This document shows positions 1 to 64,000 of a stretch of 64,000 bases of DNA, one piece after another; position 1 is the first letter of the stretch, and every line of letters starts with the position of its first letter. This DNA is from Streptomyces sp. CG1 (GTDB lineage Bacteria > Actinomycetota > Actinomycetes > Streptomycetales > Streptomycetaceae). The stretch lies in NCBI RefSeq assembly GCF_041080625.1, contig NZ_CP163518.1:6069501-6133500 (forward strand), written 5' to 3'. The notes under the pieces were generated by a model, which saw nothing but the letters and a program-made list of their open reading frames with translations, had not been told where the DNA came from and did not search any database. The position numbers were made by a program, and so were the translations under genes.

Positions 1-2198
1 TCCACGTCTGCCGGAAGCAGGTCGAAGCGGTCCGACAACAATGCGGCCGGAGCGAGCCTGTCCAGTAGACCGTCACCTGACCGCAGGCGTTCCGTGACCC
101 GGGAGGTGACGGTCTCGCTGGCGCGGGGGAGCCCGAGGTCGAGGTGCTGTGTGGTGGGCGGGGATCCACCCGTGCCGTTGGCCAGCAAGAACACATGTCG
201 GTAGGCCGTGGTGAGCAGCCCGGGGAGTCGGTCCTCGGCGCGTAGGACCCTGTCACGAAGGTCGGCCTGCTGTTCCTGATTGAACCGCTTCAGCCGGTGT
301 ACGTCGTCTCGCAGTTCGCGCATCGCCGCCAGGGTTCGTGCCAGTGCGCGGGCACGGCCGAGGGCGCCGGTGTCGGGAGCGACCAGGACCAGCGTGTTCT
401 TGTTGGTACGGCCGGACTGGTCGTATTCGCTCAGGATGCGGTGGGCTGCGTCCCTGACCGCGCCTGGGGCAGAAGGCTCTACCCGGTGCTCGGGATCGAG
501 CAGAGCGAGTGTCAGACGAGGTTCGTCGCGGACGTCCGCAGAGCTTAGGACGTCTGTCTGGGTGCGCCAGGGGGACTCGGCCGGAACCACACTCTTGGTG
601 GCCTTTTCCAGTAGCTCGGCGATCGCGTCCTCGGGTACGGCGCTCTCACGTTCGACGATGACCTTGTTCAGGTTGGGTTCGGTGGTGAAACGGTAGCGGC
701 CACCCTCGTAGCGCATGTACCAGGCGACATTCTTGACAGTGTCCCGGACATCTTCGAGAGCGCCGCGAGACAGCCCTGGTCGGCCCACACCGATGGTCAT
801 CTGGGCGTCGGATGCCCCCGGAACCTTGTCGGAGCCGAAGGAGTTGACGAAGGCTGTCGTGGCGAGCTTGGTCGCCAGCCTCAGCTTCTCGACCTCGCCG
901 CCACGGCGCTGGTCCTCGATGCGGGCTCGCGAGTCCTCGCGAATGATGTCGGCGTTCAGAGCCGCCAGGTAGGAACCACCGGTGATCTTCAATATCTCAG
1001 CCCGCACGCCGGGGTCGTGGAGAGGGATGTCCCCCGGGTGGATAAGGGGGGAGATGCGCCCTTCCGCATGGAGAGCCTTGATGCTGTGTGCGAGGGTGCG
1101 CAGTGCACCGCGTGTGCGCTGGAAGCCGGACAGCGAGCCCCAGCGATGGGTGAGCAGGTCGATGAGCTCGGGATGGAAGGGGTAAGCGGCCTCGATGCGA
1201 TCGCGGTAGACCGGATCACGGTATACAGCTGGCAGAGCATCGCCGAACTGCTCGGCGTAGTAGTCGCCGTAAGCGTCCGCGACGGTGCGGCGCTGGGCTG
1301 GAGTACCGGTGCTCTGGAACAGCCGGGTATGCAGGACAGGAAAGATGTCATCGCCTTCGACGGGCGTGATGACGTTCTCGGTCCGGCCGAATATCTTTGC
1401 CAAGCGCTCCAGCAGATCCTCGTGGTTGATACCCGTGAAATCTTCGAGGTGGGAAGCGGTGAGGGTCGCGACCAGACAGGCGCCGGGGGTGTTGGCGACC
1501 GCTGTGGTCAACTCCTTGATGAAGACGAGAGCGTTGGTGGTGAGAGCGCCTTGGTCGCCATCGGCGGTGATGGTCTTCGCCAGGTATTCGAGGGTCTCAT
1601 CCATCAGGATGAGGCAAGGCGTGTAGCGCTTGAGCAGGGCCACCAGATGAGCGGTGGAGGTCGCTTGGCGGGCCTCGTCCTCCGCGCGAACACCCTCGTA
1701 CGCTTTTTGCCCGCCAAGTTGAAAGGCGAGATGACCGAGCAGGGTACGTCCCGGGGAACGGTTCTCCTTGGTGCGATCCGGGGTCAGCGCGGAGCCGTCG
1801 AGGACTACGACGGTGGCTTGCGGAAGGCGGCCATCCTTGATGGAGGAGGAGAGCTGGCGGGCAAGTCGGGTGCGTGACAGTGCACGGGCGTTGCCAAAGA
1901 GATGGTAGGCGGACAGCAGGGTGTGGGTCTTTCCGCCACCGAATTCCGTCTGCATTCTGTGTACTGCTTTGGCGGCGGGATCGCCGGCCAGTCGATTCCC
2001 GATCTCTACAAGAGCAGTGCGCAGATTTGCTGTCAAATATGTCTTCTGTACAAAGAGTTGGGCATCGAGGTAATCCTGTGGACCCTCTCCTTTGCTGACC
2101 AAGCCCAGGTCTGCGGCGAACAGCGCCTCATCGAACGAGCCGTTGACGATGTCCAGGTGCGGAGGGGCTATCTCGTTCCAACTCTTGAGGCCGGCCAC
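1..2198 (-). CDS. DUF499-family ATPase (3' end outside window)
   Basis: Reading the complement from a GTG at 2198 gives an open frame that runs off the left edge (at least 732 residues). An AAAGGA ribosome-binding site lies about 11 bases upstream. The protein opens with a conserved-looking segment and has a P-loop (TEFGGGKTHTLL, about residue 85) followed by a Walker B-like LILMDE near residue 195, the pattern of DUF499 (COG1483) ATPases. It starts 45 bp after the stop of the DUF1156 methyltransferase and is third in a helicase, methyltransferase, ATPase order. DUF499 and DUF1156 proteins are known to be neighbours in defence islands. Its role is inferred to be a motor or sensor in anti-phage defence. 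The IS insertion upstream may be polar on it. Confidence 0.85.
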   Translation of the reverse strand, partial: MAGLKSWNEIAPPHLDIVNGSFDEALFAADLGLVSKGEGPQDYLDAQLFVQKTYLTANLRTALVEIGNRLAGDPAAKAVHRMQTEFGGGKTHTLLSAYHLFGNARALSRTRLARQLSSSIKDGRLPQATVVVLDGSALTPDRTKENRSPGRTLLGHLAFQLGGQKAYEGVRAEDEARQATSTAHLVALLKRYTPCLILMDETLEYLAKTITADGDQGALTTNALVFIKELTTAVANTPGACLVATLTASHLEDFTGINHEDLLERLAKIFGRTENVITPVEGDDIFPVLHTRLFQSTGTPAQRRTVADAYGDYYAEQFGDALPAVYRDPVYRDRIEAAYPFHPELIDLLTHRWGSLSGFQRTRGALRTLAHSIKALHAEGRISPLIHPGDIPLHDPGVRAEILKITGGSYLAALNADIIREDSRARIEDQRRGGEVEKLRLATKLATTAFVNSFGSDKVPGASDAQMTIGVGRPGLSRGALEDVRDTVKNVAWYMRYEGGRYRFTTEPNLNKVIVERESAVPEDAIAELLEKATKSVVPAESPWRTQTDVLSSADVRDEPRLTLALLDPEHRVEPSAPGAVRDAAHRILSEYDQSGRTNKNTLVLVAPDTGALGRARALARTLAAMRELRDDVHRLKRFNQEQQADLRDRVLRAEDRLPGLLTTAYRHVFLLANGTGGSPPTTQHLDLGLPRASETVTSRVTERLRSGDGLLDRLAPAALLSDRFDLLPADV

Positions 2199-2243
2199 GG
2201 GACGGACGTTCCTTTCGCTATGTGGGTGGTGCTGGAGGCGGTA

Positions 2244-4295
2244 TCAGGGCTGCGTGCCGAACAGAGTGAGCTCCTCGAAGTCCGGGGAGTACTTGGCAGC
2301 CCGTTCCGCCAGGTCGTCGCGGTTGCCGCCGAGACCGAGCAGGAGCGTGCGTTCCCGAGAGCCTTCGGGCAGGAGCTGGGTGACGGCGGTGACCAGCGCC
2401 CAGAAAGCAGGTTCGGTTCCCGCACCACTGGCGCCGAGCAGCGCGTCAAGTTCCTGGCGGCGGCCTTCGTCGTAGAGCAGGCAGGCGGAGTGCATCACGT
2501 CCACCCAGGAGGGACGCTGGCCGAGCGTGATGCCACGGCGCTCGTGTGGTCCGAGCAGCTTGTAGTCGGAGCCGGACTTGCGTATCAGTCCTCCCCGTAC
2601 GGTCAGGGCGTCCAGATGGAGATCGAACGCGCGGCACAGCATGTATGCCTCGTCTGCGGGAATCGCCAGACCGTCGTATGCCCAGCGCCAAGTGAGATAG
2701 AAGAGCGCACGACTGTCCAGGCGCTCCAGGGATTCGCCTCCAGTGAGCGACCTGGTGGCGTGTCGGGCCACAGCTTGACGAGCCAGCACCATCAGCTCGT
2801 CAACCCCCACCTCGTCTCCCGACAGGCGCAGGACACGGGAGTAGCGGGCGAAGACCTCGAAAGCAGGGCCGATGGCCGAGACGAAGTAGTCGGCGCCGGA
2901 CAGTTTCATGTCATCGAAGACAGCGAGGCGTTCGGCGATGCGGGCGTCCAGGTCGCGGACCACGTCGTCGTAGAAGCCGTCGATAGAATTGCCCACCTTA
3001 CGGCAGACCAGTACCACTGAGGAGGCCAGCACCGAACCGACGTTGTCGGTGGTGCGCCCTGTCCTTTCGGACTGCATTGGCCATGAGGTCGTGACCTTCA
3101 GGCCGGCCCGACGCAGAGCACGCAGCAGGTGTTCCCAGGCAGCGTTGTCGGTGTGGGCGAAGACCAACGAAACGATGCCGTCATCGGCGACGACTCGGGC
3201 CACCTCGTCCAGGGCACGTTGCAGACGGGCCTCGAATTCGTCGCGGGATATGTACTCGGCGGAGTCGCGCTGGGCACGGTTCTGGATTACCTCGGCCCGC
3301 TTGGGAGTCAGTGCGGTGGCGAAGAGTTCGGGGTACAGGTGTCCGATGGACCTCTTGAGCCAGACGTAGAAGAAGTCCGAGAGGTCGCCGTACTGAAAGG
3401 CGTCGTAGTAGGGCGGGTCGATGATGACTGCGTCGAACTCACCGTCGGCAAAGGGAAGGTGTTGAGCGTTGGCGCGCTGGACTTGAGAGGGATTGCCTTC
3501 GGTGGCGGCGGCGCAGTGGCGCAGGGATTGGGTGATCCAGTTGAGGGCGCTTGACCAGCCGCTTGGGCCGTCGCTGAACGGGTCGATCTCGGTGAAGTCC
3601 CAGGCCATGCGGATGGATTGCTGGGGGAAGGTGCTGCGCGGCGCTTCCACAGTGGGCCGCCAGGTGACGAAGGACGAGTTGTAATCCACCACGCGGTCGA
3701 CCGCGAGCCCCAGGTAGGTCGCCAGAGCCTGGGCCCGTTCCGGCTCCGTGCCGCTCTCCAGCATCGCCACGTGGGCGGACCGTACAGCCTGGGTCAGCAC
3801 GCCGAGGACCAACCGCTGGCGGGGGGTGAACATGCCCGCCCAGGTGTCGATGCCGTAGGTCAAGGAGCGGAGCGTACGGAACTGTGAGCGCGTCACAAGC
3901 TCGTCAGGGATGGGGCTTGTCCCATCCGGATAGCCGTCCAGACTCTCTGCCAAGATTTCGGCCTGCTCAACCGCGGCATGGTCGGCAGCCGTGGGCTCAC
4001 GGTAAGTGCGTATCCCGTCGGGATCGATGTCGAGGACCGCATAGAGGTAGTGACCAAAGCCGTGCTCACGTGCGTAGCTACGTAGTTCCCGGTCCGGACG
4101 GGCGGTTCCGCAAACCGGGCAAGTAACGGTCACCTGGGAGCCGCGACTGATCTTGGTACCGAGTTTCCAGTCGCTGCCGTCGGCAGGCGGGCCTTCTGCG
4201 AGGCGCAGTTCGATCCGGTCCCGTCGTATGTCGTAGTCGAGACGAATCCGGTGCCGGGTGGAATCGGCGAGTTTGCGCGAGGAGATCAGTGGAAT
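2244..4295 (-). pseudogene. DUF1156 adenine DNA methyltransferase, 3' part of IS-split gene
   Basis: This is the C-terminal 683 codons of a DUF1156 (COG1743-type) adenine-specific methyltransferase. The frame is open from the IS110 junction at 4295; the first usable internal start would be the GTG at 4133. It contains the second half of a zinc ribbon (CPVCG) and the catalytic DPPYYD motif followed by a typical SDFFYVWLKR stretch, then a long C-terminal region. Joining codon 4293-4295 to 5728-5730 restores a single frame of about 894 aa with the 5' part at 5728-6360. As it stands the motif I half and the DPPY half are on separate fragments, so the enzyme should be inactive unless the element excises precisely. 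Confidence 0.9.
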
Positions 4296-4344
4296 CCCTA
4301 CCTTGTTGATCGGGATGAGCGAGCCATTCGTAGGGTTGGCTCAC

Positions 4345-4486
4345 CCAGGGGTGTCGGGTGTGGCTTTCAGTGGTCTGCCGTCCGTGGCTTCCTACGATTC
4401 GCCGCCCGACACCCCCCGACGACTCGGCTGCTGATTAGGAATTGCGATCCGATCGCTGAGTAGGGACTCGCCAGCGAGGTCGTCTG
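4345..4486 (+). ncRNA. Predicted IS110 bridge RNA (target- and donor-binding loops)
   Basis: Two adjacent stem-loops lie in the left end, upstream of the transposase, where IS110-group bridge RNAs are encoded. Stem 1 pairs 4348-4358 with 4405-4415 (11 bp). Its 5' loop strand has TCAGTGG (4367-4373), identical to the left target flank. Its 3' loop strand has ACGATTC (4394-4400), the reverse complement of GAATCGT across the core and right flank. Stem 2 pairs 4418-4430 with 4472-4484 (two bulges). Its 5' loop strand GATTAGGAAT (4433-4442) equals the element's right end plus core. GTAGGGA (4460-4466) is the reverse complement of the left end TCCCTAC. An inner hairpin (4444-4456) separates the donor guides. 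All four guide matches follow the published bridge RNA logic. Transcript ends are estimates. Confidence 0.85.
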
Positions 4487-4520
4487 TGGTGCAGGTAAGC
4501 AAGCGACCCGTGGAGAGCGC

Positions 4521-5711
4521 GTGACAGCGATCTGGGCCGGCATCGATGCCGGCAGGACCCATCACCACTGCGTGGTGATCGACGACACCGGCAAGCGGCT
4601 GCTGTCGCGGCGAGTGGCCAACGACGAGACGGAGTTGCTGAAGCTCCTGGCCGACGTCCTCGCCCTGGGCGATGAGGTCACCTGGGGCATCGACCTGGCC
4701 GATGGCGGCGCCGCCCTGCTGATCGATCTGCTGCTCAACCACGGACAGCACACGCTCTACATCCCCGGCCGAGCCGTCAGCCGCGCCTCCGAGGGCTACC
4801 GGGGTGAAGGCAAGACCGACGCCAAGGACGCCGCGATCATCGCCGACCAGACCCGGCTCCGCCGGGACCTGCAACCCTTGCTTCCCGGTGACGAACTGGT
4901 CGCCGAGATCAAGGTCCACACCGGCCATCGCCGCGACCTCGCCGACGACCGCACCCGCGTGATCAACCGGCTCCACAATCACCTCACCAGCATCTTTCCC
5001 GCTCTGGACCGGGCTCTGGACCTCACGAATACCGGCCCGCTGATCCTGCTGACCGGCTACCAGACCCCAGCCGCCATCCGCAGGACCGGGGCCCGGAGGC
5101 TGGAGACCTGGCTGCGTAACCGGAAAGTCCGCGGTGCTGCCGAGCTTGCCGAGAAAGCCCTGGCGGCCGCCGAGAGCCAGCACACCAGCGCGACCGGGGA
5201 GAAGCCGACGGCCCAGCTCGTGCACACGCTCGCCAAGGAGGTGATGCGCCTCAACGAGCAGATCGCCGAAACCGACAAGCTCATCGAGGCGCGGTTTCGC
5301 GAGCACAAGCACGCCGAGGTGATCGCGAGCATGCCCGGCATCGGGCCCCTGCTCGGCGCCGAGTTCCTCGCCGCCACCGGCGGCGACATGACGGCTTTCG
5401 AGAGCCCGGACCGCCTCGCCGGGTTCGCCGGCGTCGCCCCAGCTCCGCGCGACTCGGGCAAGATCAGCGGAAATCTGCACCGGCCCAGACGTTACAGTCG
5501 TCGACTCCAGCGCGTCTTCTACACCTCCGCGCTGATCAGCATCCGCTGCTGTGACGAGTCCCGCCGCTTCTACGACCGCAAACGCGCCGAAGGCAAGCGG
5601 CACACCCAGGCCGTCCTCGCCCTTGCCCGCCGCCGGGTCAACGTCCTGTGGGCCCTGTTGCGCGACGGGCGGTGCTACGAACCCATACCCCCCGTCACGA
5701 ACGCTGCTTGA
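4521..5711 (+). CDS. IS110-family transposase (DEDD, RuvC-like)
   Basis: This is a 396-aa protein with a GTG start and a GGAGAG ribosome-binding site. The N-terminal RuvC-like domain begins with GIDAG (first catalytic Asp near residue 8) and contains GKTDAKDA. A coiled linker follows, then the C-terminal Transposase_20 domain with the helix-hairpin-helix-like MPGIGPLLGAE. The APRDSG stretch (about residues 311-316) would carry the catalytic serine of this family. Length and domain order are typical of complete IS110 transposases, and no frameshift is seen, so the element is probably active. It recombines a circular form into short target cores using the adjacent bridge RNA. Confidence 0.95.
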   Translation: MTAIWAGIDAGRTHHHCVVIDDTGKRLLSRRVANDETELLKLLADVLALGDEVTWGIDLADGGAALLIDLLLNHGQHTLYIPGRAVSRASEGYRGEGKTDAKDAAIIADQTRLRRDLQPLLPGDELVAEIKVHTGHRRDLADDRTRVINRLHNHLTSIFPALDRALDLTNTGPLILLTGYQTPAAIRRTGARRLETWLRNRKVRGAAELAEKALAAAESQHTSATGEKPTAQLVHTLAKEVMRLNEQIAETDKLIEARFREHKHAEVIASMPGIGPLLGAEFLAATGGDMTAFESPDRLAGFAGVAPAPRDSGKISGNLHRPRRYSRRLQRVFYTSALISIRCCDESRRFYDRKRAEGKRHTQAVLALARRRVNVLWALLRDGRCYEPIPPVTNAA

Positions 5712-5727
5712 CAAAGAGATTAGGAAT

Positions 5728-6360
5728 CGTCCGGCCACAGTGCGGGTCTGCACACGGCAGGGTGCGGGCCCAAAAGTACACGGCGGCCCTGGTGCCGTTC
5801 TCCCCGCGGGGAAGGGCCTCGGCAAGCCGGGCGTCCGCCGTCTCACGCACCCACTGGCCCCATTGGGCCAACTCGTCGATGAAAGGCCGTCCGCCGTCCT
5901 CGCCGACACCGCCGAAGCGAGCGGGGTACTCCAGGACACAACGCTGGATGAGATGGGCGACGGGGTTGATGTCGACAGCGGTGGTGTCGCACCCGAGGCG
6001 CGCGGCTTCCAGAGGGATCGCGCCCCCTCCTGCGAAGCAGTCAAGGACCTTGGGGCGACGCTCGGACCAAGCGACGGCGAGGGCGGTGCGCAGCGGCGCC
6101 AGATAGGCGGGCCGGGAAGAAGCCTCGAAAGGGGCGGCCTGGCTGATGTCGGTGAGCAGCCTTTCACGGGCGTGCGGGCTGTCGGTTCCCGGGTCGGGGA
6201 CCAAGCTGGCGAGCACCACGCTTCGGGCCATGGCGAGGGGCCTGCGAGCCCACCACAGGTGCATGGTGGAGATGTGGCCGTGTCGCAGATGCTTCTCCCG
6301 CGCGGAAGCGGCATTGACGGGGGCCAGCGGAAGCTTCTCCTCGATGAGCGCACGTCTCAC
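5728..6360 (-). pseudogene. DUF1156 adenine DNA methyltransferase, 5' part of IS-split gene
   Basis: This part covers the first 211 codons, beginning with GTG at 6360. That start overlaps the helicase stop (GTGA), which implies translational coupling. The segment has the DUF1156 signature (NAASAREK, HGHISTMHLWWARRP), the SAM-binding motif I (LDCFAGGGAIP) and the first half of a Cys ribbon (CADPHCG). The frame continues 11 codons into the IS before stopping, giving a predicted 221-aa truncated product. The insertion falls within the zinc-ribbon region, between GRTIP and LISSRK. Confidence 0.92.
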
Positions 6361-9300
6361 TGTGTGTCTCCTCCTGCGGCCTGCGCTGCTTCGATGACGG
6401 GTCCGGGGGCGACGCTGTAGCGCACCTCATGCGTGGGCCGGAATTTCCCGGCAAGGGCGACGGCCGGGTCCTGGATGCGGTAGAGCCGAGGATGATCGGT
6501 GGCGCAGTCGAGCACCACGTAAAGCCAGTAGGCAGGACCGAACTTGCCGGCAGCGATGTACTCGGACCAGGTGAGCTCGACGGACCCCACCCCGGCGCGT
6601 CCCTTCACCTCGATATAGCGGGTGGTCTCGGCCCCTTGGGAGACGAGGTCGAAGCCCAGGTTGTCGGCTTCGACGGACCTGAGGTCTTCGGAGCCATGTG
6701 CGTATTCGTGGTCCATGCTGACTTGGACGGCTATCCGTTCGATCTCAGGATCGCTGAGTCCGCGCCCGTTCGCCGCATGCTCGGCCCAGACATCGACAGG
6801 ACTGGACGACGCGGGCGGAGGCAGGAGCAGTGCCTGCGCGAGAACGGTGACAGGGCCGCGGTCCACTTGCCGCGTGCGAGCCGTGTCCGCGATCCGCCTG
6901 TCACGGCGTTCGAGCACTGTGCGCCGAATGAGTTCCGTCTTGCGATGACGGCCCTCGGCGCCGGCTCTTCCTTCCTCCAACTCCTCGTCAAGATCGAGCA
7001 GTTCGGCGTCGTAGCGGGCCAGCAGGGTACGGAACGAGGTAGTCAGGAACTCCTCTTGAATGTCGGCCGTGCGTGCACGGCGCTCTCGGACCTCGCACAG
7101 TCGGGCCTCGTAGACATTGGCTCGTGCCCACGTGATGAGCTGGGATTCCGGACGGGCGGGCGCCAACCCTTCTCCAGTCGGCTGTGCGGGTCGCCCAGGC
7201 AGCAGGTCGTACAGTGCGCCGCTCGTGGGGAGGAACTCGCCGGCGGCCTCGATGACGGAAGCCATGCTGCGGTGGACTGTCGAGCGATGTCCGTCGGTGA
7301 CTTCGCCTTCCAGGATGTGTAGCAGTGCGGGAGCGCTGAGTCCGGGATCATGAAAGACGGCGCCGCGCTGCAGTGAGCTCGCTGTCTGCTCGATGACCAG
7401 GTCCAGGATCGCCTCGAACAAAGGGTGTCCGGGTCCGCAGAGTTCCGCTCGGGGCGCCCCTGACTCCGCGTCCTGCGCCAGCCGTTGCACGGCGACACTC
7501 TTGTCGAAGGTGACTCGCTCGTAGGTGGGTTGCAGCTGGCGGAGCGTACCCAGATCACGGTCGCGGGCGATCAGGATGTCTGGGGTCCGGGTGACCCTGA
7601 TACTCGCGTGGTCCAGCCGCTCGCGCGCCTGGCCGTGCAGATGGTCGACGGCGTCGAGGAAGAAGCGTTTGAGGTGTTCCGGAGGCAGCCGACGTTCCTC
7701 CGCCCGGGTCGTCTCCTGGCGCTGTATCCGCCAGTCTATGTGGCCCGTGACCAGAGCCTTCTCCGAGAGTTCGCGCATGCGCGCGATGAGCTGCTCGTCG
7801 AACTGACCGTCCTCTGCGCCGAATTGGGCTGCTGCGTCCTCAGATGTCCGCTCACCTGATACGACGGCTTCGAGTAGTTCGGGGAGACGGTAGCCGGACA
7901 GTATTTCGCCGATGACGTCGAAGACCTGGTCCCCCAGAGCTTCGTTCTGGCGCATGGTCTCGATCTTTCCGAGCACCGTGGCCAGTACGTGCCCCTCCTT
8001 GGTGTTGGCCGCGACGAGATTGAAAATATGAACGTTCTCGGTCTGACCGATGCGGTGCACTCGTCCCATACGCTGTTCAAGGCGGTTGGGGTTCCATGGG
8101 ATGTCGTAGTTGACCATGAGGTGGCAGAACTGGAGGTTGATCCCTTCGCCCGCTGCCTCGGTGGCGATCATGATCTGCGCATGTTCCCGGAAGTCACGCT
8201 CGGCCTGTACCCGTTCCGCGGGACGCAGGCCACCGTGGATGACAGCCACGTCGAAGTGCGGCGACAGCTCGCGGACCAGGAAGTCCAGGGTGTCCTTGTG
8301 CTCGGTGAAAACCAGGAGCTTCTTCGAGGCGTCGTCGCCGACCCCGTACTGATCCAGGATCTTCCATAACTCCTGCAGCTTGATCTCCCCGCCCAGAAGC
8401 GCCGTCTCCTCGGCTTGCGCCAGCAGCGGGCGGAGAAGACCGAGTTCGGCCTCGATCTCCTCCGGGTCTCTGAAGAGGGAGAGCTGATCGAGAGCCTGTT
8501 CCTCGAGCGCCCAGCGCTCGTCCTCGGGACGGTCACCGTTGGTGTTCTTGTCCAGCAGGGGCGAGCCGACGTCCGTGGCTGTCGCTGTCGGCTGCTCCAG
8601 TTCCCGCTCCAGGCGCTCCACACGCCGTTGCAAGGTCCGGCAGATGGCCCGTACGGAAGAAGCCAGCCGACGCTGCATGGTCGTCAGGGCGAAGCCGGAC
8701 ACAGACGCACGGCCGCCGTCGGTGCGCTCGCGACGGATCTCGGCGAGACCCTGGGTGATGAACTGCGACACCCGGTTGTACAGGTCGAGCTCGGCACCAT
8801 CGAGGGTGTATGCGACCGTGTGCGCGACGCGTGGCCGGAAGAGGGGACGGCCGCGCAGGTCCACCATCTGTTCCTTGGTGGTCCTGGAGTAGTGGTGCGG
8901 CATGATCTCTACGCGGTCGGGGCACCGGTCGCCGTATGCGTCGCGATCCAGCAGCCGCATCAGCCCCCACAGGGACTCCTCGCGGCCCGAGTGCGGAGTG
9001 GCCGTGAGGAGCAGCAGTCGTTCAGCGTGACGTGCCACGCGCTCGGCGGCCTTGTACCGGCCGGTGCGGTTGTCGATCGCCCCGCGCTTATTGACCTTCA
9101 GGGTGTAGCCGTGGGCTTCGTCGAGGACCGCCAGGTCCCAAGGGCGTTGTGCGGCGGCGAAGGACGCGAGGACTGCCTCTGTCTTCAGCAGATCGCGGGA
9201 GACGATGAAAACGCCGTCGGACTCCCAGGGGTTGGCCATGGGGTCCGCGTCCAAGGTGTCCCTGGTGATGCGGCGGGCCGCGATCCGGAAGCGCTCGTCG

Positions 9301-9809
9301 AGTTCGCGCTGCCACTGGAAGCCGAGGTTGGCGGGGGCGACGATCAGCACCCGGTCGGCCGCACTGCGGAGTTGGAGCTCCTTAATGTAGAGCCCGGTCA
9401 TGATGGTCTTGCCGGCCCCAGGGTCATCAGCGAGCAGGAAGCGCAGCCTGGGCTCTTCCAGGAACCTGCCGTACACGGCTTCGAGTTGGTGCGGCAGCGG
9501 CTCGATACTGGAGACGGAAAGAGCCCCCATGTCGTTCTGGAAGCGTGTGCGGATCCTGCGGGCTTCCACGCCAAGCCGGAAGACTCGCGCATCCGAATCG
9601 TACGGGCGCTCTCCGCCGGCGTCGACCACCTCGATGCCCGGGAGCTCGTCCTCGGGCAGACTGACACTCCGGTAGTCCCCCGCGTCGCCTTTGACGAGAA
9701 ACTCCCAGTAGGCACCTGGTTGGACCTGGATCACGGTGACAGGCTCGGTGTGTCCCGGCAGTCGTAACCGTGCGCCCGCGATCAGCTTCTGCGGATCGAA
9801 AAGTGACAT
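6357..9809 (-). CDS. SNF2-type helicase with C-terminal DUF3883 domain
   Basis: This is a 1150-aa superfamily 2 helicase. The ATG at 9809 has GGGAGG 7 bases upstream. The P-loop is DDPGAGKTIM (about residue 130), the DEAH-type motif is LAVLDEAH, and motif III is LLTATPHSG. The second RecA lobe contains VIHGGL, ATEAAGEGINLQ and QRMGRVHRIGQ. The last about 120 residues form a DUF3883-like domain (DNLGFDLVSQG, RYIEVKGR), a presumed nuclease-related fold. It heads the operon with the DUF1156 methyltransferase and DUF499 ATPase. This layout is reminiscent of class 1 DISARM (DrmD plus DrmMI), but drmA, drmB and drmC are not in the window. It probably remodels or degrades foreign DNA that lacks the methyltransferase mark. 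Confidence 0.9.
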   Translation of the reverse strand: MSLFDPQKLIAGARLRLPGHTEPVTVIQVQPGAYWEFLVKGDAGDYRSVSLPEDELPGIEVVDAGGERPYDSDARVFRLGVEARRIRTRFQNDMGALSVSSIEPLPHQLEAVYGRFLEEPRLRFLLADDPGAGKTIMTGLYIKELQLRSAADRVLIVAPANLGFQWQRELDERFRIAARRITRDTLDADPMANPWESDGVFIVSRDLLKTEAVLASFAAAQRPWDLAVLDEAHGYTLKVNKRGAIDNRTGRYKAAERVARHAERLLLLTATPHSGREESLWGLMRLLDRDAYGDRCPDRVEIMPHHYSRTTKEQMVDLRGRPLFRPRVAHTVAYTLDGAELDLYNRVSQFITQGLAEIRRERTDGGRASVSGFALTTMQRRLASSVRAICRTLQRRVERLERELEQPTATATDVGSPLLDKNTNGDRPEDERWALEEQALDQLSLFRDPEEIEAELGLLRPLLAQAEETALLGGEIKLQELWKILDQYGVGDDASKKLLVFTEHKDTLDFLVRELSPHFDVAVIHGGLRPAERVQAERDFREHAQIMIATEAAGEGINLQFCHLMVNYDIPWNPNRLEQRMGRVHRIGQTENVHIFNLVAANTKEGHVLATVLGKIETMRQNEALGDQVFDVIGEILSGYRLPELLEAVVSGERTSEDAAAQFGAEDGQFDEQLIARMRELSEKALVTGHIDWRIQRQETTRAEERRLPPEHLKRFFLDAVDHLHGQARERLDHASIRVTRTPDILIARDRDLGTLRQLQPTYERVTFDKSVAVQRLAQDAESGAPRAELCGPGHPLFEAILDLVIEQTASSLQRGAVFHDPGLSAPALLHILEGEVTDGHRSTVHRSMASVIEAAGEFLPTSGALYDLLPGRPAQPTGEGLAPARPESQLITWARANVYEARLCEVRERRARTADIQEEFLTTSFRTLLARYDAELLDLDEELEEGRAGAEGRHRKTELIRRTVLERRDRRIADTARTRQVDRGPVTVLAQALLLPPPASSSPVDVWAEHAANGRGLSDPEIERIAVQVSMDHEYAHGSEDLRSVEADNLGFDLVSQGAETTRYIEVKGRAGVGSVELTWSEYIAAGKFGPAYWLYVVLDCATDHPRLYRIQDPAVALAGKFRPTHEVRYSVAPGPVIEAAQAAGGDTQ

Positions 9810-9981
9810 CTACGTACCTCCCCCGACAAGCCGCTGCGCCTGAGCTGCGCCTCGACGAATCGTAGATTCGGAGAGCCTACACACCTTCGACGGTGAGTCA
9901 CGATTCTGGGTCCGCCTCAACGGCCTCTATGCATCGAAGGGTTGAGGCTTCCGTTGCGCCTTTCGGGCGTAACCTTCGCAG
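9810..9981. promoter_or_regulatory. Divergent promoter region of the defence operon and AlbA_2 gene
   Basis: This 172-bp intergenic region separates the minus-strand helicase operon from the plus-strand AlbA_2 gene. An inverted repeat CGAATC-GTA-GATTCG lies at 9856-9870 and could be an operator. I could not assign convincing -35/-10 boxes by eye. The shared region would allow both transcription units to be controlled together. Confidence 0.45.
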
Positions 9982-11322
9982 GTGACGGTGAGGATTCCCA
10001 GACTTGCTCAGTTGCTCGGCGCGGACTTCGACGGACTCGATCGAAGCCATCTGGTCGAGCTTTGCGACCAACGTGCGGCTGAAGACGTGGACCTGGACTT
10101 CAAGCAGGACAACACGTACACCAAGGACGCCGATGGACTGGACGAGTTCGCCAAGGACGTGACGGCCATGGCCAATGCGCGAGGCGGCCTGATCGTCGTC
10201 GGCGTCACCGAGAATGACCAGGGCAACGCGGAGCGTCTGAACCCCACCGCGATCAGCGACAAACTGCACAACCAACTCGTCCAGGCCCTACGCAGTCGTG
10301 TCTTCCCCTTCCTGCCCCCGGACTTCCGCATACGCCTGATCGCTGACAGTCCCACCACTCCGGAGTGTGGCTACATCCTGATCGGCGTTCCGCGTAGTCC
10401 GGTCGCCCCGCACGCCGTCCGCCCCACCGGAGGCAAGGGGCAGCAGCGGTACGGGTACGCGCGCCGTCTGGGCCGTACCACCGCCTGGCTGGACGAATCG
10501 GAGATCGCGGCCCTGTATCGCGACCGCTTCAAGCTGGCAGAAGACCACTCCCATCGGGTAACCGCACAGTTCGAAGACGACTGCGCATGGCTGGCTGCGC
10601 CCGTTGACGGCGGCATCAGACTGGACATTTCCCTGGTCCCCACGGGGCGAGCCGAGCGTCGCATAGACCGGAGTTTCCTCCAGGATGTGCGAGGGTTCCT
10701 CGGCGCATTGGCGCGTCCCGGGGGTGCACCGTCGGCCGCTCTGTCCCGCGACTTGCTGGGCCACGCCCCGGTGATACGCCGGGGCCGCATGCGGATCTCC
10801 GGACCTGGCGTCCACGCCGTCTGGCACTCCGACGGCAGTGCTCACCTTCAAGTCGACCTGACTTCGGAACCTGCGCCCACGGCAGAGGATGCAGCTGCCC
10901 CCGTGCTGAACCTCACTCGTCTGGAATGCAGCGTGCTCTACGGGCTTCATCTCGTGTGCGCCTATGCGGAGTGGGCCGGAGCCTACGGAGATGCCGATGT
11001 GCTCGCCGGCACTTCGTCTCCTGCCCAGGTGCTCCTAGACCGCACGCCGCTCAATGGAACCGCCCGCTTCGTGCCGGGGGTGCCGGTGCCGAGTGATACA
11101 GGAAGTCCGTGCCATCGCATCGGGTATCTGGAAGCCCTGTGCAATGGAAGCATGCAGCTGCGCACGATGGCTCACGCCATCTCGTCCGATCTGCTCGCCG
11201 ACTACGGTGTGTACGAACCGACTCTGCTGAGGCCAGACGCAACCGTGCGGTCGCAGCGCCTCGCACAGCGCGAGCGGGCCGAGATGGAAGCGTGGCTCGC
11301 GTCCACGTCGGACTCGAACTGA
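9982..11322 (+). CDS. AlbA_2 (Schlafen-like) domain protein
   Basis: This is a 446-aa protein with a GTG start. Residues about 25-150 form an AlbA_2/Schlafen-type domain: an acidic DLDFKQD motif, then NARGGLIVVGV, then a GYILIGVPRS strand. The C-terminal half is unrecognised. AlbA_2 proteins bind nucleic acid or act as nucleases or regulators and often sit in defence islands. This gene is transcribed divergently from the helicase-DUF1156-DUF499 operon, so a regulator or accessory effector of that system is the likely role. That role is inferred from context only. Confidence 0.75.
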   Translation: MTVRIPRLAQLLGADFDGLDRSHLVELCDQRAAEDVDLDFKQDNTYTKDADGLDEFAKDVTAMANARGGLIVVGVTENDQGNAERLNPTAISDKLHNQLVQALRSRVFPFLPPDFRIRLIADSPTTPECGYILIGVPRSPVAPHAVRPTGGKGQQRYGYARRLGRTTAWLDESEIAALYRDRFKLAEDHSHRVTAQFEDDCAWLAAPVDGGIRLDISLVPTGRAERRIDRSFLQDVRGFLGALARPGGAPSAALSRDLLGHAPVIRRGRMRISGPGVHAVWHSDGSAHLQVDLTSEPAPTAEDAAAPVLNLTRLECSVLYGLHLVCAYAEWAGAYGDADVLAGTSSPAQVLLDRTPLNGTARFVPGVPVPSDTGSPCHRIGYLEALCNGSMQLRTMAHAISSDLLADYGVYEPTLLRPDATVRSQRLAQRERAEMEAWLASTSDSN

Positions 11323-11341
11323 AACGATCTCAGATCGTTTC
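11321..11341. terminator. 10-1-10 perfect palindrome across the AlbA_2 stop codon
   Basis: GAAACGATCT and AGATCGTTTC flank a single C. The palindrome overlaps the last two bases of the TGA stop. The one-base centre makes it odd as a hairpin, so it could be a terminator or a protein-binding operator. Confidence 0.4.
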
Positions 11342-11511
11342 TGCGGGCAGGCGCGGTCTGTCGGTGGATTCCAAACCGTGATGTCGTGGGGCTGACCGGT
11401 GGCGATCACTGCGGTAATCGACATCTCGTCGGTTGATGTCCCCACCCCTCGTGCCTGCGGCGTCACAGGCCGCGGCCCAGCAGTCGTGACGGATTCCCTG
11501 GGGTTCCCCAG

Positions 11512-11561
11512 CACCCTGATCCGCCTGCGTCCCATCGGTCTGGGCACGGCGGATCAGGGTG
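11512..11561. terminator. Bidirectional terminator-like inverted repeat
   Basis: A perfect 14-bp inverted repeat, CACCCTGATCCGCC (11512-11525) and its complement (11548-11561), has a 22-nt loop. It lies between the converging AlbA_2 gene and the MerR-clamp gene. No U-tract is present, as is common in Streptomyces. Confidence 0.65.
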
Positions 11562-11570
11562 AACGTACCG

Positions 11571-12638
11571 TCAGTCCTCCAGGCGGACCGGCATAAGGAT
11601 CGAGAAGGTGCCCTCGTCGTCGGGTCGGCGGATCGCGATCGGCGTTGTGGGGGCGCCGAGCTCCAGAATCAGTCGGTCCCGGGCCCCGGCGGCCAGCGCG
11701 TTCAGCAGGAACTCACGGTTGACGGCGACGCGGTTCGGGTCTTCATCACCGTCGGTGCAGAGGGCCACCGTGCCGCCATCCTCCACCCTGAGCACGCTGA
11801 GGTCGTGCGCTCCGGCCTCTCCGGAACTGACAGGACCGGTCTCCAGGGCCTTCCGGAAGGCCGCCACCTCGACTACGGTGCGGCGCCCTGCGGCCTGAGG
11901 GAGGAGACGACGGTAGTCTGGGAAATCGTGGTCGAGGCACTGGCCGGCTGCCTGCCTGTCCCCGGCCTCCAATGTCATGCGGCCATCGTCGACAGAGAGT
12001 CGCACGGGTCCCGCGCTGTCCAATAGCGCCCGTATCGCATCGGCGAGCGGGGTAGGCACAATGACCTGCACTCGGCTCCCGTCGTACCCGGCGATACCGG
12101 CGTGCGCGACAGCCATTCGGTACCGGTCGGTGGCCACGACGTGGAGGCTCTCGCCCTCGATGTCGAACAGGACCCCGCCGAGCATCGGCAGCTCCGGGTC
12201 GGTGCTCGCTGCGAAACGGACCGTGTCCAGCGCAGCTGCCAGCTCGGCCGCGGAGATGGACAGCCGGGCGGTGGCGATGCGGAGCGAAGTCATGACGTTC
12301 TCCCTGTGATCGAGTAGTGCTCGGAGCGCGGAGAACTCGCTGCGGGCATCAGACAGTCCCTGTTCTAGGCGGCGCAGGTGCGCCTTGAGCAGTTTCCGGA
12401 CCAGATCGGTGTCCGCACCGGACCAACTGGCCAGCACCAGCCGGATGTCCGCCAGCGGCATCCCGGCTCGGCGCAAGTGGGCCAGCAGCCGGGCCTCTTC
12501 GAGCTGCTTGGGTGCGTACCAGCGGTATCCGCTCACCGGATCCACCCAGGCTGGGACCAGCACATCGGCACGGTCGTAGAACCGCAGGGCGCTCACGCCC
12601 AGGCCGCTGTTGCGGGCCATCTCGCCAATGCTGCGCAT
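11571..12638 (-). CDS. MerR regulator fused to a DNA-polymerase sliding-clamp-like domain
   Basis: This is a 355-aa protein. The ATG at 12638 was chosen because the MerR winged helix begins immediately (MRSIGEMARNSGLGVSALRFYD). Residues 1-70 are the MerR DNA-binding domain and about 75-115 a dimerisation helix. From about 120 to the end the sequence resembles DnaN beta-clamp domains, for example FDIEGESLHVVATDRYRMAVA and a C-terminal SILMPVRL strand typical of clamp C-termini. The fusion suggests that the clamp fold serves as an effector or oligomerisation module. It is not the replicative clamp, because it is too short for three clamp domains. Regulatory targets are unknown. Confidence 0.85.
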   Translation of the reverse strand: MRSIGEMARNSGLGVSALRFYDRADVLVPAWVDPVSGYRWYAPKQLEEARLLAHLRRAGMPLADIRLVLASWSGADTDLVRKLLKAHLRRLEQGLSDARSEFSALRALLDHRENVMTSLRIATARLSISAAELAAALDTVRFAASTDPELPMLGGVLFDIEGESLHVVATDRYRMAVAHAGIAGYDGSRVQVIVPTPLADAIRALLDSAGPVRLSVDDGRMTLEAGDRQAAGQCLDHDFPDYRRLLPQAAGRRTVVEVAAFRKALETGPVSSGEAGAHDLSVLRVEDGGTVALCTDGDEDPNRVAVNREFLLNALAAGARDRLILELGAPTTPIAIRRPDDEGTFSILMPVRLED

Positions 12639-13298
12639 GTCGTTCTCCACACCCAGCACTCTGGGCCCTGCACAAGGTCGAGGGTCAACTCGGCTCCGGA
12701 GTGGATCTCGCGACAGCGGACGACGGATGCTGCCGATCGACGGCACTGAGGCGGGACTGTTGGCAGAGGAGGCTGTCCGTCACCCCAGCGCCACCATGCC
12801 CGTAGTTATGGATCACAGTGGTGCCGTCCCCGAGACGGCCAGACTCGACCCGTACCTCAGAGCGCCTTGGCCGAGCGCCTACCCGATGCCCCAGGCGTCC
12901 GCTGGTCTCGGCTCGATCGCTGCGCAACACTCCACGATTGACGGCGGCCAGTAGAACGAACTGGCCGTTGGCACAGCGGCCCCGAGACGGACCGTTGGGA
13001 CTTGGGTGAGCTTCCGGCAGAAGGCCCGCGGAGGATACGAGATTCGAAGTCGTGAGGGGTTGCCCCCAACACGCTTTCCAAATGTTCGTCTGGGGGTCCG
13101 GAGGGGTTCGGGAACGTCCTGACCTGCGATGGAGCAGGTGAGGGCAGGGCCTCTGAATGGTGCCGGACGTGCGTGAATGAGACCAGAACTGAGACCATGG
13201 TTCATTCGGGAGGCCAAATGTGGCTGGTCGAATCGGCCCTGGTAGCGCCGAATGCCTCGGCCTTGCAGCGGCGGCGAATCTGTCTTGGCTAGCAGCCG
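12639..13298. other. Intergenic region with only a gene remnant
   Basis: This 660-bp stretch has no convincing gene. Apart from a short D-amino-acid-oxidase remnant at 12778-12890, I see no coding pattern, strong hairpin or repeat. It looks like decayed sequence between two minus-strand genes. Confidence 0.6.
12778..12890 (-). pseudogene. Remnant of a D-amino-acid-oxidase C-terminus
   Basis: The complement encodes RVGARPRR...VRVESGRLGDGTTVIHNYGHGGAGVT, which matches the C-terminal FAD-binding signature of the intact flavoprotein at 15700-16653 (VRVEEERWEDGTVIVHNYGHGG). No start, FAD N-terminus or catalytic core is present, so this is a short fossil of a paralogous oxidase. Confidence 0.75.
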
Positions 13299-14795
13299 CT
13301 ATTCGGCCTCGGCGTCTAGGTCGAGCGCCTCTTCCTCGACCGCGAGGTAGGTGTCTGCGGTCGCCGCCTCCAGAAATCCCTCCTCCCTTGGGAGTGCGAG
13401 GCGCGGAGCCAGATCGATGAGGTGCATCCAGGAGCCGCGGTCCCCCATCGTGAAACCGTCTCGTACGGACCGGAGCTGGTCGTCCCGCTGTTCCTCTCGA
13501 ACTTCTCGCACGTACTCCTGGAACTCGGCGACCCTTTCCTCGTACACGCGATCACTCATCTGTCGTCCGGGCAGCCGTGCGACTGTGCCGTCCGTGGGCT
13601 GAACTTCGCGGGGAAGTTCCTCCAGATATTTGGGCCGCTCTTCCCGGACCCGGGCGAAGACACGACGCTCCGCGTAGGCCAGTGCACGGCACGCGCCGTA
13701 CAGGCGCCGTGACATCCCGAGCATGAGATCCGTTCCCGGCAGTCGTCCCGCCAGCATGTCCAGGCCGTTCTGTTGCCTCACGGCCTCGTCCCCGGCATCA
13801 GCAGGGACGTGGCGGCGTAGCTCGGCCGTCGCGCGGTCGCTTTCCAGTAGTCGGATCAGATCTCCTCGCGCTGCCGATCCTTCCTCGGGCTTGCCGACAG
13901 CCGTGATGCGCAACCCGTCCCGGGGGAGCGATGTCAGCGCCAGATATGTCAGCATGCGCGACCGAGCGAGCTCCAGGAGCGCCTCGTCGTCCTGCTCCAG
14001 CGCTTCTTCGTCAGTGCCGCCACCAGGGCCGCCATCAGGGCCGCCACCGGAGTTTCCAGTCTTCGGTAGACCCTCGGCATCGATCATCATGAACAGACGC
14101 CGTTCCAAGCTGGTGCCGCACAGCACCTTCTGGTGCGTAACGGGCACAAGGGCGCCGACGTCCAGTTGCTTCGCTCCCTTGATCCGGGGACGCAGGCCGA
14201 GCCGACGGCTCCCTTTCGCCTCGACCAGCCAGAGCTCGGACGTGGCAGGGTGCGTGCCGAACAGGTCCGGCAGGCTGGACGTCTTGGCCCAGCCGGGTGC
14301 CGCACCCTGTGGTATCGCGCTCTCGGCGTGCGTGGTGGGACCGAGCCCCATCAGCCGGCAGGCCCACTCGGCCATCGTCATGCCGACGTGGTAGCCGAAG
14401 GCGCTACGAGTCGAACTCTCAGTCCCGTGGGAGTAGACGACGCTGGGCACGACCTCGCGCCCGGCGCGGACGAGGTAGGCCGAGAGGGGGTACCGGCGGG
14501 CCATGATCTCGCGGCGTGCGAGACGGGGGGTGGCGGTGATCCAAGGGCCGATGTTCCGTCCGACGGTGGTCGTGGCGTCGAGGAGGGCACGCCACGTCGT
14601 CCCGACCAGATACGTGCCGTCTGCAGGGATGCCAGCGCCCTTGGGCCAGGGCTGGTGGGCCGAAGCCACCTGTGCGGGGGAAGGCCGTGGCGCTGGGGTC
14701 AGCGGGGAGCTGCGGTGGAGGAACACGGGGACGTCGAAGGCGTCGGGCGCGGATATCGGGGTGTCCGCGGTCCCCGCCCAGGCAGGCGGCTGCAT
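13299..14795 (-). CDS. Hypothetical protein, possible nuclease-fold core
   Basis: This is a 498-aa protein that I do not assign to a family. It is soluble and charged, with a low-complexity Gly/Pro/Asp stretch (about residues 248-265) separating two halves. The N-terminal half contains SELWLVEAKGSRRLG, an E-x-K pattern of the kind found in PD-(D/E)xK nucleases, but I could not place the upstream acidic residue. The C-terminal half is helical and rich in Arg/Glu. It stands alone between decayed genes. Confidence 0.6.
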   Translation of the reverse strand: MQPPAWAGTADTPISAPDAFDVPVFLHRSSPLTPAPRPSPAQVASAHQPWPKGAGIPADGTYLVGTTWRALLDATTTVGRNIGPWITATPRLARREIMARRYPLSAYLVRAGREVVPSVVYSHGTESSTRSAFGYHVGMTMAEWACRLMGLGPTTHAESAIPQGAAPGWAKTSSLPDLFGTHPATSELWLVEAKGSRRLGLRPRIKGAKQLDVGALVPVTHQKVLCGTSLERRLFMMIDAEGLPKTGNSGGGPDGGPGGGTDEEALEQDDEALLELARSRMLTYLALTSLPRDGLRITAVGKPEEGSAARGDLIRLLESDRATAELRRHVPADAGDEAVRQQNGLDMLAGRLPGTDLMLGMSRRLYGACRALAYAERRVFARVREERPKYLEELPREVQPTDGTVARLPGRQMSDRVYEERVAEFQEYVREVREEQRDDQLRSVRDGFTMGDRGSWMHLIDLAPRLALPREEGFLEAATADTYLAVEEEALDLDAEAE

Positions 14796-14881
14796 GCGCT
14801 CACTGTGCCACTGGCTCGCGTGGCCGCGTGCGGCGGGGCGCTCGGCGAGGCAGGTCGGGTCTGATAGCGACTCTTGTTCGG

Positions 14882-15330
14882 TTACTCCAGTGCCCTCCGC
14901 ACCGCGTCAACCAGCAACGACGCGCGCGCATCGTCGGCACCCCCAATGACGTGATTCATCACGTAGCCGAAGGCGATGCCGTGTTCCGCGTCGGCGAAGC
15001 CGAGTGAGCCGCCTCGGCCGGTGTGGCCGAAGGAGTCCTGCCCGGTCATGGGGTTGCCTTCGGTGGGCAGCTGGTATCCGGAGCTGAACCGGCTCGGCGC
15101 TACCAGCACTTGGTCCTTCCCGTTGGTCTGCTCCTTGGTGGCCGAGGCGAGGGTCTCCGGGGTGAGCACGCGTACTCCGTCCACTTCGCCGATCAACGCC
15201 GCGTACATGCGTGCCAGCGCACGTGCGGTGCCGATACCGTTGGAGGCCGGGAGTTCCGCGGTCTGCACCTCGGGGGAGTCGAAGTCGATCGCGGCCGGGT
15301 CGGTGGCCTCATCCAAATGGGTCGCGCCCA
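14882..15330 (-). pseudogene. C-terminal fragment of a class C beta-lactamase-like serine hydrolase
   Basis: The fragment (about 145-150 codons) carries the late part of the beta-lactamase/EstB fold: ASNGIGTARALARMYA, then FGHTGRGGSLGFAD (the HTG motif replacing KTG) and a terminal helix. The catalytic SxxK and YxN elements that should lie upstream are missing. The frame runs on past a possible ATG at 15316 to about 15330, then homology ends abruptly next to a fragment of a different gene on the other strand. It is therefore a truncated remnant. Confidence 0.75.
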
Positions 15331-15394
15331 GCAGAAGGCGGACAGGGGCAAGAAGAGCCGTCTCTTCCTCGCCCAGGGCACCGAGATGCTCAGA

Positions 15395-15689
15395 TTCGGG
15401 GGCCTACGACGTCCCACGCGGCGACCCGAGCCAGCGCAGGGCCATGTTCGAGGGGGCCTGGCTGGCACTGGGCCACAGCGCTCACGGAGACCTGGAGGCG
15501 GCTTGCGAGATCGGACAGATCGTTGCTGACCGCCTCGAAGTCGTACGCTCACCTCGCAGCGCCGTGCTGCTCCACCAACTCGCCTCAGACCTCCGCCGTC
15601 GGCAGCGCAACCCTCACGTGCGCGGCTTCCTGCCGGCCCTGGAGAGCGCCCTCACCCAACACGCCCCGTTGACGCCACCCGGCCGTTAG
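15395..15689 (+). pseudogene. C-terminal fragment of a Streptomyces XRE/TPR-type regulator
   Basis: The plus-strand frame ending at 15689 contains MFEGAWLALGHSAHGDLEAAC and HQLASDLRRRQRNPHVRGF. This resembles the C-terminal TPR-like region of Streptomyces XRE-family regulators. The N-terminal helix-turn-helix is missing; upstream of about 15395 the frame is only the shadow of the hydrolase fragment. The stop lies 10 bp before the flavoprotein start, suggesting that an intact regulator once preceded the oxidase. Confidence 0.55.
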
Positions 15690-15699
15690 GGTCGGAGCC

Positions 15700-16653
15700 A
15701 TGACCGCAGGGGAGCGCGTTGTCGTTGTCGGGGCTGGGGTGGCAGGGCTCACCACGGCCGTCGTTCTCGCCGAGGCCGGGACTCCGGTGCACGTGATCGC
15801 CGAGCAGGTGCCCGGTATCACGTCGCTGGCAGCCGGTGCGATGTGGGGCCCGTACCTGGTCGAGCCGAAGGATAAGGTTGACCAGTGGGGACGGCGGTCT
15901 CTGGAGATCTTCCGGAAGCTGGCCGAGGACGCGACAACGGGCGTCCGGCTCACCGGTGGCATCGAAGCATCCCGCACGGCCGAGGCCGCGCCGGACTGGG
16001 CCACGACTCTGCCCGGTTTCCGGCCGTGCCAGCCGGCCGAACTTCCGGCCGGGTTCACAGCGGGTTACCGGTTCAACGTGCCGCTGATCGACATGCCCGT
16101 CTATCTCGACTACCTCCTGCGCCGACTGCGCGACGCCGGAGGAGCAGTCGAGCGGCGACGGCTGGCCTTGCTCGCGGATGCCGGTCCAGCCTCGGTGATC
16201 GTCAACTGCGCGGGCCTCGGCGCACACGACCTGGTTCCGGACCCTGACCTCCGGCCCATCCGTGGCCAGCACGTCGTCGTCACCAACCCGGGGCTGACCG
16301 AGTTCTTCTCCGAGGACACCGGCCCCTCGCCGGACCTGCTGTGCATCTACCCCCACGGCGACACCGCCGTCCTGGGCGGCACCTCCATCGACGACGAGGG
16401 CGACCTCGCTCCTGACGAAAAGGCGGCGGCCGGCATCCTCGCCCGCTGTGCCGAGGTCGCACCCCGCCTCTCCCAGGCCCGCGTCCTAGAACACAGGATC
16501 GGCGCTCGACCGACCCGTGCCACGGTCCGTGTGGAGGAGGAGCGGTGGGAAGACGGCACCGTGATCGTGCACAACTACGGGCACGGGGGCGCTGGCGTCA
16601 CGCTGTCGTGGGGGTGCGCCGAGGAAACTCGGGACCTGCTTTCCGTCAAATGA
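15700..16653 (+). CDS. FAD-dependent D-amino-acid-oxidase-like protein
   Basis: This is a 317-aa protein with an ATG start. The N-terminal Rossmann FAD motif is VVVVGAGVAGLTTAVVLAEAG (G-x-G-x-x-G). The middle has AGAMWGPYLV and the RPIRGQHVVV strand of the DAO family. The C-terminus carries NYGHGGAGVTLSWGCA, the conserved FAD-contact signature. Length matches D-amino-acid oxidases (about 310-350 aa), which oxidatively deaminate D-amino acids to 2-oxo acids, ammonia and hydrogen peroxide. The substrate cannot be set from sequence. A remnant of a second copy lies at 12778-12890. Confidence 0.85.
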   Translation: MTAGERVVVVGAGVAGLTTAVVLAEAGTPVHVIAEQVPGITSLAAGAMWGPYLVEPKDKVDQWGRRSLEIFRKLAEDATTGVRLTGGIEASRTAEAAPDWATTLPGFRPCQPAELPAGFTAGYRFNVPLIDMPVYLDYLLRRLRDAGGAVERRRLALLADAGPASVIVNCAGLGAHDLVPDPDLRPIRGQHVVVTNPGLTEFFSEDTGPSPDLLCIYPHGDTAVLGGTSIDDEGDLAPDEKAAAGILARCAEVAPRLSQARVLEHRIGARPTRATVRVEEERWEDGTVIVHNYGHGGAGVTLSWGCAEETRDLLSVK

Positions 16654-16689
16654 CCTGAGATTCCTGGGACCGTGGGTGCGGGGGCTTTT

Positions 16690-16950
16690 CGTGACGTTGA
16701 CGCCGCCGCGTGCCAGAACTTGGGGCCCAATCGGCCGGACGCCGGTCGTGTGAGTACCCAGCCGAGGCGCCGGACGCGTGTCGATGGCAGGTATGACCTG
16801 CTACAAGCCAGGTGAGCGGTCCCGGCTGATCTACGCTATCCGCGAGTACAGGGGCCGCAAGGACGAGCGGAAGGGCTTCGGCTGGCGCGACTTCCGTGAC
16901 CTGATCGTTCGTGCTCGGATCCAGCTCGGCGGTCCGATCGTTCTGGCCCT
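16690..16950 (+). pseudogene. IS630-family transposase fragment
   Basis: The frame reads LTPPRARTWGPIGRTPVV, then a TGA, then GRVSMAGMTCYKPGERSRL and GFGWRDFRDLIVRARIQLGG, the central part of a Streptomyces IS630 DDE transposase. It has an in-frame stop, lacks both ends of the gene, and breaks off just before the DN motif that should follow GGPIVL. The open part is now fused in frame to the terminase fragment. Confidence 0.8.
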
Positions 16951-16964
16951 GTGGAAGCAGTGGA

Positions 16965-17578
16965 TGTTCGAAGTCGAGGGCTTCCGCATCGCCCGACCCG
17001 CGGTCCCGCCGCTTGAACGCCTCGTGGTCGCCGTGGCCCCGGCCGTGACCACCACGGACAGCGCGAACTTCACCGCGTTCACGATAGCCGACCGCTCCTA
17101 CCCGCTGGAGCAGATGTACGGCGACCGCCGCCCACGCGGCTATGTCCTCCACGCCGAACAGGACCGCCACACGCCGACGGCCGCAATGCGGCGCGCCGCC
17201 GCCCTTTACCACGAGCACCAGGCCGACTGCGTGGTCATCGAGGCCAACAACGGCGGCGACTACCTGCCTGCCCTCCTCGCCGAGGTCGATCCCACGGTCC
17301 CGTGCCGCGTCGTCCACGCCACCCGCGGTAAGCGAGCCCGCGCAGCTCCGGTCGCGATGCTCTACGAGCAGTCACGCATCAGCCACGCCGGCCAGCCCCG
17401 CACCTTCGCGGTGCTGGAGGAGCAGATGACGACGTACGTCGGGGCCTCCGAAGCCGAGGAGAAATCCCCTGACCTGCTGGACTCCTGTGTGTGGGCGCTC
17501 ACTGACCTCTTCCTCGACGCCAGCGGGACAGCAGCCCCTGGGCGTGCGTCCGATGGCCGTCTCGCAGGTCGAGGCTGA
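16965..17578 (+). pseudogene. Phage terminase large subunit, C-terminal nuclease fragment
   Basis: About 200 codons match the RNase H-like nuclease half of actinophage terminases: LERLVVAVAPAVTTTDSA, VVIEANNGGDYLPALL, RGKRARAAPVAMLYEQ, then PDLLDSCVWALTDLFLD. The ATPase half is gone, replaced by the IS630 scrap. The first nuclease Asp, normally AVDPAV, reads AVAPAV, so even this domain is catalytically dead. The open frame from 16778 is a chance fusion of the two remnants. Confidence 0.8.
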
Positions 17579-17654
17579 GGTGACCTACGAGACAGCGAGC
17601 GAAGAGGCTCGCTGCAGGAGGCACGCCGCGGGAATGGCCGATGAGGCCGCTCCC

Positions 17655-17888
17655 TCACCATTCGATCGCGCGATGGGCAAGAGCCCGGTCCACCACTGCC
17701 TCTGCAGGCAAGGGAGGGTTCGAGTGGTAGATGAGGTCGGAGATCCGAGGATGCAGAACAATCGCCTTCAGCTCCTCCAAGAGGTGATCTTCCTCCTCTT
17801 CGGGAAGAGTCGCATCGATCAGCTGCTGAACCATGTGAATCAGATCCTCACGCGACGTGCGAGAGTTCTTCGTAGATGCGTAATTCAC
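17655..17888 (-). CDS. Colicin E-type/pyocin immunity-like protein
   Basis: This is a 77-aa acidic protein starting at ATG 17888. It resembles the small immunity proteins of nuclease colicins (Im7/Im9 family): SREDLIHMVQQLIDA, a run of Glu residues, then HPRISDLIYHS, matching the family's HPxxSDLIYY signature, and a C-terminal helix. Such proteins bind and block HNH-type DNase toxins. It is the last gene of the Rhs cassette, 7 bp after the SUKH gene stop. Because the Rhs toxin next door is not an obvious HNH enzyme, this may be a stockpiled immunity gene against a competitor's toxin. Confidence 0.75.
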   Translation of the reverse strand: MNYASTKNSRTSREDLIHMVQQLIDATLPEEEEDHLLEELKAIVLHPRISDLIYHSNPPLPAEAVVDRALAHRAIEW

Positions 17889-17895
17889 GTGACGG

Positions 17896-18435
17896 TTACT
17901 CGAGAATGTCGTCGTTGGAATCGAAGCTGTGGGTGTCCAGGGGCAGCTCAGCGAAGTACTCGGTCTCGGCCTCCCCGGTCAGCAGGGAAAGAAGAAAGGG
18001 GACGCACTGGCTGGCGTGGTGTTCCCATTCCGGGCCTCGGCCTTCGTTGAGCATGACCGTCCACTCGTTCGGCTTCTGCCCCGGCTGACGCAGCCAGTAC
18101 AGGTACATGCCGCTTTCCTCGACGTAGGCCCAGGGCAGAACCTGCGCGTCGGCGTCCTGAAGTTCCGCCGGCTTGGCTTCGGTCTCCCACAGGTCGACGA
18201 GGATCTCCGCGCGCTCCGTGGCCTGATGAAGAAGGTTGTAGTCCTCGTCTGGGCACTCCGGGTCCAGGAGCCAGACGGTCTCGTCGAAGACACCGCCTCC
18301 ATAGGTTTCGACGAGTTCCTTGTAGTCGTCCGGCAGGGGCGTACCGAGTTGCCGCTCGGCGGCCGCCCAGTCGCGTGAACGGCGCGGGGTACCCGGGGGG
18401 ACCATCTCAGCGAGGCGTTCCACGGCAGGGTGCAT
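17896..18435 (-). CDS. SMI1/KNR4 (SUKH) family immunity protein
   Basis: This is a 179-aa protein starting at ATG 18435, 25 bp after the Rhs toxin stop. The N-terminal RDWAAAERQLGTPLPDDYKELVETYGGG is the standard SUKH opening, and the C-terminus is very acidic. SUKH proteins are broad immunity proteins in polymorphic toxin systems. The position directly downstream of the toxin makes this the likely cognate immunity protein. Confidence 0.85.
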   Translation of the reverse strand: MHPAVERLAEMVPPGTPRRSRDWAAAERQLGTPLPDDYKELVETYGGGVFDETVWLLDPECPDEDYNLLHQATERAEILVDLWETEAKPAELQDADAQVLPWAYVEESGMYLYWLRQPGQKPNEWTVMLNEGRGPEWEHHASQCVPFLLSLLTGEAETEYFAELPLDTHSFDSNDDILE

Positions 18436-18460
18436 GGCGGCCGGATCCTTTCTGCAGGTG

Positions 18461-21400
18461 CTACTGGGGTTTGGGTACGTTCAGGATAGTGACGGTGTTC
18501 GTCGCACTGCCGCCTTCGTAAGGGGTGAAGCTGAAGCCGTTGCTCCCCTGGGCCCTCAAGGTGAGTCCGACGGGCACGACGTCGCTCGGGTCGTTGGACC
18601 GGTAGATGGGGGTGACTGAGTAGTCGATGGTCTCGCCTCGGTCGACTGCTGCCCTGATCTGGTCTTCGACCTTTCTCATGACCGGTGAGTTGGCGAATCG
18701 GTGCATGGTGACGAAATTGCGCGGGTCCTTGTTGGAGCCGCCTATCTGGGCGCCGAGCAAGTGGGTTTTGTTGAGCTTCTTGTATTTTTCATATCCGGGC
18801 ACCTTGGCCTGAGGGTTGGTCCTTCCGCCTGTCATGTCGGGCTCGATGGTGGCCTCCATGCCGGTCGCACGGCCACCGGGCCCGGGGGCACCGTAGCGGA
18901 CGCGACCGCCCCAGGTGACGTCAGCCTCATCGCAGGGCGCGAGCCCCATCGGGTCGCACAGGGTGTGCGGGTTGTCGACGTAGGCCACGGGGTTCGGCGC
19001 CGGATCGAGGCCGAGCGGATCCAGCGTGAGATAGCGGGCGGTTTCCGGGTCGTAGTGACGGAAGTAGTTGTGGTGCAGACCGGTTTCGGGGTCGAAGTAC
19101 TGGCACGGGAAGCGCAGCGGTGTGTAGGCCGTGGCGTCGCGGTTCCACGTGGTCGTGCCCCATAGCGTTGCTCGGGTACGCCAGGCGACGTGGCCGTCCT
19201 CATCGACGAGTTCGGTGGGGGTTCCGATCTGGTCGGTGACGATGGCGAAGAACCGCTGGTCGATGACCTCTTGAGGAGCCGAGGCGAGCGATCTGGTCTC
19301 GGTCTGCGCGAGCGGGGCGAGCCCGTCGTGATCCCAGGTGAGCGTTATGACTTCCGGCGCCCCGGTGATGTGGGTGGTCTGTTCTGTGAGGGTGCTGCCG
19401 TCCCAGCTGAAGCGGGTTTCCTCGGCGACGGTTCCGTCGGATGCGAGACGCTGCTTGGCGATGCGGCGGCCGAGCGGGTCGTACACATAGCGCCAGACGG
19501 TTCCGTCGGGGGTGGTGACCGATGCGAGCCGGTCCTCGGCATCCCACGTGTAGCGCCAGGTGTCGGGCTTGCGTGACAGGCGCGTCTTCTGCCGGAGAAT
19601 GGTGCGGCCCGCTGCGTCGTATTCGTAGCGCATGCCGCCGGCGTGGGTCAGGCGAGTGCCCGCATAGCTTCGCCGGCCCCGGGCCTCGCTGCCGGGATGC
19701 TGGTCCGGCCACGACGCGTGGGTCTGGTTGCCCGCCTCGTCGTAGGCGTAGGTCTCCGTCCAGTCCGCTGCCTGGACGGCGGTGACGCGTCCGGCTTGGT
19801 CGAGGGCGAAGGTACGGCGGCCGGTGTGCTGGTCGGTGACCGAGGTCAGGTGTCCGTCGCTGCGGTAGGCGTATGTCCGGTGGATCTGGGACTGTTCGAT
19901 GTCCGGGACGGTGAGGGTTTGACCGGTGATTCGGCCCTGGTCGTTCCAGGCGAAGTCGAGGGTGAACTGTTCGCCCAGGCTGCGCTGGATCTCACGGCCT
20001 GCCGTGTCGTGCCGGAAGGACAGCGTGCGGCCCGACATAGTGAGGGCTTCGTAGTTTCCGAAGGAGTCGTACGAGTACGTCGTTGTGACACCGGAGGGAG
20101 TGGTGCGCCGGGTGCGGCGTCCGGCGGGGTCACAGGAGGTGGTGAGGACACGGCCGTCGACGGACTCTGCCACGACGCGCCCCACCGCGTCGTACCGGTA
20201 CTCCAGCGTCGCGTCCGGGTTCGTGGCGCGGAGCAGGCGTCCGCACGGGTCGTTCTCGAAGAGGGTGGGCCGGCCGTCCACGGTCTTCTCGACGAGTTCG
20301 CCTGTGGAGTCGTAGCGATAAGTGACCGCCTGTCCGGCGGAGTTGGCCCGCCGCACAAGCCGCCCCGCCTGGTCGTATTCGTATGCCATCGTGTGGCCGT
20401 CGAAGTCGGTCTCCTCGACGAGCTGACCGGCGGGGTCGTACTGGTACGTCCAGGTCAGACCCTGCGGGTTGGTGACCTTCGTCAGCCGTCGTGCGGTGTC
20501 GTAGGAGAACGTGTGACGTACCCCGTCGGCGTCCACGCGGGCCGTCAGCAGGTCGAAGGCGTCGTACTCCGAGCGGACCGTGGCGCCGAGCGGGTCGGTG
20601 TGGAGGGTGCAGTTCCCTTCGCCGTCGAACGCCCAGGTCTCCGTCGATCCGTCGGGCCCGGTTCGCGAAGTGAGCCGGCCCTCGACGGACCACGTCAGGC
20701 GTGTCGTTTCTCCTGCCGGGCCGGTGACCAGGGCTGGTCGGCCGAAGGCGTCGTACTCCTGCTGCCTCAGTGTTCCGGATGCGCCGGTGACGGCCAGCGG
20801 TAGCCCGGCTGCGTTGGAGACGATCTCCACACGCTCTCCGAGGGGGTTCGTGACGCCCTCGATCGCGCCGTGGCGCCCGACGGTGTAGCGGGTGGCCTGC
20901 CCGCTGGGGTCGATGACGGCGGTGCGATTGCCGCGCTCGTCGTATTCATAGCGCCAGACCGCGCCATCGGCCTCCGTCACGGCCGTGGGCAGATGCAGAT
21001 CGTTGTGCTCCATGCGGATCTGACTGCCGTCGGGGCGGGTGACGCAGTTGAGGCGCCCGTTGTCGTCGTAGGCGTAGCAAGTGGTGTGCCCGAGGGGATA
21101 GGTGACGGCTACCAGTCGGTGCTTCTCGTCCCACTCCTGGCTGGTGACGTGCCCGAGGGCGTCGGTGGTGCGTATGAGACGGAAAGCCTCGTTGTGCTCG
21201 TATCGGGTGCTGTGTCCCAGGGCGTTGGTGACCGTGGTGGTGCGGGTGGCGTCGTCGTAGGTGAGGGTTCCGGACAGGTAGCCGGCGGTGCCCTCGGTTC
21301 GGATGACCCGGCCGCGCTCGTCGTAGGTGTAGGTGTACGACGTGTTGTTGCGGTCGGTCCAGGAGGTGATCCTGCCCTCGGCGTCGTAGGTGAAGCGCAG

Positions 21401-22951
21401 CGGGAGGCCGGAGGAGTTGGTGACTTCGGTGAGGTGCCCGTCTTCGTCGTATCCATAGGTGAGCAGTGTGGTCCCGTGGCCGGCCGCGTTCGCTGGATCC
21501 AGCAGACGCAGGGCCGTGATGCGAGGCAGCTCACGGTGCCGGTCGATCGCGATGCGGTAGCCGCCGGAGTGGGTGATTTCCACTGGCGTGCCGTTGTCGG
21601 TGTACTGGATCGTGATCCGCTGTCCGTTGCGGTCCACGATGAACTGCAGTGGCAGTTCAACCGCGTTGCCGTCATCGGCGGGCTGCGGCGTGTGGAAGAC
21701 GTAGGCGACGCCGGTGCCGGGGTCGACCAGTCGGAGGGCGCCGTCGGTCTCGGTGTCCCAGGAAAGCGGCATCCTGGGCCCGGCCTCGGGGTACACAGGC
21801 CCGTCCGCTTCGGGGTCCAGGAGCGGGTAGACAAGCCGGGAGCCGTCTGGTGCGGCGTAGGTGACGGAGTCATCGTCTGCCTGCAGCCGCTGATCGAGGG
21901 TGGAGGCCCACGACGGGCCGAACCAGCCGCCCCATCGGTAGGAGGATATGTGGGTGCGCTGCAGTACCAGCGGGAGTACGCCGGGCAGTTCGACATCGGT
22001 CTGTGGCAGCAGCATCGCGCCGGTGGCGACGTCGATCGGGTCGAGCTTGCACTCCTTCTCCGCCGCCTGGATCCCGGCTTCGAGCCTCTCGGCCTCACCC
22101 GGCTGCAACTTGAACCGTGACAAACCGTTTCCGCTGAGCTTCAACGTCTCGGCCAGCTTGGAGAGTTCACTGGGCTTGAGGGCCTTCAGGCCCTTGCCGA
22201 GGGCCTTACCAAGGACGCCCATCCCGACACCCATCACAGCGCCCTCGGCGAGGATGCCGGCCAACTTGCCCGGGTCCTTGAAGGCCCCCGGATCCTGCAA
22301 CAGTGTCTCGAAGGCGGAGAACTTCGCGCCGTCCGCAGCCAGTTTGCCGACCCGGGCGACTCCCCGGATCTCCTTGAGCGCCTTCAGCGCCCGCTCGACC
22401 CCTCTGATGACCTCCAATACCCCGCGCACAGTGGTGCCGAGTACGCTGCCCTCTTCCTCGATCCGGCCGATCAGGGCGACAACCTTCATGGCCCGTTCGC
22501 CGGCCATGAGGGTGGAGGCGACAGAGGAGGCGCCGGCGGTCAGGACGTCCAGGGCCAGACCGGCGATCTCGTACTCGGCGATCTCGGCGAGCATGACGCC
22601 GATCTCGGAGAGCATCTCGTGAGCCTTGTCGGCGAAGTCGTCGAGCGCCTTGGCGCCCTCGCGCAGGGCGTGTGCCATCTCAGTGGCCTGTTTGCGGGCT
22701 GCCTTCGCGCGCTTGTTGAACGCCTTGGCGGCCTTGCCCTCCCACTCCACGCCGGCCAGCGCCTTGTCGGCGGCCGTCGAGGCGTGGTCCAGGCCGGTGG
22801 CCAGGTGCCGCCACTTCTTGGCGATCTCGCGCACGCCGTCCGGGTCGACAGCGGGGTCAGAGATGCCCAGGAACTCCAGACCACTGGCGATGCTGTCGCC
22901 GAACATGTGGTTGAACTTGTTGATGTAGTGTAGGGGGTTGAGGTCGACCAC
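18461..22951 (-). CDS. Rhs-repeat polymorphic toxin with C-terminal nuclease domain
   Basis: This is a 1496-aa protein with a GTG start. Residues 1-200 form a WXG100/LXG-like helical domain (VEWEGKAAKAFNKRAK). About 310-420 is the DUF6531-type entry domain (DPIDVATGAMLLPQTDVELPG). About 430-1290 is a long series of YD/Rhs repeats (YDxxGRL pattern). The Rhs core ends with RYLTLDPLGLDPAPNPVAYVDN and DPMGL, the usual autoproteolytic boundary. The last about 140 residues are the toxin: KTHLLGAQIGGSNKDPRNFVT, then NSPVMRKVEDQI, resembling the bacterial DNA/RNA non-specific endonuclease group (Endonuclea_NS_2). The N-terminus suggests type VII-type export; the tip would be delivered into competing cells. 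Confidence 0.92.
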   Translation of the reverse strand: MVDLNPLHYINKFNHMFGDSIASGLEFLGISDPAVDPDGVREIAKKWRHLATGLDHASTAADKALAGVEWEGKAAKAFNKRAKAARKQATEMAHALREGAKALDDFADKAHEMLSEIGVMLAEIAEYEIAGLALDVLTAGASSVASTLMAGERAMKVVALIGRIEEEGSVLGTTVRGVLEVIRGVERALKALKEIRGVARVGKLAADGAKFSAFETLLQDPGAFKDPGKLAGILAEGAVMGVGMGVLGKALGKGLKALKPSELSKLAETLKLSGNGLSRFKLQPGEAERLEAGIQAAEKECKLDPIDVATGAMLLPQTDVELPGVLPLVLQRTHISSYRWGGWFGPSWASTLDQRLQADDDSVTYAAPDGSRLVYPLLDPEADGPVYPEAGPRMPLSWDTETDGALRLVDPGTGVAYVFHTPQPADDGNAVELPLQFIVDRNGQRITIQYTDNGTPVEITHSGGYRIAIDRHRELPRITALRLLDPANAAGHGTTLLTYGYDEDGHLTEVTNSSGLPLRFTYDAEGRITSWTDRNNTSYTYTYDERGRVIRTEGTAGYLSGTLTYDDATRTTTVTNALGHSTRYEHNEAFRLIRTTDALGHVTSQEWDEKHRLVAVTYPLGHTTCYAYDDNGRLNCVTRPDGSQIRMEHNDLHLPTAVTEADGAVWRYEYDERGNRTAVIDPSGQATRYTVGRHGAIEGVTNPLGERVEIVSNAAGLPLAVTGASGTLRQQEYDAFGRPALVTGPAGETTRLTWSVEGRLTSRTGPDGSTETWAFDGEGNCTLHTDPLGATVRSEYDAFDLLTARVDADGVRHTFSYDTARRLTKVTNPQGLTWTYQYDPAGQLVEETDFDGHTMAYEYDQAGRLVRRANSAGQAVTYRYDSTGELVEKTVDGRPTLFENDPCGRLLRATNPDATLEYRYDAVGRVVAESVDGRVLTTSCDPAGRRTRRTTPSGVTTTYSYDSFGNYEALTMSGRTLSFRHDTAGREIQRSLGEQFTLDFAWNDQGRITGQTLTVPDIEQSQIHRTYAYRSDGHLTSVTDQHTGRRTFALDQAGRVTAVQAADWTETYAYDEAGNQTHASWPDQHPGSEARGRRSYAGTRLTHAGGMRYEYDAAGRTILRQKTRLSRKPDTWRYTWDAEDRLASVTTPDGTVWRYVYDPLGRRIAKQRLASDGTVAEETRFSWDGSTLTEQTTHITGAPEVITLTWDHDGLAPLAQTETRSLASAPQEVIDQRFFAIVTDQIGTPTELVDEDGHVAWRTRATLWGTTTWNRDATAYTPLRFPCQYFDPETGLHHNYFRHYDPETARYLTLDPLGLDPAPNPVAYVDNPHTLCDPMGLAPCDEADVTWGGRVRYGAPGPGGRATGMEATIEPDMTGGRTNPQAKVPGYEKYKKLNKTHLLGAQIGGSNKDPRNFVTMHRFANSPVMRKVEDQIRAAVDRGETIDYSVTPIYRSNDPSDVVPVGLTLRAQGSNGFSFTPYEGGSATNTVTILNVPKPQ

Positions 22952-22958
22952 TCCCCGC

Positions 22959-23270
22959 TCAGCCCTTCTGTGCCCGGGCCGAGGCCGCCAGCAGTACGTC
23001 CAAGAGGTCGAAGGCGTCGGAGACCTCGCCCATCAGCTTCGCTTCCGCCTGCCACTCCTCATCCAGTCCGGCGGTCAGCTTGGCCAGCGTCTTCATGCCC
23101 TCGTGGACCTGCGACTTGGCGCCCAGCAGCGCACCGAGGGCGCCGAGCGCGTCCAGATGATCGGCAGCGGTCTTGAACTCCTGCAACGGCTTCGCCGTGT
23201 GATGGCCCAGCCCGCGCAGACCCGACGCCGCCTTATGAAGCGACGCGGCTTCCTTCTTCAGGTCGGACAT
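22959..23270 (-). CDS. WXG100-like small helical partner of the Rhs toxin
   Basis: This is a 103-aa all-helical protein starting at ATG 23270. It has two heptad-rich helices separated by a short turn (AALHKAASGL-type and LDEEWQAEAKLM) and resembles ESX/WXG100 partner proteins, although a clear W-x-G is not present. It ends 7 bp before the Rhs start, so the pair is almost certainly co-translated. A chaperone or co-secreted partner of the toxin's N-terminal domain is the likely role. Confidence 0.7.
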   Translation of the reverse strand: MSDLKKEAASLHKAASGLRGLGHHTAKPLQEFKTAADHLDALGALGALLGAKSQVHEGMKTLAKLTAGLDEEWQAEAKLMGEVSDAFDLLDVLLAASARAQKG

Positions 23271-23459
23271 ACGCCCCCGGTCCCCCGCAGTTCACTCTGT
23301 GTACATGCCAACCTCGTGACCCTAACCAGACCGTTTCTAGAGCAAGCAAAGCATGCATCAAGGAAAAGCAAAGTGCTGCAGTGTGGGAGCCGCGTTCCTG
23401 GCCGTCAACGCCGTTAGGCTCCACCGACCTTGAAGAGGATCACGGCAAGGGAGTACGGC

Positions 23460-24310
23460 ATGCGGCGTTGGCGGGACCTGATCATCGACACCTGGGGCGC
23501 GCTGGCGTACAAGCCCGCCTTCCAGGCCGCCTCCGAGGGGCGGTCGACACGGCTGCCCGGACCGGCGGCCGCGTCGTGGGTTCCGGAGACGGAATCGCCG
23601 GCGCCTGGCCGCGTACACGGTGTTGGCCGCGTACGACACGAACCAGGCTGCCGCGCTGCTCGGTCAGGACGGCGTCGGCCGCCGGGAGTACGGCGACGCG
23701 TCGCTGATCGTCGACCAGATTCTGTCCCATCTCCTTGGCGAGACGCAGAAGATCGGGGTGGAGGGCGCGAAGGACGACGACGCATCCGCCCAGCCGCGGG
23801 AGGTGCTGCTGCGGGAGTGGGCCCGGTCCGAACATCTGTGGATGCGCATGCAGCACGCTGAGCGCAACGCCGTACTCCTCGGCGACACCGTGTACCTGCT
23901 CGCCTGGTCGCGTGCGCAGCAGCGCCCGGTCCTGAAGACCATCGACCCCGGTTTCTACTTCCCGGTGCTGGCGGACGGCGCGCTCGACGCCGCCGACTAC
24001 CCGCACCGGGTCCACCTCGCCTGGGAGGTCCCGGAGGACCCGGCGAACGCCCCAGGGGCACACTGCGGCGCGTCACGTACGAACTGGGCCCCATCGGCGG
24101 TGAGGACGGCACCAGGTCCCGCAGATACGCCTGATCGCAGCAGCCGAGCACCGTCACCTGCTACCTCACCGACGCCGAATGGGACCTGGACGATGTCGAC
24201 AAGGCCGACGACATCGACGCCTTGTCGCTGCGCCGCGCCCGATTCCGTACGAACGCCGACGGGGAGCTGCTCGACCCCTATGCGGCGCAGGCGGAGCCGC
24301 TGACCTTGCA
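23460..24310 (+). pseudogene. Phage portal protein remnant (frameshifted)
   Basis: Portal-like coding sequence is spread over three frames. A first piece around 23520-23590 ends in WVPETE, then shifts to RRRLAAYTVLAAYDTNQAAALL (about 23593). It continues through ERNAVLLGDTVYLLAWSR, TIDPGFYFPVL and YPHRVHLAWEVPEDP. A second shift near 24055 leads to LRRVTYELGPIGGEDG, an in-frame TGA near 24145, then PSTVTCYLTDAEWDLDDVD. It resembles SPP1 gp6-like portal proteins of actinophages. The end is lost at the HNH gene. Confidence 0.75.
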
Positions 24311-24311
24311 T

Positions 24312-25250
24312 CTACGCGGCCGACGCCGCTGGGTGCTTGAAGACCTGCTGCCCGTGCCACTGGACGAATTGGACGTCGACGGAGGGCCGGCCGGGCCGAG
24401 GCGTTGCCACCGGTCGGCCGTGAAGAGCGTCGACAGCTTGGCCTGCTGGGCTGCGGGCTACGTACAACTGGGACACCTGGATTCGCATGTCCGGCTGAAG
24501 GCCGAGCACGCCCAGATCGAAGAGCGTGTGATGCAGTGAGCACAGAGCCAGCCCGTTGTGCACCTCGTCGGGGCCGTCGTGGTTGTGCCACCGGACATGG
24601 GCGGCTTCCAGCCCCGCCGGATGGCGGCCGAGCGCCCCGTCGTACCCGCAGAAGGCGCAGGCGTAGGCGTACGCGTGTAGCACCTCCTCGGCGAACCCGG
24701 CCCGCCGCGTACGCTGCTTCTTCTTCGTCGGCAGGTAGACCACCGTGTCGTCCAGATCGGCCAGATCCAAGCCGACGGCGTCACAAATGGGCCCTTCCAG
24801 GGCCGGGGTGAAGTGCTGTTCCAGCAGCAGTCGGGCTGCCGCCGCCAGTGTGCCCGGCTCGGCGAGCAGTACCTCCACTTCTGGGAACAGTCGGGCCTGG
24901 GCGCCGCGCGTGCGCAGCCAGCTGCCCCGCTCGGGGACGTCCGGGCCCATGCCGTTTCCGTCGCGGTCCCGAACGTCCCACAGCTCACGCTCCAGGTGCA
25001 CGAACGGCATCGCCGCCCGTTCCCGGGCCCGCGACCGGTTCGTCACCGCGGGCCCGAAGTCGTTGATCAGGCGACTGATGGGCTCCTCCACGTCGTCGTA
25101 CGTGACCGCGGTGCTGCCCGATGCCACGAACCGCCCAAGAAGCCACAGCACCAGCAGCGGCTTGTGCGGGGCTCGGCGGTTGCCTATCTGTGCTTGCCGC
25201 AATCCGGACAGGGCGCTCATCAGTTCCTCGCGCGTCATCACGGAGGTCAC
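24312..25250 (-). CDS. HNH endonuclease with sulfur-binding-like domain (phosphorothioate-DNA-dependent)
   Basis: This is a 312-aa protein. The N-terminal about 150 residues (RRAPHKPLLVLWLLGRF, then VTYDDVEEPISRLINDFGP and MPFVHLERELWDV) resemble the sulfur-binding domain of ScoMcrA-type enzymes. The C-terminal HNH module reads CAFCGYDG, LEAAHVRWHNHDGPDEVHNGLALC and HHTLFDLGVLGL. Enzymes with this layout cleave DNA carrying phosphorothioate modification, a type IV restriction function. No dnd or ssp modification genes are in the window, which fits a role against modified incoming DNA. It is transcribed towards the portal remnant. Confidence 0.8.
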   Translation of the reverse strand: MTSVMTREELMSALSGLRQAQIGNRRAPHKPLLVLWLLGRFVASGSTAVTYDDVEEPISRLINDFGPAVTNRSRARERAAMPFVHLERELWDVRDRDGNGMGPDVPERGSWLRTRGAQARLFPEVEVLLAEPGTLAAAARLLLEQHFTPALEGPICDAVGLDLADLDDTVVYLPTKKKQRTRRAGFAEEVLHAYAYACAFCGYDGALGRHPAGLEAAHVRWHNHDGPDEVHNGLALCSLHHTLFDLGVLGLQPDMRIQVSQLYVARSPAGQAVDALHGRPVATPRPGRPSVDVQFVQWHGQQVFKHPAASAA

Positions 25251-25401
25251 TCTGCCACTCGACGGAGTGATCGCGTGCAGACGGCTACAGCCGTGTGAGG
25301 CGGCCCGTTCACCCCGGCATCCCCTGAGTCACGGCGCCGGTGATCCGCAACGGGGGCGGGCGTACGATCAGGGGCCGTTGTTGATGAAGTGGGGGTCATC
25401 G

Positions 25402-25983
25402 ATGCCACGCGACCAACTGCCGATACGCACGATTGCTACCGTCTTGGCCACGAGCGCGCTCCTGCTCGCCACGGCATGCGGCCGACAGGCGGCTGTTGCC
25501 CCGTCGGCCACGCCGGTGAAACCGAGGCCGGCTGCCCCTTCGCCGTCCAGCAGCTCGGGGCCGCCCAACCAGCAGAGGCTGGACGAGGCGGCAGACGCCG
25601 TCCAGCGTCTTGGCGCCTCCCGGACTGACTCCTTTACCGGGATCGAAGTCGACGATCCGGGCAATCGCGTCATCGTCTACCGCAAACCGAGCTCCGACTT
25701 CGACGCCGCACTCGCCCAGCTACGGACGGGCGTGCGCATCGAAACGAGAAACGCGCCACGATCGATCGGCGAACTCACGACGGTTCGCAACCGCGTGACA
25801 ACCCTGGTGGGGCACACCACCGGTTACACCATCATCTCGGTGGGCGACGGCTCAGAGGTGAGCTACACCCGGGGCGTGGTAGAGGTCGGTGTCACCGGTG
25901 ATCTGACGCGTGCGAAGCACGAGTTGGGTACGCGCTTCGGCGACGAAGTCACGGTCGCGGCAGGTCAGCCTGCAGTGGACTAA
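25402..25983 (+). CDS. Predicted lipoprotein
   Basis: This is a 193-aa protein. The ATG at 25402 was chosen because it gives a short basic N-terminus, a hydrophobic core and a lipobox (LLLATAC, Cys near residue 27). A Pro/Ser-rich linker follows, then an about 130-residue domain with mixed alpha/beta character (ADAVQRLGASRTDSFTGIEVD, RVETRNAPRSIGEL-like strands) that I do not recognise. It stands alone; an upstream ATG at 25384 is possible. Confidence 0.75.
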   Translation: MPRDQLPIRTIATVLATSALLLATACGRQAAVAPSATPVKPRPAAPSPSSSSGPPNQQRLDEAADAVQRLGASRTDSFTGIEVDDPGNRVIVYRKPSSDFDAALAQLRTGVRIETRNAPRSIGELTTVRNRVTTLVGHTTGYTIISVGDGSEVSYTRGVVEVGVTGDLTRAKHELGTRFGDEVTVAAGQPAVD

Positions 25984-26149
25984 GAGGGCATCACATTCCT
26001 CCCATCTCGCCTCTCGCCGTTGCCACGGAGATCGCGTAGGGGTCCGCGACGGTCGATGCCTTGGCTTGAAGTCGTGCTTGGCAGGAGAGCGGTACTCCTG
26101 AGTTACCCCGGCATGGGGTGATCAGGGCCTTCCCGGGGAGCTGGAACTG

Positions 26150-26362
26150 ATGGACAAGGTCGCCTGCCCGAACTGCGGCCAGGACTGGGTGCGCTGCTAC
26201 GAGCGAAAGGACACGGGGCAGAGGTTCTTCCTCTGCCCCGAGTGCGAGTCCGTCTGGGACCTGGAGGACGACCTCCATGAGGACACAGACATGTATCTGA
26301 GCGAGTACCTGCTGACCGGTGACCCCGCAAAGGACTGGGAGATTATCACTCCGTGCGACTGA
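26150..26362 (+). CDS. Small zinc-ribbon protein
   Basis: This is a 70-aa protein with two CxxC knuckles (CPNC at residues 6-9 and CPEC near 29-32), a typical zinc ribbon, followed by an acidic tail ending in ITPCD. A GGGGAG site precedes the ATG. It resembles short orphan zinc-ribbon proteins found beside effector or immunity genes. Function unknown. Confidence 0.65.
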   Translation: MDKVACPNCGQDWVRCYERKDTGQRFFLCPECESVWDLEDDLHEDTDMYLSEYLLTGDPAKDWEIITPCD

Positions 26363-26388
26363 GAAGGCCGACGGTATGCCGTCCGCTC

Positions 26389-27063
26389 TTAGCCGGTGAA
26401 CCGTCGCAGCCGGGAGAGGAACCCGTCGATGTCGGCCAGCTCGGGGGCGTCAGCGCCGCGTAGGCGCCGTGTAGCCTCGCGGATGTCTTCCGCAGCAGCC
26501 ACGGCTTCGGAGACGTAGATGTCGGAGGCCGGACCGACCGCGTTGGCCAGGCTCTGCTCGGGTGACATGTACGGCGGGGTGCCGACCGTCATGCCTTCCT
26601 GGGTGAGCCGCGGGTGGATACCTGCGCCGAGGAGCGCGGCGACACCGAAGTCGAGGACCTTAACCACGCCGTCAACGGCGATCATGAGATTGGCGGGCTT
26701 GATGTCGCGGTGGACCACGTCATGCCGGTGAACGACGTCCAGCACGGACGCGATCTGGGCGCCGGCGGCAGCTGCCCAAGAGACGGCGAGCCGAGCGGCG
26801 ATGTAATCCGTGTCCTCGATGAAGCCGGACAGTTCTCGCCCGCGCAGCAGCTGCATCACGACATACAGGCGTCCCGATTCCTCATCGATGCCTGTGTCGT
26901 AGACGGCGGGGACCCCGAGGTGTTCGAGGGCGGCCGTGGTGCGCACTTCGCGGAGGAAGCGGTCGCGCCGGTTCTGTAACGCCTCGGCGGCACCGAATGG
27001 CCGATACCCGACAGTGGGTGGCGCGGAGGTGACCTTGACCGGGTCCCGTTGCGGCTGGTCCGC
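26389..27063 (-). pseudogene. Serine/threonine protein kinase remnant
   Basis: The complement carries a kinase core: HRHDVVHRDIKPANLMI (catalytic loop), VLDFGVAAL (DFG), and GTPPYMSPEQ (activation segment). The N-lobe is degenerate: the frame opens after two stops near 27064, with no glycine-rich loop. Just after the PASDIY segment the C-lobe is deleted and joins a tail of about 40 residues (DIREATRRLRG...FLSRLRRFTG). An internal GTG at 26946 would give 185 aa, but key lobes are missing. Confidence 0.75.
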
Positions 27064-27262
27064 TTACTACCGATGTGGCGTCGAGATCAGCGCGATCCGG
27101 GGGTGTGTACGTGATCTGGCTGCACCTGTATGTGCCGTGCCGAGCAACTCGCTGCTCACTCCGCACCGCGACACGAAGGGTGCCCAGGTCAGGAGCCCCA
27201 CAGGATCTGGATACACCGCCACCGAGACGCTCTTCGCGCAGCGGCACAGCGGAGCTGCGGGC

Positions 27263-30043
27263 ATGAGGATGCGGCGCGGCGCGGCACTCGCCGTCGTCGC
27301 CGGTGGCGGTGCGGTCACCACGATGCTCGTGGGTCTGGTGACGAACGCGGTGTCGGCGCAGTCTCATTGGCCGTCCTGGTTGGGATGGTTACAGAAGCAT
27401 CCTTGGCTGTCCTTCGTCCTGCTGGGGGTGATCGCCGCTGCGCTGGCGGCGGTCCTTACCGTGCTGGACGACCGTCGGCCCTCGCGGCAGGACCCCGAGC
27501 CCGTGCTCCGACCGGACGACGGATCGGGCCCGCCCGGCGCTGCCCTGGTGCTGCGGTCGCTGCCTCGCGACACCTCGGCGTTCACCAACCGGTCCGCCGA
27601 GCTGGAGTCGCTGGTCCGTTCGGTCCGTGCCGCGCAGGAGACCGGCGAAGGTCTCCCGGTCCATGTGATCGACGGGATGCCGGGCGTCGGGAAGACCGCC
27701 TTCGCCGTGCACGCGGGGCACGTCCTTTCGGAGCGGTTCCCGGACGGGCAGCTCTTCGTGAACCTCAACGGGCACACTCCCGGACGCAGCCCGGTGCAGG
27801 CCACGGAGGCTCTGGCTTCGCTGCTCGCCGCCGCTGGCGTGCCGGCGCAGCAGATCCCCGTCGGTGACGACGTCGGAGCAGTGACCGAGGCCCGGGCGGC
27901 CATGTGGCGCGGTCGGCTCGCGGGGAAGAAGGCGCTGCTCATTCTCGACAACGCGGGCAGCTACCGGCAGCTGGAGCCGCTGCTCCCCGGCGGGAGCGAA
28001 TGCCTGGTGCTGGTGACGTCGCGCAAGCGGCTGGCCGCACAGGAGGAGGTGGTGCTGCCGGTTCAGGCGCTGCCACCGGATCACGCGGTGGATCTGTTCG
28101 TACGGCTCAGCGGCCGGCCAGCTGATGCACTCGACCGGGACGTGCTCGGGGAACTGGTACGGCTGTGCGGGTACCTGCCGCTCGGGGTATCGCTGCTCGC
28201 TGCGCGACTGCGGCATCACCCCTCGTGGAGTGCCACGGAACTGCACGCGAGGCTCGTCGCGGCCCGGGACCGGCTGGGCGAACTGCGGGCTGGGGAGCGT
28301 GCGGTCGCAGCGACTTTCGACCTGTCCTATCAGGACCTGGCGGCGGAGTTGCAGCGCTTCTTCCGGGCCCTCGGTCACTATCCCGGTACGGATCTCGACG
28401 CGTACGTCGGGGCGGCGCTCGCCGCGGTCACGGTGGCGGACTCCCGCGACCGGCTCGATGCGCTCTACGACGCCCACCTGATCGACGAGCACCCGGGAAG
28501 CCGTTACCGGCTTCACGACCTCCTGCGCGATTACGCCCGCGGTCTCGCTGACGAAGGAGACAGCATGGACCACGTACAGGCCGTTCGGCGTGTGTGCACC
28601 TACTATCTTGCCGCTCTTACCGCCGCCAACGAACACATCGTCCGTAACGGTGCGGCGGTCCCGCCCCCGCCGGACGACGCGCGAGGTGTAAAGACGCCGC
28701 CGTTGGAGTCGCGTACGGCAGCACTGAGCTGGCTAGAGGACGAGCGGCCCAACATCCTGGCCTGCATCCGGCGGGCGAACGCCCTTGCCCGGTACGACCT
28801 AGTGATCCGCCTGGCGGCGGCCATGGCACCCTTCCTCCGGCAGGCCGGCCCCTGGGACCAGGCCGTCGGGCTGCACCGGACCGCCGCTGAGGCCGCCCGG
28901 CACACCGGCGACCAGCGGGCACTGGCCGGCGCACTGACCGAGCTCGGCGTCATACGGCGCTTCATGGCCGCCTACCCCGAGGCGACCGAGGCCCTCAACG
29001 AGGCCGTGACGCAGTACGACGCGGTCGGCGACCAGCGCGGCAAGGCGGACGCCCTGAACCAGGCCGGCATCGTCTGGTACCTCACCGCGGACAACGACGG
29101 CTCCGCCCGCGCCCAGACCGAGGCTCTCGCCCTCTACCGCGAGGTCGGTGACCGGCTCGGACAGGCCAACGCGCTCGCCGACCTCGGCATGGTGCGACGC
29201 CAGACCAGCGACTTCGGCGCGGCCGTCGAGGCCCAGTCCGAGGCCCTGTCGATCTACCGTGAGCTCGGCGACCGGTACGGGGAGGCCAACTCCCTGCGGG
29301 ATCTGGGCGTCGTGCACTGCCTCATGGGCGAGTACGAGCAGGCGGCGCAACGGCACCGCGAGGCATTCGGCATCTACGAAGAACTCGACGACCGGGTCCA
29401 CCAGGCGTACGCCCTCAATGAGCTGGGCGTCGTGCGGCGGCTCACCGGGGATCTCGACGACGCTCGCGAAGCCCACACTCAGGCTCTGGAGTACTTCACC
29501 GAACTCGGCGAACGGTTCGGGCGCGCGAACTGCATCCGCCATCTCGGGGTACTGCACCGCCTGACCGGGGACACAGCAACGGCGGTCGGGGTTCTGGAGG
29601 AAGCCCTGGAGGCGTACCGCGAACTCGGCATCCGCGGGGGTGAGGCCGCCGCGCTCGGCGAGCTCGGGGCCGCTCGCGCGTCTGTCGGTGACCGAGAGGG
29701 TGCTGTCGAGGCGTTCGAGCAGAGCCTCGACATCCTCCGCGAACTCGGCGATCGCTGTGGTGAAGCGGAGGTCCTGAACCACTGGGGAACGCTGCTTCGT
29801 ACGTCCGACGACACGGGCGCGGCACGCCACCGCTTCGAGCAAGCGCTGGCGATGGCCCAGGCCATCCGGTGTCCGTTGGAGAAGGCACGGGCACTGGAGG
29901 GAGTAGGCCGCTGCGACTGGGTGATCGACGGCCCAGAACGCGCCGAGCTGCCGCTGCGCGAGGCCCTGTCCATCTACCGCCAGTTGGGCGTGATTGCGTC
30001 GGCTGATGACATCGAGCGTTTCCTGGTGTCGCAGGCGGGATGA
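27263..30043 (+). CDS. STAND NTPase with TPR repeats, RiPP-locus protein (HaaT/FxsT-like)
   Basis: This is a 926-aa protein. The ATG at 27263 has GGAG 8 bases upstream and sits just before two membrane helices (about residues 5-30 and 43-65); the open frame extends farther upstream without a better start. Next comes an NB-ARC-type NTPase (P-loop GMPGVGKTAFA; Walker B KALLILDNA; LVTSRK), a winged-helix segment (DLLRDYARGLA) and at least nine TPRs (repeating EALxIYRELGDRxGEAxxLxxLG). It precedes a RiPP precursor, maturase and acyltransferase by 137 bp. From memory, such a TPR protein is part of cyclophane RiPP loci (HaaT, FxsT). The exact role is unknown; sensing or regulation is plausible. Confidence 0.75.
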   Translation: MRMRRGAALAVVAGGGAVTTMLVGLVTNAVSAQSHWPSWLGWLQKHPWLSFVLLGVIAAALAAVLTVLDDRRPSRQDPEPVLRPDDGSGPPGAALVLRSLPRDTSAFTNRSAELESLVRSVRAAQETGEGLPVHVIDGMPGVGKTAFAVHAGHVLSERFPDGQLFVNLNGHTPGRSPVQATEALASLLAAAGVPAQQIPVGDDVGAVTEARAAMWRGRLAGKKALLILDNAGSYRQLEPLLPGGSECLVLVTSRKRLAAQEEVVLPVQALPPDHAVDLFVRLSGRPADALDRDVLGELVRLCGYLPLGVSLLAARLRHHPSWSATELHARLVAARDRLGELRAGERAVAATFDLSYQDLAAELQRFFRALGHYPGTDLDAYVGAALAAVTVADSRDRLDALYDAHLIDEHPGSRYRLHDLLRDYARGLADEGDSMDHVQAVRRVCTYYLAALTAANEHIVRNGAAVPPPPDDARGVKTPPLESRTAALSWLEDERPNILACIRRANALARYDLVIRLAAAMAPFLRQAGPWDQAVGLHRTAAEAARHTGDQRALAGALTELGVIRRFMAAYPEATEALNEAVTQYDAVGDQRGKADALNQAGIVWYLTADNDGSARAQTEALALYREVGDRLGQANALADLGMVRRQTSDFGAAVEAQSEALSIYRELGDRYGEANSLRDLGVVHCLMGEYEQAAQRHREAFGIYEELDDRVHQAYALNELGVVRRLTGDLDDAREAHTQALEYFTELGERFGRANCIRHLGVLHRLTGDTATAVGVLEEALEAYRELGIRGGEAAALGELGAARASVGDREGAVEAFEQSLDILRELGDRCGEAEVLNHWGTLLRTSDDTGAARHRFEQALAMAQAIRCPLEKARALEGVGRCDWVIDGPERAELPLREALSIYRQLGVIASADDIERFLVSQAG

Positions 30044-30180
30044 GCCAAGCACGTGGCCAGTTTCCCTGTGTTGCGATGAGTGGCCGGACTGCTACGTTGC
30101 GAGCCGTTCTGTCGCCTTCAACCACCGCCGTCGCACCGCGCCCGTCCTGTTTCGGGCACGTCCTCCACGAGGAGCGTTGA

Positions 30181-30372
30181 ATGCCGTCACGTACGTCCCT
30201 TTCCCCGTCGCAAGCCGTGGCCCCCACCGGTCGGCAGCCCGCCCGGGGCAACGTGGTCCTGGACCGCGTGGCCGCCCGGGTAGAGCAGCGCCGGGCGGCC
30301 GAACGGGCAGCCACGAACCGCGTCGGCGATGGAGCCCACGCCGCCTCGCTCATCTGGCCCTGGCCGTTCTGA
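30181..30372 (+). CDS. haaA: RiPP precursor peptide, HaaA-like, C-terminal aromatic core
   Basis: This is a 63-aa peptide with a textbook ribosome-binding site (GAGGAG, 6-nt spacing) before ATG 30181. The leader is Arg/Ala-rich and probably helical (LDRVAARVEQRRAAERAA). After a GDG turn the C-terminus is HAASLIWPWPF, an obvious core with His, Trp and Phe. It lies 13 bp before a radical SAM maturase and is followed by a GNAT. From memory this matches the HaaA family of cyclophane-containing RiPPs. The assignment rests on the core and on synteny. Confidence 0.72.
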   Translation: MPSRTSLSPSQAVAPTGRQPARGNVVLDRVAARVEQRRAAERAATNRVGDGAHAASLIWPWPF

Positions 30373-30385
30373 GCACCTGCCATCG

Positions 30386-31549
30386 ATGACGAGGCTCGAA
30401 GTCGCCGTTCCTTTCCGGACGTTCATCCTCAAGATCGCCAACCGGTGCAATATCGACTGTGACTACTGTTTCGTCTTCAACTCCAAGGACCAGGCGGCGC
30501 GACACCTGCCCGCCCGGATGGGCCTGGACGTAGCCCGAGCCGCAGCCCGGAGGATCGGCGAGCACGTCATGGCGCACGGCCTCCCGGCCGTCCATGTCGT
30601 ACTGCACGGCGGAGAACCGCTGCTCGCCGGTGTCCGGCACATGGCAGACCTCCTGGCTGCCGTTCGGGAGGGGGTTCCCGCGAGCACCGAGGTCCACTTC
30701 GAGCTCCAGACCAACGCGACACTTCTCTCCGAGGCGTGGCTGGACCTCTTCGAGCAGCATGACGTGGTCGTGGGCGTCAGCCTCGACGGGCCGCTGGCCG
30801 CGAACGACCGGCACCGGCTCACCCACCACGGGCAATCCAGCTCGGCCTCCACCGTGCGCGGCATCGAACTCCTTCGGTCCCGGCCGCACCTGTTCGCCGG
30901 ACTACTCGCCGTCGTGGACCTGGCCAACGACCCGGTCGAGGTCCACGACTACCTGGCCTCCTTCGAGCCCCCAGTGATCGACTTCGGCTTCCCGCACGGA
31001 ACCCACGACGACCCACCCCACCGCAACGACCCGAACCTGCCCGAGTACGGGCTCTGGATGAGCCAGGTCTACGACGCCTGGCTCGACCGCCCGGACCACC
31101 AGCACAGCGTCCGGATGCTGGAGGACATCATCGCGCTGAGCTCCGGCGTGCGCAGCTCGGTGGAGACGCTCGGGCTGGCTCCGCCCACCAGCGTCGTGAT
31201 CGAGTCCGACGGCGGCATCGAGGGCGTGGACACCCTCCGCTCCGTCGAGGAGGGCGCCACCCACCTCGGGCTCGACGTCTTCAACGACTCCTTCGACACT
31301 GCCGTCCGCCACCCCAAGCTCCGGCACCGCCAGCAGGAGGGCACGACCGCACTCGCCGAGGAGTGCCAGAGCTGTCCCCTGGTGGCGGTGTGCGGCGGCG
31401 GATACCTGCCGCACCGCTTCAGCACGGACCGTGGGTACCGCAACCCGTCCGTCTACTGCGCGGACCTGGCGTATCTCATTCGGCATGTCCAGGGTTCTCT
31501 ACAGCGGCACGGCTGGGCGCTGGATGCTCCCGCGCCTGCCGCCTCCTAG
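30386..31549 (+). CDS. Radical SAM/SPASM peptide maturase, FxsB-like (cyclophane-forming)
   Basis: This is a 387-aa protein starting at ATG 30386, 13 bp after the precursor stop. The radical SAM cluster motif CNIDCDYC lies near residue 22. The barrel continues with VHVVLHGGEPLL and FELQTNATLL. The C-terminal SPASM-like Cys set is CQSCPLVAVCGGGYLPHRF plus a final YC. These are hallmarks of maturases that crosslink side chains in RiPPs (FxsB, GrrM and relatives). The substrate should be the adjacent 63-aa peptide, with the aromatic or histidine ring joined to a neighbouring beta-carbon. Confidence 0.85.
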   Translation: MTRLEVAVPFRTFILKIANRCNIDCDYCFVFNSKDQAARHLPARMGLDVARAAARRIGEHVMAHGLPAVHVVLHGGEPLLAGVRHMADLLAAVREGVPASTEVHFELQTNATLLSEAWLDLFEQHDVVVGVSLDGPLAANDRHRLTHHGQSSSASTVRGIELLRSRPHLFAGLLAVVDLANDPVEVHDYLASFEPPVIDFGFPHGTHDDPPHRNDPNLPEYGLWMSQVYDAWLDRPDHQHSVRMLEDIIALSSGVRSSVETLGLAPPTSVVIESDGGIEGVDTLRSVEEGATHLGLDVFNDSFDTAVRHPKLRHRQQEGTTALAEECQSCPLVAVCGGGYLPHRFSTDRGYRNPSVYCADLAYLIRHVQGSLQRHGWALDAPAPAAS

Positions 31550-31601
31550 ACGCACCGCCGCCCGCCCGAGGCTCACCCCGAATGAGAGGAGCTGTACGCC
31601 G

Positions 31602-32081
31602 ATGACCGTGACGATCCGGCCGGCCGAGAAGAACGACATCCGACAGCTGGCCAGGCTGATCGAGGAGATCGAGCGCTTCTACGGCACCACGGATGCCGAC
31701 ATCCAGCCGTTCGACGAGCGCCAGGCACAGGTCGAGGAGGCGCTCTTCGGGTCGCCACCACTGGCCTCCGCTCTGGTGGTCGAGGACGAGGCAGGAGACA
31801 TCGTGGGACTCGCCGCATACTCGTTCCTCTGGCCGAGCGCCGGTTCCACTCACTCCCTCTTCCTCAAGGAGCTGTACGTCCGTGACACCCTGCGCCGGCA
31901 GGGCATCGGGGCCCAGCTGATGAGCGAGCTGCGTGACCTGGCTACGGCACGCCCTGGTTGCACCCGCCTGGAATGGATGACCGACCGAGTGAACTCGGAT
32001 GCGCGCACCTTCTACCGATCGCTCGGGTTCGAGGAGGACAACGAGAAGATCGTCTACCGGATCGGCACCAGCACGACGTGA
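31602..32081 (+). CDS. haaN: GNAT N-acetyltransferase of the RiPP locus (HaaN-like)
   Basis: This is a 159-aa protein with an AGAGGAG site before ATG 31602. It has a standard GNAT fold: VTIRPAEKNDIRQLARLI at the N-terminus, LKELYVRDTLRRQGIGAQLM (acetyl-CoA binding R/Q-x-x-G-x-G) and NSDARTFYRSLGFEE near the C-terminus. The gene is 52 bp after the maturase in the same orientation, so it probably N-acylates the processed peptide, as proposed for HaaN in cyclophane RiPP loci. An unrelated acetyltransferase role cannot be excluded. Confidence 0.75.
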   Translation: MTVTIRPAEKNDIRQLARLIEEIERFYGTTDADIQPFDERQAQVEEALFGSPPLASALVVEDEAGDIVGLAAYSFLWPSAGSTHSLFLKELYVRDTLRRQGIGAQLMSELRDLATARPGCTRLEWMTDRVNSDARTFYRSLGFEEDNEKIVYRIGTSTT

Positions 32082-32098
32082 ATCCCGGAAGAGCATCG

Positions 32099-32305
32099 AT
32101 GAAGTCTCAGCACACGCCACGGAGTGCTTGGAGCAAGAGCTCGTACAGCGGGAACGAGGACTCGTACTGCGTCGAAGTAGCCGACTTCTCCAACAGGATC
32201 GGCGTCCGGGATTCCAAGAACCCTGACGGGCCCGTGCTGCTGTTCGACATGCCCGACTGGGCGGGCTTCGTCACAGCTGTCAGGGCGGGACAGCTCGGCT
32301 CCTAG
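32099..32305 (+). CDS. DUF397 protein
   Basis: This is a 68-aa protein with the DUF397 hallmarks WSKSSYSGNEDSYCVEVAD, VRDSKNPDGPVL and a terminal WAGFVTAVRAG. DUF397 proteins are small partners of XRE/DUF5753 regulators in Streptomyces, and many act in antitoxin-like pairs. Here no XRE partner is adjacent; a complete pair is at 40482-41596. It is 17 bp after the GNAT gene. Confidence 0.88.
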   Translation: MKSQHTPRSAWSKSSYSGNEDSYCVEVADFSNRIGVRDSKNPDGPVLLFDMPDWAGFVTAVRAGQLGS

Positions 32306-32371
32306 CGACTCCGGTGTTGTTCATGCGAGAGGGTTGTCCCCTCGGCGGATATCCCTCCGGGCCCGGCTCCG

Positions 32372-33139
32372 TCAGTGCACAGCCTCGACCAGTGCCCGCA
32401 GGTGCCTTGGCGAGCTGGTTCCCGGGATGGGTGCGATGTGCGGAGCCAGGTCCAGTAGCCACGTGAGGGCCGCGGGAGCCGGCAGCGTACCCGCGTTGAG
32501 CGGGCGGTATGGGACATACGGGATATCCATGCGGGCGCAGTAGTCGAGGGCCGGGTCCTCCCGCTCGGTGTGGTTCAGAGGGTTCTGGACAGCGGCCACC
32601 GGGATCATCTTCTCGTCGGCGCGGATCTGGTCCACGCCGACCTTGGAGAGGCCGATGTGGCCGATCTTTCCGGCGAGTCGGAAGGTCAGGAGTTCGCCCA
32701 ACTGGTCGTCCAACGGCACGGTCGGGTCGACGCGGTGCAGGTAGCAGAGGTCGAGTCGGTCCACGCCGAGGCGGCGCAGGCTCGCGTCCACGGCCGTACG
32801 CAGATACGCCGGGTGGCCGAGGGGGCGCCACTGGTCCCGGGATGGGCGCACCATGCCCACCTTCGTCGCCACCAGGATGTCAGGTGGATACGGGTGCAGG
32901 GCCCTGCGGATGAGGGACTCGGCCACGTGCGGGCCGTACGCGTCCGCGGTGTCGAGGTGCGTGATGCCGTGGACGTGGACCGCCTCGCGCAGCACGCGTA
33001 TCGCCGTGGTGCGGTCCGGCGGCCAGCCCCAGACTCCCGGGCCCGTCAGGCGCATCGTTCCCAGGCCGAGGCGGGAGACATGTTTTCCCGCGATGGTGAT
33101 CAGGCCGCCGGGAGCGTCGTCGGACGCACCAACGCTCAT
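32372..33139 (-). CDS. Aldo/keto reductase (last gene of nucleotide operon)
   Basis: This is a 255-aa AKR with the full catalytic set: THLDTADAYG (Asp and Tyr), ILVATKVG (Lys) and LDLCYLHRVD (His). IPGTSSPRHL near the C-terminus binds the NADP(H) phosphate. The ATG at 33139 overlaps the upstream gene's stop (ATGA), so it is translationally coupled as the sixth gene of the operon. It would reduce or oxidise a carbonyl or alcohol on the pathway product; substrate unknown. It is somewhat short for the family. Confidence 0.88.
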   Translation of the reverse strand: MSVGASDDAPGGLITIAGKHVSRLGLGTMRLTGPGVWGWPPDRTTAIRVLREAVHVHGITHLDTADAYGPHVAESLIRRALHPYPPDILVATKVGMVRPSRDQWRPLGHPAYLRTAVDASLRRLGVDRLDLCYLHRVDPTVPLDDQLGELLTFRLAGKIGHIGLSKVGVDQIRADEKMIPVAAVQNPLNHTEREDPALDYCARMDIPYVPYRPLNAGTLPAPAALTWLLDLAPHIAPIPGTSSPRHLRALVEAVH

Positions 33140-33744
33140 GCGACGCCCGCCATGGTCATGGCGAGTCGGAGCGCGTCCGATCGCGAGGTGTCGTCGTTGG
33201 CGACGAGTACGTGGCCCAGGTTCAGTTCGGAGAGCAGTTTGTGGGTGTGGGAGTCCACGAGTTGGCGGAACGCCGGGTCGCGGTGGTGGGGCTCGCTCTG
33301 CGCCTCGTCACGAGGGTCGGGCAACGGCTCGCGGGGATCGAGGACCGTGGCGATCAGGAGGTCGTACGGTGTGGAGGCCGCGGTGACCAGGGCGCGGAGG
33401 CGGTCGAGCGTGGTGACGGGGGTGAGTTCGCCACGGTGTTCCAAGGCCGCTGTGTAGTACGCGAGCGCCGCCGGGGCCGCGCAGTCGGCGAGGATCGCCC
33501 GGGCGTGTGTCGTCGCCGCGAGTTCGTCGGCGATGCCTGCCGTGATCAGCCACTCCGTCGAGAGGGCGGTGTGGTTCGTCATCTTCGGCAGGCCGAGCTC
33601 GGCGGCGCGCTTGGCGAGGCCGCCGACCCGGAGGGCGGGGATGCCGACGGCTCGTACCTCCATCTCGATGCGTCGCATCAAGGTCGTCTTGCCGGTGGCG
33701 TACGTCCCGACGACGCCGATGCGGACGGGAGGCTGTTCGTTCAC
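33136..33744 (-). CDS. P-loop ATPase/kinase, possible nucleotide kinase
   Basis: This is a 202-aa protein. The GTG at 33744 overlaps the exonuclease stop (GTGA). The P-loop is GVVGTYATGKTTL at residues about 9-21. Later segments include PYDLLIATVLDPREPLPD (Walker B-like), DPAFRQLVDSHTHKLL and a terminal helix. The size and layout resemble small nucleoside or nucleotide kinases of the NadR/AAA_28 type. In this operon it could phosphorylate a nucleoside monophosphate between the synthase and NDP-kinase steps. That step is inferred. Confidence 0.75.
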   Translation of the reverse strand: MNEQPPVRIGVVGTYATGKTTLMRRIEMEVRAVGIPALRVGGLAKRAAELGLPKMTNHTALSTEWLITAGIADELAATTHARAILADCAAPAALAYYTAALEHRGELTPVTTLDRLRALVTAASTPYDLLIATVLDPREPLPDPRDEAQSEPHHRDPAFRQLVDSHTHKLLSELNLGHVLVANDDTSRSDALRLAMTMAGVA

Positions 33745-34364
33745 CACAGGGTGGGCTCCTGTTCTGGCTCTGGGGGTTTCGGGGCGCCGGGGAGGCCGGG
33801 CGGGACCGCGACGGCGGTCAGCTCGGGCCAGGTTTCGTAGAGGTCGGCCATGGTGAGGAGGAGCAGGGCTGTGGCGTACGCGTCGTAGGTCGCCCGGTGG
33901 CGTTGGGCGGGGGCGTGCGTCAGGTCGAGGTGTGCGTGCTCGATCAGGGCGTCCAGGGAGTGCGCGGGCGCGTCGGGGTACGTTGCTCGGGCCAGTCGCA
34001 GCGTGTCGATGACGCCCGCCGGCTGCCAGCCGGGGAGGTGGCGGGCGAGGACGCGGTGGTCGACGTGGGCGTTGTGGGCGCAGATCCATGCGTCGGAGAG
34101 GAACTCGCGTACTCCGTGACGGACTTCTGGCCATGTCGGGTACTGCGCCAGGTGCTCGTTCGTCAGGCCATGGACCTTCGCCGCGAACGCGGTGACGGGA
34201 ACCGGCGGGCGGATCAGCCACGCCCCGGCCGTCGTGGTGTCCAGTCGGCCGTCGCGGATGGGGAGGGCTGCGACCTCCACGAGGTCGGGCGGGTTCGCGC
34301 CGTTGCCCTCGACGTCGACGACGAGCAGGCGAGCGGGCCAGGCGATGGGGGTTCTGGGGTTCAT
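33741..34364 (-). CDS. DEDDh-family 3'-5' exonuclease
   Basis: This is a 207-aa protein starting at ATG 34364, overlapping the radical SAM stop (ATGA). Exonuclease motif I is LVVDVEGNGA (D and E), motif II ICAHNAHVDHRVL (D), and motif III HRATYDAYATALLLL (H and D). It belongs to the DnaQ/RNase T group and is a stand-alone proofreading-type or RNA/DNA-trimming nuclease. Its presence within a nucleotide-modifying operon is unusual; it might remove misincorporated or modified nucleotides. Confidence 0.88.
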   Translation of the reverse strand: MNPRTPIAWPARLLVVDVEGNGANPPDLVEVAALPIRDGRLDTTTAGAWLIRPPVPVTAFAAKVHGLTNEHLAQYPTWPEVRHGVREFLSDAWICAHNAHVDHRVLARHLPGWQPAGVIDTLRLARATYPDAPAHSLDALIEHAHLDLTHAPAQRHRATYDAYATALLLLTMADLYETWPELTAVAVPPGLPGAPKPPEPEQEPTLW

Positions 34365-35560
34365 GTGGCAGTGTCCTTCGTCGCCGTCGCGGACCGGCCG
34401 ACGTCGGTCCAGCCGATGTCGGCGCGGCCGTGCCGGCGGTAGCGATGCGGTTTGGCGCGGTCGTGGCACTGGTAGCCGAAGCCGTGCTGGAGGTAGTAGC
34501 GCGGCTCCTCGTCCAGGCCCTCGACGATGATGGACCGGTCGGTCACTTCGACATCGCCGATCGCGCCGAGTGCGCGGGCCTCTCGGGTGGCCTCGACGGC
34601 GTACGGCTTCCGAAAGGCGGTCGCGCACCGGCCGAGCTGCGCGGCCGGGCAGATGTCGCACAACTCCCTGATGCCGTAGTGGCCGTTGTAGTCGGCCTCT
34701 CCGTGCGCGTACGCGACGCCGCAGCTCGTCTTGCGGAAGAGGGGGCCGTAAGGGGCGTCCGGGGTGGCCGGGTTGCGGAATTGGCTGAGGACTCGTTCCT
34801 CGGACTCCTCCGGCATGATCTTGCGGCGGGCGGTGTCCTCGTACGGGGTGGGGAGGTCGTGGGACTCGTAGTACGCGGCGATCTCGTCGCGGAAGAACAG
34901 GCCGGTGAAGACCGTCGCGTGCGCGTGTTCGGCGAGTTCGCGGGCCTGGTGGAGGTGGGCGGGGGTGTCGTTGAGGCCGGGGACGATCGGGCGCCAGTAG
35001 AGGATCGTGCGGTAGTTCTCGGCGTGGGCGTGGAGTGTGCGGAGGCTGGCTGCAGCGATCGACGAGTCCACGGGCTCGATGCGCGGATCGGTGATACCGG
35101 AATGGGTGACCAGGACCGTCAATTTGATGTTCCGGAAGCTGTTGAGGACCTCGCAGTCTGCGGGGGCGACACGCCAGCGTGTGATGACGAGAACGTGGTT
35201 GGTCAGGCCCTGGGCGTCGAGGAGGCGCAGCACGTTGAAGGTGTGCGGTTTGACGACCGGCAGCATCGGGTCGGTGGCCCGGTTGAAGACCTGCAGCGGG
35301 GTGCGGTGCGGGCGGAAGTAGTGGTGCGCTGTGAGTGCGGCTACCGCCTCCTCGTCGGTCATCAACGCGCGCGGCACCTTCATCTCGAAGTTCCCGAAGA
35401 GGTGGCGCACGCAGTAGCCGCAGTCGAGCGGGCAGCCGATGACGTGGTTCAGGGAGAGGCCGGACTTGCGGTACTCGATCACCGTGGCCAGGTCGGGGTT
35501 GAGCGTGGTGATCTGCTGCTCGGTGAGAAGGGGAAGCGGTCGGCGGATGGGTGTCGCCAT
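34361..35560 (-). CDS. Radical SAM enzyme, spore-photoproduct-lyase-like
   Basis: This is a 399-aa protein. ATG 35560 has GGAGG 6 bases upstream. The cluster motif is CPLDCGYC (near residue 43), followed by NRATDPMLPVVKPHTF, a pattern like the TDPYxP of SplB/COG1533 radical SAM enzymes. A late Cys group (FRKTSCGVAYAHGEADYNGHYGIRELC and CPAAQLGRC) could hold an auxiliary cluster. SplB-like enzymes act on thymine products in DNA, so a pyrimidine-based substrate fits the neighbouring synthase and kinases. The reaction is unknown. Confidence 0.85.
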   Translation of the reverse strand: MATPIRRPLPLLTEQQITTLNPDLATVIEYRKSGLSLNHVIGCPLDCGYCVRHLFGNFEMKVPRALMTDEEAVAALTAHHYFRPHRTPLQVFNRATDPMLPVVKPHTFNVLRLLDAQGLTNHVLVITRWRVAPADCEVLNSFRNIKLTVLVTHSGITDPRIEPVDSSIAAASLRTLHAHAENYRTILYWRPIVPGLNDTPAHLHQARELAEHAHATVFTGLFFRDEIAAYYESHDLPTPYEDTARRKIMPEESEERVLSQFRNPATPDAPYGPLFRKTSCGVAYAHGEADYNGHYGIRELCDICPAAQLGRCATAFRKPYAVEATREARALGAIGDVEVTDRSIIVEGLDEEPRYYLQHGFGYQCHDRAKPHRYRRHGRADIGWTDVGRSATATKDTAT

Positions 35561-35587
35561 GGAGTGCCTCCGAAGGGTTCGTCGAGC

Positions 35588-36166
35588 TCACGGGGTTGAG
35601 GGTGAGCAACGCGGGGGTTGTGGGGTGAGCAGGTCGTGGCGCCCGGCGCCGTACCAGGTACCGAAGTCGCGGCGGGCGGCGTCCGCGTCGTCGGAGGAGT
35701 GGACGAGGTTCTCGACAAGACGGCCCTCGGCGCGGGCGGCTACGAGGCTGTCGATGCCAAGGTCGCCGCGGAGGGTGCCGCGTACGGCTCGGGCGGGATC
35801 GAAGTGGCCGAGCAGGTCGCGTATGCGCTGCGGGGTACCGGGAGGGCCGTGCACCAGAGCGACGGTGACCTGGTGGCCTACGTACATCTCGTGGAGGACG
35901 GCGGGGACGTCGACGTCGAGCCAGTCGGCGCCGACCAGCAGGTCCCAGTAGTGGACGTGGATCTGCCAGTCGGCGACGGTCACCTCCGTCCGACCGTGTA
36001 GGGACCCGAGGGCAGCGACGCGTCCCAGGACGGCGTCGACGAGACCTCGGCGCACACAGTCGGGTTTGAGGAGGACCACGCTCCAGCGGTCCCAGTCGAT
36101 GCCGGCGACGACGTCCCCCACCGAGGCGGGGCGGCGGTTCACCGAACCTGTCGCTGAACTGGTCAC
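35588..36166 (-). CDS. Nucleoside-diphosphate kinase-like protein
   Basis: This is a 192-aa protein. The GTG at 36166 overlaps the upstream stop (GTGA), which selects it over a longer start at 36223. It has the NDP kinase layout: SVVLLKPDCVRRGLVDAVLGRV, a middle insertion, VRGTLRGDLGID, and ENLVHSSDDADAARRDFGTWYG, where the His of NLVHSSD would be the phospho-acceptor. It is longer than housekeeping NDP kinase (about 137 aa) because of the insertion. It would form triphosphates from diphosphates using ATP, as a dedicated enzyme for the operon's product. Confidence 0.85.
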   Translation of the reverse strand: MTSSATGSVNRRPASVGDVVAGIDWDRWSVVLLKPDCVRRGLVDAVLGRVAALGSLHGRTEVTVADWQIHVHYWDLLVGADWLDVDVPAVLHEMYVGHQVTVALVHGPPGTPQRIRDLLGHFDPARAVRGTLRGDLGIDSLVAARAEGRLVENLVHSSDDADAARRDFGTWYGAGRHDLLTPQPPRCSPSTP

Positions 36167-37230
36167 CGGACAGGCTCGAAACCGCGCGGCATTCGCGACG
36201 GCCAGCGCCGAGCGAGAAGCCACCGCGGTCCGGCGTCGAGCGAGGCGAGGACGTCCTTCTCGACTGGGTCGGCCGGGCAGTGGACGAGTTGCCGCTTCGC
36301 CTCGAAGAGGAGCAGGACCTGCTGCCAGTAGACGTGCAGGCCGAGATCCGCGATGTCCGCCGGGCGGTACTGGACCTGGTTGGTGCGCAGGGCCTCCTCG
36401 TGCTTGAGCACTGTGGCGATGGTCTCGGCAGTCGTGTCCGGCGGCATCGGCGGGAAGGGGAAGCGCGGGTTGGCCGTGGCGATGGTGGCCGGGCGGTCAC
36501 CGGCCTTGGGGGCGCCGGTGCCACCGCTGGCTTCGGCAAGGATGCGCTCCACGCGCTCAAGGTCTCGTTCGCCGAAGTGCGCCGAGCCGATGTGGTGAGT
36601 GTATGTGCCGAGTTCCAGGCCGAGTTGGACGGCCGCGTACTCCTGGATCATCGTGAACGAGAACACGTCCGCGAGCAGCCCTCGGTCGCAGTCGTTGGCG
36701 CGCATGTAGCAGACCATGTGCAGTCGCCGGGCGCGCACGAGGAGGTGGAGCGCGACGGCGCAGGACATGTCGGGGTTGTCGGGGATGGCGAGTTCACGGA
36801 CGTCGAAGACGGGCAGCAGGCCGCGCTTGCTCGCCGCTTCCGTGCGCAGGAGCGAGAGCACGCGGTCGAAGGGCGAGACGGTGTCGTACCCGACAGGGTT
36901 GAAGATCCGGGAACCGTATGCCGAGCCGCCGACCGTTGTCCCGTCGCGGGAGTCCCCGCGCATGCGCGGCGCGTAGTACCTGATCATTTCGAGGTCGTTG
37001 CGGCCGGCCAGGTACCAGAGAGCTTCCGCGAAGTGGAAGATCGGGTTGACCCTGCGGGCGGCCAGGTACGGCAGCCGCTCGCGGGCATTGGCCAGTTGGA
37101 AGCTCAGCCCGAGGCATTCACGGCTGGCGTTGCCGCGTGGTGTGTTGCGGTACTCGTGGTTGTCGACGATGTGCCTGAGCACGTCGACGTACGCCTGCTC
37201 GAAGTAGGGGTAGACGGGCGGTGCCAGCAC
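36163..37230 (-). CDS. Thymidylate-synthase-fold enzyme, possible cytosine-type (hydroxy)methylase
   Basis: This is a 355-aa protein. The GTG at 37230 was chosen for its CCGGAGG site 6 bases upstream, although the frame is open to 37476. Synthase features: a DMSCAVALHLLVR segment carrying the catalytic Cys, RLHMVCYMRANDCDRGLLADVFSF, then ELGTYTHHIGSAHFGERD. In E. coli ThyA the base-specifying Asn lies in GLPFNI; the aligned segment here is GLLADV, with Asp. Asp at this site marks dCMP/CMP hydroxymethylases (phage T4 gp42, MilA). So the substrate may be a cytidine nucleotide. This is the first gene of the six-gene operon. Confidence 0.8.
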   Translation of the reverse strand: MLAPPVYPYFEQAYVDVLRHIVDNHEYRNTPRGNASRECLGLSFQLANARERLPYLAARRVNPIFHFAEALWYLAGRNDLEMIRYYAPRMRGDSRDGTTVGGSAYGSRIFNPVGYDTVSPFDRVLSLLRTEAASKRGLLPVFDVRELAIPDNPDMSCAVALHLLVRARRLHMVCYMRANDCDRGLLADVFSFTMIQEYAAVQLGLELGTYTHHIGSAHFGERDLERVERILAEASGGTGAPKAGDRPATIATANPRFPFPPMPPDTTAETIATVLKHEEALRTNQVQYRPADIADLGLHVYWQQVLLLFEAKRQLVHCPADPVEKDVLASLDAGPRWLLARRWPSRMPRGFEPVR

Positions 37231-37538
37231 GAGTGGCCTCCGGTGGTTGGGCGGACGGTGATCCAGGCGGTGGGCGGGCCCCTCGCCGGCCGGAAGGGGA
37301 GCCATCACTGCCGTGGTCAGGCACCGGCCGACGCGGGGTGACGGGAAGCCGCCGAGGAAGAGCCTCGTGAGTGCGGGATGGCGTGGGTACGCCGTTGAGC
37401 CGCCGTTCGTACGCCGCTTCCTGGCGGACGGAATGACGGGCGGACGGCGGACGCGCGGCGTACCGGCGCGGTTCACGCGCCGCGAGACTGGCCGTTCCCA
37501 GTGGCAGCGACCGCATCGACCGGGAGCGTGACGAGACG
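37231..37538. promoter_or_regulatory. Divergent intergenic region upstream of the nucleotide operon
   Basis: This 308-bp region separates the minus-strand synthase operon from the plus-strand HATPase gene and should hold both promoters. Frames across it remain open but are not supported as coding. I see no clear operator or hairpin. Confidence 0.4.
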
Positions 37539-38027
37539 GTGTTCACGGCGTACGCAGCGCACACGGACAGCGACGGCGACGGCACCCAGACCCAGGTGCC
37601 GCTGCGGGAGCACTGGGTGAATCTGGCCGAAGACGCCGAGCCTGTGTTCCTGGCCCGCGAGGAGGTACGGCGGACGCTGAACGGGCACGCCTCGAAGTCC
37701 TGCATCGACGACTCGGTATTGATCGTCTCCGAGCTGGTCGGAAACGCGCTGCGGCACACGGTCGGCGGCCCCGACTGCCTGGCCGTCGAGGTTTACCACG
37801 ACGCCGTGGTCTTGTGGGTGCACGATGCGGACGTAGACGTCGACGGCGTACGACCGTACGCGGACGACGGGCGCGGCGCTCTGCTTGAAGAGTTCGCGGA
37901 GGGCGGCCGCGGTCTGCTGCTCGTGGAGGCGCTGACGGCGGACTGGTACGTCCAGCCGACCGCCATCGGCAAGGCGGTCGTCGCCGTCATCGAAGTCGAA
38001 CCGGACGACGCTCCAGCTGCCGGGTGA
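37539..38027 (+). CDS. Anti-sigma-factor-type ATP-binding protein (HATPase_c_2)
   Basis: This is a 162-aa protein with a GTG start. It has the RsbW/SpoIIAB-like fold: an N-terminal FLAREEVRRTLNGH helix, the N-box VLIVSELVGNALRHTVGG, the G1 box VWVHDADVDV and the G2 box EGGRGLLLVEALTADW. Streptomyces has many such ATP-binding regulators, which act as anti-sigma or anti-anti-sigma kinases. It is divergent from the nucleotide operon and could regulate it, but no partner is encoded nearby. Confidence 0.88.
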   Translation: MFTAYAAHTDSDGDGTQTQVPLREHWVNLAEDAEPVFLAREEVRRTLNGHASKSCIDDSVLIVSELVGNALRHTVGGPDCLAVEVYHDAVVLWVHDADVDVDGVRPYADDGRGALLEEFAEGGRGLLLVEALTADWYVQPTAIGKAVVAVIEVEPDDAPAAG

Positions 38028-38045
38028 GCGGCCGTCTGCGAACAG

Positions 38046-38750
38046 CTACGCGAGCGGAAGGCTCTTCAGCACGTTCCAGCAGTACGCGCGGCCCTCCCGG
38101 CGCAGCTCCACCAGTTGGACGTCGCGGATCTGGATCTCGACGCTCGGGAGAGCACGCAGCCCGGCGACTGCCTCAGCAACCGGGGCGGCTGGGCGCGGGC
38201 GGTTGTTGTACGCCAGGCTGAGGTGCGGCCGGAAGACTGCGGTCAGCTTCTTCGGCTCCAGGCCCGTGGCCCGGCCGGCTTGGACGAGGGCCGCGTGCAG
38301 TCGCAGCAGCGGCTCCCACGGCGCGAGCGAGAGCCGTACGGCACCGCGCGATCCGGCGAGCGGCACGGCCCGTACGGAGAACGAGGCCGGCAGCGCGGGC
38401 TCCGCGGCCCGCAGCAGGTCGTCGAGCCGGGCCGGAGCGACCGTGCCCGGGCTGCCCACGCGCGCGAGGGTGATGTGCAGGCCGTCGGCCGGCACGGGAT
38501 CGAGACCGAGCGGTGCGAGCGCGTCCTGGCAGCGGAGGGCGAGGGCCTGGAGCTCCGGCTCGTCGCGGAAGGCCAGCATCCAGTAGTAGGCGCGGGCGCC
38601 GTCGGACCAGTCAGGTCGGGCCCAGTGGTCGGCCATCTCGTCCAGCGCGCTGAAGGCCGCCCAGTCGTGGGCCGCGATCACCGCATGGTCATGAACATCC
38701 GCTGGGGGCTCGGCGGGGAACGCGGTGGGATCGGCGCTGAGCAGGGGCAC
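38046..38750 (-). CDS. 2H phosphoesterase (2'-5' RNA ligase family)
   Basis: This is a 234-aa protein with the two HxT/S motifs of the 2H superfamily: DGLHITLARV and FRPHLSLAYNN, each flanked by hydrophobic strands. Such enzymes hydrolyse 2',3'-cyclic phosphates or other cyclic nucleotide bonds, or ligate 2'-5' RNA. It converges on the HATPase gene, separated by only 18 bp. Substrate unknown. Confidence 0.88.
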   Translation of the reverse strand: MPLLSADPTAFPAEPPADVHDHAVIAAHDWAAFSALDEMADHWARPDWSDGARAYYWMLAFRDEPELQALALRCQDALAPLGLDPVPADGLHITLARVGSPGTVAPARLDDLLRAAEPALPASFSVRAVPLAGSRGAVRLSLAPWEPLLRLHAALVQAGRATGLEPKKLTAVFRPHLSLAYNNRPRPAAPVAEAVAGLRALPSVEIQIRDVQLVELRREGRAYCWNVLKSLPLA

Positions 38751-38834
38751 CCGGTGTTCTCCTCAGGACTTCAAGGCTTCGGGATCGAGGATACGGTTCC
38801 TCAGTCCTTCGAGAGTCCTCCGAGGCTCTTGCGG

Positions 38835-40199
38835 TCACACCGCCCTGGCACGCGAGGCCATGGCCAGGACGGCCGGCTGCGCGTTCCAGGCGCGGAGTAC
38901 GTCGCCGTACTCCCCCACCGAGGGGTGTGTCCCCCAGGTCCCCGCCTGCTCGAACAGCTCGCTGGACCGCTGCCACACCGAGCGGATGGGAGTCGCCCCG
39001 CACAGACTGATCGCTTCCCGGCCGAGGGCCATGGCGTGGTCGAGGTCCGGCGTGCGCTGTCGCAACATGGCGGTGGACACGTCGAGGCGCACGAGCGCCC
39101 GGCTCCAGGCGGAGTCGGAGTGTTCGACGAGGTCGTCGATGCGGTCGGCGTCGCTCAGCGCCTTGGCGGTGTCGTGGAGCGAGACTCGTGCGGTCACCGC
39201 GTTCGCGAGGGTCCGGGCCCGACCGTACGGGGCGAAGGAGATGCACGGCGTGAGGCCGACCGGTACGTCGTGCCGGTCGGACAGGTCGAGCGCCTGGCCG
39301 ATGGCCCGCTCAGTGGCGCGGCGGTCGCCGGTCCGGGCGAGGGCGCGGGCCCTCCCGTTGACGAGCAGCCGGATGGACTGGGCGCTACGGGGCCCCCGCT
39401 CCACGGCGGCGGCGGCGCGGGCGTCGGCTCTGTCGTATGCCCCGGCGTAGTAGAGGGCGAAGGAGAGAGTGCCGCTCGCCCACAGCTCGGTGTCGAGGTC
39501 GCCGATCTCTTGACTCAGCTCCAGTGCCTCGGTGCAGTACGCCTCCGCGAGCTCGAAGTCCCCGACGTTCACGGCCATGTACCCGAGCAGGCCGGAGGCT
39601 CGCGCCGTGAGTCGGAACAACTCGTGGCGTACGCGGGGAGGTTGGCGACCGTCGAGGAGCGTATGGGCGAGGCGTCTGATCTTCCGGGCCTGGCGGCGCA
39701 GGACGAGGGGGCCGTCCTGTTCGTAATGGTCGGTGATCTCTTCCAAGGAGGAGCTGATGAAGGCGAGCGTCGCGTCGTCGGCGTTACTGACGGTGAGCTG
39801 CCGGGCGCGGGTGACGATCGCGAGGGGATCGTCGTCCTCGCCGCGGGCGGGGAGTGGAACGGGTGAGGCCGTTGCCGCTGCATCGGTCACGCGGGCCGGC
39901 AGAGGCGACGGTGCAACGGGGCCCGCTTCGCCCGCCGCCGCCACAGCGAACAGTTCCGCCGCAGGCCGCCCCAGCAGGTACTCCAGGACACGGCACGTGT
40001 CCGGCCGCGGAAGCTTCCGCAGTTCGCCCCCGAGCCAGCGGTCGAACTGCCGGGAGGAGACACGGAGAGACGCGAGCCGTGGATCCCGGTCCAACTCTGC
40101 GAGCTTGGCGCCGGCCCGCACGAACTGCGCCGCGAACGCCTCGTACGTCGTCAGATGACGCTGCTGAAGTAACCGCCGGAACAACGTCGTCCTGGACAT
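38835..40199 (-). CDS. Streptomyces regulator with N-terminal HTH-like region and TPR-like tail
   Basis: This is a 454-aa protein. ATG 40199 was selected because MSRTTLFRRLLQQRHLTTYEAF is the conserved N-terminus of these regulators; the frame extends upstream to 40355. The N-terminal region (SSRQFDRWLGGEL) is a helix-turn-helix-like element. A linker with Ala/Pro follows, then repeated helical hairpins like TPRs (DFELAEAYCTEALELSQEIGDLD). No catalytic motif is seen. It may be a local transcription factor for the flanking genes. Confidence 0.75.
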   Translation of the reverse strand: MSRTTLFRRLLQQRHLTTYEAFAAQFVRAGAKLAELDRDPRLASLRVSSRQFDRWLGGELRKLPRPDTCRVLEYLLGRPAAELFAVAAAGEAGPVAPSPLPARVTDAAATASPVPLPARGEDDDPLAIVTRARQLTVSNADDATLAFISSSLEEITDHYEQDGPLVLRRQARKIRRLAHTLLDGRQPPRVRHELFRLTARASGLLGYMAVNVGDFELAEAYCTEALELSQEIGDLDTELWASGTLSFALYYAGAYDRADARAAAAVERGPRSAQSIRLLVNGRARALARTGDRRATERAIGQALDLSDRHDVPVGLTPCISFAPYGRARTLANAVTARVSLHDTAKALSDADRIDDLVEHSDSAWSRALVRLDVSTAMLRQRTPDLDHAMALGREAISLCGATPIRSVWQRSSELFEQAGTWGTHPSVGEYGDVLRAWNAQPAVLAMASRARAV

Positions 40200-40481
40200 G
40201 GCAGCCCTTCCTGGTGCGCCAGGTGCATCCGGCGCCCTTTGCCCGCCTGATCTTCTTCGTACAACGACCGGGACCACGCGACGGCGAATCGCGGTCCCGA
40301 AGCCGAGGCGAACACGCGCGCCAACGGTTGGGCACCAGCCGGTCAACCGCGGCACACGTCCACGGGGACGCGCGCCGCGGCGCTAGGCAGAATGCCGAGG
40401 TGATGCCTTGCTAGGCAATATGTCTGACGAAGTTGACTCGGATGGGTTGTAGCGGCCGGTGTCGCCGGACAGACTTCGGGC

Positions 40482-41363
40482 ATGGCCTTGAAGAGGAGCC
40501 TGGTCCCGCAGTCGGTCTACCGACGCCAACTTGCCGGACGTCTGCGTGAGTTGCGTGAGGCAACCGGCATGACGCTGGTCGAGGTCGCCGAGAAGATCGA
40601 GGTGAACCAGGGATCGCTGAGCCGCATCGAGAACGGAGAGCGCGGTACCACTCCTGTCCTGGTCCGGGCCCTCCTGGACTGCTATGGCGTCGAGGAGCCG
40701 GCCGAGCGCGACGACGTTCTCGACCTCGTACGCGCGGACCGGGAGCAGCAGAAACCCTGGTGGCGCAAGTACTCGACCGTGCTGACGGCCACCCGCTACG
40801 ACGGCTACCTTGCCCTGGAGTCGGGCGCGGTGGCGCTCGCCAACTACCAGCCGATGCTCGTCCCCGGCCTCCTGCAGACCGAGGACTACGCGCGGGCCGT
40901 CATCTCCCAGATGCGCATGGAACTGACGCCACCGCAGGTCGAGTCCCTGGTGAAGGTCCGCATGGAACGGCAGAACAGCCGCCTGGGCGGCGAGCACCCG
41001 GCCAAGCTGTGGGCGATCCTCGACGAGGCCGTACTGCGGCGCACGGTCGGCTCGCCTCAGGTCATGCAGGACCAGCTGCGGAAGCTGGTCGAGGCCAGCG
41101 AACAGCCCAACGTCACCGTCCAGTTGCTGCCCTTCTCGCTCGGCGCGCACCCCGGCCTGTACGGCCCGTTCGTCATCCTCACGTTCCCCGCGCCCACCCC
41201 GACCCTGGTGTGGCTGGAGAACCCCAAGAACTCCGTGTACCTGGAAGCCGACGAAGACGTCGGCAACTACACCGAGATCTTTGACCAGTTGAGGGCCTGC
41301 GCCCTCGGCCCGTCGGAGACCCGCACCCGAATCGCGCAGATCAGCAAGGAGCTCGCCCTGTGA
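40482..41363 (+). CDS. XRE-family regulator with DUF5753 domain
   Basis: This is a 293-aa protein. Residues about 14-70 are a Cro/XRE helix-turn-helix (LRELREATGMTLVEVAEKIEVNQGSLSRIENGE). From about 100 to the end is DUF5753 (ALANYQPMLVPGLLQTEDYARAVI, WAILDEAVLRR, LPFSLGAHPGLYGPFVIL). Such regulators work with a DUF397 protein encoded immediately downstream, here overlapping by GTGA. Many affect differentiation or antibiotic production; target unknown. Confidence 0.93.
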   Translation: MALKRSLVPQSVYRRQLAGRLRELREATGMTLVEVAEKIEVNQGSLSRIENGERGTTPVLVRALLDCYGVEEPAERDDVLDLVRADREQQKPWWRKYSTVLTATRYDGYLALESGAVALANYQPMLVPGLLQTEDYARAVISQMRMELTPPQVESLVKVRMERQNSRLGGEHPAKLWAILDEAVLRRTVGSPQVMQDQLRKLVEASEQPNVTVQLLPFSLGAHPGLYGPFVILTFPAPTPTLVWLENPKNSVYLEADEDVGNYTEIFDQLRACALGPSETRTRIAQISKELAL

Positions 41364-41596
41364 ACAACCCCCGTCCTTCCTCCCCCGCGGCTACCGCCAA
41401 GCATGACGTCGACCTCACCAGGGCGCGCTGGTGGAAGAGCTCGTACAGCGGGGGCGCGAATGACTGTGTGGAGGTGGCGGATGTGGGGGCGTACGTGGCT
41501 GTCAGGGACTCCAAGCGGGTTGAGCTTCTGCCGCTCGTCTTCGGGCGGAACGCGATGGGCGCCTTCGTGGCCGATCTCGCCGCGGGGGATGCCTGA
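41360..41596 (+). CDS. DUF397 protein, partner of the XRE regulator
   Basis: This is a 78-aa protein. The GTG start overlaps the regulator's stop (GTGA). It contains ARWWKSSYSGGANDCVEVADV, VRDSKRVELLPLVF and a final FVADLAAGD, all DUF397 features. It probably forms a complex with the upstream regulator and modulates its DNA binding. Confidence 0.92.
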   Translation: MNNPRPSSPAATAKHDVDLTRARWWKSSYSGGANDCVEVADVGAYVAVRDSKRVELLPLVFGRNAMGAFVADLAAGDA

Positions 41597-41979
41597 CGCG
41601 AAGCCGAGATCTCACCGCCGAATCCTGGGCCAAGGTCCACAGATAGAGCTGCACGTCACTCGACGTGTTCGGGCGCCTCGCCGTTGCCGGTAGTCCCCTA
41701 CGAGGTCAACGTGACCAGCGGCGTAGAGGCAGCCCGGGTGAAGAGCGCTTCGGTAAACCAATGCAATCCGTCAAGTTGCTCCGTGTGATGCTGGGGCGTG
41801 CGGTTGGTCACTCGGTGCATGCCTTCTGGTCGCAGGCCGTGCAGGACAAGCACCACAAATTCACCAGATTCCGTTCCTCGGTTTGCAGGATCTTGACGAG
41901 AACCCGGCTGGTGTGCCCGCAAGCCACACAGATAGCGTTGGTTCGCTTGAGCTACCCCCCACCTCAACGGGAGTCCACA
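41597..41979. other. Intergenic region without a clear gene
   Basis: This 383-bp stretch is open in frame with the downstream lipoprotein, but its codon pattern is not supported as coding and no start has a ribosome-binding site. It must hold the lipoprotein promoter; no hairpin or repeat stands out. Confidence 0.5.
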
Positions 41980-42633
41980 GTGAACCGCCCCGCCCGGCTC
42001 GTGACGGCCGCGCTCACCGCATCCGCGGCCCTGCTGCTGACCGCATGTAGCTCGGGAGGAGGTGGCTCGTCCTCCGACAAGATCGCGGGCGCTGACACCA
42101 GCGGCACGCAGTCGGCTTCGCCGTCGGCGTCCGCATCAGCGGATGGGATCGACCGTCCGGAGATCAAGCTCCCCAGTGACATGAAGGACGTGTTCGAGGA
42201 CCAGCAGACCGGCGATGCGGTCAAGGACACGATCCTGGCGGACAACGCGCGGAGCGTCATGTCGGTGGATCAGGCTCTGGCTTACGGCGATTTGAAGAAG
42301 TCCGGGATGGGCTTCTACTACACGGACACGGCGCTGACAGGTGTCTACGAATACGCCAAGAACGCCAACGCCAAGAACCTCACCTGGTCTGGGACTGTCC
42401 GCTACTTCGACCGGAAAGTGACGGTCTTCAGCAAGACGACGGCAGCGGTGACGTACTGCTCGGACGAGGGCCAGGCGAACCCGAAAGACCGTAAGACGAA
42501 CAAGGTCCAGAAGGTCGCGACCTCGGCTGACAGTTACGTCTACTACAACACCGGCGTCAAGAAGAACAAGGATGGCGTCTGGCAGACCTGGAACCTCACC
42601 GAGGATCGGGGGTCGAAGAAGTGCCAGCCGTGA
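41980..42633 (+). CDS. Predicted lipoprotein
   Basis: This is a 217-aa protein. GTG 41980 has a GGGAG site 6 bases upstream and yields a clean signal (VNRPARLVTAALTASAALLLTAC) with a lipobox ending at Cys near residue 23. A Gly/Ser linker follows, then about 160 residues rich in Lys/Asp/Tyr (MKDVFEDQQTGDAVKD, GMGFYYTDTALTGVYEYAKN). No family recognised. It overlaps the next gene (GTGA), so the two are coupled. It lies at the start of a surface and type VII-related locus. Confidence 0.8.
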   Translation: MNRPARLVTAALTASAALLLTACSSGGGGSSSDKIAGADTSGTQSASPSASASADGIDRPEIKLPSDMKDVFEDQQTGDAVKDTILADNARSVMSVDQALAYGDLKKSGMGFYYTDTALTGVYEYAKNANAKNLTWSGTVRYFDRKVTVFSKTTAAVTYCSDEGQANPKDRKTNKVQKVATSADSYVYYNTGVKKNKDGVWQTWNLTEDRGSKKCQP

Positions 42634-43646
42634 CGCGGCGCAGCACGATAGGCGTGCTCGCCCTTCTACTCTGCGTCCTCGGTACCCACAGCGCCATGGC
42701 GGGCGGCATCGGAGCCGTCGGCTCCCGGCAGGCCAAACCGAGCGGAAAATCCTCCGGTCCACTCCTTGAGTCCAAGGTCAGCTTCCAGGTCGAGGGCACT
42801 GCTCGGCAAGCAGATTCGGGCCCTCTCACCTCGACTTCCGTGGAATGGAAGCCCCCGGCCTGCTGGTACGAGCCGTACTGGAAGGCCAAGGACTTCAAGA
42901 CGTACGTGGAAGCCCAGTGGTCGATCTACCAGTCGGTGGGTGGCGCGCCCGCGGGCATCGCGGATTCCAAGGCGCGCTACACGGGAGGTCACCCGTACAA
43001 GGATTTCAACGCTGACAAGAACGATGACGGCATGTGGTGGGTGGCCACCGAGAACCCCGAGATGAAGGACGACCCGGCCTCCCGGGCCTGCACACTCCCT
43101 CCCTTCTGGGTGAACAACGGTGAGAACCCGGGCGTCCCCCAGGCCATCGACACCAAGACACTGGCTGGTCTTGCCTACCAGCGCACCACAGTGCCCGGCA
43201 CCAAGATCTCCACGGCTCCGGCCGGCAAGTCGACGGTGAACCTGCCCACCTGGATCTGGCTGGACAAGGCCACCTTCAAGACCGTGTCCGTCACCGCCAG
43301 TCTGCCCGGCACCGGTCTGTGGGCGACCACGACCGCGAAGCCGGTCAGCCTGCACATCGACCCCGGGACGGGTGACGCCCAGACATCCCCGGCCTCCGGC
43401 GAGTGCACCATCAACGCCGACGGATCGATCGGAGAGCCGTACACCAAGGGCAAGGCGAACGAGACACCGCCATGCGGCGTGACGTACCTGAGGTCCTCGA
43501 ACGGCGGGTCGTACGCGCTGAAGGCGACCCTGACCTGGCAGATCACCTGGAAGGGTTCCGGTGGCACAGGCGGTGACCTGCCCAACGGCACCTTCGCCAC
43601 CACCACCGACGTGCCGGTGCAGGAGATCCAGTCCGTCAACCGCTGA
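42630..43646 (+). CDS. Secreted protein with N-terminal signal
   Basis: This is a 338-aa protein. The GTG at 42630 overlaps the lipoprotein stop (GTGA); GTG 42621 is an alternative. It has a signal peptide (TRRSTIGVLALLLCVLGTHSAMA) followed by an extracellular domain rich in Trp and paired Cys (PPACWYEPYW, CTLPPFWVNN, ECTINADG, PPCGVTYL). No enzyme motif is seen. It is probably a cell-wall or surface protein acting with the lipoprotein; function unknown. Confidence 0.8.
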   Translation: MTRRSTIGVLALLLCVLGTHSAMAGGIGAVGSRQAKPSGKSSGPLLESKVSFQVEGTARQADSGPLTSTSVEWKPPACWYEPYWKAKDFKTYVEAQWSIYQSVGGAPAGIADSKARYTGGHPYKDFNADKNDDGMWWVATENPEMKDDPASRACTLPPFWVNNGENPGVPQAIDTKTLAGLAYQRTTVPGTKISTAPAGKSTVNLPTWIWLDKATFKTVSVTASLPGTGLWATTTAKPVSLHIDPGTGDAQTSPASGECTINADGSIGEPYTKGKANETPPCGVTYLRSSNGGSYALKATLTWQITWKGSGGTGGDLPNGTFATTTDVPVQEIQSVNR

Positions 43647-43657
43647 CCAGCCGTAGG

Positions 43658-43686
43658 CGGCCCGTGGAACTGCTGCCCACGGGCCG
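43658..43686 (+). terminator. Terminator-like hairpin
   Basis: A perfect 10-bp inverted repeat, CGGCCCGTGG and CCACGGGCCG, has a 9-nt loop. It lies 11 bp after the secreted-protein stop and before the WXG-like pair, so it may attenuate readthrough between the two groups. Confidence 0.6.
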
Positions 43687-43709
43687 TCCGGAGATACCGA
43701 GAGCCCGAC

Positions 43710-44012
43710 ATGAGCGATCTGCACCTCGAAGACACGATCTTCCAGGACTTGAAGAGGACCTTCTCCACGATCAGCGACCGTATGGAGACCGCTCGCCGCC
43801 AGCTTCGCGGCACGGACGCCTCTGCCGTCGGTGAAGGCACGCTGATCGACGACGTGCACGAATTCGCCGACGACTGGGCCTACGGCATCAAGCAGCTCGG
43901 TAAGCACACGCACGGCGCGGTGAAGATGATCAACAAGATCGGTGATTCCTTCGGCAAGCTCGACCTGCAGCTGGCCGAATCAATGAAGGCACCGCACAAG
44001 AAGGGCAAGTGA
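43710..44012 (+). CDS. WXG100-like small helical protein
   Basis: This is a 100-aa protein with no signal peptide. It has a helical pair: IFQDLKRTFSTISDRMETARRQLRG and DDVHEFADDWAYGIKQLGKHTHGAV. Size and architecture match ESX/WXG100-like partners of type VII substrates, though the W-x-G turn is not conserved. It is 1 bp from the next gene, a WXG-domain protein, so the two likely form a heterodimer for export. Confidence 0.75.
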   Translation: MSDLHLEDTIFQDLKRTFSTISDRMETARRQLRGTDASAVGEGTLIDDVHEFADDWAYGIKQLGKHTHGAVKMINKIGDSFGKLDLQLAESMKAPHKKGK

Positions 44013-44013
44013 C

Positions 44014-45294
44014 GTGGCTGGCCAGCGGCCGTCGTTCCCGCACATCGGCTGGGACCCCACACCGGGGGACGTGGAGGAGACCCGGCAACTCGCCAAGAAG
44101 CTCGGTGGGCTGGCAGGCGAGCTCGGTACGGCCCTCCAGGAGCTCGAGCGGATCGAGTGCGGCGCGTGGAAGGGCAAGACCGCCGTCGCCTTCAGCCAGC
44201 ACATCTCCACCGACGTCACTCCCCTGTTCCGCAAGAGCTACGAGTCCTTCGACAAGGCGTCGCGTGCCCTGCACCGCTGGGCGGGTCAGCTCGCGGGCTT
44301 CCAGGACGAGGCGAACCGCCTGGAGAAGGAGGCCGGCGACAAGCTCGGTGCCGAGGCGAAGGCAAAGCAGAACGCCGGCAGCAACGGCAGCGACGAACTG
44401 GGCAGGGCTTCCGGCCAGGTGAACGTGGTCATCAACAAGGTGCACGACCTGGAGGACCGTTACAGGAAAGCCGCCGGGCTGATCAGCAAGGATCTCGACA
44501 AGGCGGGACACATCGCACCGAACGAGCCGGGCTTCTGGGAGAAGCTGGGGCATGGGATTGAGGGTGCGTGGGATGCGACCGAGCACTGGTTCAAGGACCA
44601 CGCCGACCTGATCAAGGCGATCGGTGACGTGCTCAGCGACCTGAGCGGCATCCTGGGCATGCTGGCCATCATCACGTTGCCGTTCGAGCCCCTCGGAGCC
44701 ATCTTCGGAGCCGCGGCCTTGGCCACGAGTGGGCTCGCCCTCCTCACACACGGGATTGCCATGGCCGCCGGGGCCGACGTCAGCTGGATGACGCTGGGTA
44801 CGGACGCCCTCGGGCTCATGCCTGGCCTCGGTGCCTTCAGCAAGGGAGCCAAGGTGGTGGACGAGGGCGTGGCCGCGGCGCGGGCGGCTGAGTTCGGCAA
44901 GGGCTTCGAGGGCGCAGAACTCGCCGCCGGCGCCCGCAACCTTTTCTCGACCGGCGATCTCGCCACGAAGGTGGAGGGCGGTCTCGCCCTGTTCGGGAAG
45001 AAGGTCGTTCTGGGCGGGAAGTTCGGCGATATTGGAATCATCGCCCACGAGAGCGGGACGATGAGCCGGCTGGCCGGACTCTCAGAAGCCGGCTATCACC
45101 AAGGTCAGTTGCTTGGGACCAAAGGACTGAAAATCGTGAGCGGCGGCAAGTTCGACGTCAATCCCTTGAGTCTCGGAGGCCGGGCATTGGACGCCGGCAT
45201 CAAGATCGCCCCCAAGATCGCGCACATCCCCCAGCACATCGGGGAAGCGATCCATCCCGGCGACCGCTTCCACGAAGCAGCCACCTCGCACTGA
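44014..45294 (+). CDS. Putative type VII-secreted protein with WXG-like N-terminus
   Basis: This is a 426-aa protein with a GTG start. The N-terminal about 130 residues form a helical WXG100-like domain (ECGAWKGKTAVAFSQH). A linker follows, then a hydrophobic region (GILGMLAIITLPFEPLGAIFGAAALATSG) and a C-terminal tail ending in HPGDRFHEAATSH. It lacks a recognisable toxin domain, so it is either an unusual effector or one that lost its tip. Downstream orphan genes and duplicated fragments fit a polymorphic-toxin locus. Confidence 0.78.
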   Translation: MAGQRPSFPHIGWDPTPGDVEETRQLAKKLGGLAGELGTALQELERIECGAWKGKTAVAFSQHISTDVTPLFRKSYESFDKASRALHRWAGQLAGFQDEANRLEKEAGDKLGAEAKAKQNAGSNGSDELGRASGQVNVVINKVHDLEDRYRKAAGLISKDLDKAGHIAPNEPGFWEKLGHGIEGAWDATEHWFKDHADLIKAIGDVLSDLSGILGMLAIITLPFEPLGAIFGAAALATSGLALLTHGIAMAAGADVSWMTLGTDALGLMPGLGAFSKGAKVVDEGVAAARAAEFGKGFEGAELAAGARNLFSTGDLATKVEGGLALFGKKVVLGGKFGDIGIIAHESGTMSRLAGLSEAGYHQGQLLGTKGLKIVSGGKFDVNPLSLGGRALDAGIKIAPKIAHIPQHIGEAIHPGDRFHEAATSH

Positions 45295-45298
45295 GAGC

Positions 45299-46216
45299 AT
45301 GACGCACATGGCAACCTGGACACCTGAACCGGGCGAAACCCTGCTCGCCCGCGACGCGATCGCCTTCGCGACCGGCACCGCTCCCAGAGTGTCAGGTATG
45401 CGATGGTTCCGTGACACCCAACGAAACAATATCCAGCACGAGTTGGCCGGCTGGCCCGAAGGCCCGGATTTCGTCATCGGGCCGGAAGAGGAGAAGCGCC
45501 CCGCCCGGAGCGCGGGGCGGTTCGGGTTGCGCGCGCTCTATGTTGCGGTCGGCGGCGCCCTCGAAAGTCTCGGCGGTACCGGCAGTTTCCTTCCTGGCGC
45601 GGGTGAGGGCTCAGGGCGTCCGCAGGAACCGGAGAACGAGGTCGAGGACTTCCCTGTTATGTGGGCGGCCTCTGGCACCATCGCCCGAACCCTGCCTTGG
45701 CAGCTTGACCCGTCCCGTTGTCCGGAGAACTACCGTACCCACATCATCGTCACCGACCGGCGCCTCGTCCTCGTCGGTTTCCCAGACGACGACCCGCTGC
45801 GCGACCAGGCCCTCTGGGAAACCGAGCGGCCGAACATCGCACACGTCGATCGGATGCGCTTCAGCAAGGTGGGAGGTGACGCCAAGGTCCACTTCTTGGA
45901 CGGGTCCTGGTGCCGACTCGCCGCACCGGGTATTCGGAAGTACTGGTCCGTGCACCGCCATCTCGTGCACCCCTCCGAACTCGTGGCCGTCGATGCTCTG
46001 ACGCCACGACAACGCGAGTACGTCGAGTCGTATGTGGGGTCCGTCACCGGTCGGGACACTTCCGTCGAACCTGTGATCACCCGGCGCCCCAGCGGAAAAT
46101 TCCTCATCGAAGTAACAACCACTGAGCCAGTGAGGCCCGATCTCGGCCTGCTCAAGAAGTACTCGTTCATGAGCAAGGCCGGCGGACGCGGCGGCTTCGA
46201 CCCCAACGACCTCTGA
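45299..46216 (+). CDS. Hypothetical protein, candidate immunity/accessory protein
   Basis: This is a 305-aa soluble protein starting at ATG 45299 (ATG 45308 is possible). The central PQEPENEVEDFPVMWAASGTIAR is repeated in a truncated copy at 48290-48490, showing that the family is duplicated locally. The C-terminal half has strands around IIVTDRRLVLVGF, reminiscent of small PH-like sensor domains (weak). It follows the type VII-secreted gene by 4 bp, which suggests an accessory or immunity role; this is inference. Confidence 0.65.
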   Translation: MTHMATWTPEPGETLLARDAIAFATGTAPRVSGMRWFRDTQRNNIQHELAGWPEGPDFVIGPEEEKRPARSAGRFGLRALYVAVGGALESLGGTGSFLPGAGEGSGRPQEPENEVEDFPVMWAASGTIARTLPWQLDPSRCPENYRTHIIVTDRRLVLVGFPDDDPLRDQALWETERPNIAHVDRMRFSKVGGDAKVHFLDGSWCRLAAPGIRKYWSVHRHLVHPSELVAVDALTPRQREYVESYVGSVTGRDTSVEPVITRRPSGKFLIEVTTTEPVRPDLGLLKKYSFMSKAGGRGGFDPNDL

Positions 46217-46234
46217 GCTATCGCGGAGCGCCAC

Positions 46235-46900
46235 ATGACCACCCTCGCAGTAGAAGTCGACGCCGGGACAGTCCCACGGTTCTCGTTCATCGCTCCGAAC
46301 GGATTTCACCCCCTCCCCATAGCTCCGACGCCCGAAGAGCGCGCTGCTCTTTCTCGCGAATTCGTACGCGACCTCTATTCTCGTGGCGACGAGACGATTT
46401 GGACGCCAGCGGCTCCTTATTTTGCCGCGCTCGCCGAATACATGGCTGAGAGCGGCTTCGCGTACTCCGCAATGGGTCTCTTCGCCAGAGACGATGGTGG
46501 CGCCGCCCAGTGCGCGTTCACCGTCGCCGCAGTGGAAACGGACCAGACCGATCCCGATGTCGCAGCTCAGGGCATTCTCGCGGCCCTGGCCAGTAACTCG
46601 TACATCGATGCACGCTGGTTGGACCTGCCGTGCGGGCCCGCTGTGTCCTGCGTGCGGCTCAACGAGGTTAGTTTCCAGTCAGAGATGACGCGCAGCGGCG
46701 AGCTGGTCGAACTCCTCACCGGTCAGATCCAGGTCCATGTCCCCTTTCCGACAGGCCCGTACACTGCTGTCTTCACCCTCGACACCGCCGCCATGGACTA
46801 CTGGGCGGAATTCTGCGACATGGTGGCGGCCATCCTGCAGACTGTCTCCTTCACCGATCCGGACGAGGAACTGTCCGGCGACTCGGCGATCGGTAGCTGA
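46235..46900 (+). CDS. Hypothetical protein, locus family B
   Basis: This is a 221-aa protein with no recognised domain. The C-terminal part (TGQIQVHVPFPTGPYTAVFTLDTAAMDYWAEF) has a truncated paralogue immediately downstream (46960-47362). It is 18 bp after the preceding gene and in the same direction. It may be an orphan immunity protein of the type VII locus. Confidence 0.65.
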   Translation: MTTLAVEVDAGTVPRFSFIAPNGFHPLPIAPTPEERAALSREFVRDLYSRGDETIWTPAAPYFAALAEYMAESGFAYSAMGLFARDDGGAAQCAFTVAAVETDQTDPDVAAQGILAALASNSYIDARWLDLPCGPAVSCVRLNEVSFQSEMTRSGELVELLTGQIQVHVPFPTGPYTAVFTLDTAAMDYWAEFCDMVAAILQTVSFTDPDEELSGDSAIGS

Positions 46901-46959
46901 CCACCACTGACGCCGTCATGGTGTACGCGTCTGCCTCACTGCCCGGGCGTCGCCATCGG

Positions 46960-47362
46960 GAGGAGCCCTTACTCCCACGAGGGCCCGCCGCTGTCCCCAT
47001 CTCAGGGGCGGGACAGACTGCTGAGCAGAAGCGCGTCAGTGCTCGTGACGCGGGTGGAGGCCGAGGTGGGCGGGGTGATGCTGCCGTACGGTCCCGCCGC
47101 TCTCTGCGCCGTCGAACGGGAGATCCCGGTACCGGGAGCGATGTTCGGCATCGACGAGGACGGCGTGACCACGCTCCGCCAGTTGCAGCTCGCCGTACCC
47201 CTGCACACCGGCACTCACACCGCGATCTTCGCCTTCTCCACCGAGGACGTCGACCAGTGGGACAACTATCTGCAGGTGATGGCTGAGATACTCCGCACCG
47301 TCTCCGCCGACGAGCCCGAGACAGAGCCCCACAGCACTGCAGCCGAGCCGGCCGCAGGCTGA
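46960..47362 (+). pseudogene. Truncated paralogue of the 46235 gene
   Basis: From about 46960 the frame reads SQGRDRLLSRSASVLVTRVEAEVGG, then LPYGPAALCAVEREIPVPG, and RQLQLAVPLHTGTHTAIFAFSTEDVDQWDNYL. This matches the second half of the 221-aa protein (LPCGPAVSCVRLNEV, VHVPFPTGPYTAVFTL). The first half is missing. A GTG at 47039 could still give a 107-aa product, so it may be expressed. Confidence 0.65.
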
Positions 47363-47393
47363 CGGCGACGAGAGAGAAGACCGGGAAGCCAAG

Positions 47394-48260
47394 ATGGACA
47401 CCGCACCAGCCGACCGCTCTCAACAGGCCGTACGACGCAGCACCAGCCGCCAGGTGTGGCTCGCCGTCGCGACCTCCTGTTACGTGATTGCCGGCGCCGT
47501 CGGCCTGGTCGTCGGCGCCCACACCGTCGGCCTCACGCCGTTGCTGTGGCTGGTCTACGCAGCGGGCCTGCTGGTGCTCCTCGCTCGACTCGGCGGCGTC
47601 GAGGCGGGCTGCTCGTCGACGTTGTTCGTCCTGCTCGTGACGGGCCTGGCCTACTACATCGGCTCGGGCGCCTGGGACGACCTGGTCCTCCACCAGCGTG
47701 GGCGGACCGTTCAGGCCATCGTCATGAATGAACGTGAGACGACCGGCTCGCGGGGCGACAAGACCTGGTACTACGAGTTGACCCAGCGCGACGGAATCGC
47801 CGTCCCGGGACCGGAACTCAAGAGCGACGGCCACCGGTTCGAGGTCGGCCAGACCATCACGGTGATCGAAGATCCCGACGGGAAGCTGGCCCCGCAGACG
47901 CCCGGCGAGACCAGCCCAACTAGTGACCTCCTCGGCGCGGGCGGTGCCGTCGCGGCATGCCTTGCCGCCGTTGGCTGGACCGCTGTCCGCGGGCGCAGGA
48001 GCAAGGAGGACAGCATGCCGTTCTGGAAGAAGAAGTCTGCCGAGGTCCCGTCCGCGGACCAGGAACAGCGGCTCCGCGAAATCCTGCGGGCGCGCGAATT
48101 CGACCGCCGCGGATACATCCGCGTCTCTCCTGGAGGCTACCCAGGCATGACATACCAGCGTGCGGCCCAGATCGCCCGCGAAGAGGGCCTGCGCGCGGAA
48201 GCCTTCGGAAACCGCGGCTACTGGCGCTTCGGCGAGAAGGTCGTGGAGGAAGTGGAGTAG
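47394..48260 (+). CDS. Membrane protein with an internal translation start
   Basis: This is a 288-aa protein. Residues about 20-95 hold three hydrophobic segments (WLAVATSCYVIAGAVGLVVG, LLWLVYAAGLLVLLARLGG, STLFVLLVTGLAYYIG). A beta-rich DUF3592-like extracellular segment follows (YELTQRDGIAVPGPELKSDG), then a fourth helix near residue 185. The last 81 residues are soluble and begin with an in-frame ATG preceded by a perfect Shine-Dalgarno (48003-48010). A second product may therefore be made from 48015. Confidence 0.72.
   Translation: MDTAPADRSQQAVRRSTSRQVWLAVATSCYVIAGAVGLVVGAHTVGLTPLLWLVYAAGLLVLLARLGGVEAGCSSTLFVLLVTGLAYYIGSGAWDDLVLHQRGRTVQAIVMNERETTGSRGDKTWYYELTQRDGIAVPGPELKSDGHRFEVGQTITVIEDPDGKLAPQTPGETSPTSDLLGAGGAVAACLAAVGWTAVRGRRSKEDSMPFWKKKSAEVPSADQEQRLREILRAREFDRRGYIRVSPGGYPGMTYQRAAQIAREEGLRAEAFGNRGYWRFGEKVVEEVE
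48003..48017 (+). promoter_or_regulatory. Perfect Shine-Dalgarno before an in-frame internal ATG
   Basis: AAGGAGGA (48003-48010) lies 5 bases (from the last G) before ATG 48015, in frame within the membrane protein. It would produce an 81-aa soluble C-terminal polypeptide (MPFWKKKSAEVPSADQEQRL...). Confidence 0.55.
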
Positions 48261-48689
48261 GCCACCGGGTCCCGGGCTCGCGCCCTCGTGGCAAGGCCGA
48301 CCGGGCTGGTGCACGGGCTCTGGACATCGCCCTGCTCGGTATTCCCCGCCTGCTCAACATGGTCGCGAACGTCGCCGCGCCCAGCGGCTCGCCCTTCGGC
48401 GAACCGCGCGGACTCGGCAAGCCCCAAGAGCCCGAGAACGAGGTGGACGACTTCCCCGTGATGTGGGCGGCCACCGGCACCGCCCGGCGGCAGAGCGCCA
48501 ACCAGCCACACAAACCAGCCCCGGCCATCGGGACTCGGGGTCGCCTCACGGCTTCATAAGTGCGGTCGATATGAAGCGGGCGGTGAGATTGAGCAGCCGA
48601 ACTTGAGATCCCACAGTTGCATGACAGCGGTCAGTTCGCTGGGGGCAGACAGGAAAGACCCCCTGAAGGCTGGTGCGCGGGGGCAAGCC
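48261..48689. other. Stretch containing only a duplicated gene fragment
   Basis: No intact gene lies between the membrane protein and the DUF317 gene. A truncated copy of the 45299 gene occupies 48290-48490; the rest shows no convincing coding potential or structure. Confidence 0.55.
48290..48490 (+). pseudogene. Truncated paralogue of the 45299 gene
   Basis: The frame encodes ALDIALLGIPRLLNMVANVA, then LGKPQEPENEVDDFPVMWAATGTARR. This aligns with GLRALYVAVGGALESLGGTG and RPQEPENEVEDFPVMWAASG of the 305-aa protein. Neither end of the gene is present. Confidence 0.7.
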
Positions 48690-49481
48690 ATGTCAACGTA
48701 CAACGCTCGGTCGGAAAACATGCCCAAGCGCTCGGAGGCGCCCCTGCACCCGCACCATCCCAGCGAACCTTTCCATTCTGACGTACTGGACCCCGTGTAC
48801 TGGGTCACTCCGCGTCACTTGGCCGGCGATGACGACGCGCTCGCCGAACGGGTCGGCGACACCTTGGTTGGCCTCGGCTGGCGTATGTGGCCCACGGCCC
48901 TCCACACCCTGCTGTACGTGAGTCCCGACGGGCTGTGCGGCGCCGAGTGGATTCTCGCGGCCTACCCGTTCGAGCTGGGCGGACTGCCGGTGGCCTGGCA
49001 GCTGAGCGCCCGCTCGCATACCGAATCCGCGATGGCGGAGTGGAACGCGTACTTCACCGCCGGTGTCCCGTACGAGGCGCTTGCCGATCTCCTTGTGGCG
49101 ATCGACGCCCGTAAGACGCCAGACATCGGCTTCGAGGGGGCCGAGACCGTCCTCGACGCCCACTGTGCCCGCGGCTGGATCCGTGACGTGGACCGACCTC
49201 GCACCACCGCGATGGATCCCGGGTTCTGCTCCAGTGTGTCCCTGGAGGTGCTGCCGCCGCTCATCGAGGACGCGGACCCGCGTCCTGATTTGGTGGGCTG
49301 GCAGGCGTGGGCGGAACCCGTTCTCGGCGCTCCGTATCTGTGGTGTGTCAGTTTCAGCTCCAGCGTCCCCCATGACCTGGTCGCCGCGTTCGCCTCCTCG
49401 CTCGCCTCCCCGGTGCCGGTGCCCCGCCGCATCGTGCCCAGGAGCGCCGAGGGCCGGCTCACCGTCGTTCGCCGCAGCTGA
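48690..49481 (+). CDS. DUF317 family protein
   Basis: This is a 263-aa protein from ATG 48690 (ATG 48720 is also possible). It has the DUF317 pattern typical of Streptomyces: YWVTPRHLAGDDDALAERVGDTLVGLGWRMW, then SPDGLCGAEWILAAYPFE, WQLSARSHTESAMAEWNAYFT and VPYEALADLLVA, with a second, partly repeated domain (SSSVPHDLVAAFASSLASP). The biochemical role of DUF317 is not established; such proteins often sit near mobile or conflict genes. Confidence 0.88.
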   Translation: MSTYNARSENMPKRSEAPLHPHHPSEPFHSDVLDPVYWVTPRHLAGDDDALAERVGDTLVGLGWRMWPTALHTLLYVSPDGLCGAEWILAAYPFELGGLPVAWQLSARSHTESAMAEWNAYFTAGVPYEALADLLVAIDARKTPDIGFEGAETVLDAHCARGWIRDVDRPRTTAMDPGFCSSVSLEVLPPLIEDADPRPDLVGWQAWAEPVLGAPYLWCVSFSSSVPHDLVAAFASSLASPVPVPRRIVPRSAEGRLTVVRRS

Positions 49482-49563
49482 CGACCCTTGCCGTGATGGA
49501 GCCGCTGTTGTGCGGCTCGTCGCCGATCTCGCCGGGCGGAGGCACATTCCCCGTGCCCGCCAG

Positions 49564-50037
49564 ATGACAGAGAGGAAGAGGATCTTGTTCTTTCGACGTG
49601 CTCGTGAGGACCGTGCGTTCCGTGAGGCCCAGCGCGCGGGCTACGCAATGCTGCTGCAGCTGCAGGCCACGCAGCCGTGGCCCGACGCCCCCGAGCAGAC
49701 CTTACCGGCTGCGGCTGGGGCTGCAGGGGAAGCGGTGGCGTCCGACTTCCTGCCGCCGGACTTGCGGGTGCCGTCCCGGCAGGAGGTGGCCGGCCTGATG
49801 ATGCGCTGGCAGCAGCCCCTCGTCGTGAACGGCGAGGTCCGTACGTGCCCCGGGTGTGGTGCGTACCGGGACTGGATCGTCTTGTGCCTGCGCGACGACT
49901 CGGTGTGGCTGCGCTGCCGGGCTGGCCACGAGACGAAGGAACCGTGTCTGGACGCGGCCTGGTACAACCGCCACTCCGGTCCGGTCGACCGGTTCCATCC
50001 CACCCTCGAAGAGGGCCTGCGCCACCTCGGCCACTGA
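49564..50037 (+). CDS. Hypothetical zinc-ribbon-like protein
   Basis: This is a 157-aa protein starting at ATG 49564. The N-terminal half is helical and charged (RKRILFFRRAREDRAFREAQR). The C-terminal half has a CPGCGAYRDW pair and a later CRAGHETKEPC, which could coordinate zinc. It is probably in the same unit as the DUF317 gene. Function unknown. Confidence 0.65.
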   Translation: MTERKRILFFRRAREDRAFREAQRAGYAMLLQLQATQPWPDAPEQTLPAAAGAAGEAVASDFLPPDLRVPSRQEVAGLMMRWQQPLVVNGEVRTCPGCGAYRDWIVLCLRDDSVWLRCRAGHETKEPCLDAAWYNRHSGPVDRFHPTLEEGLRHLGH

Positions 50038-50132
50038 CATCCCCCCGGAACCCCTCCACCTCTTCGTACAGCCGGTGCCCGGAGGACCGGCCTGGTCAAC
50101 CCGTTCGTTTCGCAGACCGCCAAGGGGTTCGC

Positions 50133-50843
50133 ATGCGCCTTCACACCACGACCGTCCTCAGCCTCAGCGCCCTCGCCGTCCTGGCCCTGACGGGCTGTTC
50201 GACCGGCAGAGCTGATTCCACCGGCCCGACCTCCCCGGTGCCCGTCCCGGTGCGCCCGGACGGTGAGAGTGCCCCGGCGTCCGCGCCGCTGTCCTCGGCC
50301 GCGCTGGCCAAACGGCTGTTGGACGAGAGTGACCTGGGCGAGGGCTACACCCGCACGCCGCAGCGACCGGCGCGGCACGACGACGTGAGTGTGATCGGCT
50401 GTCCGGCGCTGGAGAAGCTCGGCAGTGAGGCCGCGGTCGGCGGTAGCCCCGACTTCCCGCACAAGGCGACGGCGTCGTTCACCTATGCGGGCGGCAGCGG
50501 CTCGGAGGTGGCTGAGGAGCTGTACAGCGACGCCGGAGACAAGTTGTCCTGGGGCGTGGGCCGGATCTTCGAGGCGATGACCTCCTGCCCCGCCTACCAG
50601 GTCCTGGCCGGCAGTGCCCCCGTCACGTTCACGGCTCAGAAGGTGCTCGTCGGTCGGCTGGGCGACGAGCAGTGGAGCCAGCTGCTGACCTTCACAGCCG
50701 GCGGGCGCAGCAGCATCGCCAAGCAGACGGCCGTCCGCACCGGGACGGTGGTCGTCGTGGTCTCCGGCAGCCCCGGCCTTGTCGACGCCCACGTGCACGA
50801 GGCAGTCGCCAAGGCCACGGCGGTTAGGTCCACGGAGCGATGA
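50133..50843 (+). CDS. Predicted lipoprotein
   Basis: This is a 236-aa protein starting at ATG 50133, with a signal (RLHTTTVLSLSALAVLALTGC) and a lipobox Cys near residue 22. A Pro/Ser linker follows, then an about 170-residue domain (AALAKRLLDESDLGEGYTRT, EKLGSEAAVGGSPDFPHKA). It resembles sensor-type extracellular lipoproteins of actinobacteria (PknH_C-like; tentative). A strong hairpin follows. Confidence 0.8.
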   Translation: MRLHTTTVLSLSALAVLALTGCSTGRADSTGPTSPVPVPVRPDGESAPASAPLSSAALAKRLLDESDLGEGYTRTPQRPARHDDVSVIGCPALEKLGSEAAVGGSPDFPHKATASFTYAGGSGSEVAEELYSDAGDKLSWGVGRIFEAMTSCPAYQVLAGSAPVTFTAQKVLVGRLGDEQWSQLLTFTAGGRSSIAKQTAVRTGTVVVVVSGSPGLVDAHVHEAVAKATAVRSTER

Positions 50844-50917
50844 GGCGGGTCCGGCGGGCAGGAAGCTCGGGCTCGTCCGCCGCGCGCCGCTTCTGGTAGC
50901 TGCTTCCGTCCTGTCGC

Positions 50918-50946
50918 AACGGCGGCCCACTGTGTGGGCCGCCGTT
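50918..50946. terminator. Bidirectional terminator hairpin
   Basis: A perfect 13-bp inverted repeat, AACGGCGGCCCAC and GTGGGCCGCCGTT, encloses a TGT loop. It lies between the converging lipoprotein and 50960-51349 genes and is one of the strongest hairpins noticed in the window. Confidence 0.85.
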
Positions 50947-50959
50947 GGTGTGCGCTGGG

Positions 50960-51349
50960 TTAGTTTTCTTCGTACCGGTAGCGGTATCGGAAGGGGTCTC
51001 GCGCGCGGAGGGCTTCGACCAGGCGGCCGCATTCGGCGTAGTCCTCGTCGGTCATGAGGGCGTAGACGTTGCTGGGCATGGTGCCGTCGGGGAGCGGGTC
51101 GACGTACTTCAGGCACAGGCCGACGAGGGCTGCCTGCATCGCCTGGTGTTCGTGCTCCAAGTCGTTCGCAAGCCGCTTCTGCGCGATCGCGGCGTCTATC
51201 TCTTCCTGGGTGCAGGTGTGGATGAGGTGGCGTTCGGCAGCGGTGAACGGGTTGCCGTCGTGGCGGTACAGGTGGTCGGGGTCGCGGCTGGAGGTGTCCC
51301 ATTCGGTGAGGAGGACGACGACGTCGGGGCGTATGGAGAGCAGGGGCAT
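50960..51349 (-). CDS. Hypothetical protein at the left side of the mobilizable element
   Basis: This is a 129-aa protein. ATG 51349 (MPLLSIRPDVVVLLTEWDTS) was chosen over the longer frame from 51460. It is acidic, with HLIHTCTQEEIDAAIAQKRLANDL and a Tyr/Arg-rich end (FRYRYRYEEN). No domain recognised. It lies on the same strand as the mobilisation genes and is probably carried by the element. Confidence 0.6.
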   Translation of the reverse strand: MPLLSIRPDVVVLLTEWDTSSRDPDHLYRHDGNPFTAAERHLIHTCTQEEIDAAIAQKRLANDLEHEHQAMQAALVGLCLKYVDPLPDGTMPSNVYALMTDEDYAECGRLVEALRARDPFRYRYRYEEN

Positions 51350-51619
51350 GGGTTGATTCCTTGTGTGGTGGGTGAGGGTGGTTTGTGCTGGTGGGCGGCT
51401 CGGGGGCGTGCCAACGGGTGGTGCTCGGGGCATGGGACGCGCCTTGGTCCGCGGCAGCATGGGCTGGGAGGGCGAAGGGTCTTCGTGTTGGGGCGCCGGA
51501 CGGAGGTCAGCGCCCGGGTACGACGCGCGCTCGGCTGAGGAGCCGGCGCCGAGGGGAGTGGTGTGGGGCGTCAGGAGCCGCTGCGAGGTCCGATTGATGC
51601 GCCGGGCGAGGGTGCGCTC

Positions 51620-51660
51620 GAACTGATCACCCTCTAGCAGCCCACGTGGAACTGATCACC
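51620..51660. repeat. Pair of 12-bp direct repeats downstream of the relaxase
   Basis: GAACTGATCACC occurs at 51620-51631 and 51649-51660, spaced 29 bp start to start, at and just beyond the 3' end of the relaxase gene. Possible protein-binding repeats or a duplication footprint. Confidence 0.5.
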
Positions 51661-53359
51661 GTCGCTGTGCGGGCGACGCCTTTGGGGCGATGGCTGCCGG
51701 ATGGGCCGGAGGAGCGGGGCGCTGTACGGCGCTGCTGGTTTGTGCGGCACGGGCGCCAAGACTGGGTGCGTGGCGTTCGCCGAGGCGCTGGATGCGCCAG
51801 GTGAGGACTTGTGCCGGTGAGCGGGCATCGTCCAGCGGGCGTTGCCCGGCTGCTTGTTGGAGCAGGTCGGCCGGATCGTGCCCCTTGCGCTGGGCGTCCG
51901 CGAGCACAGCCGTCAGTGCGTCCCAGGCGGGCTCGTCGAGGATCTGTTCAGCGTGCGCGGGCACGGTCTTGCGCAGGTGCTCGGCATAGCGGCGCGCGGT
52001 GTCGGCGGGCGGCTTGCGCTCGGCGAGTCGTGCCAGCGGGGCCGGCGCGGCCTGCCGGTAGGCGGCCTGGAGGTGGAGCAGGGTCTGCTGGGCTGCGGCG
52101 ACCTGCTGGTCGTGGTGGCGCAGAGCGCTGTGGCGGCGCACGGCGATGACGGTGAGGATCGCGGCGTCCACGAGCATCGCGATGAGGCCGTCGTCGGCGG
52201 GGTGGGTGCCCAGGGTCTTGCACGCGCCGCGCAACGCACGGGCGTGCTGGTGGTCCACGCGGGCACGGGTGTTGACCGCGTACTCGAACGCGAAGGCCGC
52301 CTTGCGCAGCTCGGCGCGGAAGTCGGTGGGGGCGAGGGCGGGCAGGGCGTAGAGGATCTCCCCGAACGCCACCAGGTGCGCCGAGGTCGGCGCGGCGGGG
52401 TCCTGGTCCTGGGCGAGGTGGTGAGGGATGCGCTCGATGGCGGCGGTGGCCTGGTGCCACGGGTTCGGCCGGGGTCGGCCTGCCGGCTGCGGGGCAGTCG
52501 GTTCGGTGGGTTCGGTGGCCAGGCGTTCTTGGATCTTGGGCAGGGACAGGTCGGTGGCGAGAGCGGTGCCGGAGTACCAGATGGGTTTGCTGTCGGCGGT
52601 GTCGCCGGGCAGGGCGACCTTGTAGCCGTTCAGGTCGCCGGAGGGCAGGGTGCGGGTTTCGACCTGCAGGCCCGCATCGGCGAGCAGGCCCAGGAACTCC
52701 TCCACGCTGTGAGCATGGGAGAGCGCGGTGCGCACCGTGAGGCGCAGCTGTTCGCGTACGGTGCGGCTGTGTCCGTTGCGGGCGGCCTTCTCCGCCTCTG
52801 CCCGGGTGGGGCGCTTGGTGGCGGGCCAGGCGTCACGATCGCGGTCGACCTGGTGGAGGCCGAAGTCGGTCTCGATCCTGGTGAGTTCGGTCATGGCGCG
52901 GTGGTAGTCGTTCCAGTTGCGCGGCGGGCGCAGGTCCCCGCGCATTTTCGTGGCGACGATGTGGATGTGGTCGTCCGCGTGGCGCACGGCGATCCAGCGG
53001 CAGCCGTCCGGATCGCCGGCGGGAGCGATGCCGGTGGCGTGAAGGACGCGGCGGGCGATGGTGGCCCACTCGGCGTCGCTCAGGGAGCGGTCCCCGGGCG
53101 CCGTGCGCAGCGAGCAGTGCCACACGTGCCCCTCCGGTGCCTGGTCACCGGCCTGCTTCACCCGCAGGTCGAGTGCCTGGACGAGCTGGTCCATCCGGTG
53201 CTCGTGGCCCGGGCTGCCCTTCGGGCCAGGGTCCGGGGCGAAGCCGTCCCAGGAGGCGACGATGTGCTGGTCGGTGTGCTCGTTGGCACGGCCTTTGTCG
53301 AACAGGTAGACCAAGACACCGCGTGTGTTGCTGCCCGGCTTGACGATGTTCGCGATCAC
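51656..53359 (-). CDS. Relaxase/mobilization nuclease (MobA/VirD2 family)
   Basis: This is a 567-aa protein starting at ATG 53359, overlapping the MobC stop (ATGA). The N-terminus is MIANIVKPGSNTRGVLVYLF. The metal-binding three-His motif is HADDHIHIVATKM (about residues 124-136), preceded by WHCSLRTAPGD. The Tyr nucleophile should be among the early Tyr residues. The C-terminal 250 residues are helical and Ala/Arg-rich. Relaxases nick oriT and pilot single-stranded DNA in conjugation. This is unusual for Streptomyces integrative elements, which mostly use double-stranded TraB transfer. Confidence 0.92.
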   Translation of the reverse strand: MIANIVKPGSNTRGVLVYLFDKGRANEHTDQHIVASWDGFAPDPGPKGSPGHEHRMDQLVQALDLRVKQAGDQAPEGHVWHCSLRTAPGDRSLSDAEWATIARRVLHATGIAPAGDPDGCRWIAVRHADDHIHIVATKMRGDLRPPRNWNDYHRAMTELTRIETDFGLHQVDRDRDAWPATKRPTRAEAEKAARNGHSRTVREQLRLTVRTALSHAHSVEEFLGLLADAGLQVETRTLPSGDLNGYKVALPGDTADSKPIWYSGTALATDLSLPKIQERLATEPTEPTAPQPAGRPRPNPWHQATAAIERIPHHLAQDQDPAAPTSAHLVAFGEILYALPALAPTDFRAELRKAAFAFEYAVNTRARVDHQHARALRGACKTLGTHPADDGLIAMLVDAAILTVIAVRRHSALRHHDQQVAAAQQTLLHLQAAYRQAAPAPLARLAERKPPADTARRYAEHLRKTVPAHAEQILDEPAWDALTAVLADAQRKGHDPADLLQQAAGQRPLDDARSPAQVLTWRIQRLGERHAPSLGARAAQTSSAVQRPAPPAHPAAIAPKASPAQRR

Positions 53360-54024
53360 GCCCGGCCCGCCTTCTGCCCTGCCGCCCGGTAGGCGGCCTC
53401 GTCCACGGCCCGCGCTGCGTCCCGGGCAGTGGCCACAAGGCGTTCGGCCCGCTCCAGGACGGCGGCGTCCACAGGGTGTGGATCTCCGCCGGAGTTGAGG
53501 CGGCGGGCGATCTGGTTGACGTTGTTGCCGATCCGGGCGATCTGGGTGCGCAGGGCGGCGAACTCGTCGATCACGTCGTCGTAGACCGTGCGCTGATCAG
53601 GCAGGTGTTCCTCGCCGTTGACGAAGGCCATCACGACCGCGCCGACCAGGTGCGCGCCGGTGATGTGCAACGACTTCGCCCTGGCCAGGATCTTTGCCTT
53701 CTCCTCGCCGCTGTAGCGGGCATCGACACGCTCCTTGCGCTGACCGTCACTGCTGGCTTCGCGGCGGCGGGCGACACGGTAGAGCGCGGCTTCATCGCCG
53801 GCACGCACAACGGCAGACGGCAGCTGCCCGGCGTCAACAGCGCCACCCACCCCCTCCTGCTCCGGCACGCCCTCGTGCCGGAGCCCCTCCTCCGCCACCC
53901 CCGGGGCGGAGGAGTCCGCGTCGGACCGGCCCCTGGACGGTCCGACGCCATTGCTTGCTGCGCTGATGAGGCCGGTGGTCATCTCCTGCTGAGGGGTGGG
54001 GAGGTGGTGGTGCGGGTCGTGCAT
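53356..54024 (-). CDS. mobC: MobC-family mobilization accessory protein
   Basis: This is a 222-aa protein from ATG 54024; the frame is open to 54165. The C-terminal MobC domain is clear: RYSGEEKAKILARAKSLHITGAHLVG and LRTQIARIGNNVNQIARRLN. The N-terminal about 95 residues are low-complexity. MobC proteins bind near oriT, help melt DNA and recruit the relaxase, which is encoded downstream with an overlapping start. Confidence 0.88.
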   Translation of the reverse strand: MHDPHHHLPTPQQEMTTGLISAASNGVGPSRGRSDADSSAPGVAEEGLRHEGVPEQEGVGGAVDAGQLPSAVVRAGDEAALYRVARRREASSDGQRKERVDARYSGEEKAKILARAKSLHITGAHLVGAVVMAFVNGEEHLPDQRTVYDDVIDEFAALRTQIARIGNNVNQIARRLNSGGDPHPVDAAVLERAERLVATARDAARAVDEAAYRAAGQKAGRA

Positions 54025-54151
54025 GGATCGGTTCTCCGTGGGGTGCTGGTGCCGGGGGTTTCGCTGTGCGCGGCTCCCGTGTCCCGCGCTTGTCTGCCCG
54101 GGGCACGGGGTGAGCCGGAAAGGGGTGGGGCGATCGGTACGTTTGCGGGGG

Positions 54152-55264
54152 TCAGGCGGTGCCAACGGAGGCCGTGCCGAGTTCCTTCTGCCGCTGGGAG
54201 GCGGCTTCGTCGAGCCCGTCGAGAGGCCCGGTCTCGGAGCTGTCGTACGCGATGGGCTCGGCCCGGCTGGCGCGCTCGGCCTGCAGTTGGTCGCGCACGT
54301 CGCGGGCGGGCTTTTGACCGATCCGTAGTTCGATGCGCAGACGCTCGGCGGTCAGCCGGTCGTCGCTCCAGTCGGCGGTCAGGAGTCGGGCCTCGTCGAG
54401 GACTTCGGCTTTGGAGCGGGTGCGGATGCGGTCGGCGGTCGACTTGGCGGTGGCGGGGACCCGACTGGTCGCCCGACGCGGGGCGGCTTTGGCCGACTCC
54501 ACCACGGTGGCCGACCGGGGCGGTCGGGTAGCGGGGGCCGACTCGTCGGCCTCGGTCGGCCTCGTCACGGGTGCCTCGGCGGCCTTCACGGGGGTCGACT
54601 CGGTCGGCTGCTCGGGGGTCGATTCGGCCTGGTCAGACCTCGACCGTGCGCTCTGCTCGTCAGCCTGCTGGCTTGCCGACTGGGCGGAGGCTGCTTCGGC
54701 GGGGTCGGCCGACTCGGGGTTGTGGTGCAGCACCTTCGCCACGAGGTCCGACCCGAAGTAGATCGACCCGACTGGGAGCGAGGTCGCCAGCAGTACGAGG
54801 GCCCAGTTCACAGGGTCGCAGTCGGCTAGTCGGCCCCACCGAGCCGATGCGGTGTGCAGGGCCGGCACGAGGCCGTGCACGTAGTTCAACAGAAGGCTGG
54901 CGATCGCGTAGGTCGCCAGGACCCGCAGCGCGAACTTCCGGTCGGTACCGGTCAGCACGAGCGTGGCGACCAGCGCGAGGGCCATCAGCCCGTCGACAAC
55001 GATCGGGTAGAGCAGGGCGGCGGTGGAGTCGGCGCCGATGACGCGGGCCACGTCGGACAGCGCGTTCCACGAGACCCGGAAGGCCATGAGGACGACGGCC
55101 ACCAAGCCGACAACGAGGGTGATGTGCCCGTTGCGGTTGACGCGACGGCCCCCAGCGGGTGCGAGGGCTCGGCGGCCAGGGCGAGCGGGAGCAGGGCGAT
55201 GCCGGCGCGGAGGCTGCGGCTGCCGCGTATGGCTGCCGGAGGCTATCGGGGCAGGGGAGGGCAA
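54152..55264 (-). CDS. DUF2637 membrane protein (Spd-like) with DNA-binding-like tail
   Basis: This is a 370-aa protein. The start is TTG 55264 with GGAG 9 bases upstream; there is no ATG or GTG before the conserved region. Residues about 47-180 are DUF2637 with four membrane helices (ITLVVGLVAVVLMAFRVSWNAL, ALLYPIVVDGLMALALVATLVL, ALRVLATYAIASLLLNYVHG, WALVLLATSLPVGSIYF). A Pro/Glu/Ala linker leads to a helical C-terminus (AEVLDEARLLTADWSDDRLTAERLRIELRIG) that looks like a winged helix. DUF2637 proteins are common in actinobacterial plasmids and act in transfer or spread. Confidence 0.85.
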   Translation of the reverse strand: MPSPAPIASGSHTRQPQPPRRHRPAPARPGRRALAPAGGRRVNRNGHITLVVGLVAVVLMAFRVSWNALSDVARVIGADSTAALLYPIVVDGLMALALVATLVLTGTDRKFALRVLATYAIASLLLNYVHGLVPALHTASARWGRLADCDPVNWALVLLATSLPVGSIYFGSDLVAKVLHHNPESADPAEAASAQSASQQADEQSARSRSDQAESTPEQPTESTPVKAAEAPVTRPTEADESAPATRPPRSATVVESAKAAPRRATSRVPATAKSTADRIRTRSKAEVLDEARLLTADWSDDRLTAERLRIELRIGQKPARDVRDQLQAERASRAEPIAYDSSETGPLDGLDEAASQRQKELGTASVGTA

Positions 55265-55362
55265 GTCAGTTATCTCCAGGGGTGATGCGGTGGGGCGGAA
55301 GCGCGGGAAGTCAGGGGCGCGACGGCGGTCCCCGAGGGCGGGCGGGGCGTGTGTGTGAACGC

Positions 55363-56073
55363 CTACGCAGGCCGATCAGAGCCGGTCGGCGACGGCGAGC
55401 TGGCAGACCGAGGTGTCGCAGCTGACCCACTGCCCGTTTTCGGGCTCTGCTCGAGGGGACCGGAGCGGTCCGTGAACCGCTCGCGCCCATCTCGGCAAGA
55501 TGCGGCTGCCATTGCGCGGGACGCGGAGCCGGGCGTGCGGTGCCGCTGGTCGATTCCCGCGGTCAGGCTCCACAGCGCGGCTGCCATCACCGGGCCGAAG
55601 AAGGCGCTCCAGGTGCCGCCGACGAGGCCGAACTCGGCGTAGGCGGGGATGGACAGCACGGCGGCGATCATCCACAGCATGGCGGCGGGGAGGCCAGCGG
55701 CGTGCCGTGGTTCGTGCAGGTTCTTGTGGGCCATCGCGGCGCTGGCCACCATGCCGAGTTCCCCGGCGGCGAAGAGGGCGATGCGCTCGGGGGTGTTGTG
55801 TATGTCGAGGTAGTCGGCGGCGAACCGCCAACTGGTGTGCGCGCTGACGATGGTGCAGCCGAACGCGGCGACGGCTGTGACCCGGACAGCGGCGGTGCCC
55901 CGTCGCCGCCCGTTACCGGGCTTTCGGACGTGCTGCCACAGCGACCAGCCAGCGGCAAGGGCGGCGGAGATGAGGAGCAGGCATATGGCTGCAGCGGGCG
56001 AGGCGAGCCAGTGTGCCGGGAAGGATGTGCCGGTCTCTTCGGTGCTCTGGAGCGTGGTGTTGCCGGGTGTCAT
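55363..56073 (-). CDS. Four-helix membrane protein of the element
   Basis: This is a 236-aa protein. ATG 56073 is preferred to ATG 56088. Four hydrophobic segments: PAAAICLLLISAALAAGWSLW, VTAVAAFGCTIVSAHTSW, ALFAAGELGMVASAAMA and AAMLWMIAAVLSIPAYAEFG, then a soluble tail. It resembles the second small membrane protein often found next to DUF2637 in Streptomyces elements. A role in transfer is inferred. Confidence 0.75.
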   Translation of the reverse strand: MTPGNTTLQSTEETGTSFPAHWLASPAAAICLLLISAALAAGWSLWQHVRKPGNGRRRGTAAVRVTAVAAFGCTIVSAHTSWRFAADYLDIHNTPERIALFAAGELGMVASAAMAHKNLHEPRHAAGLPAAMLWMIAAVLSIPAYAEFGLVGGTWSAFFGPVMAAALWSLTAGIDQRHRTPGSASRAMAAASCRDGRERFTDRSGPLEQSPKTGSGSAATPRSASSPSPTGSDRPA

Positions 56074-56164
56074 GCAGGGGTTCTCCAAGGGGCCGCGCGG
56101 TCGAGGGCATGCCTGTGCGTGGGCGGGGTGAGGCAGGGGGCGGGAAGGGAAGGCGCGGCTGCCG

Positions 56165-56863
56165 TCAGGCGGCGGGCGCGGTGTGGCGTCGTCGGTCGGG
56201 GCCGGTGAGGATGACGCGTTCGGTCATCTCGGCGAGGCGGGAGGCGACGCGGTCGCCGAGGGTGGTGCGTAGCTCGGCGGTCGGGAGGTTGGTGGTGATG
56301 AGGGTGGGGAGCATGTGCTCGTACCGGTGGTTGATGAGCCGGTAGGTCAGCTCCTCGGTCCACTCGCTGGTCTTGGCCGCGCCGAGGTCGTCCAGGAGCA
56401 GCAGCGGGCAGCGCGCCAGCATCTGCAGATCCCGTTCGGCGTCGTGGCCCGCGCGGGGGCGCAGGCGGGCGTGGAGATCGGCGGTGGTGGTCGCTTCCCA
56501 GCGAAGGCGGACGCCACGGCTGAGCAGGCCGCGGACGGCGCCGTATGCCTGGTAGGTCTTGCCGGTGCCGGTGGGGCCGGCGAGCAGCAGCGACGGGCCC
56601 TCGGCGATGCCGGGTCCGCCGGGGCCGGGGCGTCCTGCGCGGGCGATCTCCTCGGCCCAGGCGGTGACCTGCGGGTGGTCGGCCAGGGCGCGGCGGTAGC
56701 GGGCGGGGATCCGGGCATCGGCGAGCTCCAGCGCGGTGACTGGTTCGGTCGGGGGCTCCGCGGCGGCGGTGGCAGGGTCGATGCCGCGGCTGGCCAGGAT
56801 GCCGTTGAGCCGGTCGGCGAGGGGGCCGACCCGGTGCGGCTCTCGGGTGAGGGTGGCGGTCAG
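56165..56863 (-). CDS. DnaC/IstB-like ATP-binding protein with CTG start
   Basis: This is a 232-aa protein read from CTG 56863. That codon overlaps the upstream stop (CTGA) and has GGAGG 6 bases upstream. No ATG, GTG or TTG exists in frame until codon 148, so usual start rules miss the ATPase core. The P-loop is LLAGPTGTGKTYQA and Walker B is CPLLLLDDLGAAKTSE, then sensor 1 LITTNLPTAELR and arginine finger DRVASRLAEM. It is a helicase loader or partner of the replication protein encoded upstream. Confidence 0.85.
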   Translation of the reverse strand: MTATLTREPHRVGPLADRLNGILASRGIDPATAAAEPPTEPVTALELADARIPARYRRALADHPQVTAWAEEIARAGRPGPGGPGIAEGPSLLLAGPTGTGKTYQAYGAVRGLLSRGVRLRWEATTTADLHARLRPRAGHDAERDLQMLARCPLLLLDDLGAAKTSEWTEELTYRLINHRYEHMLPTLITTNLPTAELRTTLGDRVASRLAEMTERVILTGPDRRRHTAPAA

Positions 56864-57798
56864 AGGTCACCTCCGAAGGCGGCTTCGACGTCGGTCGGGT
56901 TTGTCCATGCCCTGTGGGCAACCGGTGCGGTCAGCATGGTGGTGGCGTTCATGGCCTCGTGCACGAGGCTGGGCAGGGTGCTGGGGTGCAGGCCCTTGGA
57001 ACGGTGCCGTTCGAGTCCGGCCCGGATGTGCGCGGGGGCGATGCCCTCGTCGAGCAGTTTGCGTACCTGTTGGCCGAGATGGCCCAGGACGTCCTTGGGC
57101 GGGCGGTGTGTGCAGGCGGCGGCGTACTCGGCGATGAGTTGCTGGGCCGAGACGGAGTCGGGTGCGTGGGCGCTTGCGCCCCCCGAAGGGGTATCTCCTA
57201 GATCCATGATCCTAGGTCCTAGATCCGGACCGTGAGGCATCATCGCTCCCTCACTGAGTCCTCCCCGCACCTTTCCGGACGGCTCCGTGAAATCGCTCTG
57301 ACCTGCGACTTCGTCATCGGCGCCGGAGTTCACTGCAGGCTCGAACCCTTGCCCGGAGCCTTCACGGAGCACTCCGTGAGGCTGCGGTGTGGGCTCCGTG
57401 AGGCCGACTCGCGCAGCCATCGTGGCGACGCGCGGCGCGGTGCCGGTCGGGGCGTCGTGGTGCGGGCAGGCGGGGAGGCGGCTCTTGCTGGGCCGGTTGA
57501 TCTTCTGGTGCTGCTGCCAGGTGAGGACGTGCAGGTAGCGCTTGTGGTCCGGGGCCTTGTAGCGGCAGATCAGGCCGGCGTCGGCGAGCTGGGCGAGGTC
57601 CTTCTCCACGCCCGCGGGCGTGTGCTCGGGGCGCAGGACCCACAACTGTCCGGCGATGATCGCCGCGTGGTCGCGGTGCCGGCCCTGGTCGTCAGCCTGG
57701 GTGAGCAGGCCGAAGAAGGTCCGCTCGGCGGTTAGGGAGACGACGGCCAGCGACTCGGAGACGAAGGCTTCCGGCTTGATGGTGCGGATTCGTGCCAA
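56860..57798 (-). CDS. DnaD-like/winged-helix replication protein
   Basis: This is a 312-aa protein. The N-terminal ARIRTIKPEAFVSESLAVVSLTAERTFFGLLTQADDQGR is the standard phage/plasmid replication module in actinobacteria; LAQLADAGLICRYKAPDHKRYLHVLTW completes a winged helix. A disordered linker follows, then a DnaD-like helical domain (QQLIAEYAAACTHRPPKDVLG). It is coupled to the DnaC-like ATPase, forming an initiator and loader pair for replication of the element. Confidence 0.8.
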   Translation of the reverse strand: MARIRTIKPEAFVSESLAVVSLTAERTFFGLLTQADDQGRHRDHAAIIAGQLWVLRPEHTPAGVEKDLAQLADAGLICRYKAPDHKRYLHVLTWQQHQKINRPSKSRLPACPHHDAPTGTAPRVATMAARVGLTEPTPQPHGVLREGSGQGFEPAVNSGADDEVAGQSDFTEPSGKVRGGLSEGAMMPHGPDLGPRIMDLGDTPSGGASAHAPDSVSAQQLIAEYAAACTHRPPKDVLGHLGQQVRKLLDEGIAPAHIRAGLERHRSKGLHPSTLPSLVHEAMNATTMLTAPVAHRAWTNPTDVEAAFGGDL

Positions 57799-58621
57799 GA
57801 GGGCGGGTCCTCACTCGGTGGCCGGCGGGCGGGATGCCCATGGCTCACCGTCGGTCGGGGCGGCGGTAGGGATGTGAAGGGCGGGGAGGGGGCCGGCTGT
57901 TGGCGCGGGGCGCACTGATGGCCGCTCGCGCTTTCCGGGGGTGACGTCAACACAGCCACACTCGTGCTGCACAAGTCCAGCCCAATCCGGCGCAATCTCT
58001 GACGGCAGAAAGGCTGCTGGAAATCGAGTTCGGTGAGGGCGGTGCGAAAACCGTAGGGCACGATCGCCGGTTGACGAAATAGTTGCCCCGAACGACGATC
58101 AAGAAGGATCACATCGGCAAGCCGTTGACGTGTCAGCGACGGCGAAGCCGCGACGCAACACCCCACGTCAGGAGACCATCGGCAGGGTGTAGGTGTGAGG
58201 CCGTGCGACACCGGACCGGGAGTGGAGACAAGCCCCGCCGGCCGTCCGTGCAGGGCGGAACATAGCGGACGATCCCTGGTTACCGAAACCGGCGAATGCC
58301 CGCCACAAGCGGAGTCGCGGCAGCACGTTCTCTGGAAAAGGCCCCATGGGAATATGGGCGCCCGCACCATCGAAATCCTCCGCACCGAACACGATCTCTC
58401 TCAGCATCGGTTGGCCGGCCGTGTCACGGCCTTCGGCCGTCCGGTAGTCCGGAAGCGGCTCCGGACTACCGGTAGCCCAAGGCCGCAAAGGCGCGTCCGC
58501 AACGCCGTCGCACAGCGCACGGCGTTGAGGGCCCGAGACGACATCACATCCGGTGAGTCCTGCGGCAGTACTCGCCCCTGGGCTGGCGTTCCTAGGTCTG
58601 GCCCCGAGGGGAGGTGCTGCG
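57799..58621. other. 823-bp non-coding stretch, candidate replication origin
   Basis: No coding frame is convincing. It lies upstream of the replication genes and contains a 13-bp perfect inverted repeat (58441-58472) and other short palindromes, as expected for an origin or a regulatory region. No iteron-like tandem repeats were seen. Confidence 0.5.
58441..58472. repeat. 13-bp perfect inverted repeat with AGCGGC loop
   Basis: CCGGTAGTCCGGA (58441-58453) and TCCGGACTACCGG (58460-58472) enclose a 6-nt loop. It lies inside the non-coding stretch between the replication and ParB-like genes. It could be an origin hairpin, an oriT or a terminator for the ParB-like gene. Confidence 0.65.
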
Positions 58622-59524
58622 TCAGACCAGGGTGGTCAGGCTTAGGGCGAGGGAGCGGGCCTCGGGGGTGAGGCCGCCGAGGACGTCCCGGGCGTAGGGG
58701 GTGCCGGGGCGGTCGGCGAGGTCTTGGACGGCAGCCCAGTTCTCGGCGATCACCCGGAGGGCCTGCTGTGCTTGGTGGATGGCGTCCCGCCGGTGGGTGA
58801 GGAACTGTTCGGCGCGCTCGTGGCCCTCGCTCCAGGTGATCTCTCCCTGTTCGACGAGCTGGACCAGAGGAGGGGCAGGGTCGCCGTCGGCGAGGCGGAG
58901 AGCATCGGTGAGCTTCACGGACTGCCGGAGCCGTTCCTCGTGTTCCCGCTGGTCGAGTGCCGCCGTGGCGTCGTCGAGGGTGAGGAGGCCCTCGGTGACC
59001 TGTTCTGCGAGGTCGGGAGCGTGCTCGCGCAGGCGGGCGTACTGGGCCTGGATCGCGGCGGCGCGGGCCTTGTTATCGCGGACGGTGCTGTAGGCGGCGT
59101 CGAGGCTGATGGCGCCGATGCGGACCTGTTCGGCGAGGTGGGGGGCGTGCTGGAGGACCGTGGTCGCGTTGGAGAGGCGGGTCAGGCTGATGCTGTGCAG
59201 CTTGGCGTGATGCCGCAGTGGGTGTTCCGAAAAGGAACGGGCGATCGCGATGATCATGGCCTGCTGACCTTTGCTGATGTGCCGGCGGTACAGGTTGTGG
59301 GAGAGGATCACCCCCTTGGGGTCTTTGCCGGTGTAGGTGGTGAAGCGGGGCTTGACGCCGGCGATCTCGCAGGCGGCGAGACGGTTGCGGCCGTCGAGGA
59401 GGACGCCGTCGGCGTCGAGGACGATCGGCTCGTGCTGGCCGTCGGTCTTGATGGACTCGGCGAGGTCGTGCAGCTCGTCCTTGCCGAGCTTCGGGAACAT
59501 GGTGGCGGTGGGGTGGATCTTCAG
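58622..59524 (-). CDS. ParB N-terminal domain protein, probable CTG start
   Basis: This is a 300-aa protein if read from CTG 59524, which has AAGGA 8 bases upstream. ATG 59500 would cut into the conserved ParB opening KIHPTATMFPKLGKDELHDLAE. The ParB box continues as HEPIVLDADGVLLDGRNRLAAC. The C-terminal part holds repeated helices with ISLDAAYSTVRDNKARAAAIQ and LLTLDDATAALDQ. It probably takes part in partition or regulation of the integrated element. Alone, without ParA, it may act as a DNA-binding regulator. Confidence 0.75.
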   Translation of the reverse strand: MKIHPTATMFPKLGKDELHDLAESIKTDGQHEPIVLDADGVLLDGRNRLAACEIAGVKPRFTTYTGKDPKGVILSHNLYRRHISKGQQAMIIAIARSFSEHPLRHHAKLHSISLTRLSNATTVLQHAPHLAEQVRIGAISLDAAYSTVRDNKARAAAIQAQYARLREHAPDLAEQVTEGLLTLDDATAALDQREHEERLRQSVKLTDALRLADGDPAPPLVQLVEQGEITWSEGHERAEQFLTHRRDAIHQAQQALRVIAENWAAVQDLADRPGTPYARDVLGGLTPEARSLALSLTTLV

Positions 59525-59618
59525 GGCGGGTTCCTTCTGGATGCGGAGTCTGTGGCCCTCGGCGTTGGCGCGTTGGGCGGCTTTGTTGCCCGCGTCAAGC
59601 GCGGGGGCAGGTGCGGGG

Positions 59619-59861
59619 TCAGGCCGTGAGGTCGTACGACGCCTGGGCGTCCAGCCAGGCGTCTACCTCCTGCCAGCGGTAGCGCAGGTGACGGCCGACC
59701 TTGTGGACGTTCGGGCCGGTGCCCCGGTACTTCCACTGGTAGAGCGTTTTCACCGGCACTCCGAGGTGCACGGCGACCTCGGCGGGAGTGGCGAGCCGGC
59801 CGCGCGGGGCGGTGGCAGAGGTGGCAGGGGCGTTGGTGCTACGGGGAGGGGTCTTCGACAC
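59619..59861 (-). CDS. xis: Excisionase-like MerR/HTH_17 protein
   Basis: This is an 80-aa protein whose LATPAEVAVHLGVPVKTLYQWKYRGTG is the winged helix of excisionases, followed by KVGRHLRYRWQEVDAWLDA. It is transcribed divergently from the integrase across an about 780-bp region rich in palindromes. It directs excision of the element together with the integrase. Confidence 0.9.
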   Translation of the reverse strand: MSKTPPRSTNAPATSATAPRGRLATPAEVAVHLGVPVKTLYQWKYRGTGPNVHKVGRHLRYRWQEVDAWLDAQASYDLTA

Positions 59862-60038
59862 AGGGCTCCATTTCGGTCTTGGACAAGGGGCCGGGACAGC
59901 CCAGCCACACCACTCGGCGAGAAGTCCAGAGTTGCCTCCGAAACCCTCCGCAAGTTCTCTCGGTGCGACCGGGGAGACAAAAACAGTAAGCCCGGATAGG
60001 CCGTTGCCGAAATCGCTCCCGCAGTGCCTGAAAAACCT

Positions 60039-60101
60039 GTGCCGGAATCCGGTACCCCGGGGTGCCGGATTCCGGCACAGGGGGTCAGATTCTGACCCCC
60101 C
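60039..60101. promoter_or_regulatory. Two adjacent strong palindromes between xis and int
   Basis: GTGCCGGAATCCGG (60039-60052) pairs with 60065-60078 (14 bp), and its loop contains ACCCCGGGGT. Immediately next, GGGGGTCAG (60080-60088) pairs with CTGACCCCC (60092-60100). GTGCCGGAAT recurs near 60243. The rest of 59862-60639 shows no gene. It is likely a control or recombination-accessory region. Confidence 0.6.
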
Positions 60102-60639
60102 TCACAGCTCAGAGATGCTGCCCAGCAGTCAGGAGTGGCACGGTCAGACCGCCGGACACTGCGCCTGATAACGGCTCAAATCGCCCATTTTTGAAACGCG
60201 GGGGGGAATGTAGCACGGCCTCCCCGAGAAAGTGCCTCGCGATGTGCCGGAATTCGATGAGATGAACGCCACTCCGCCTCCGAGCGACTATTGCAGAGTT
60301 TGTGAGTAAACCCTTGCGGAGATACCCGTCTGCAAGTTACAGCTAACTGCCATGGCAACCCGACCTGTCGAAATAGGCCCCGCCGGCCTCCACGCCGCCC
60401 GCGCCATCGAGCACCTACGCCTCGTGCACGCCCTGACTCGGCACCACCTCGCCGCTCGATAACCAACACCGCGCTCAGCCGTACCGAACGCGCCCGCCGC
60501 CGCTGCGATATCGACGACCTCGTCGCGATCGCCACCGCCCCTCGGTGCCCCGCCCGTAGCCCTGCTGCTCCCGTGGTCGACGCACGCCGCCGCGTCCCAC
60601 AGCACCGCCGATTCCCTCACCCCACCCAGGAGGCCCTTC

Positions 60640-61980
60640 TTGGCTGACGTGTACGACCGCTGGCACAAGTCCCACCCGAAGCCCACCGAGGCCGAGTGCG
60701 GCGAACACAAGAGCCGCACACGGCAGATGGTCGCCACTGCCGACCACGGCGTCGGCAAGCGCTGGCAAGTTCGCTACCGCGACCTTGACTGCCGCCAGCG
60801 CAAGGAGAACTTCCACACGAAGGCCGAGGCGGACAACCGCGCCGCCGAGGTCGACGTCGAGATCCGGCAGGGTTCCTACGTCGTCCCTGCCGAGACGAAG
60901 CAGACGCTCGGCGCCTACGCGCAGAAGTGGCTCGACGCGAACTCCGTCGGCCCGACGACCGCCCTTCGCTACGAGGCGACGGTCCGCAACCACATCGTCG
61001 AGCACCTCGGCCGACGCGAGCTGCGATCCCTCAACCAGCCCTCCATCATCCAGGGTTGGATTCGCACGCTCCAGGACGGCGGCCTGGAAGCGTCGACGAT
61101 CGAGGGCATCTTCGACATCCTCTCCAGCATCCTCGGCGCAGCCGTGGAGGACGGGCTGCTGCCGAAGAACCCTTGCAAGGCGAAGTCGGTCAAGCTGCCG
61201 ACCGCAACCAAGAAGAAGATCACCCCTTGGTCGCTGGAGCGCGTCCGCGCGGTCATTGCCGGACTCCCGAAGCGCTTCCAGGGCGGCGGCAGACTCGCGT
61301 TCGGTTGCGGCCTGCGCCAGGGCGAGGTGTTCGGCTTCGCCGTCGAGGACATTGACTTCAAGGGCGGTTGGATCCACGTCAACCGCCAGGTACGGCTCGT
61401 CGGCACGAAGCCCGTGTTCGCCCTGCCCAAAGGCAACAAGATCCGGTCAGTACCCCTGCCGGCTCAGATCGCCGTCGCCCTCAAGGCCCACGTGAAGGAG
61501 TTCCCGCCGGTCGAGGTCACCCTGCCCTGGGGCAAACCGGGCGGTGAGCTGAAGACCTTCCGCCTTCTCTTCGTCGACAAGAAGGGGCGGGCCTACAACC
61601 GCAGCGTCTTCAACATGGGCGACTGGAAGCGCGCCCTTGCCGCCGCCGGCGTCATACCTCCCCGCGAACGCGGAGCGAGGTACCTCCAGGCGGCCCCGGA
61701 AGATGGGATGCACGCCCTCCGGCATGCGTACGCCTCGGTGCTCCTGGACGCGGGGGAGAGCATCAAGGCGCTCTCCGAGTACCTCGGCCACTCGGACCCG
61801 GGCTTCACGCTCCGGACGTACACGCACCTGCTGCCGTCCAGCGAAACCCGCACCCGCAAGGCGATCGACGACGCCTTCACGGAAGCCGAGGCGAAGGTCG
61901 ACGGCGAGCCGCCCGCCGCCCAGGGCACAACAGTGCCCTCATCCAAACCCATGTGCCCTCAATGTGCCCTGGCCGCCTGA
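60640..61980 (+). CDS. int: Tyrosine-family site-specific integrase
   Basis: This is a 446-aa protein with a TTG start; AGGAGG ends 6 bases upstream. It has an N-terminal arm-binding region, a SAM-like core-binding domain (TLGAYAQKWLDANSVGPTTALRYEATVRNHI), then the catalytic domain: Arg in FGCGLRQGEVF, HALRHAYAS (H-x-x-R) and the nucleophile in TLRTYTHLL. A Cys pair ends the protein (CPQC). It integrates the element into the chromosome. Confidence 0.95.
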   Translation: MADVYDRWHKSHPKPTEAECGEHKSRTRQMVATADHGVGKRWQVRYRDLDCRQRKENFHTKAEADNRAAEVDVEIRQGSYVVPAETKQTLGAYAQKWLDANSVGPTTALRYEATVRNHIVEHLGRRELRSLNQPSIIQGWIRTLQDGGLEASTIEGIFDILSSILGAAVEDGLLPKNPCKAKSVKLPTATKKKITPWSLERVRAVIAGLPKRFQGGGRLAFGCGLRQGEVFGFAVEDIDFKGGWIHVNRQVRLVGTKPVFALPKGNKIRSVPLPAQIAVALKAHVKEFPPVEVTLPWGKPGGELKTFRLLFVDKKGRAYNRSVFNMGDWKRALAAAGVIPPRERGARYLQAAPEDGMHALRHAYASVLLDAGESIKALSEYLGHSDPGFTLRTYTHLLPSSETRTRKAIDDAFTEAEAKVDGEPPAAQGTTVPSSKPMCPQCALAA

Positions 61981-62047
61981 CGGCCCCCCTCAGGCACCAG
62001 CGAGAGCGGGACCCGAAAGCCCCGCCCGAACCCACCGAAACCCCAGC

Positions 62048-62479
62048 TCAGGGCCACACCAGGCAATACGGCTGATGCCCCGCCTCATGCAACCGATGGC
62101 TGAAGTCCTGCCACTCGTGCAGCAACTGGTACACATTGAACGCGTCCCGAGGGCCCCCGCGGTCCGGGACCGTCGACCAGATGAAGGCCGCCGCGCCGAC
62201 CGCTTCCTCGCCGATGCCGCGCAGGGGGTCGACCACGGTCATGGGGAGCTTGACGACCGCGTAGTCGGGGTGCAGGACGACCAGTTCCAGGGGCGGGACC
62301 TTGTGCAGGGGGACGCCCTCGATGCCGGTCAGGACCATCGCCGCCATCGTCTCCGGCTTGATCTTGGTGAACATGCCGTTCATGCCCAGCTCGTCGCCGC
62401 CGAGTTCCTCGGGGCGCATCGAAATGGGGACGCGGGCCGCGGTGGCGCCGTCCGGCGCACCGAAGTATTTGTACGTCAC
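62048..62479 (-). CDS. Conserved hypothetical protein next to hemL
   Basis: This is a 143-aa protein. GTG 62479 (VTYKYFGAPDGATAARVPISM) is the likely start; the longer frame to 62689 is not supported. It contains GMNGMFTKIKPETMAAMVLTG and VELPMTV-like strands. I do not recognise a function. It probably belongs to the chromosome core rather than the element. Confidence 0.75.
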   Translation of the reverse strand: MTYKYFGAPDGATAARVPISMRPEELGGDELGMNGMFTKIKPETMAAMVLTGIEGVPLHKVPPLELVVLHPDYAVVKLPMTVVDPLRGIGEEAVGAAAFIWSTVPDRGGPRDAFNVYQLLHEWQDFSHRLHEAGHQPYCLVWP

Positions 62480-63051
62480 CCCCACCCGACCACCATTCCT
62501 GCTCCCCGCCCTGAGGCGGTCGGCCCGCCGGTCGTGCCGCTCGGGCTCGCCCGGTACACCCTGTGTATGACGTGCTTCAGCCTGACGTGATTCGGTCGCT
62601 TCCTCCGCGTCGCGCCGGTGCCTTCCCCGCCGGGCACGTCGAGGACCCAGGTCATCAGTCCCCTCGCCCAGTCCGCCACCGCGATGCATATCTCCACCCG
62701 ACTGCTTTTTTAGGACGCGTGGCCCCCGCCGCGCAACCCGATCATCGTGTCAGTGACCTCCCCCACGGCCGCCCGCCGAAACGTGCGGTGGAACAACAGG
62801 CCACGGGATCTTTTCCGGTCCCTGATCACTACGTGCGTATGAGCTGTGTGTATCAGGTCTCAGTCTCGCAGATGGCGGAAGGCGGCGGTGGAGGGCAAAG
62901 GTTCGGCCGCCCCGTCCGTCGCTCCGCATGTCCCGCGGCAGTCCGTCAGCGCTTCGATCTCGAGGCGGCCCATGCGCCCCCCGTACCGCGGCCTACCCTG
63001 GGAAGGTCACCCAAGTCACCGGAGTCCGAGAAGCCGGAGAAGCCGCACGTC
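62480..63051. promoter_or_regulatory. Intergenic region upstream of hemL
   Basis: This 572-bp region separates the divergent conserved gene and hemL. It should hold the promoters of both. I see no tRNA, no strong hairpin and no riboswitch that I can support. Confidence 0.4.
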
Positions 63052-64000
63052 ATGAGCGCCCTGAGCGAAACGCCCTATCCCTACGATGCGCCCGTCTCCC
63101 AGGCGCTCTTCGACCGAGCCTCCGCCGTCACGCCCGGCGGCGTGAACTCGCCGGTGCGCGCCTTCCGCGCCGTCGGCGGCACGCCTCGCTTCATGGTGTC
63201 CGGGAAGGGGGCCTACCTCACCGACGCCGACGGCCGCGAGTACGTCGACCTCGTCTGCTCCTGGGGCCCGATGATCCTCGGGCACGCGCACCCCGAGGTC
63301 ATCGCCGCCGTCCAGGAGGCCGTCGCGCGCGGTACGTCCTTCGGTACGCCCGGTGAGGGCGAGGTCGGGCTCGCCGAGGAGATCGTCGCCCGGGTGGAGC
63401 CCGTCGAGCAGGTGCGGCTCGTCAGCAGCGGGACCGAGGCGACCATGAGCGCCATCCGGCTCGCCCGCGGGTTCACCCAGCGGTCCAAGGTCATCAAGTT
63501 CGCCGGCTGCTATCACGGGCATGTCGACAGCCTCCTCGCCGCCGCCGGGTCCGGGGTGGCCACGTTCGCCCTCCCCGACACCCCCGGCGTCACCGGCGCC
63601 CAGGCCGGCGACACGATCGTGCTGCCGTACAACGATCTGGAGGCCGTGCAGGAGGCCTTCCACCGGTACCCGGGCGAGATCGCGTGCGTGATCACCGAGG
63701 CCTCGCCGGGGAACATGGGCGTCGTCCCGCCGGACCCCGGCTTCAACCAGGGGCTGAAGGACGCCTGCCGGAAGAACGGCGCCCTCTACATCTCCGACGA
63801 GGTCATGACGGGCTTCCGTACCAGCCGGGCCGGGTGGTACGGGATCGACGGGGTCAAGCCCGACCTCATGACCTTCGGGAAGGTGATGGGGGGCGGGTTC
63901 CCCGCCGCCGCGTTCGGGGGGCGGGCCGATGTCATGGCGCATCTCGCTCCCGCCGGGCCCGTGTACCAGGCCGGCACGCTGTCCGGAAACCCTGTCGCGA
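63052..64000 (+). CDS. hemL: Glutamate-1-semialdehyde 2,1-aminomutase (3' end outside window)
   Basis: This is the first 316 codons of a PLP-dependent aminomutase that converts glutamate-1-semialdehyde to 5-aminolevulinate in tetrapyrrole synthesis. The opening is [20 protein letters not shown]-site features: [43 protein letters not shown] and the Lys of [12 protein letters not shown], followed by GTLSGNPVA. It is a core metabolic gene and marks the return to conserved chromosome. Confidence 0.97.

Follow-up and report, generated by a model that had tools for sequence, protein, structure and literature searches.

An IS110-family bridge-RNA element splitting a predicted Hma defence gene of Streptomyces sp. 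CG1 at a probable off-target site

The Hma locus and its insertion

The stretch of DNA analysed here, referred to as the window, comprises 64,000 nucleotides of the 11.1 Mb genome of Streptomyces sp. CG1. Its left part contains three leftwards-transcribed genes, the middle one of which is interrupted by a rightwards-transcribed insertion sequence:

1..2240, minus strand: hmaC, ATPase, continuing beyond the window (PADLOC match)
2244..4296, minus strand: 3' part of hmaB, methyltransferase (PADLOC match, restored frame)
4297..5728, plus strand: IS110-family element (ends set by comparison of genome copies)
4521..5711, plus strand: IS110 recombinase (transposase), 396 aa (domain matches, reading frame)
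5729..6360, minus strand: 5' part of hmaB, DUF1156 (domain and PADLOC matches)
6357..9809, minus strand: hmaA, SNF2-type helicase, frame intact (domain and PADLOC matches)

HmaA, HmaB and HmaC are found together, with PADLOC model matches at E = 7.7e-191 for HmaA, 2.2e-70 and 4.4e-39 for the two parts of HmaB, and 1.4e-126 for HmaC, and the locus is classed as an Hma system. Hma is a new candidate defence system of the PADLOC paper (PMC8565338, consulted in part), and the present locus resembles it in having adjacent genes for a helicase, a methyltransferase and an ATPase that match the PADLOC models, and differs in that hmaB is split. The insertion has probably disabled the predicted defence system, a loss of function suggested by the broken gene.

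The remainder of the window includes a Schlafen/AlbA_2-domain protein divergent from hmaA (9982-11322), a 1496-aa RHS-repeat protein (18461-22951) whose start is WXG100-like and whose C-terminal domain is Endonuclea_NS_2, and an NB-ARC protein with tetratricopeptide repeats (26936-30043). A relaxase, a DUF2637 protein and a phage-type integrase are present at 51656-61980, and the window may therefore extend into an integrative element.

The IS110-family element is complete at 1432 bp, counting one TC core. Its recombinase matches the DEDD_Tnp_IS110 and Transposase_20 domains (PF01548 and PF02371; E = 7.3e-49 and 7e-21, each passing its curated cut-off), and its only sequence relatives in the PDB at E <= 0.001 are ISCro4, over a partial alignment, and IS621. 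There are 224 bp to the left of the transposase gene and 17 bp to the right of its stop codon, which places the element in the IS110 rather than the IS1111 group; consistent with this, its RNA region lies at the left end. By its domains, ends and guides it is a real and ordinary IS110 bridge-RNA element. Its named relatives are mostly from Streptomyces, and a literature search by title found no paper on this particular element.

Seven copies are present in the genome and are identical over all 1432 bp, except for a single base in L007, and are therefore likely to have spread recently. All seven have TC at both junctions, and the right junction reads GATTAGGAA-TC, which defines the core in the window:

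4295..4296, plus strand: left core TC (copy comparison)
5718..5728, plus strand: right end GATTAGGAA and right core TC (copy comparison)

Elements of the relatives in this subfamily often lie inside other mobile genes (L002:1501-2935 and L007:1501-2933, among others), and the L024 element directly adjoins a second left-end-like sequence. Another genome carries a solo left end (L141:1501-1713), 99% identical and with a whole bridge RNA although no transposase gene lies behind it; this orphan bridge RNA is at a canonical TCAGTGG-TC site.

The original prediction, that an IS110 insertion splits a DUF1156 gene, agrees with the domains, the copy comparison and the PADLOC matches of both HmaB parts. 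Its proposed deletion of 4296-5727, which restores the frame GRTIP-LISSRK, yields the same product as removal of 4297-5728. The joined flanks form a single open frame of 894 aa through this junction, encoding an HmaB-like (DUF1156) protein whose best relative, from a Streptomyces, is also 894 aa long and 92% identical. The same junction had been predicted for uninterrupted relatives, and among the best 120 of 5227 homologues all 120 cross its 12 columns ungapped, with a hydrophobic residue before the junction proline in every one.

The bridge RNA and its usual targets

The left end of the element contains a bridge RNA region with two guide-bearing stem-loops:

4324..4490, plus strand: bridge RNA region, extent as aligned (alignment, consensus, covariation)
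4348..4415, plus strand: target-binding stem-loop (helices 2 and 3 of the consensus)
4367..4375, plus strand: left target guide (LTG), TCAGTGG and core TC (match to flank)
4391..4399, plus strand: right target guide (RTG), CCTACGATT, reverse complement AATCGTAGG (match to flank)
4418..4484, plus strand: donor-binding stem-loop (helices 4 and 5 of the consensus)
4433..4442, plus strand: left donor guide (LDG), GATTAGGAAT (equals the element's right end)
4460..4466, plus strand: right donor guide (RDG), GTAGGGA (complementary to TCCCTAC at the left end)

Alignment of 50 left ends gives a consensus with a 5' stem-loop followed by target-type and donor-type stem-loops. Cells are paired on this consensus in 98.9% of cases compared to 96.1% in shuffled alignments, and 10 of 37 pairs are changed on both sides compared to 4.6 after shuffling, with none of 500 shuffles doing as well on either measure. 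Sliding the partners by one column reduces pairing to 42-44%, although this control is biased towards the structure, which was built from the same alignment. The single-sequence fold of the window RNA is not significant (z = -1.31; 23 of 200 shuffles as good), and covariation is therefore relied on instead; an Rfam search of the window gave no match reaching the gathering score. The stem-loops predicted for the left end, with four guide segments at the positions claimed, are thus conserved by covariation among relatives of the element, and the RNA is predicted to be expressed.

The donor guides, GATTAGGAAT and GTAGGGA, match the element's own ends in the window sequence, a correspondence seen by direct comparison. 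The target guides were compared across relatives, with 119 loci giving 114 with a left flank and left guide, and these 92 unique sites. The left guide matches its own flank at 7 of 7 positions in 60 sites and at 6 of 7 in 18, and ungapped matching is poor in the other 14, some of them without explanation. A match at 6-7 positions in 78 of 92 sites was equalled in none of 20,000 shuffles (mean match 5.97, against 3.54 shuffled), the parsing rules having been tuned on the loci used for matching. The same is seen when the core classes TC (46 sites) and GC (41 sites) are taken separately and when each distinct guide contributes one site (41). For the right guide, 53 of 71 sites agree in four or all five positions. 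Targets thus covary with the target guides over the relatives, the hmaB site conforming only with two extra bases.

An enlarged set of 185 loci (179 with a transposase hit, 171 parsed) gave 127 unique sites, of which 94 match ungapped at 7 or more of 9 positions, 17 fall into a loose gapped class, and 16 into neither. Ungapped matching is found in 42 of 49 sites with recombinase identity of at least 72%, in 49 of 56 at 66-72%, and in 3 of 22 below 66%, where guide parsing is least reliable.

The guide TCAGTGGTC is associated with 13 unique sites, 12 of them contiguous (some with one mismatch); the exception is the site in hmaB. Reconstruction of 13 empty sites indicates what the usual target is. 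In L005, L006, L011, L012 and L041 the junction coincides exactly with the Asp-His-stop that closes a reading frame, and the flanks of these five are interrelated, with 66-87% identity over 212-941 bp; of the two whose frames were searched, L012 matches DDE_Tnp_1 above the curated cut-off and L005 below it. The stop codon of transposase-like genes is thus the site of at least two of the six other genome copies (L005 and L006). A frame also ends in Asp-His-stop in L042 and L043, but in other genes, and the ends of L002 and L007 are similar, sharing only a short similarity. We infer from the Asp-His-stop frames at the junctions that the guide is suited to transposase gene tails, with hmaB as a near-match. 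Near-matches to the programmed target with up to two mismatches are not enriched in the element's own genome (74, against 100 for the reversed pattern). Sites reading TCAGTGGTCG[A/T] in this genome are unoccupied in six cases and occupied in four, and those reading TCAGTGGNNTCG[A/T] unoccupied in two and occupied in one, all small numbers.

The hmaB site and targets with extra bases

The left junction reads TCAGTGG-TC in L002, L003, L005, L006 and L007 and TCAGTGC-TC in L004, and the window copy in hmaB is alone among the seven in reading TCAGTGG-AA-TC:

4286..4292, plus strand: left target TCAGTGG in hmaB (identical to LTG positions 1-7)
4293..4294, plus strand: AA, the two additional bases that separate left target and core (in no other genome copy of the element)

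The AA is attributed to hmaB itself, since an empty site lacking it would be two bases shorter with the frame broken, and all 120 homologues listed are ungapped here. An empty hmaB allele was not found at the DNA level, where a search at E <= 1e-60 among 392 genomes of the genus matched this part of hmaB only in the genome itself; a protein-level search at E <= 1e-100 returned this genome and two relatives with 33-34% identity, and 203 matches in plasmid records are all below 60% identity. The guide match to TCAGTGG had been recognized in the original prediction, which overlooked the AA before the core. Its statement that the element was aimed at this site by its own RNA stands as to dependence on the guide, and 'aimed' is replaced by 'off-target' because the six other copies are at TCAGTG(G/C)-TC with no extra bases, the cognate site being TCAGTGG-TC.

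Targets of this kind also occur elsewhere in the subfamily. Six of the 127 unique sites, all within the loose gapped class of 17, match their guide at 9 of 9 positions only after removal of one or two target bases: the window copy (L001) and L068 with two extra bases, and L019, L065, L106 and L112 with one each. Mispaired guides and flanks reach the same gapped match in 25 of 13,562 pairs. L072, L074 and L173, among others, were considered as gapped sites and rejected, as they look like guide-register errors. In the five gapped sites besides hmaB the core is preceded by G, C or T, and never by the A of a GGAA-type donor, which places the exchange at the normal core in these five, the right end being observed in three (L065, L106 and L112) and deduced from the donor guide in the other two.

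At hmaB the target and donor have GGAATC in common, which hides the exact point of exchange; by analogy with the five other gapped sites, it would be at TC rather than elsewhere in GGAATC. The shared bases also accommodate an account in which pairing is unbulged and both partners are cut at a non-canonical AA core, two bases before the normal one, since the target TCAGTGG-AA and the donor GATTAGG-AA would give an identical product. This is unlikely, as AA would be a mismatch to the TC core of the guide, the cut in the donor would need shifting too, and exchange at the normal core is needed at the five other gapped sites in any case. Because GGAATC constitutes the last six bases of the left half of the donor, and low-frequency donor-like off-targets are reported for IS621 in the consulted part of PMC11208160, hmaB could instead have been recognized mainly by its likeness to the donor and not through the target guide. 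We regard this as decidedly unlikely given that the full TCAGTGG left target is present with TC-GT to its right, and that the gapped 9 of 9 match is so rare among mispaired guides.

We therefore favor, with a probability of about 0.8, the interpretation that hmaB served the IS110 element as an off-target in which two additional bases separate the left target from the core. A circular form of this recently multiplied element would have recombined into hmaB, with the bridge RNA holding the circle junction in its donor loop and the target in its target loop, and the recombinase exchanging strands at the TC core. The RNA would be written for TCAGTGG-TC followed by approximately GTAGG, as for example in the last codons of transposase genes; TCAGTGG-AA-TC-GT would occur in hmaB by chance, inside a conserved Ile-Pro-Leu stretch, and be used as an off-target, presumably with a bulge in the guide pairing.

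Joining the ends in the circular form is predicted to assemble a promoter from two boxes:

4299..4304, plus strand: TACCTT, -10-like box of the circle-junction promoter (junction reconstruction)
5708..5713, plus strand: TTGACA, -35-like box, overlapping the stop codon (junction reconstruction)

Of 65 unique circle junctions that were reconstructed, 64 have TTGACA-like and TA[CT][CG]TT-like boxes 17-18 bases apart, and 6 of 112 integrated left junctions have such a match, although the pattern was chosen after inspection of the window and donor recognition also constrains the junction. The promoter-like boxes are united only in the circular form and are split once the element is integrated; a promoter rebuilt across the circular-form junction is described in the consulted part of Durrant et al. 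(PMC11208160).

The original prediction also raised the possibility of a reversible off-switch for a defence operon, in which case the element would be kept in hmaB and toggle the system as it inserts and precisely excises. On paper the insertion is precise, scarless excision is stated for IS110 elements in the same part of PMC11208160, and recombinase and RNA could be supplied in trans by the six near-identical copies. Such a switch is nonetheless very improbable and its proposal is not borne out: there is a single event at a non-canonical site, the promoter boxes are apart in the integrated state, and no second IS110 copy was found in any hma gene among the 124 loci compared (L125-L185 left out), whose flanks are mostly ~1.5 kb and whose hma protein matches are confined to the genome itself and two loci chosen as hmaB relatives. 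The locus is better described as a mobile element splitting a predicted defence gene, probably by accident.

More generally, we tentatively suggest that the subfamily tolerates one or two extra left-target bases as a regular minor mode in nature, with targets wider than the guide predicts. This would be in keeping with Durrant et al. 2024 (PMC11208160), in the consulted part of which some IS621 off-targets seemed tolerant of target insertions. If true, the wider target set brings host genes such as hmaB within range of an element whose guide fits transposase tails, and allows it to disable them. The natural acceptance rate of extra-base targets matters for how specific bridge recombinases are when used for genome writing. 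The present genome offers a clean natural example: the guide, the sites it normally uses and a single off-target are all legible in it.

Comparison with known systems

IS492 of Pseudoalteromonas is likewise a member of the IS110 family and is said to excise precisely; its excision has reportedly been measured, whereas the present element is known from its sequence. The seekRNAs of IS1111 and IS110 elements (Siddiquee et al. 2024, PMC11187229, consulted in part) have been shown by experiment, and for the IS110 type the likeness is that the target is selected by an RNA originating in the non-coding stretch that precedes the transposase gene. The elements and targets are different, and the RNA described here is known from sequence alone.

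The closest correspondence is with IS621 and the IS110-group bridge RNAs, as described in the consulted part of PMC11208160. The shared features are a left-end RNA with a 5' stem-loop and two guide loops, a DEDD recombinase (judged here from domains and the partial ISCro4 alignment), left and right guides for both target and donor, a dinucleotide core, a circle-junction promoter, and reported off-targets with target insertions. IS621 differs in its core, CT rather than TC, and in its targets, and the present element constitutes a natural off-target inside a defence gene. What the Streptomyces element adds to this is a natural site with two extra bases and the nature of the usual target.
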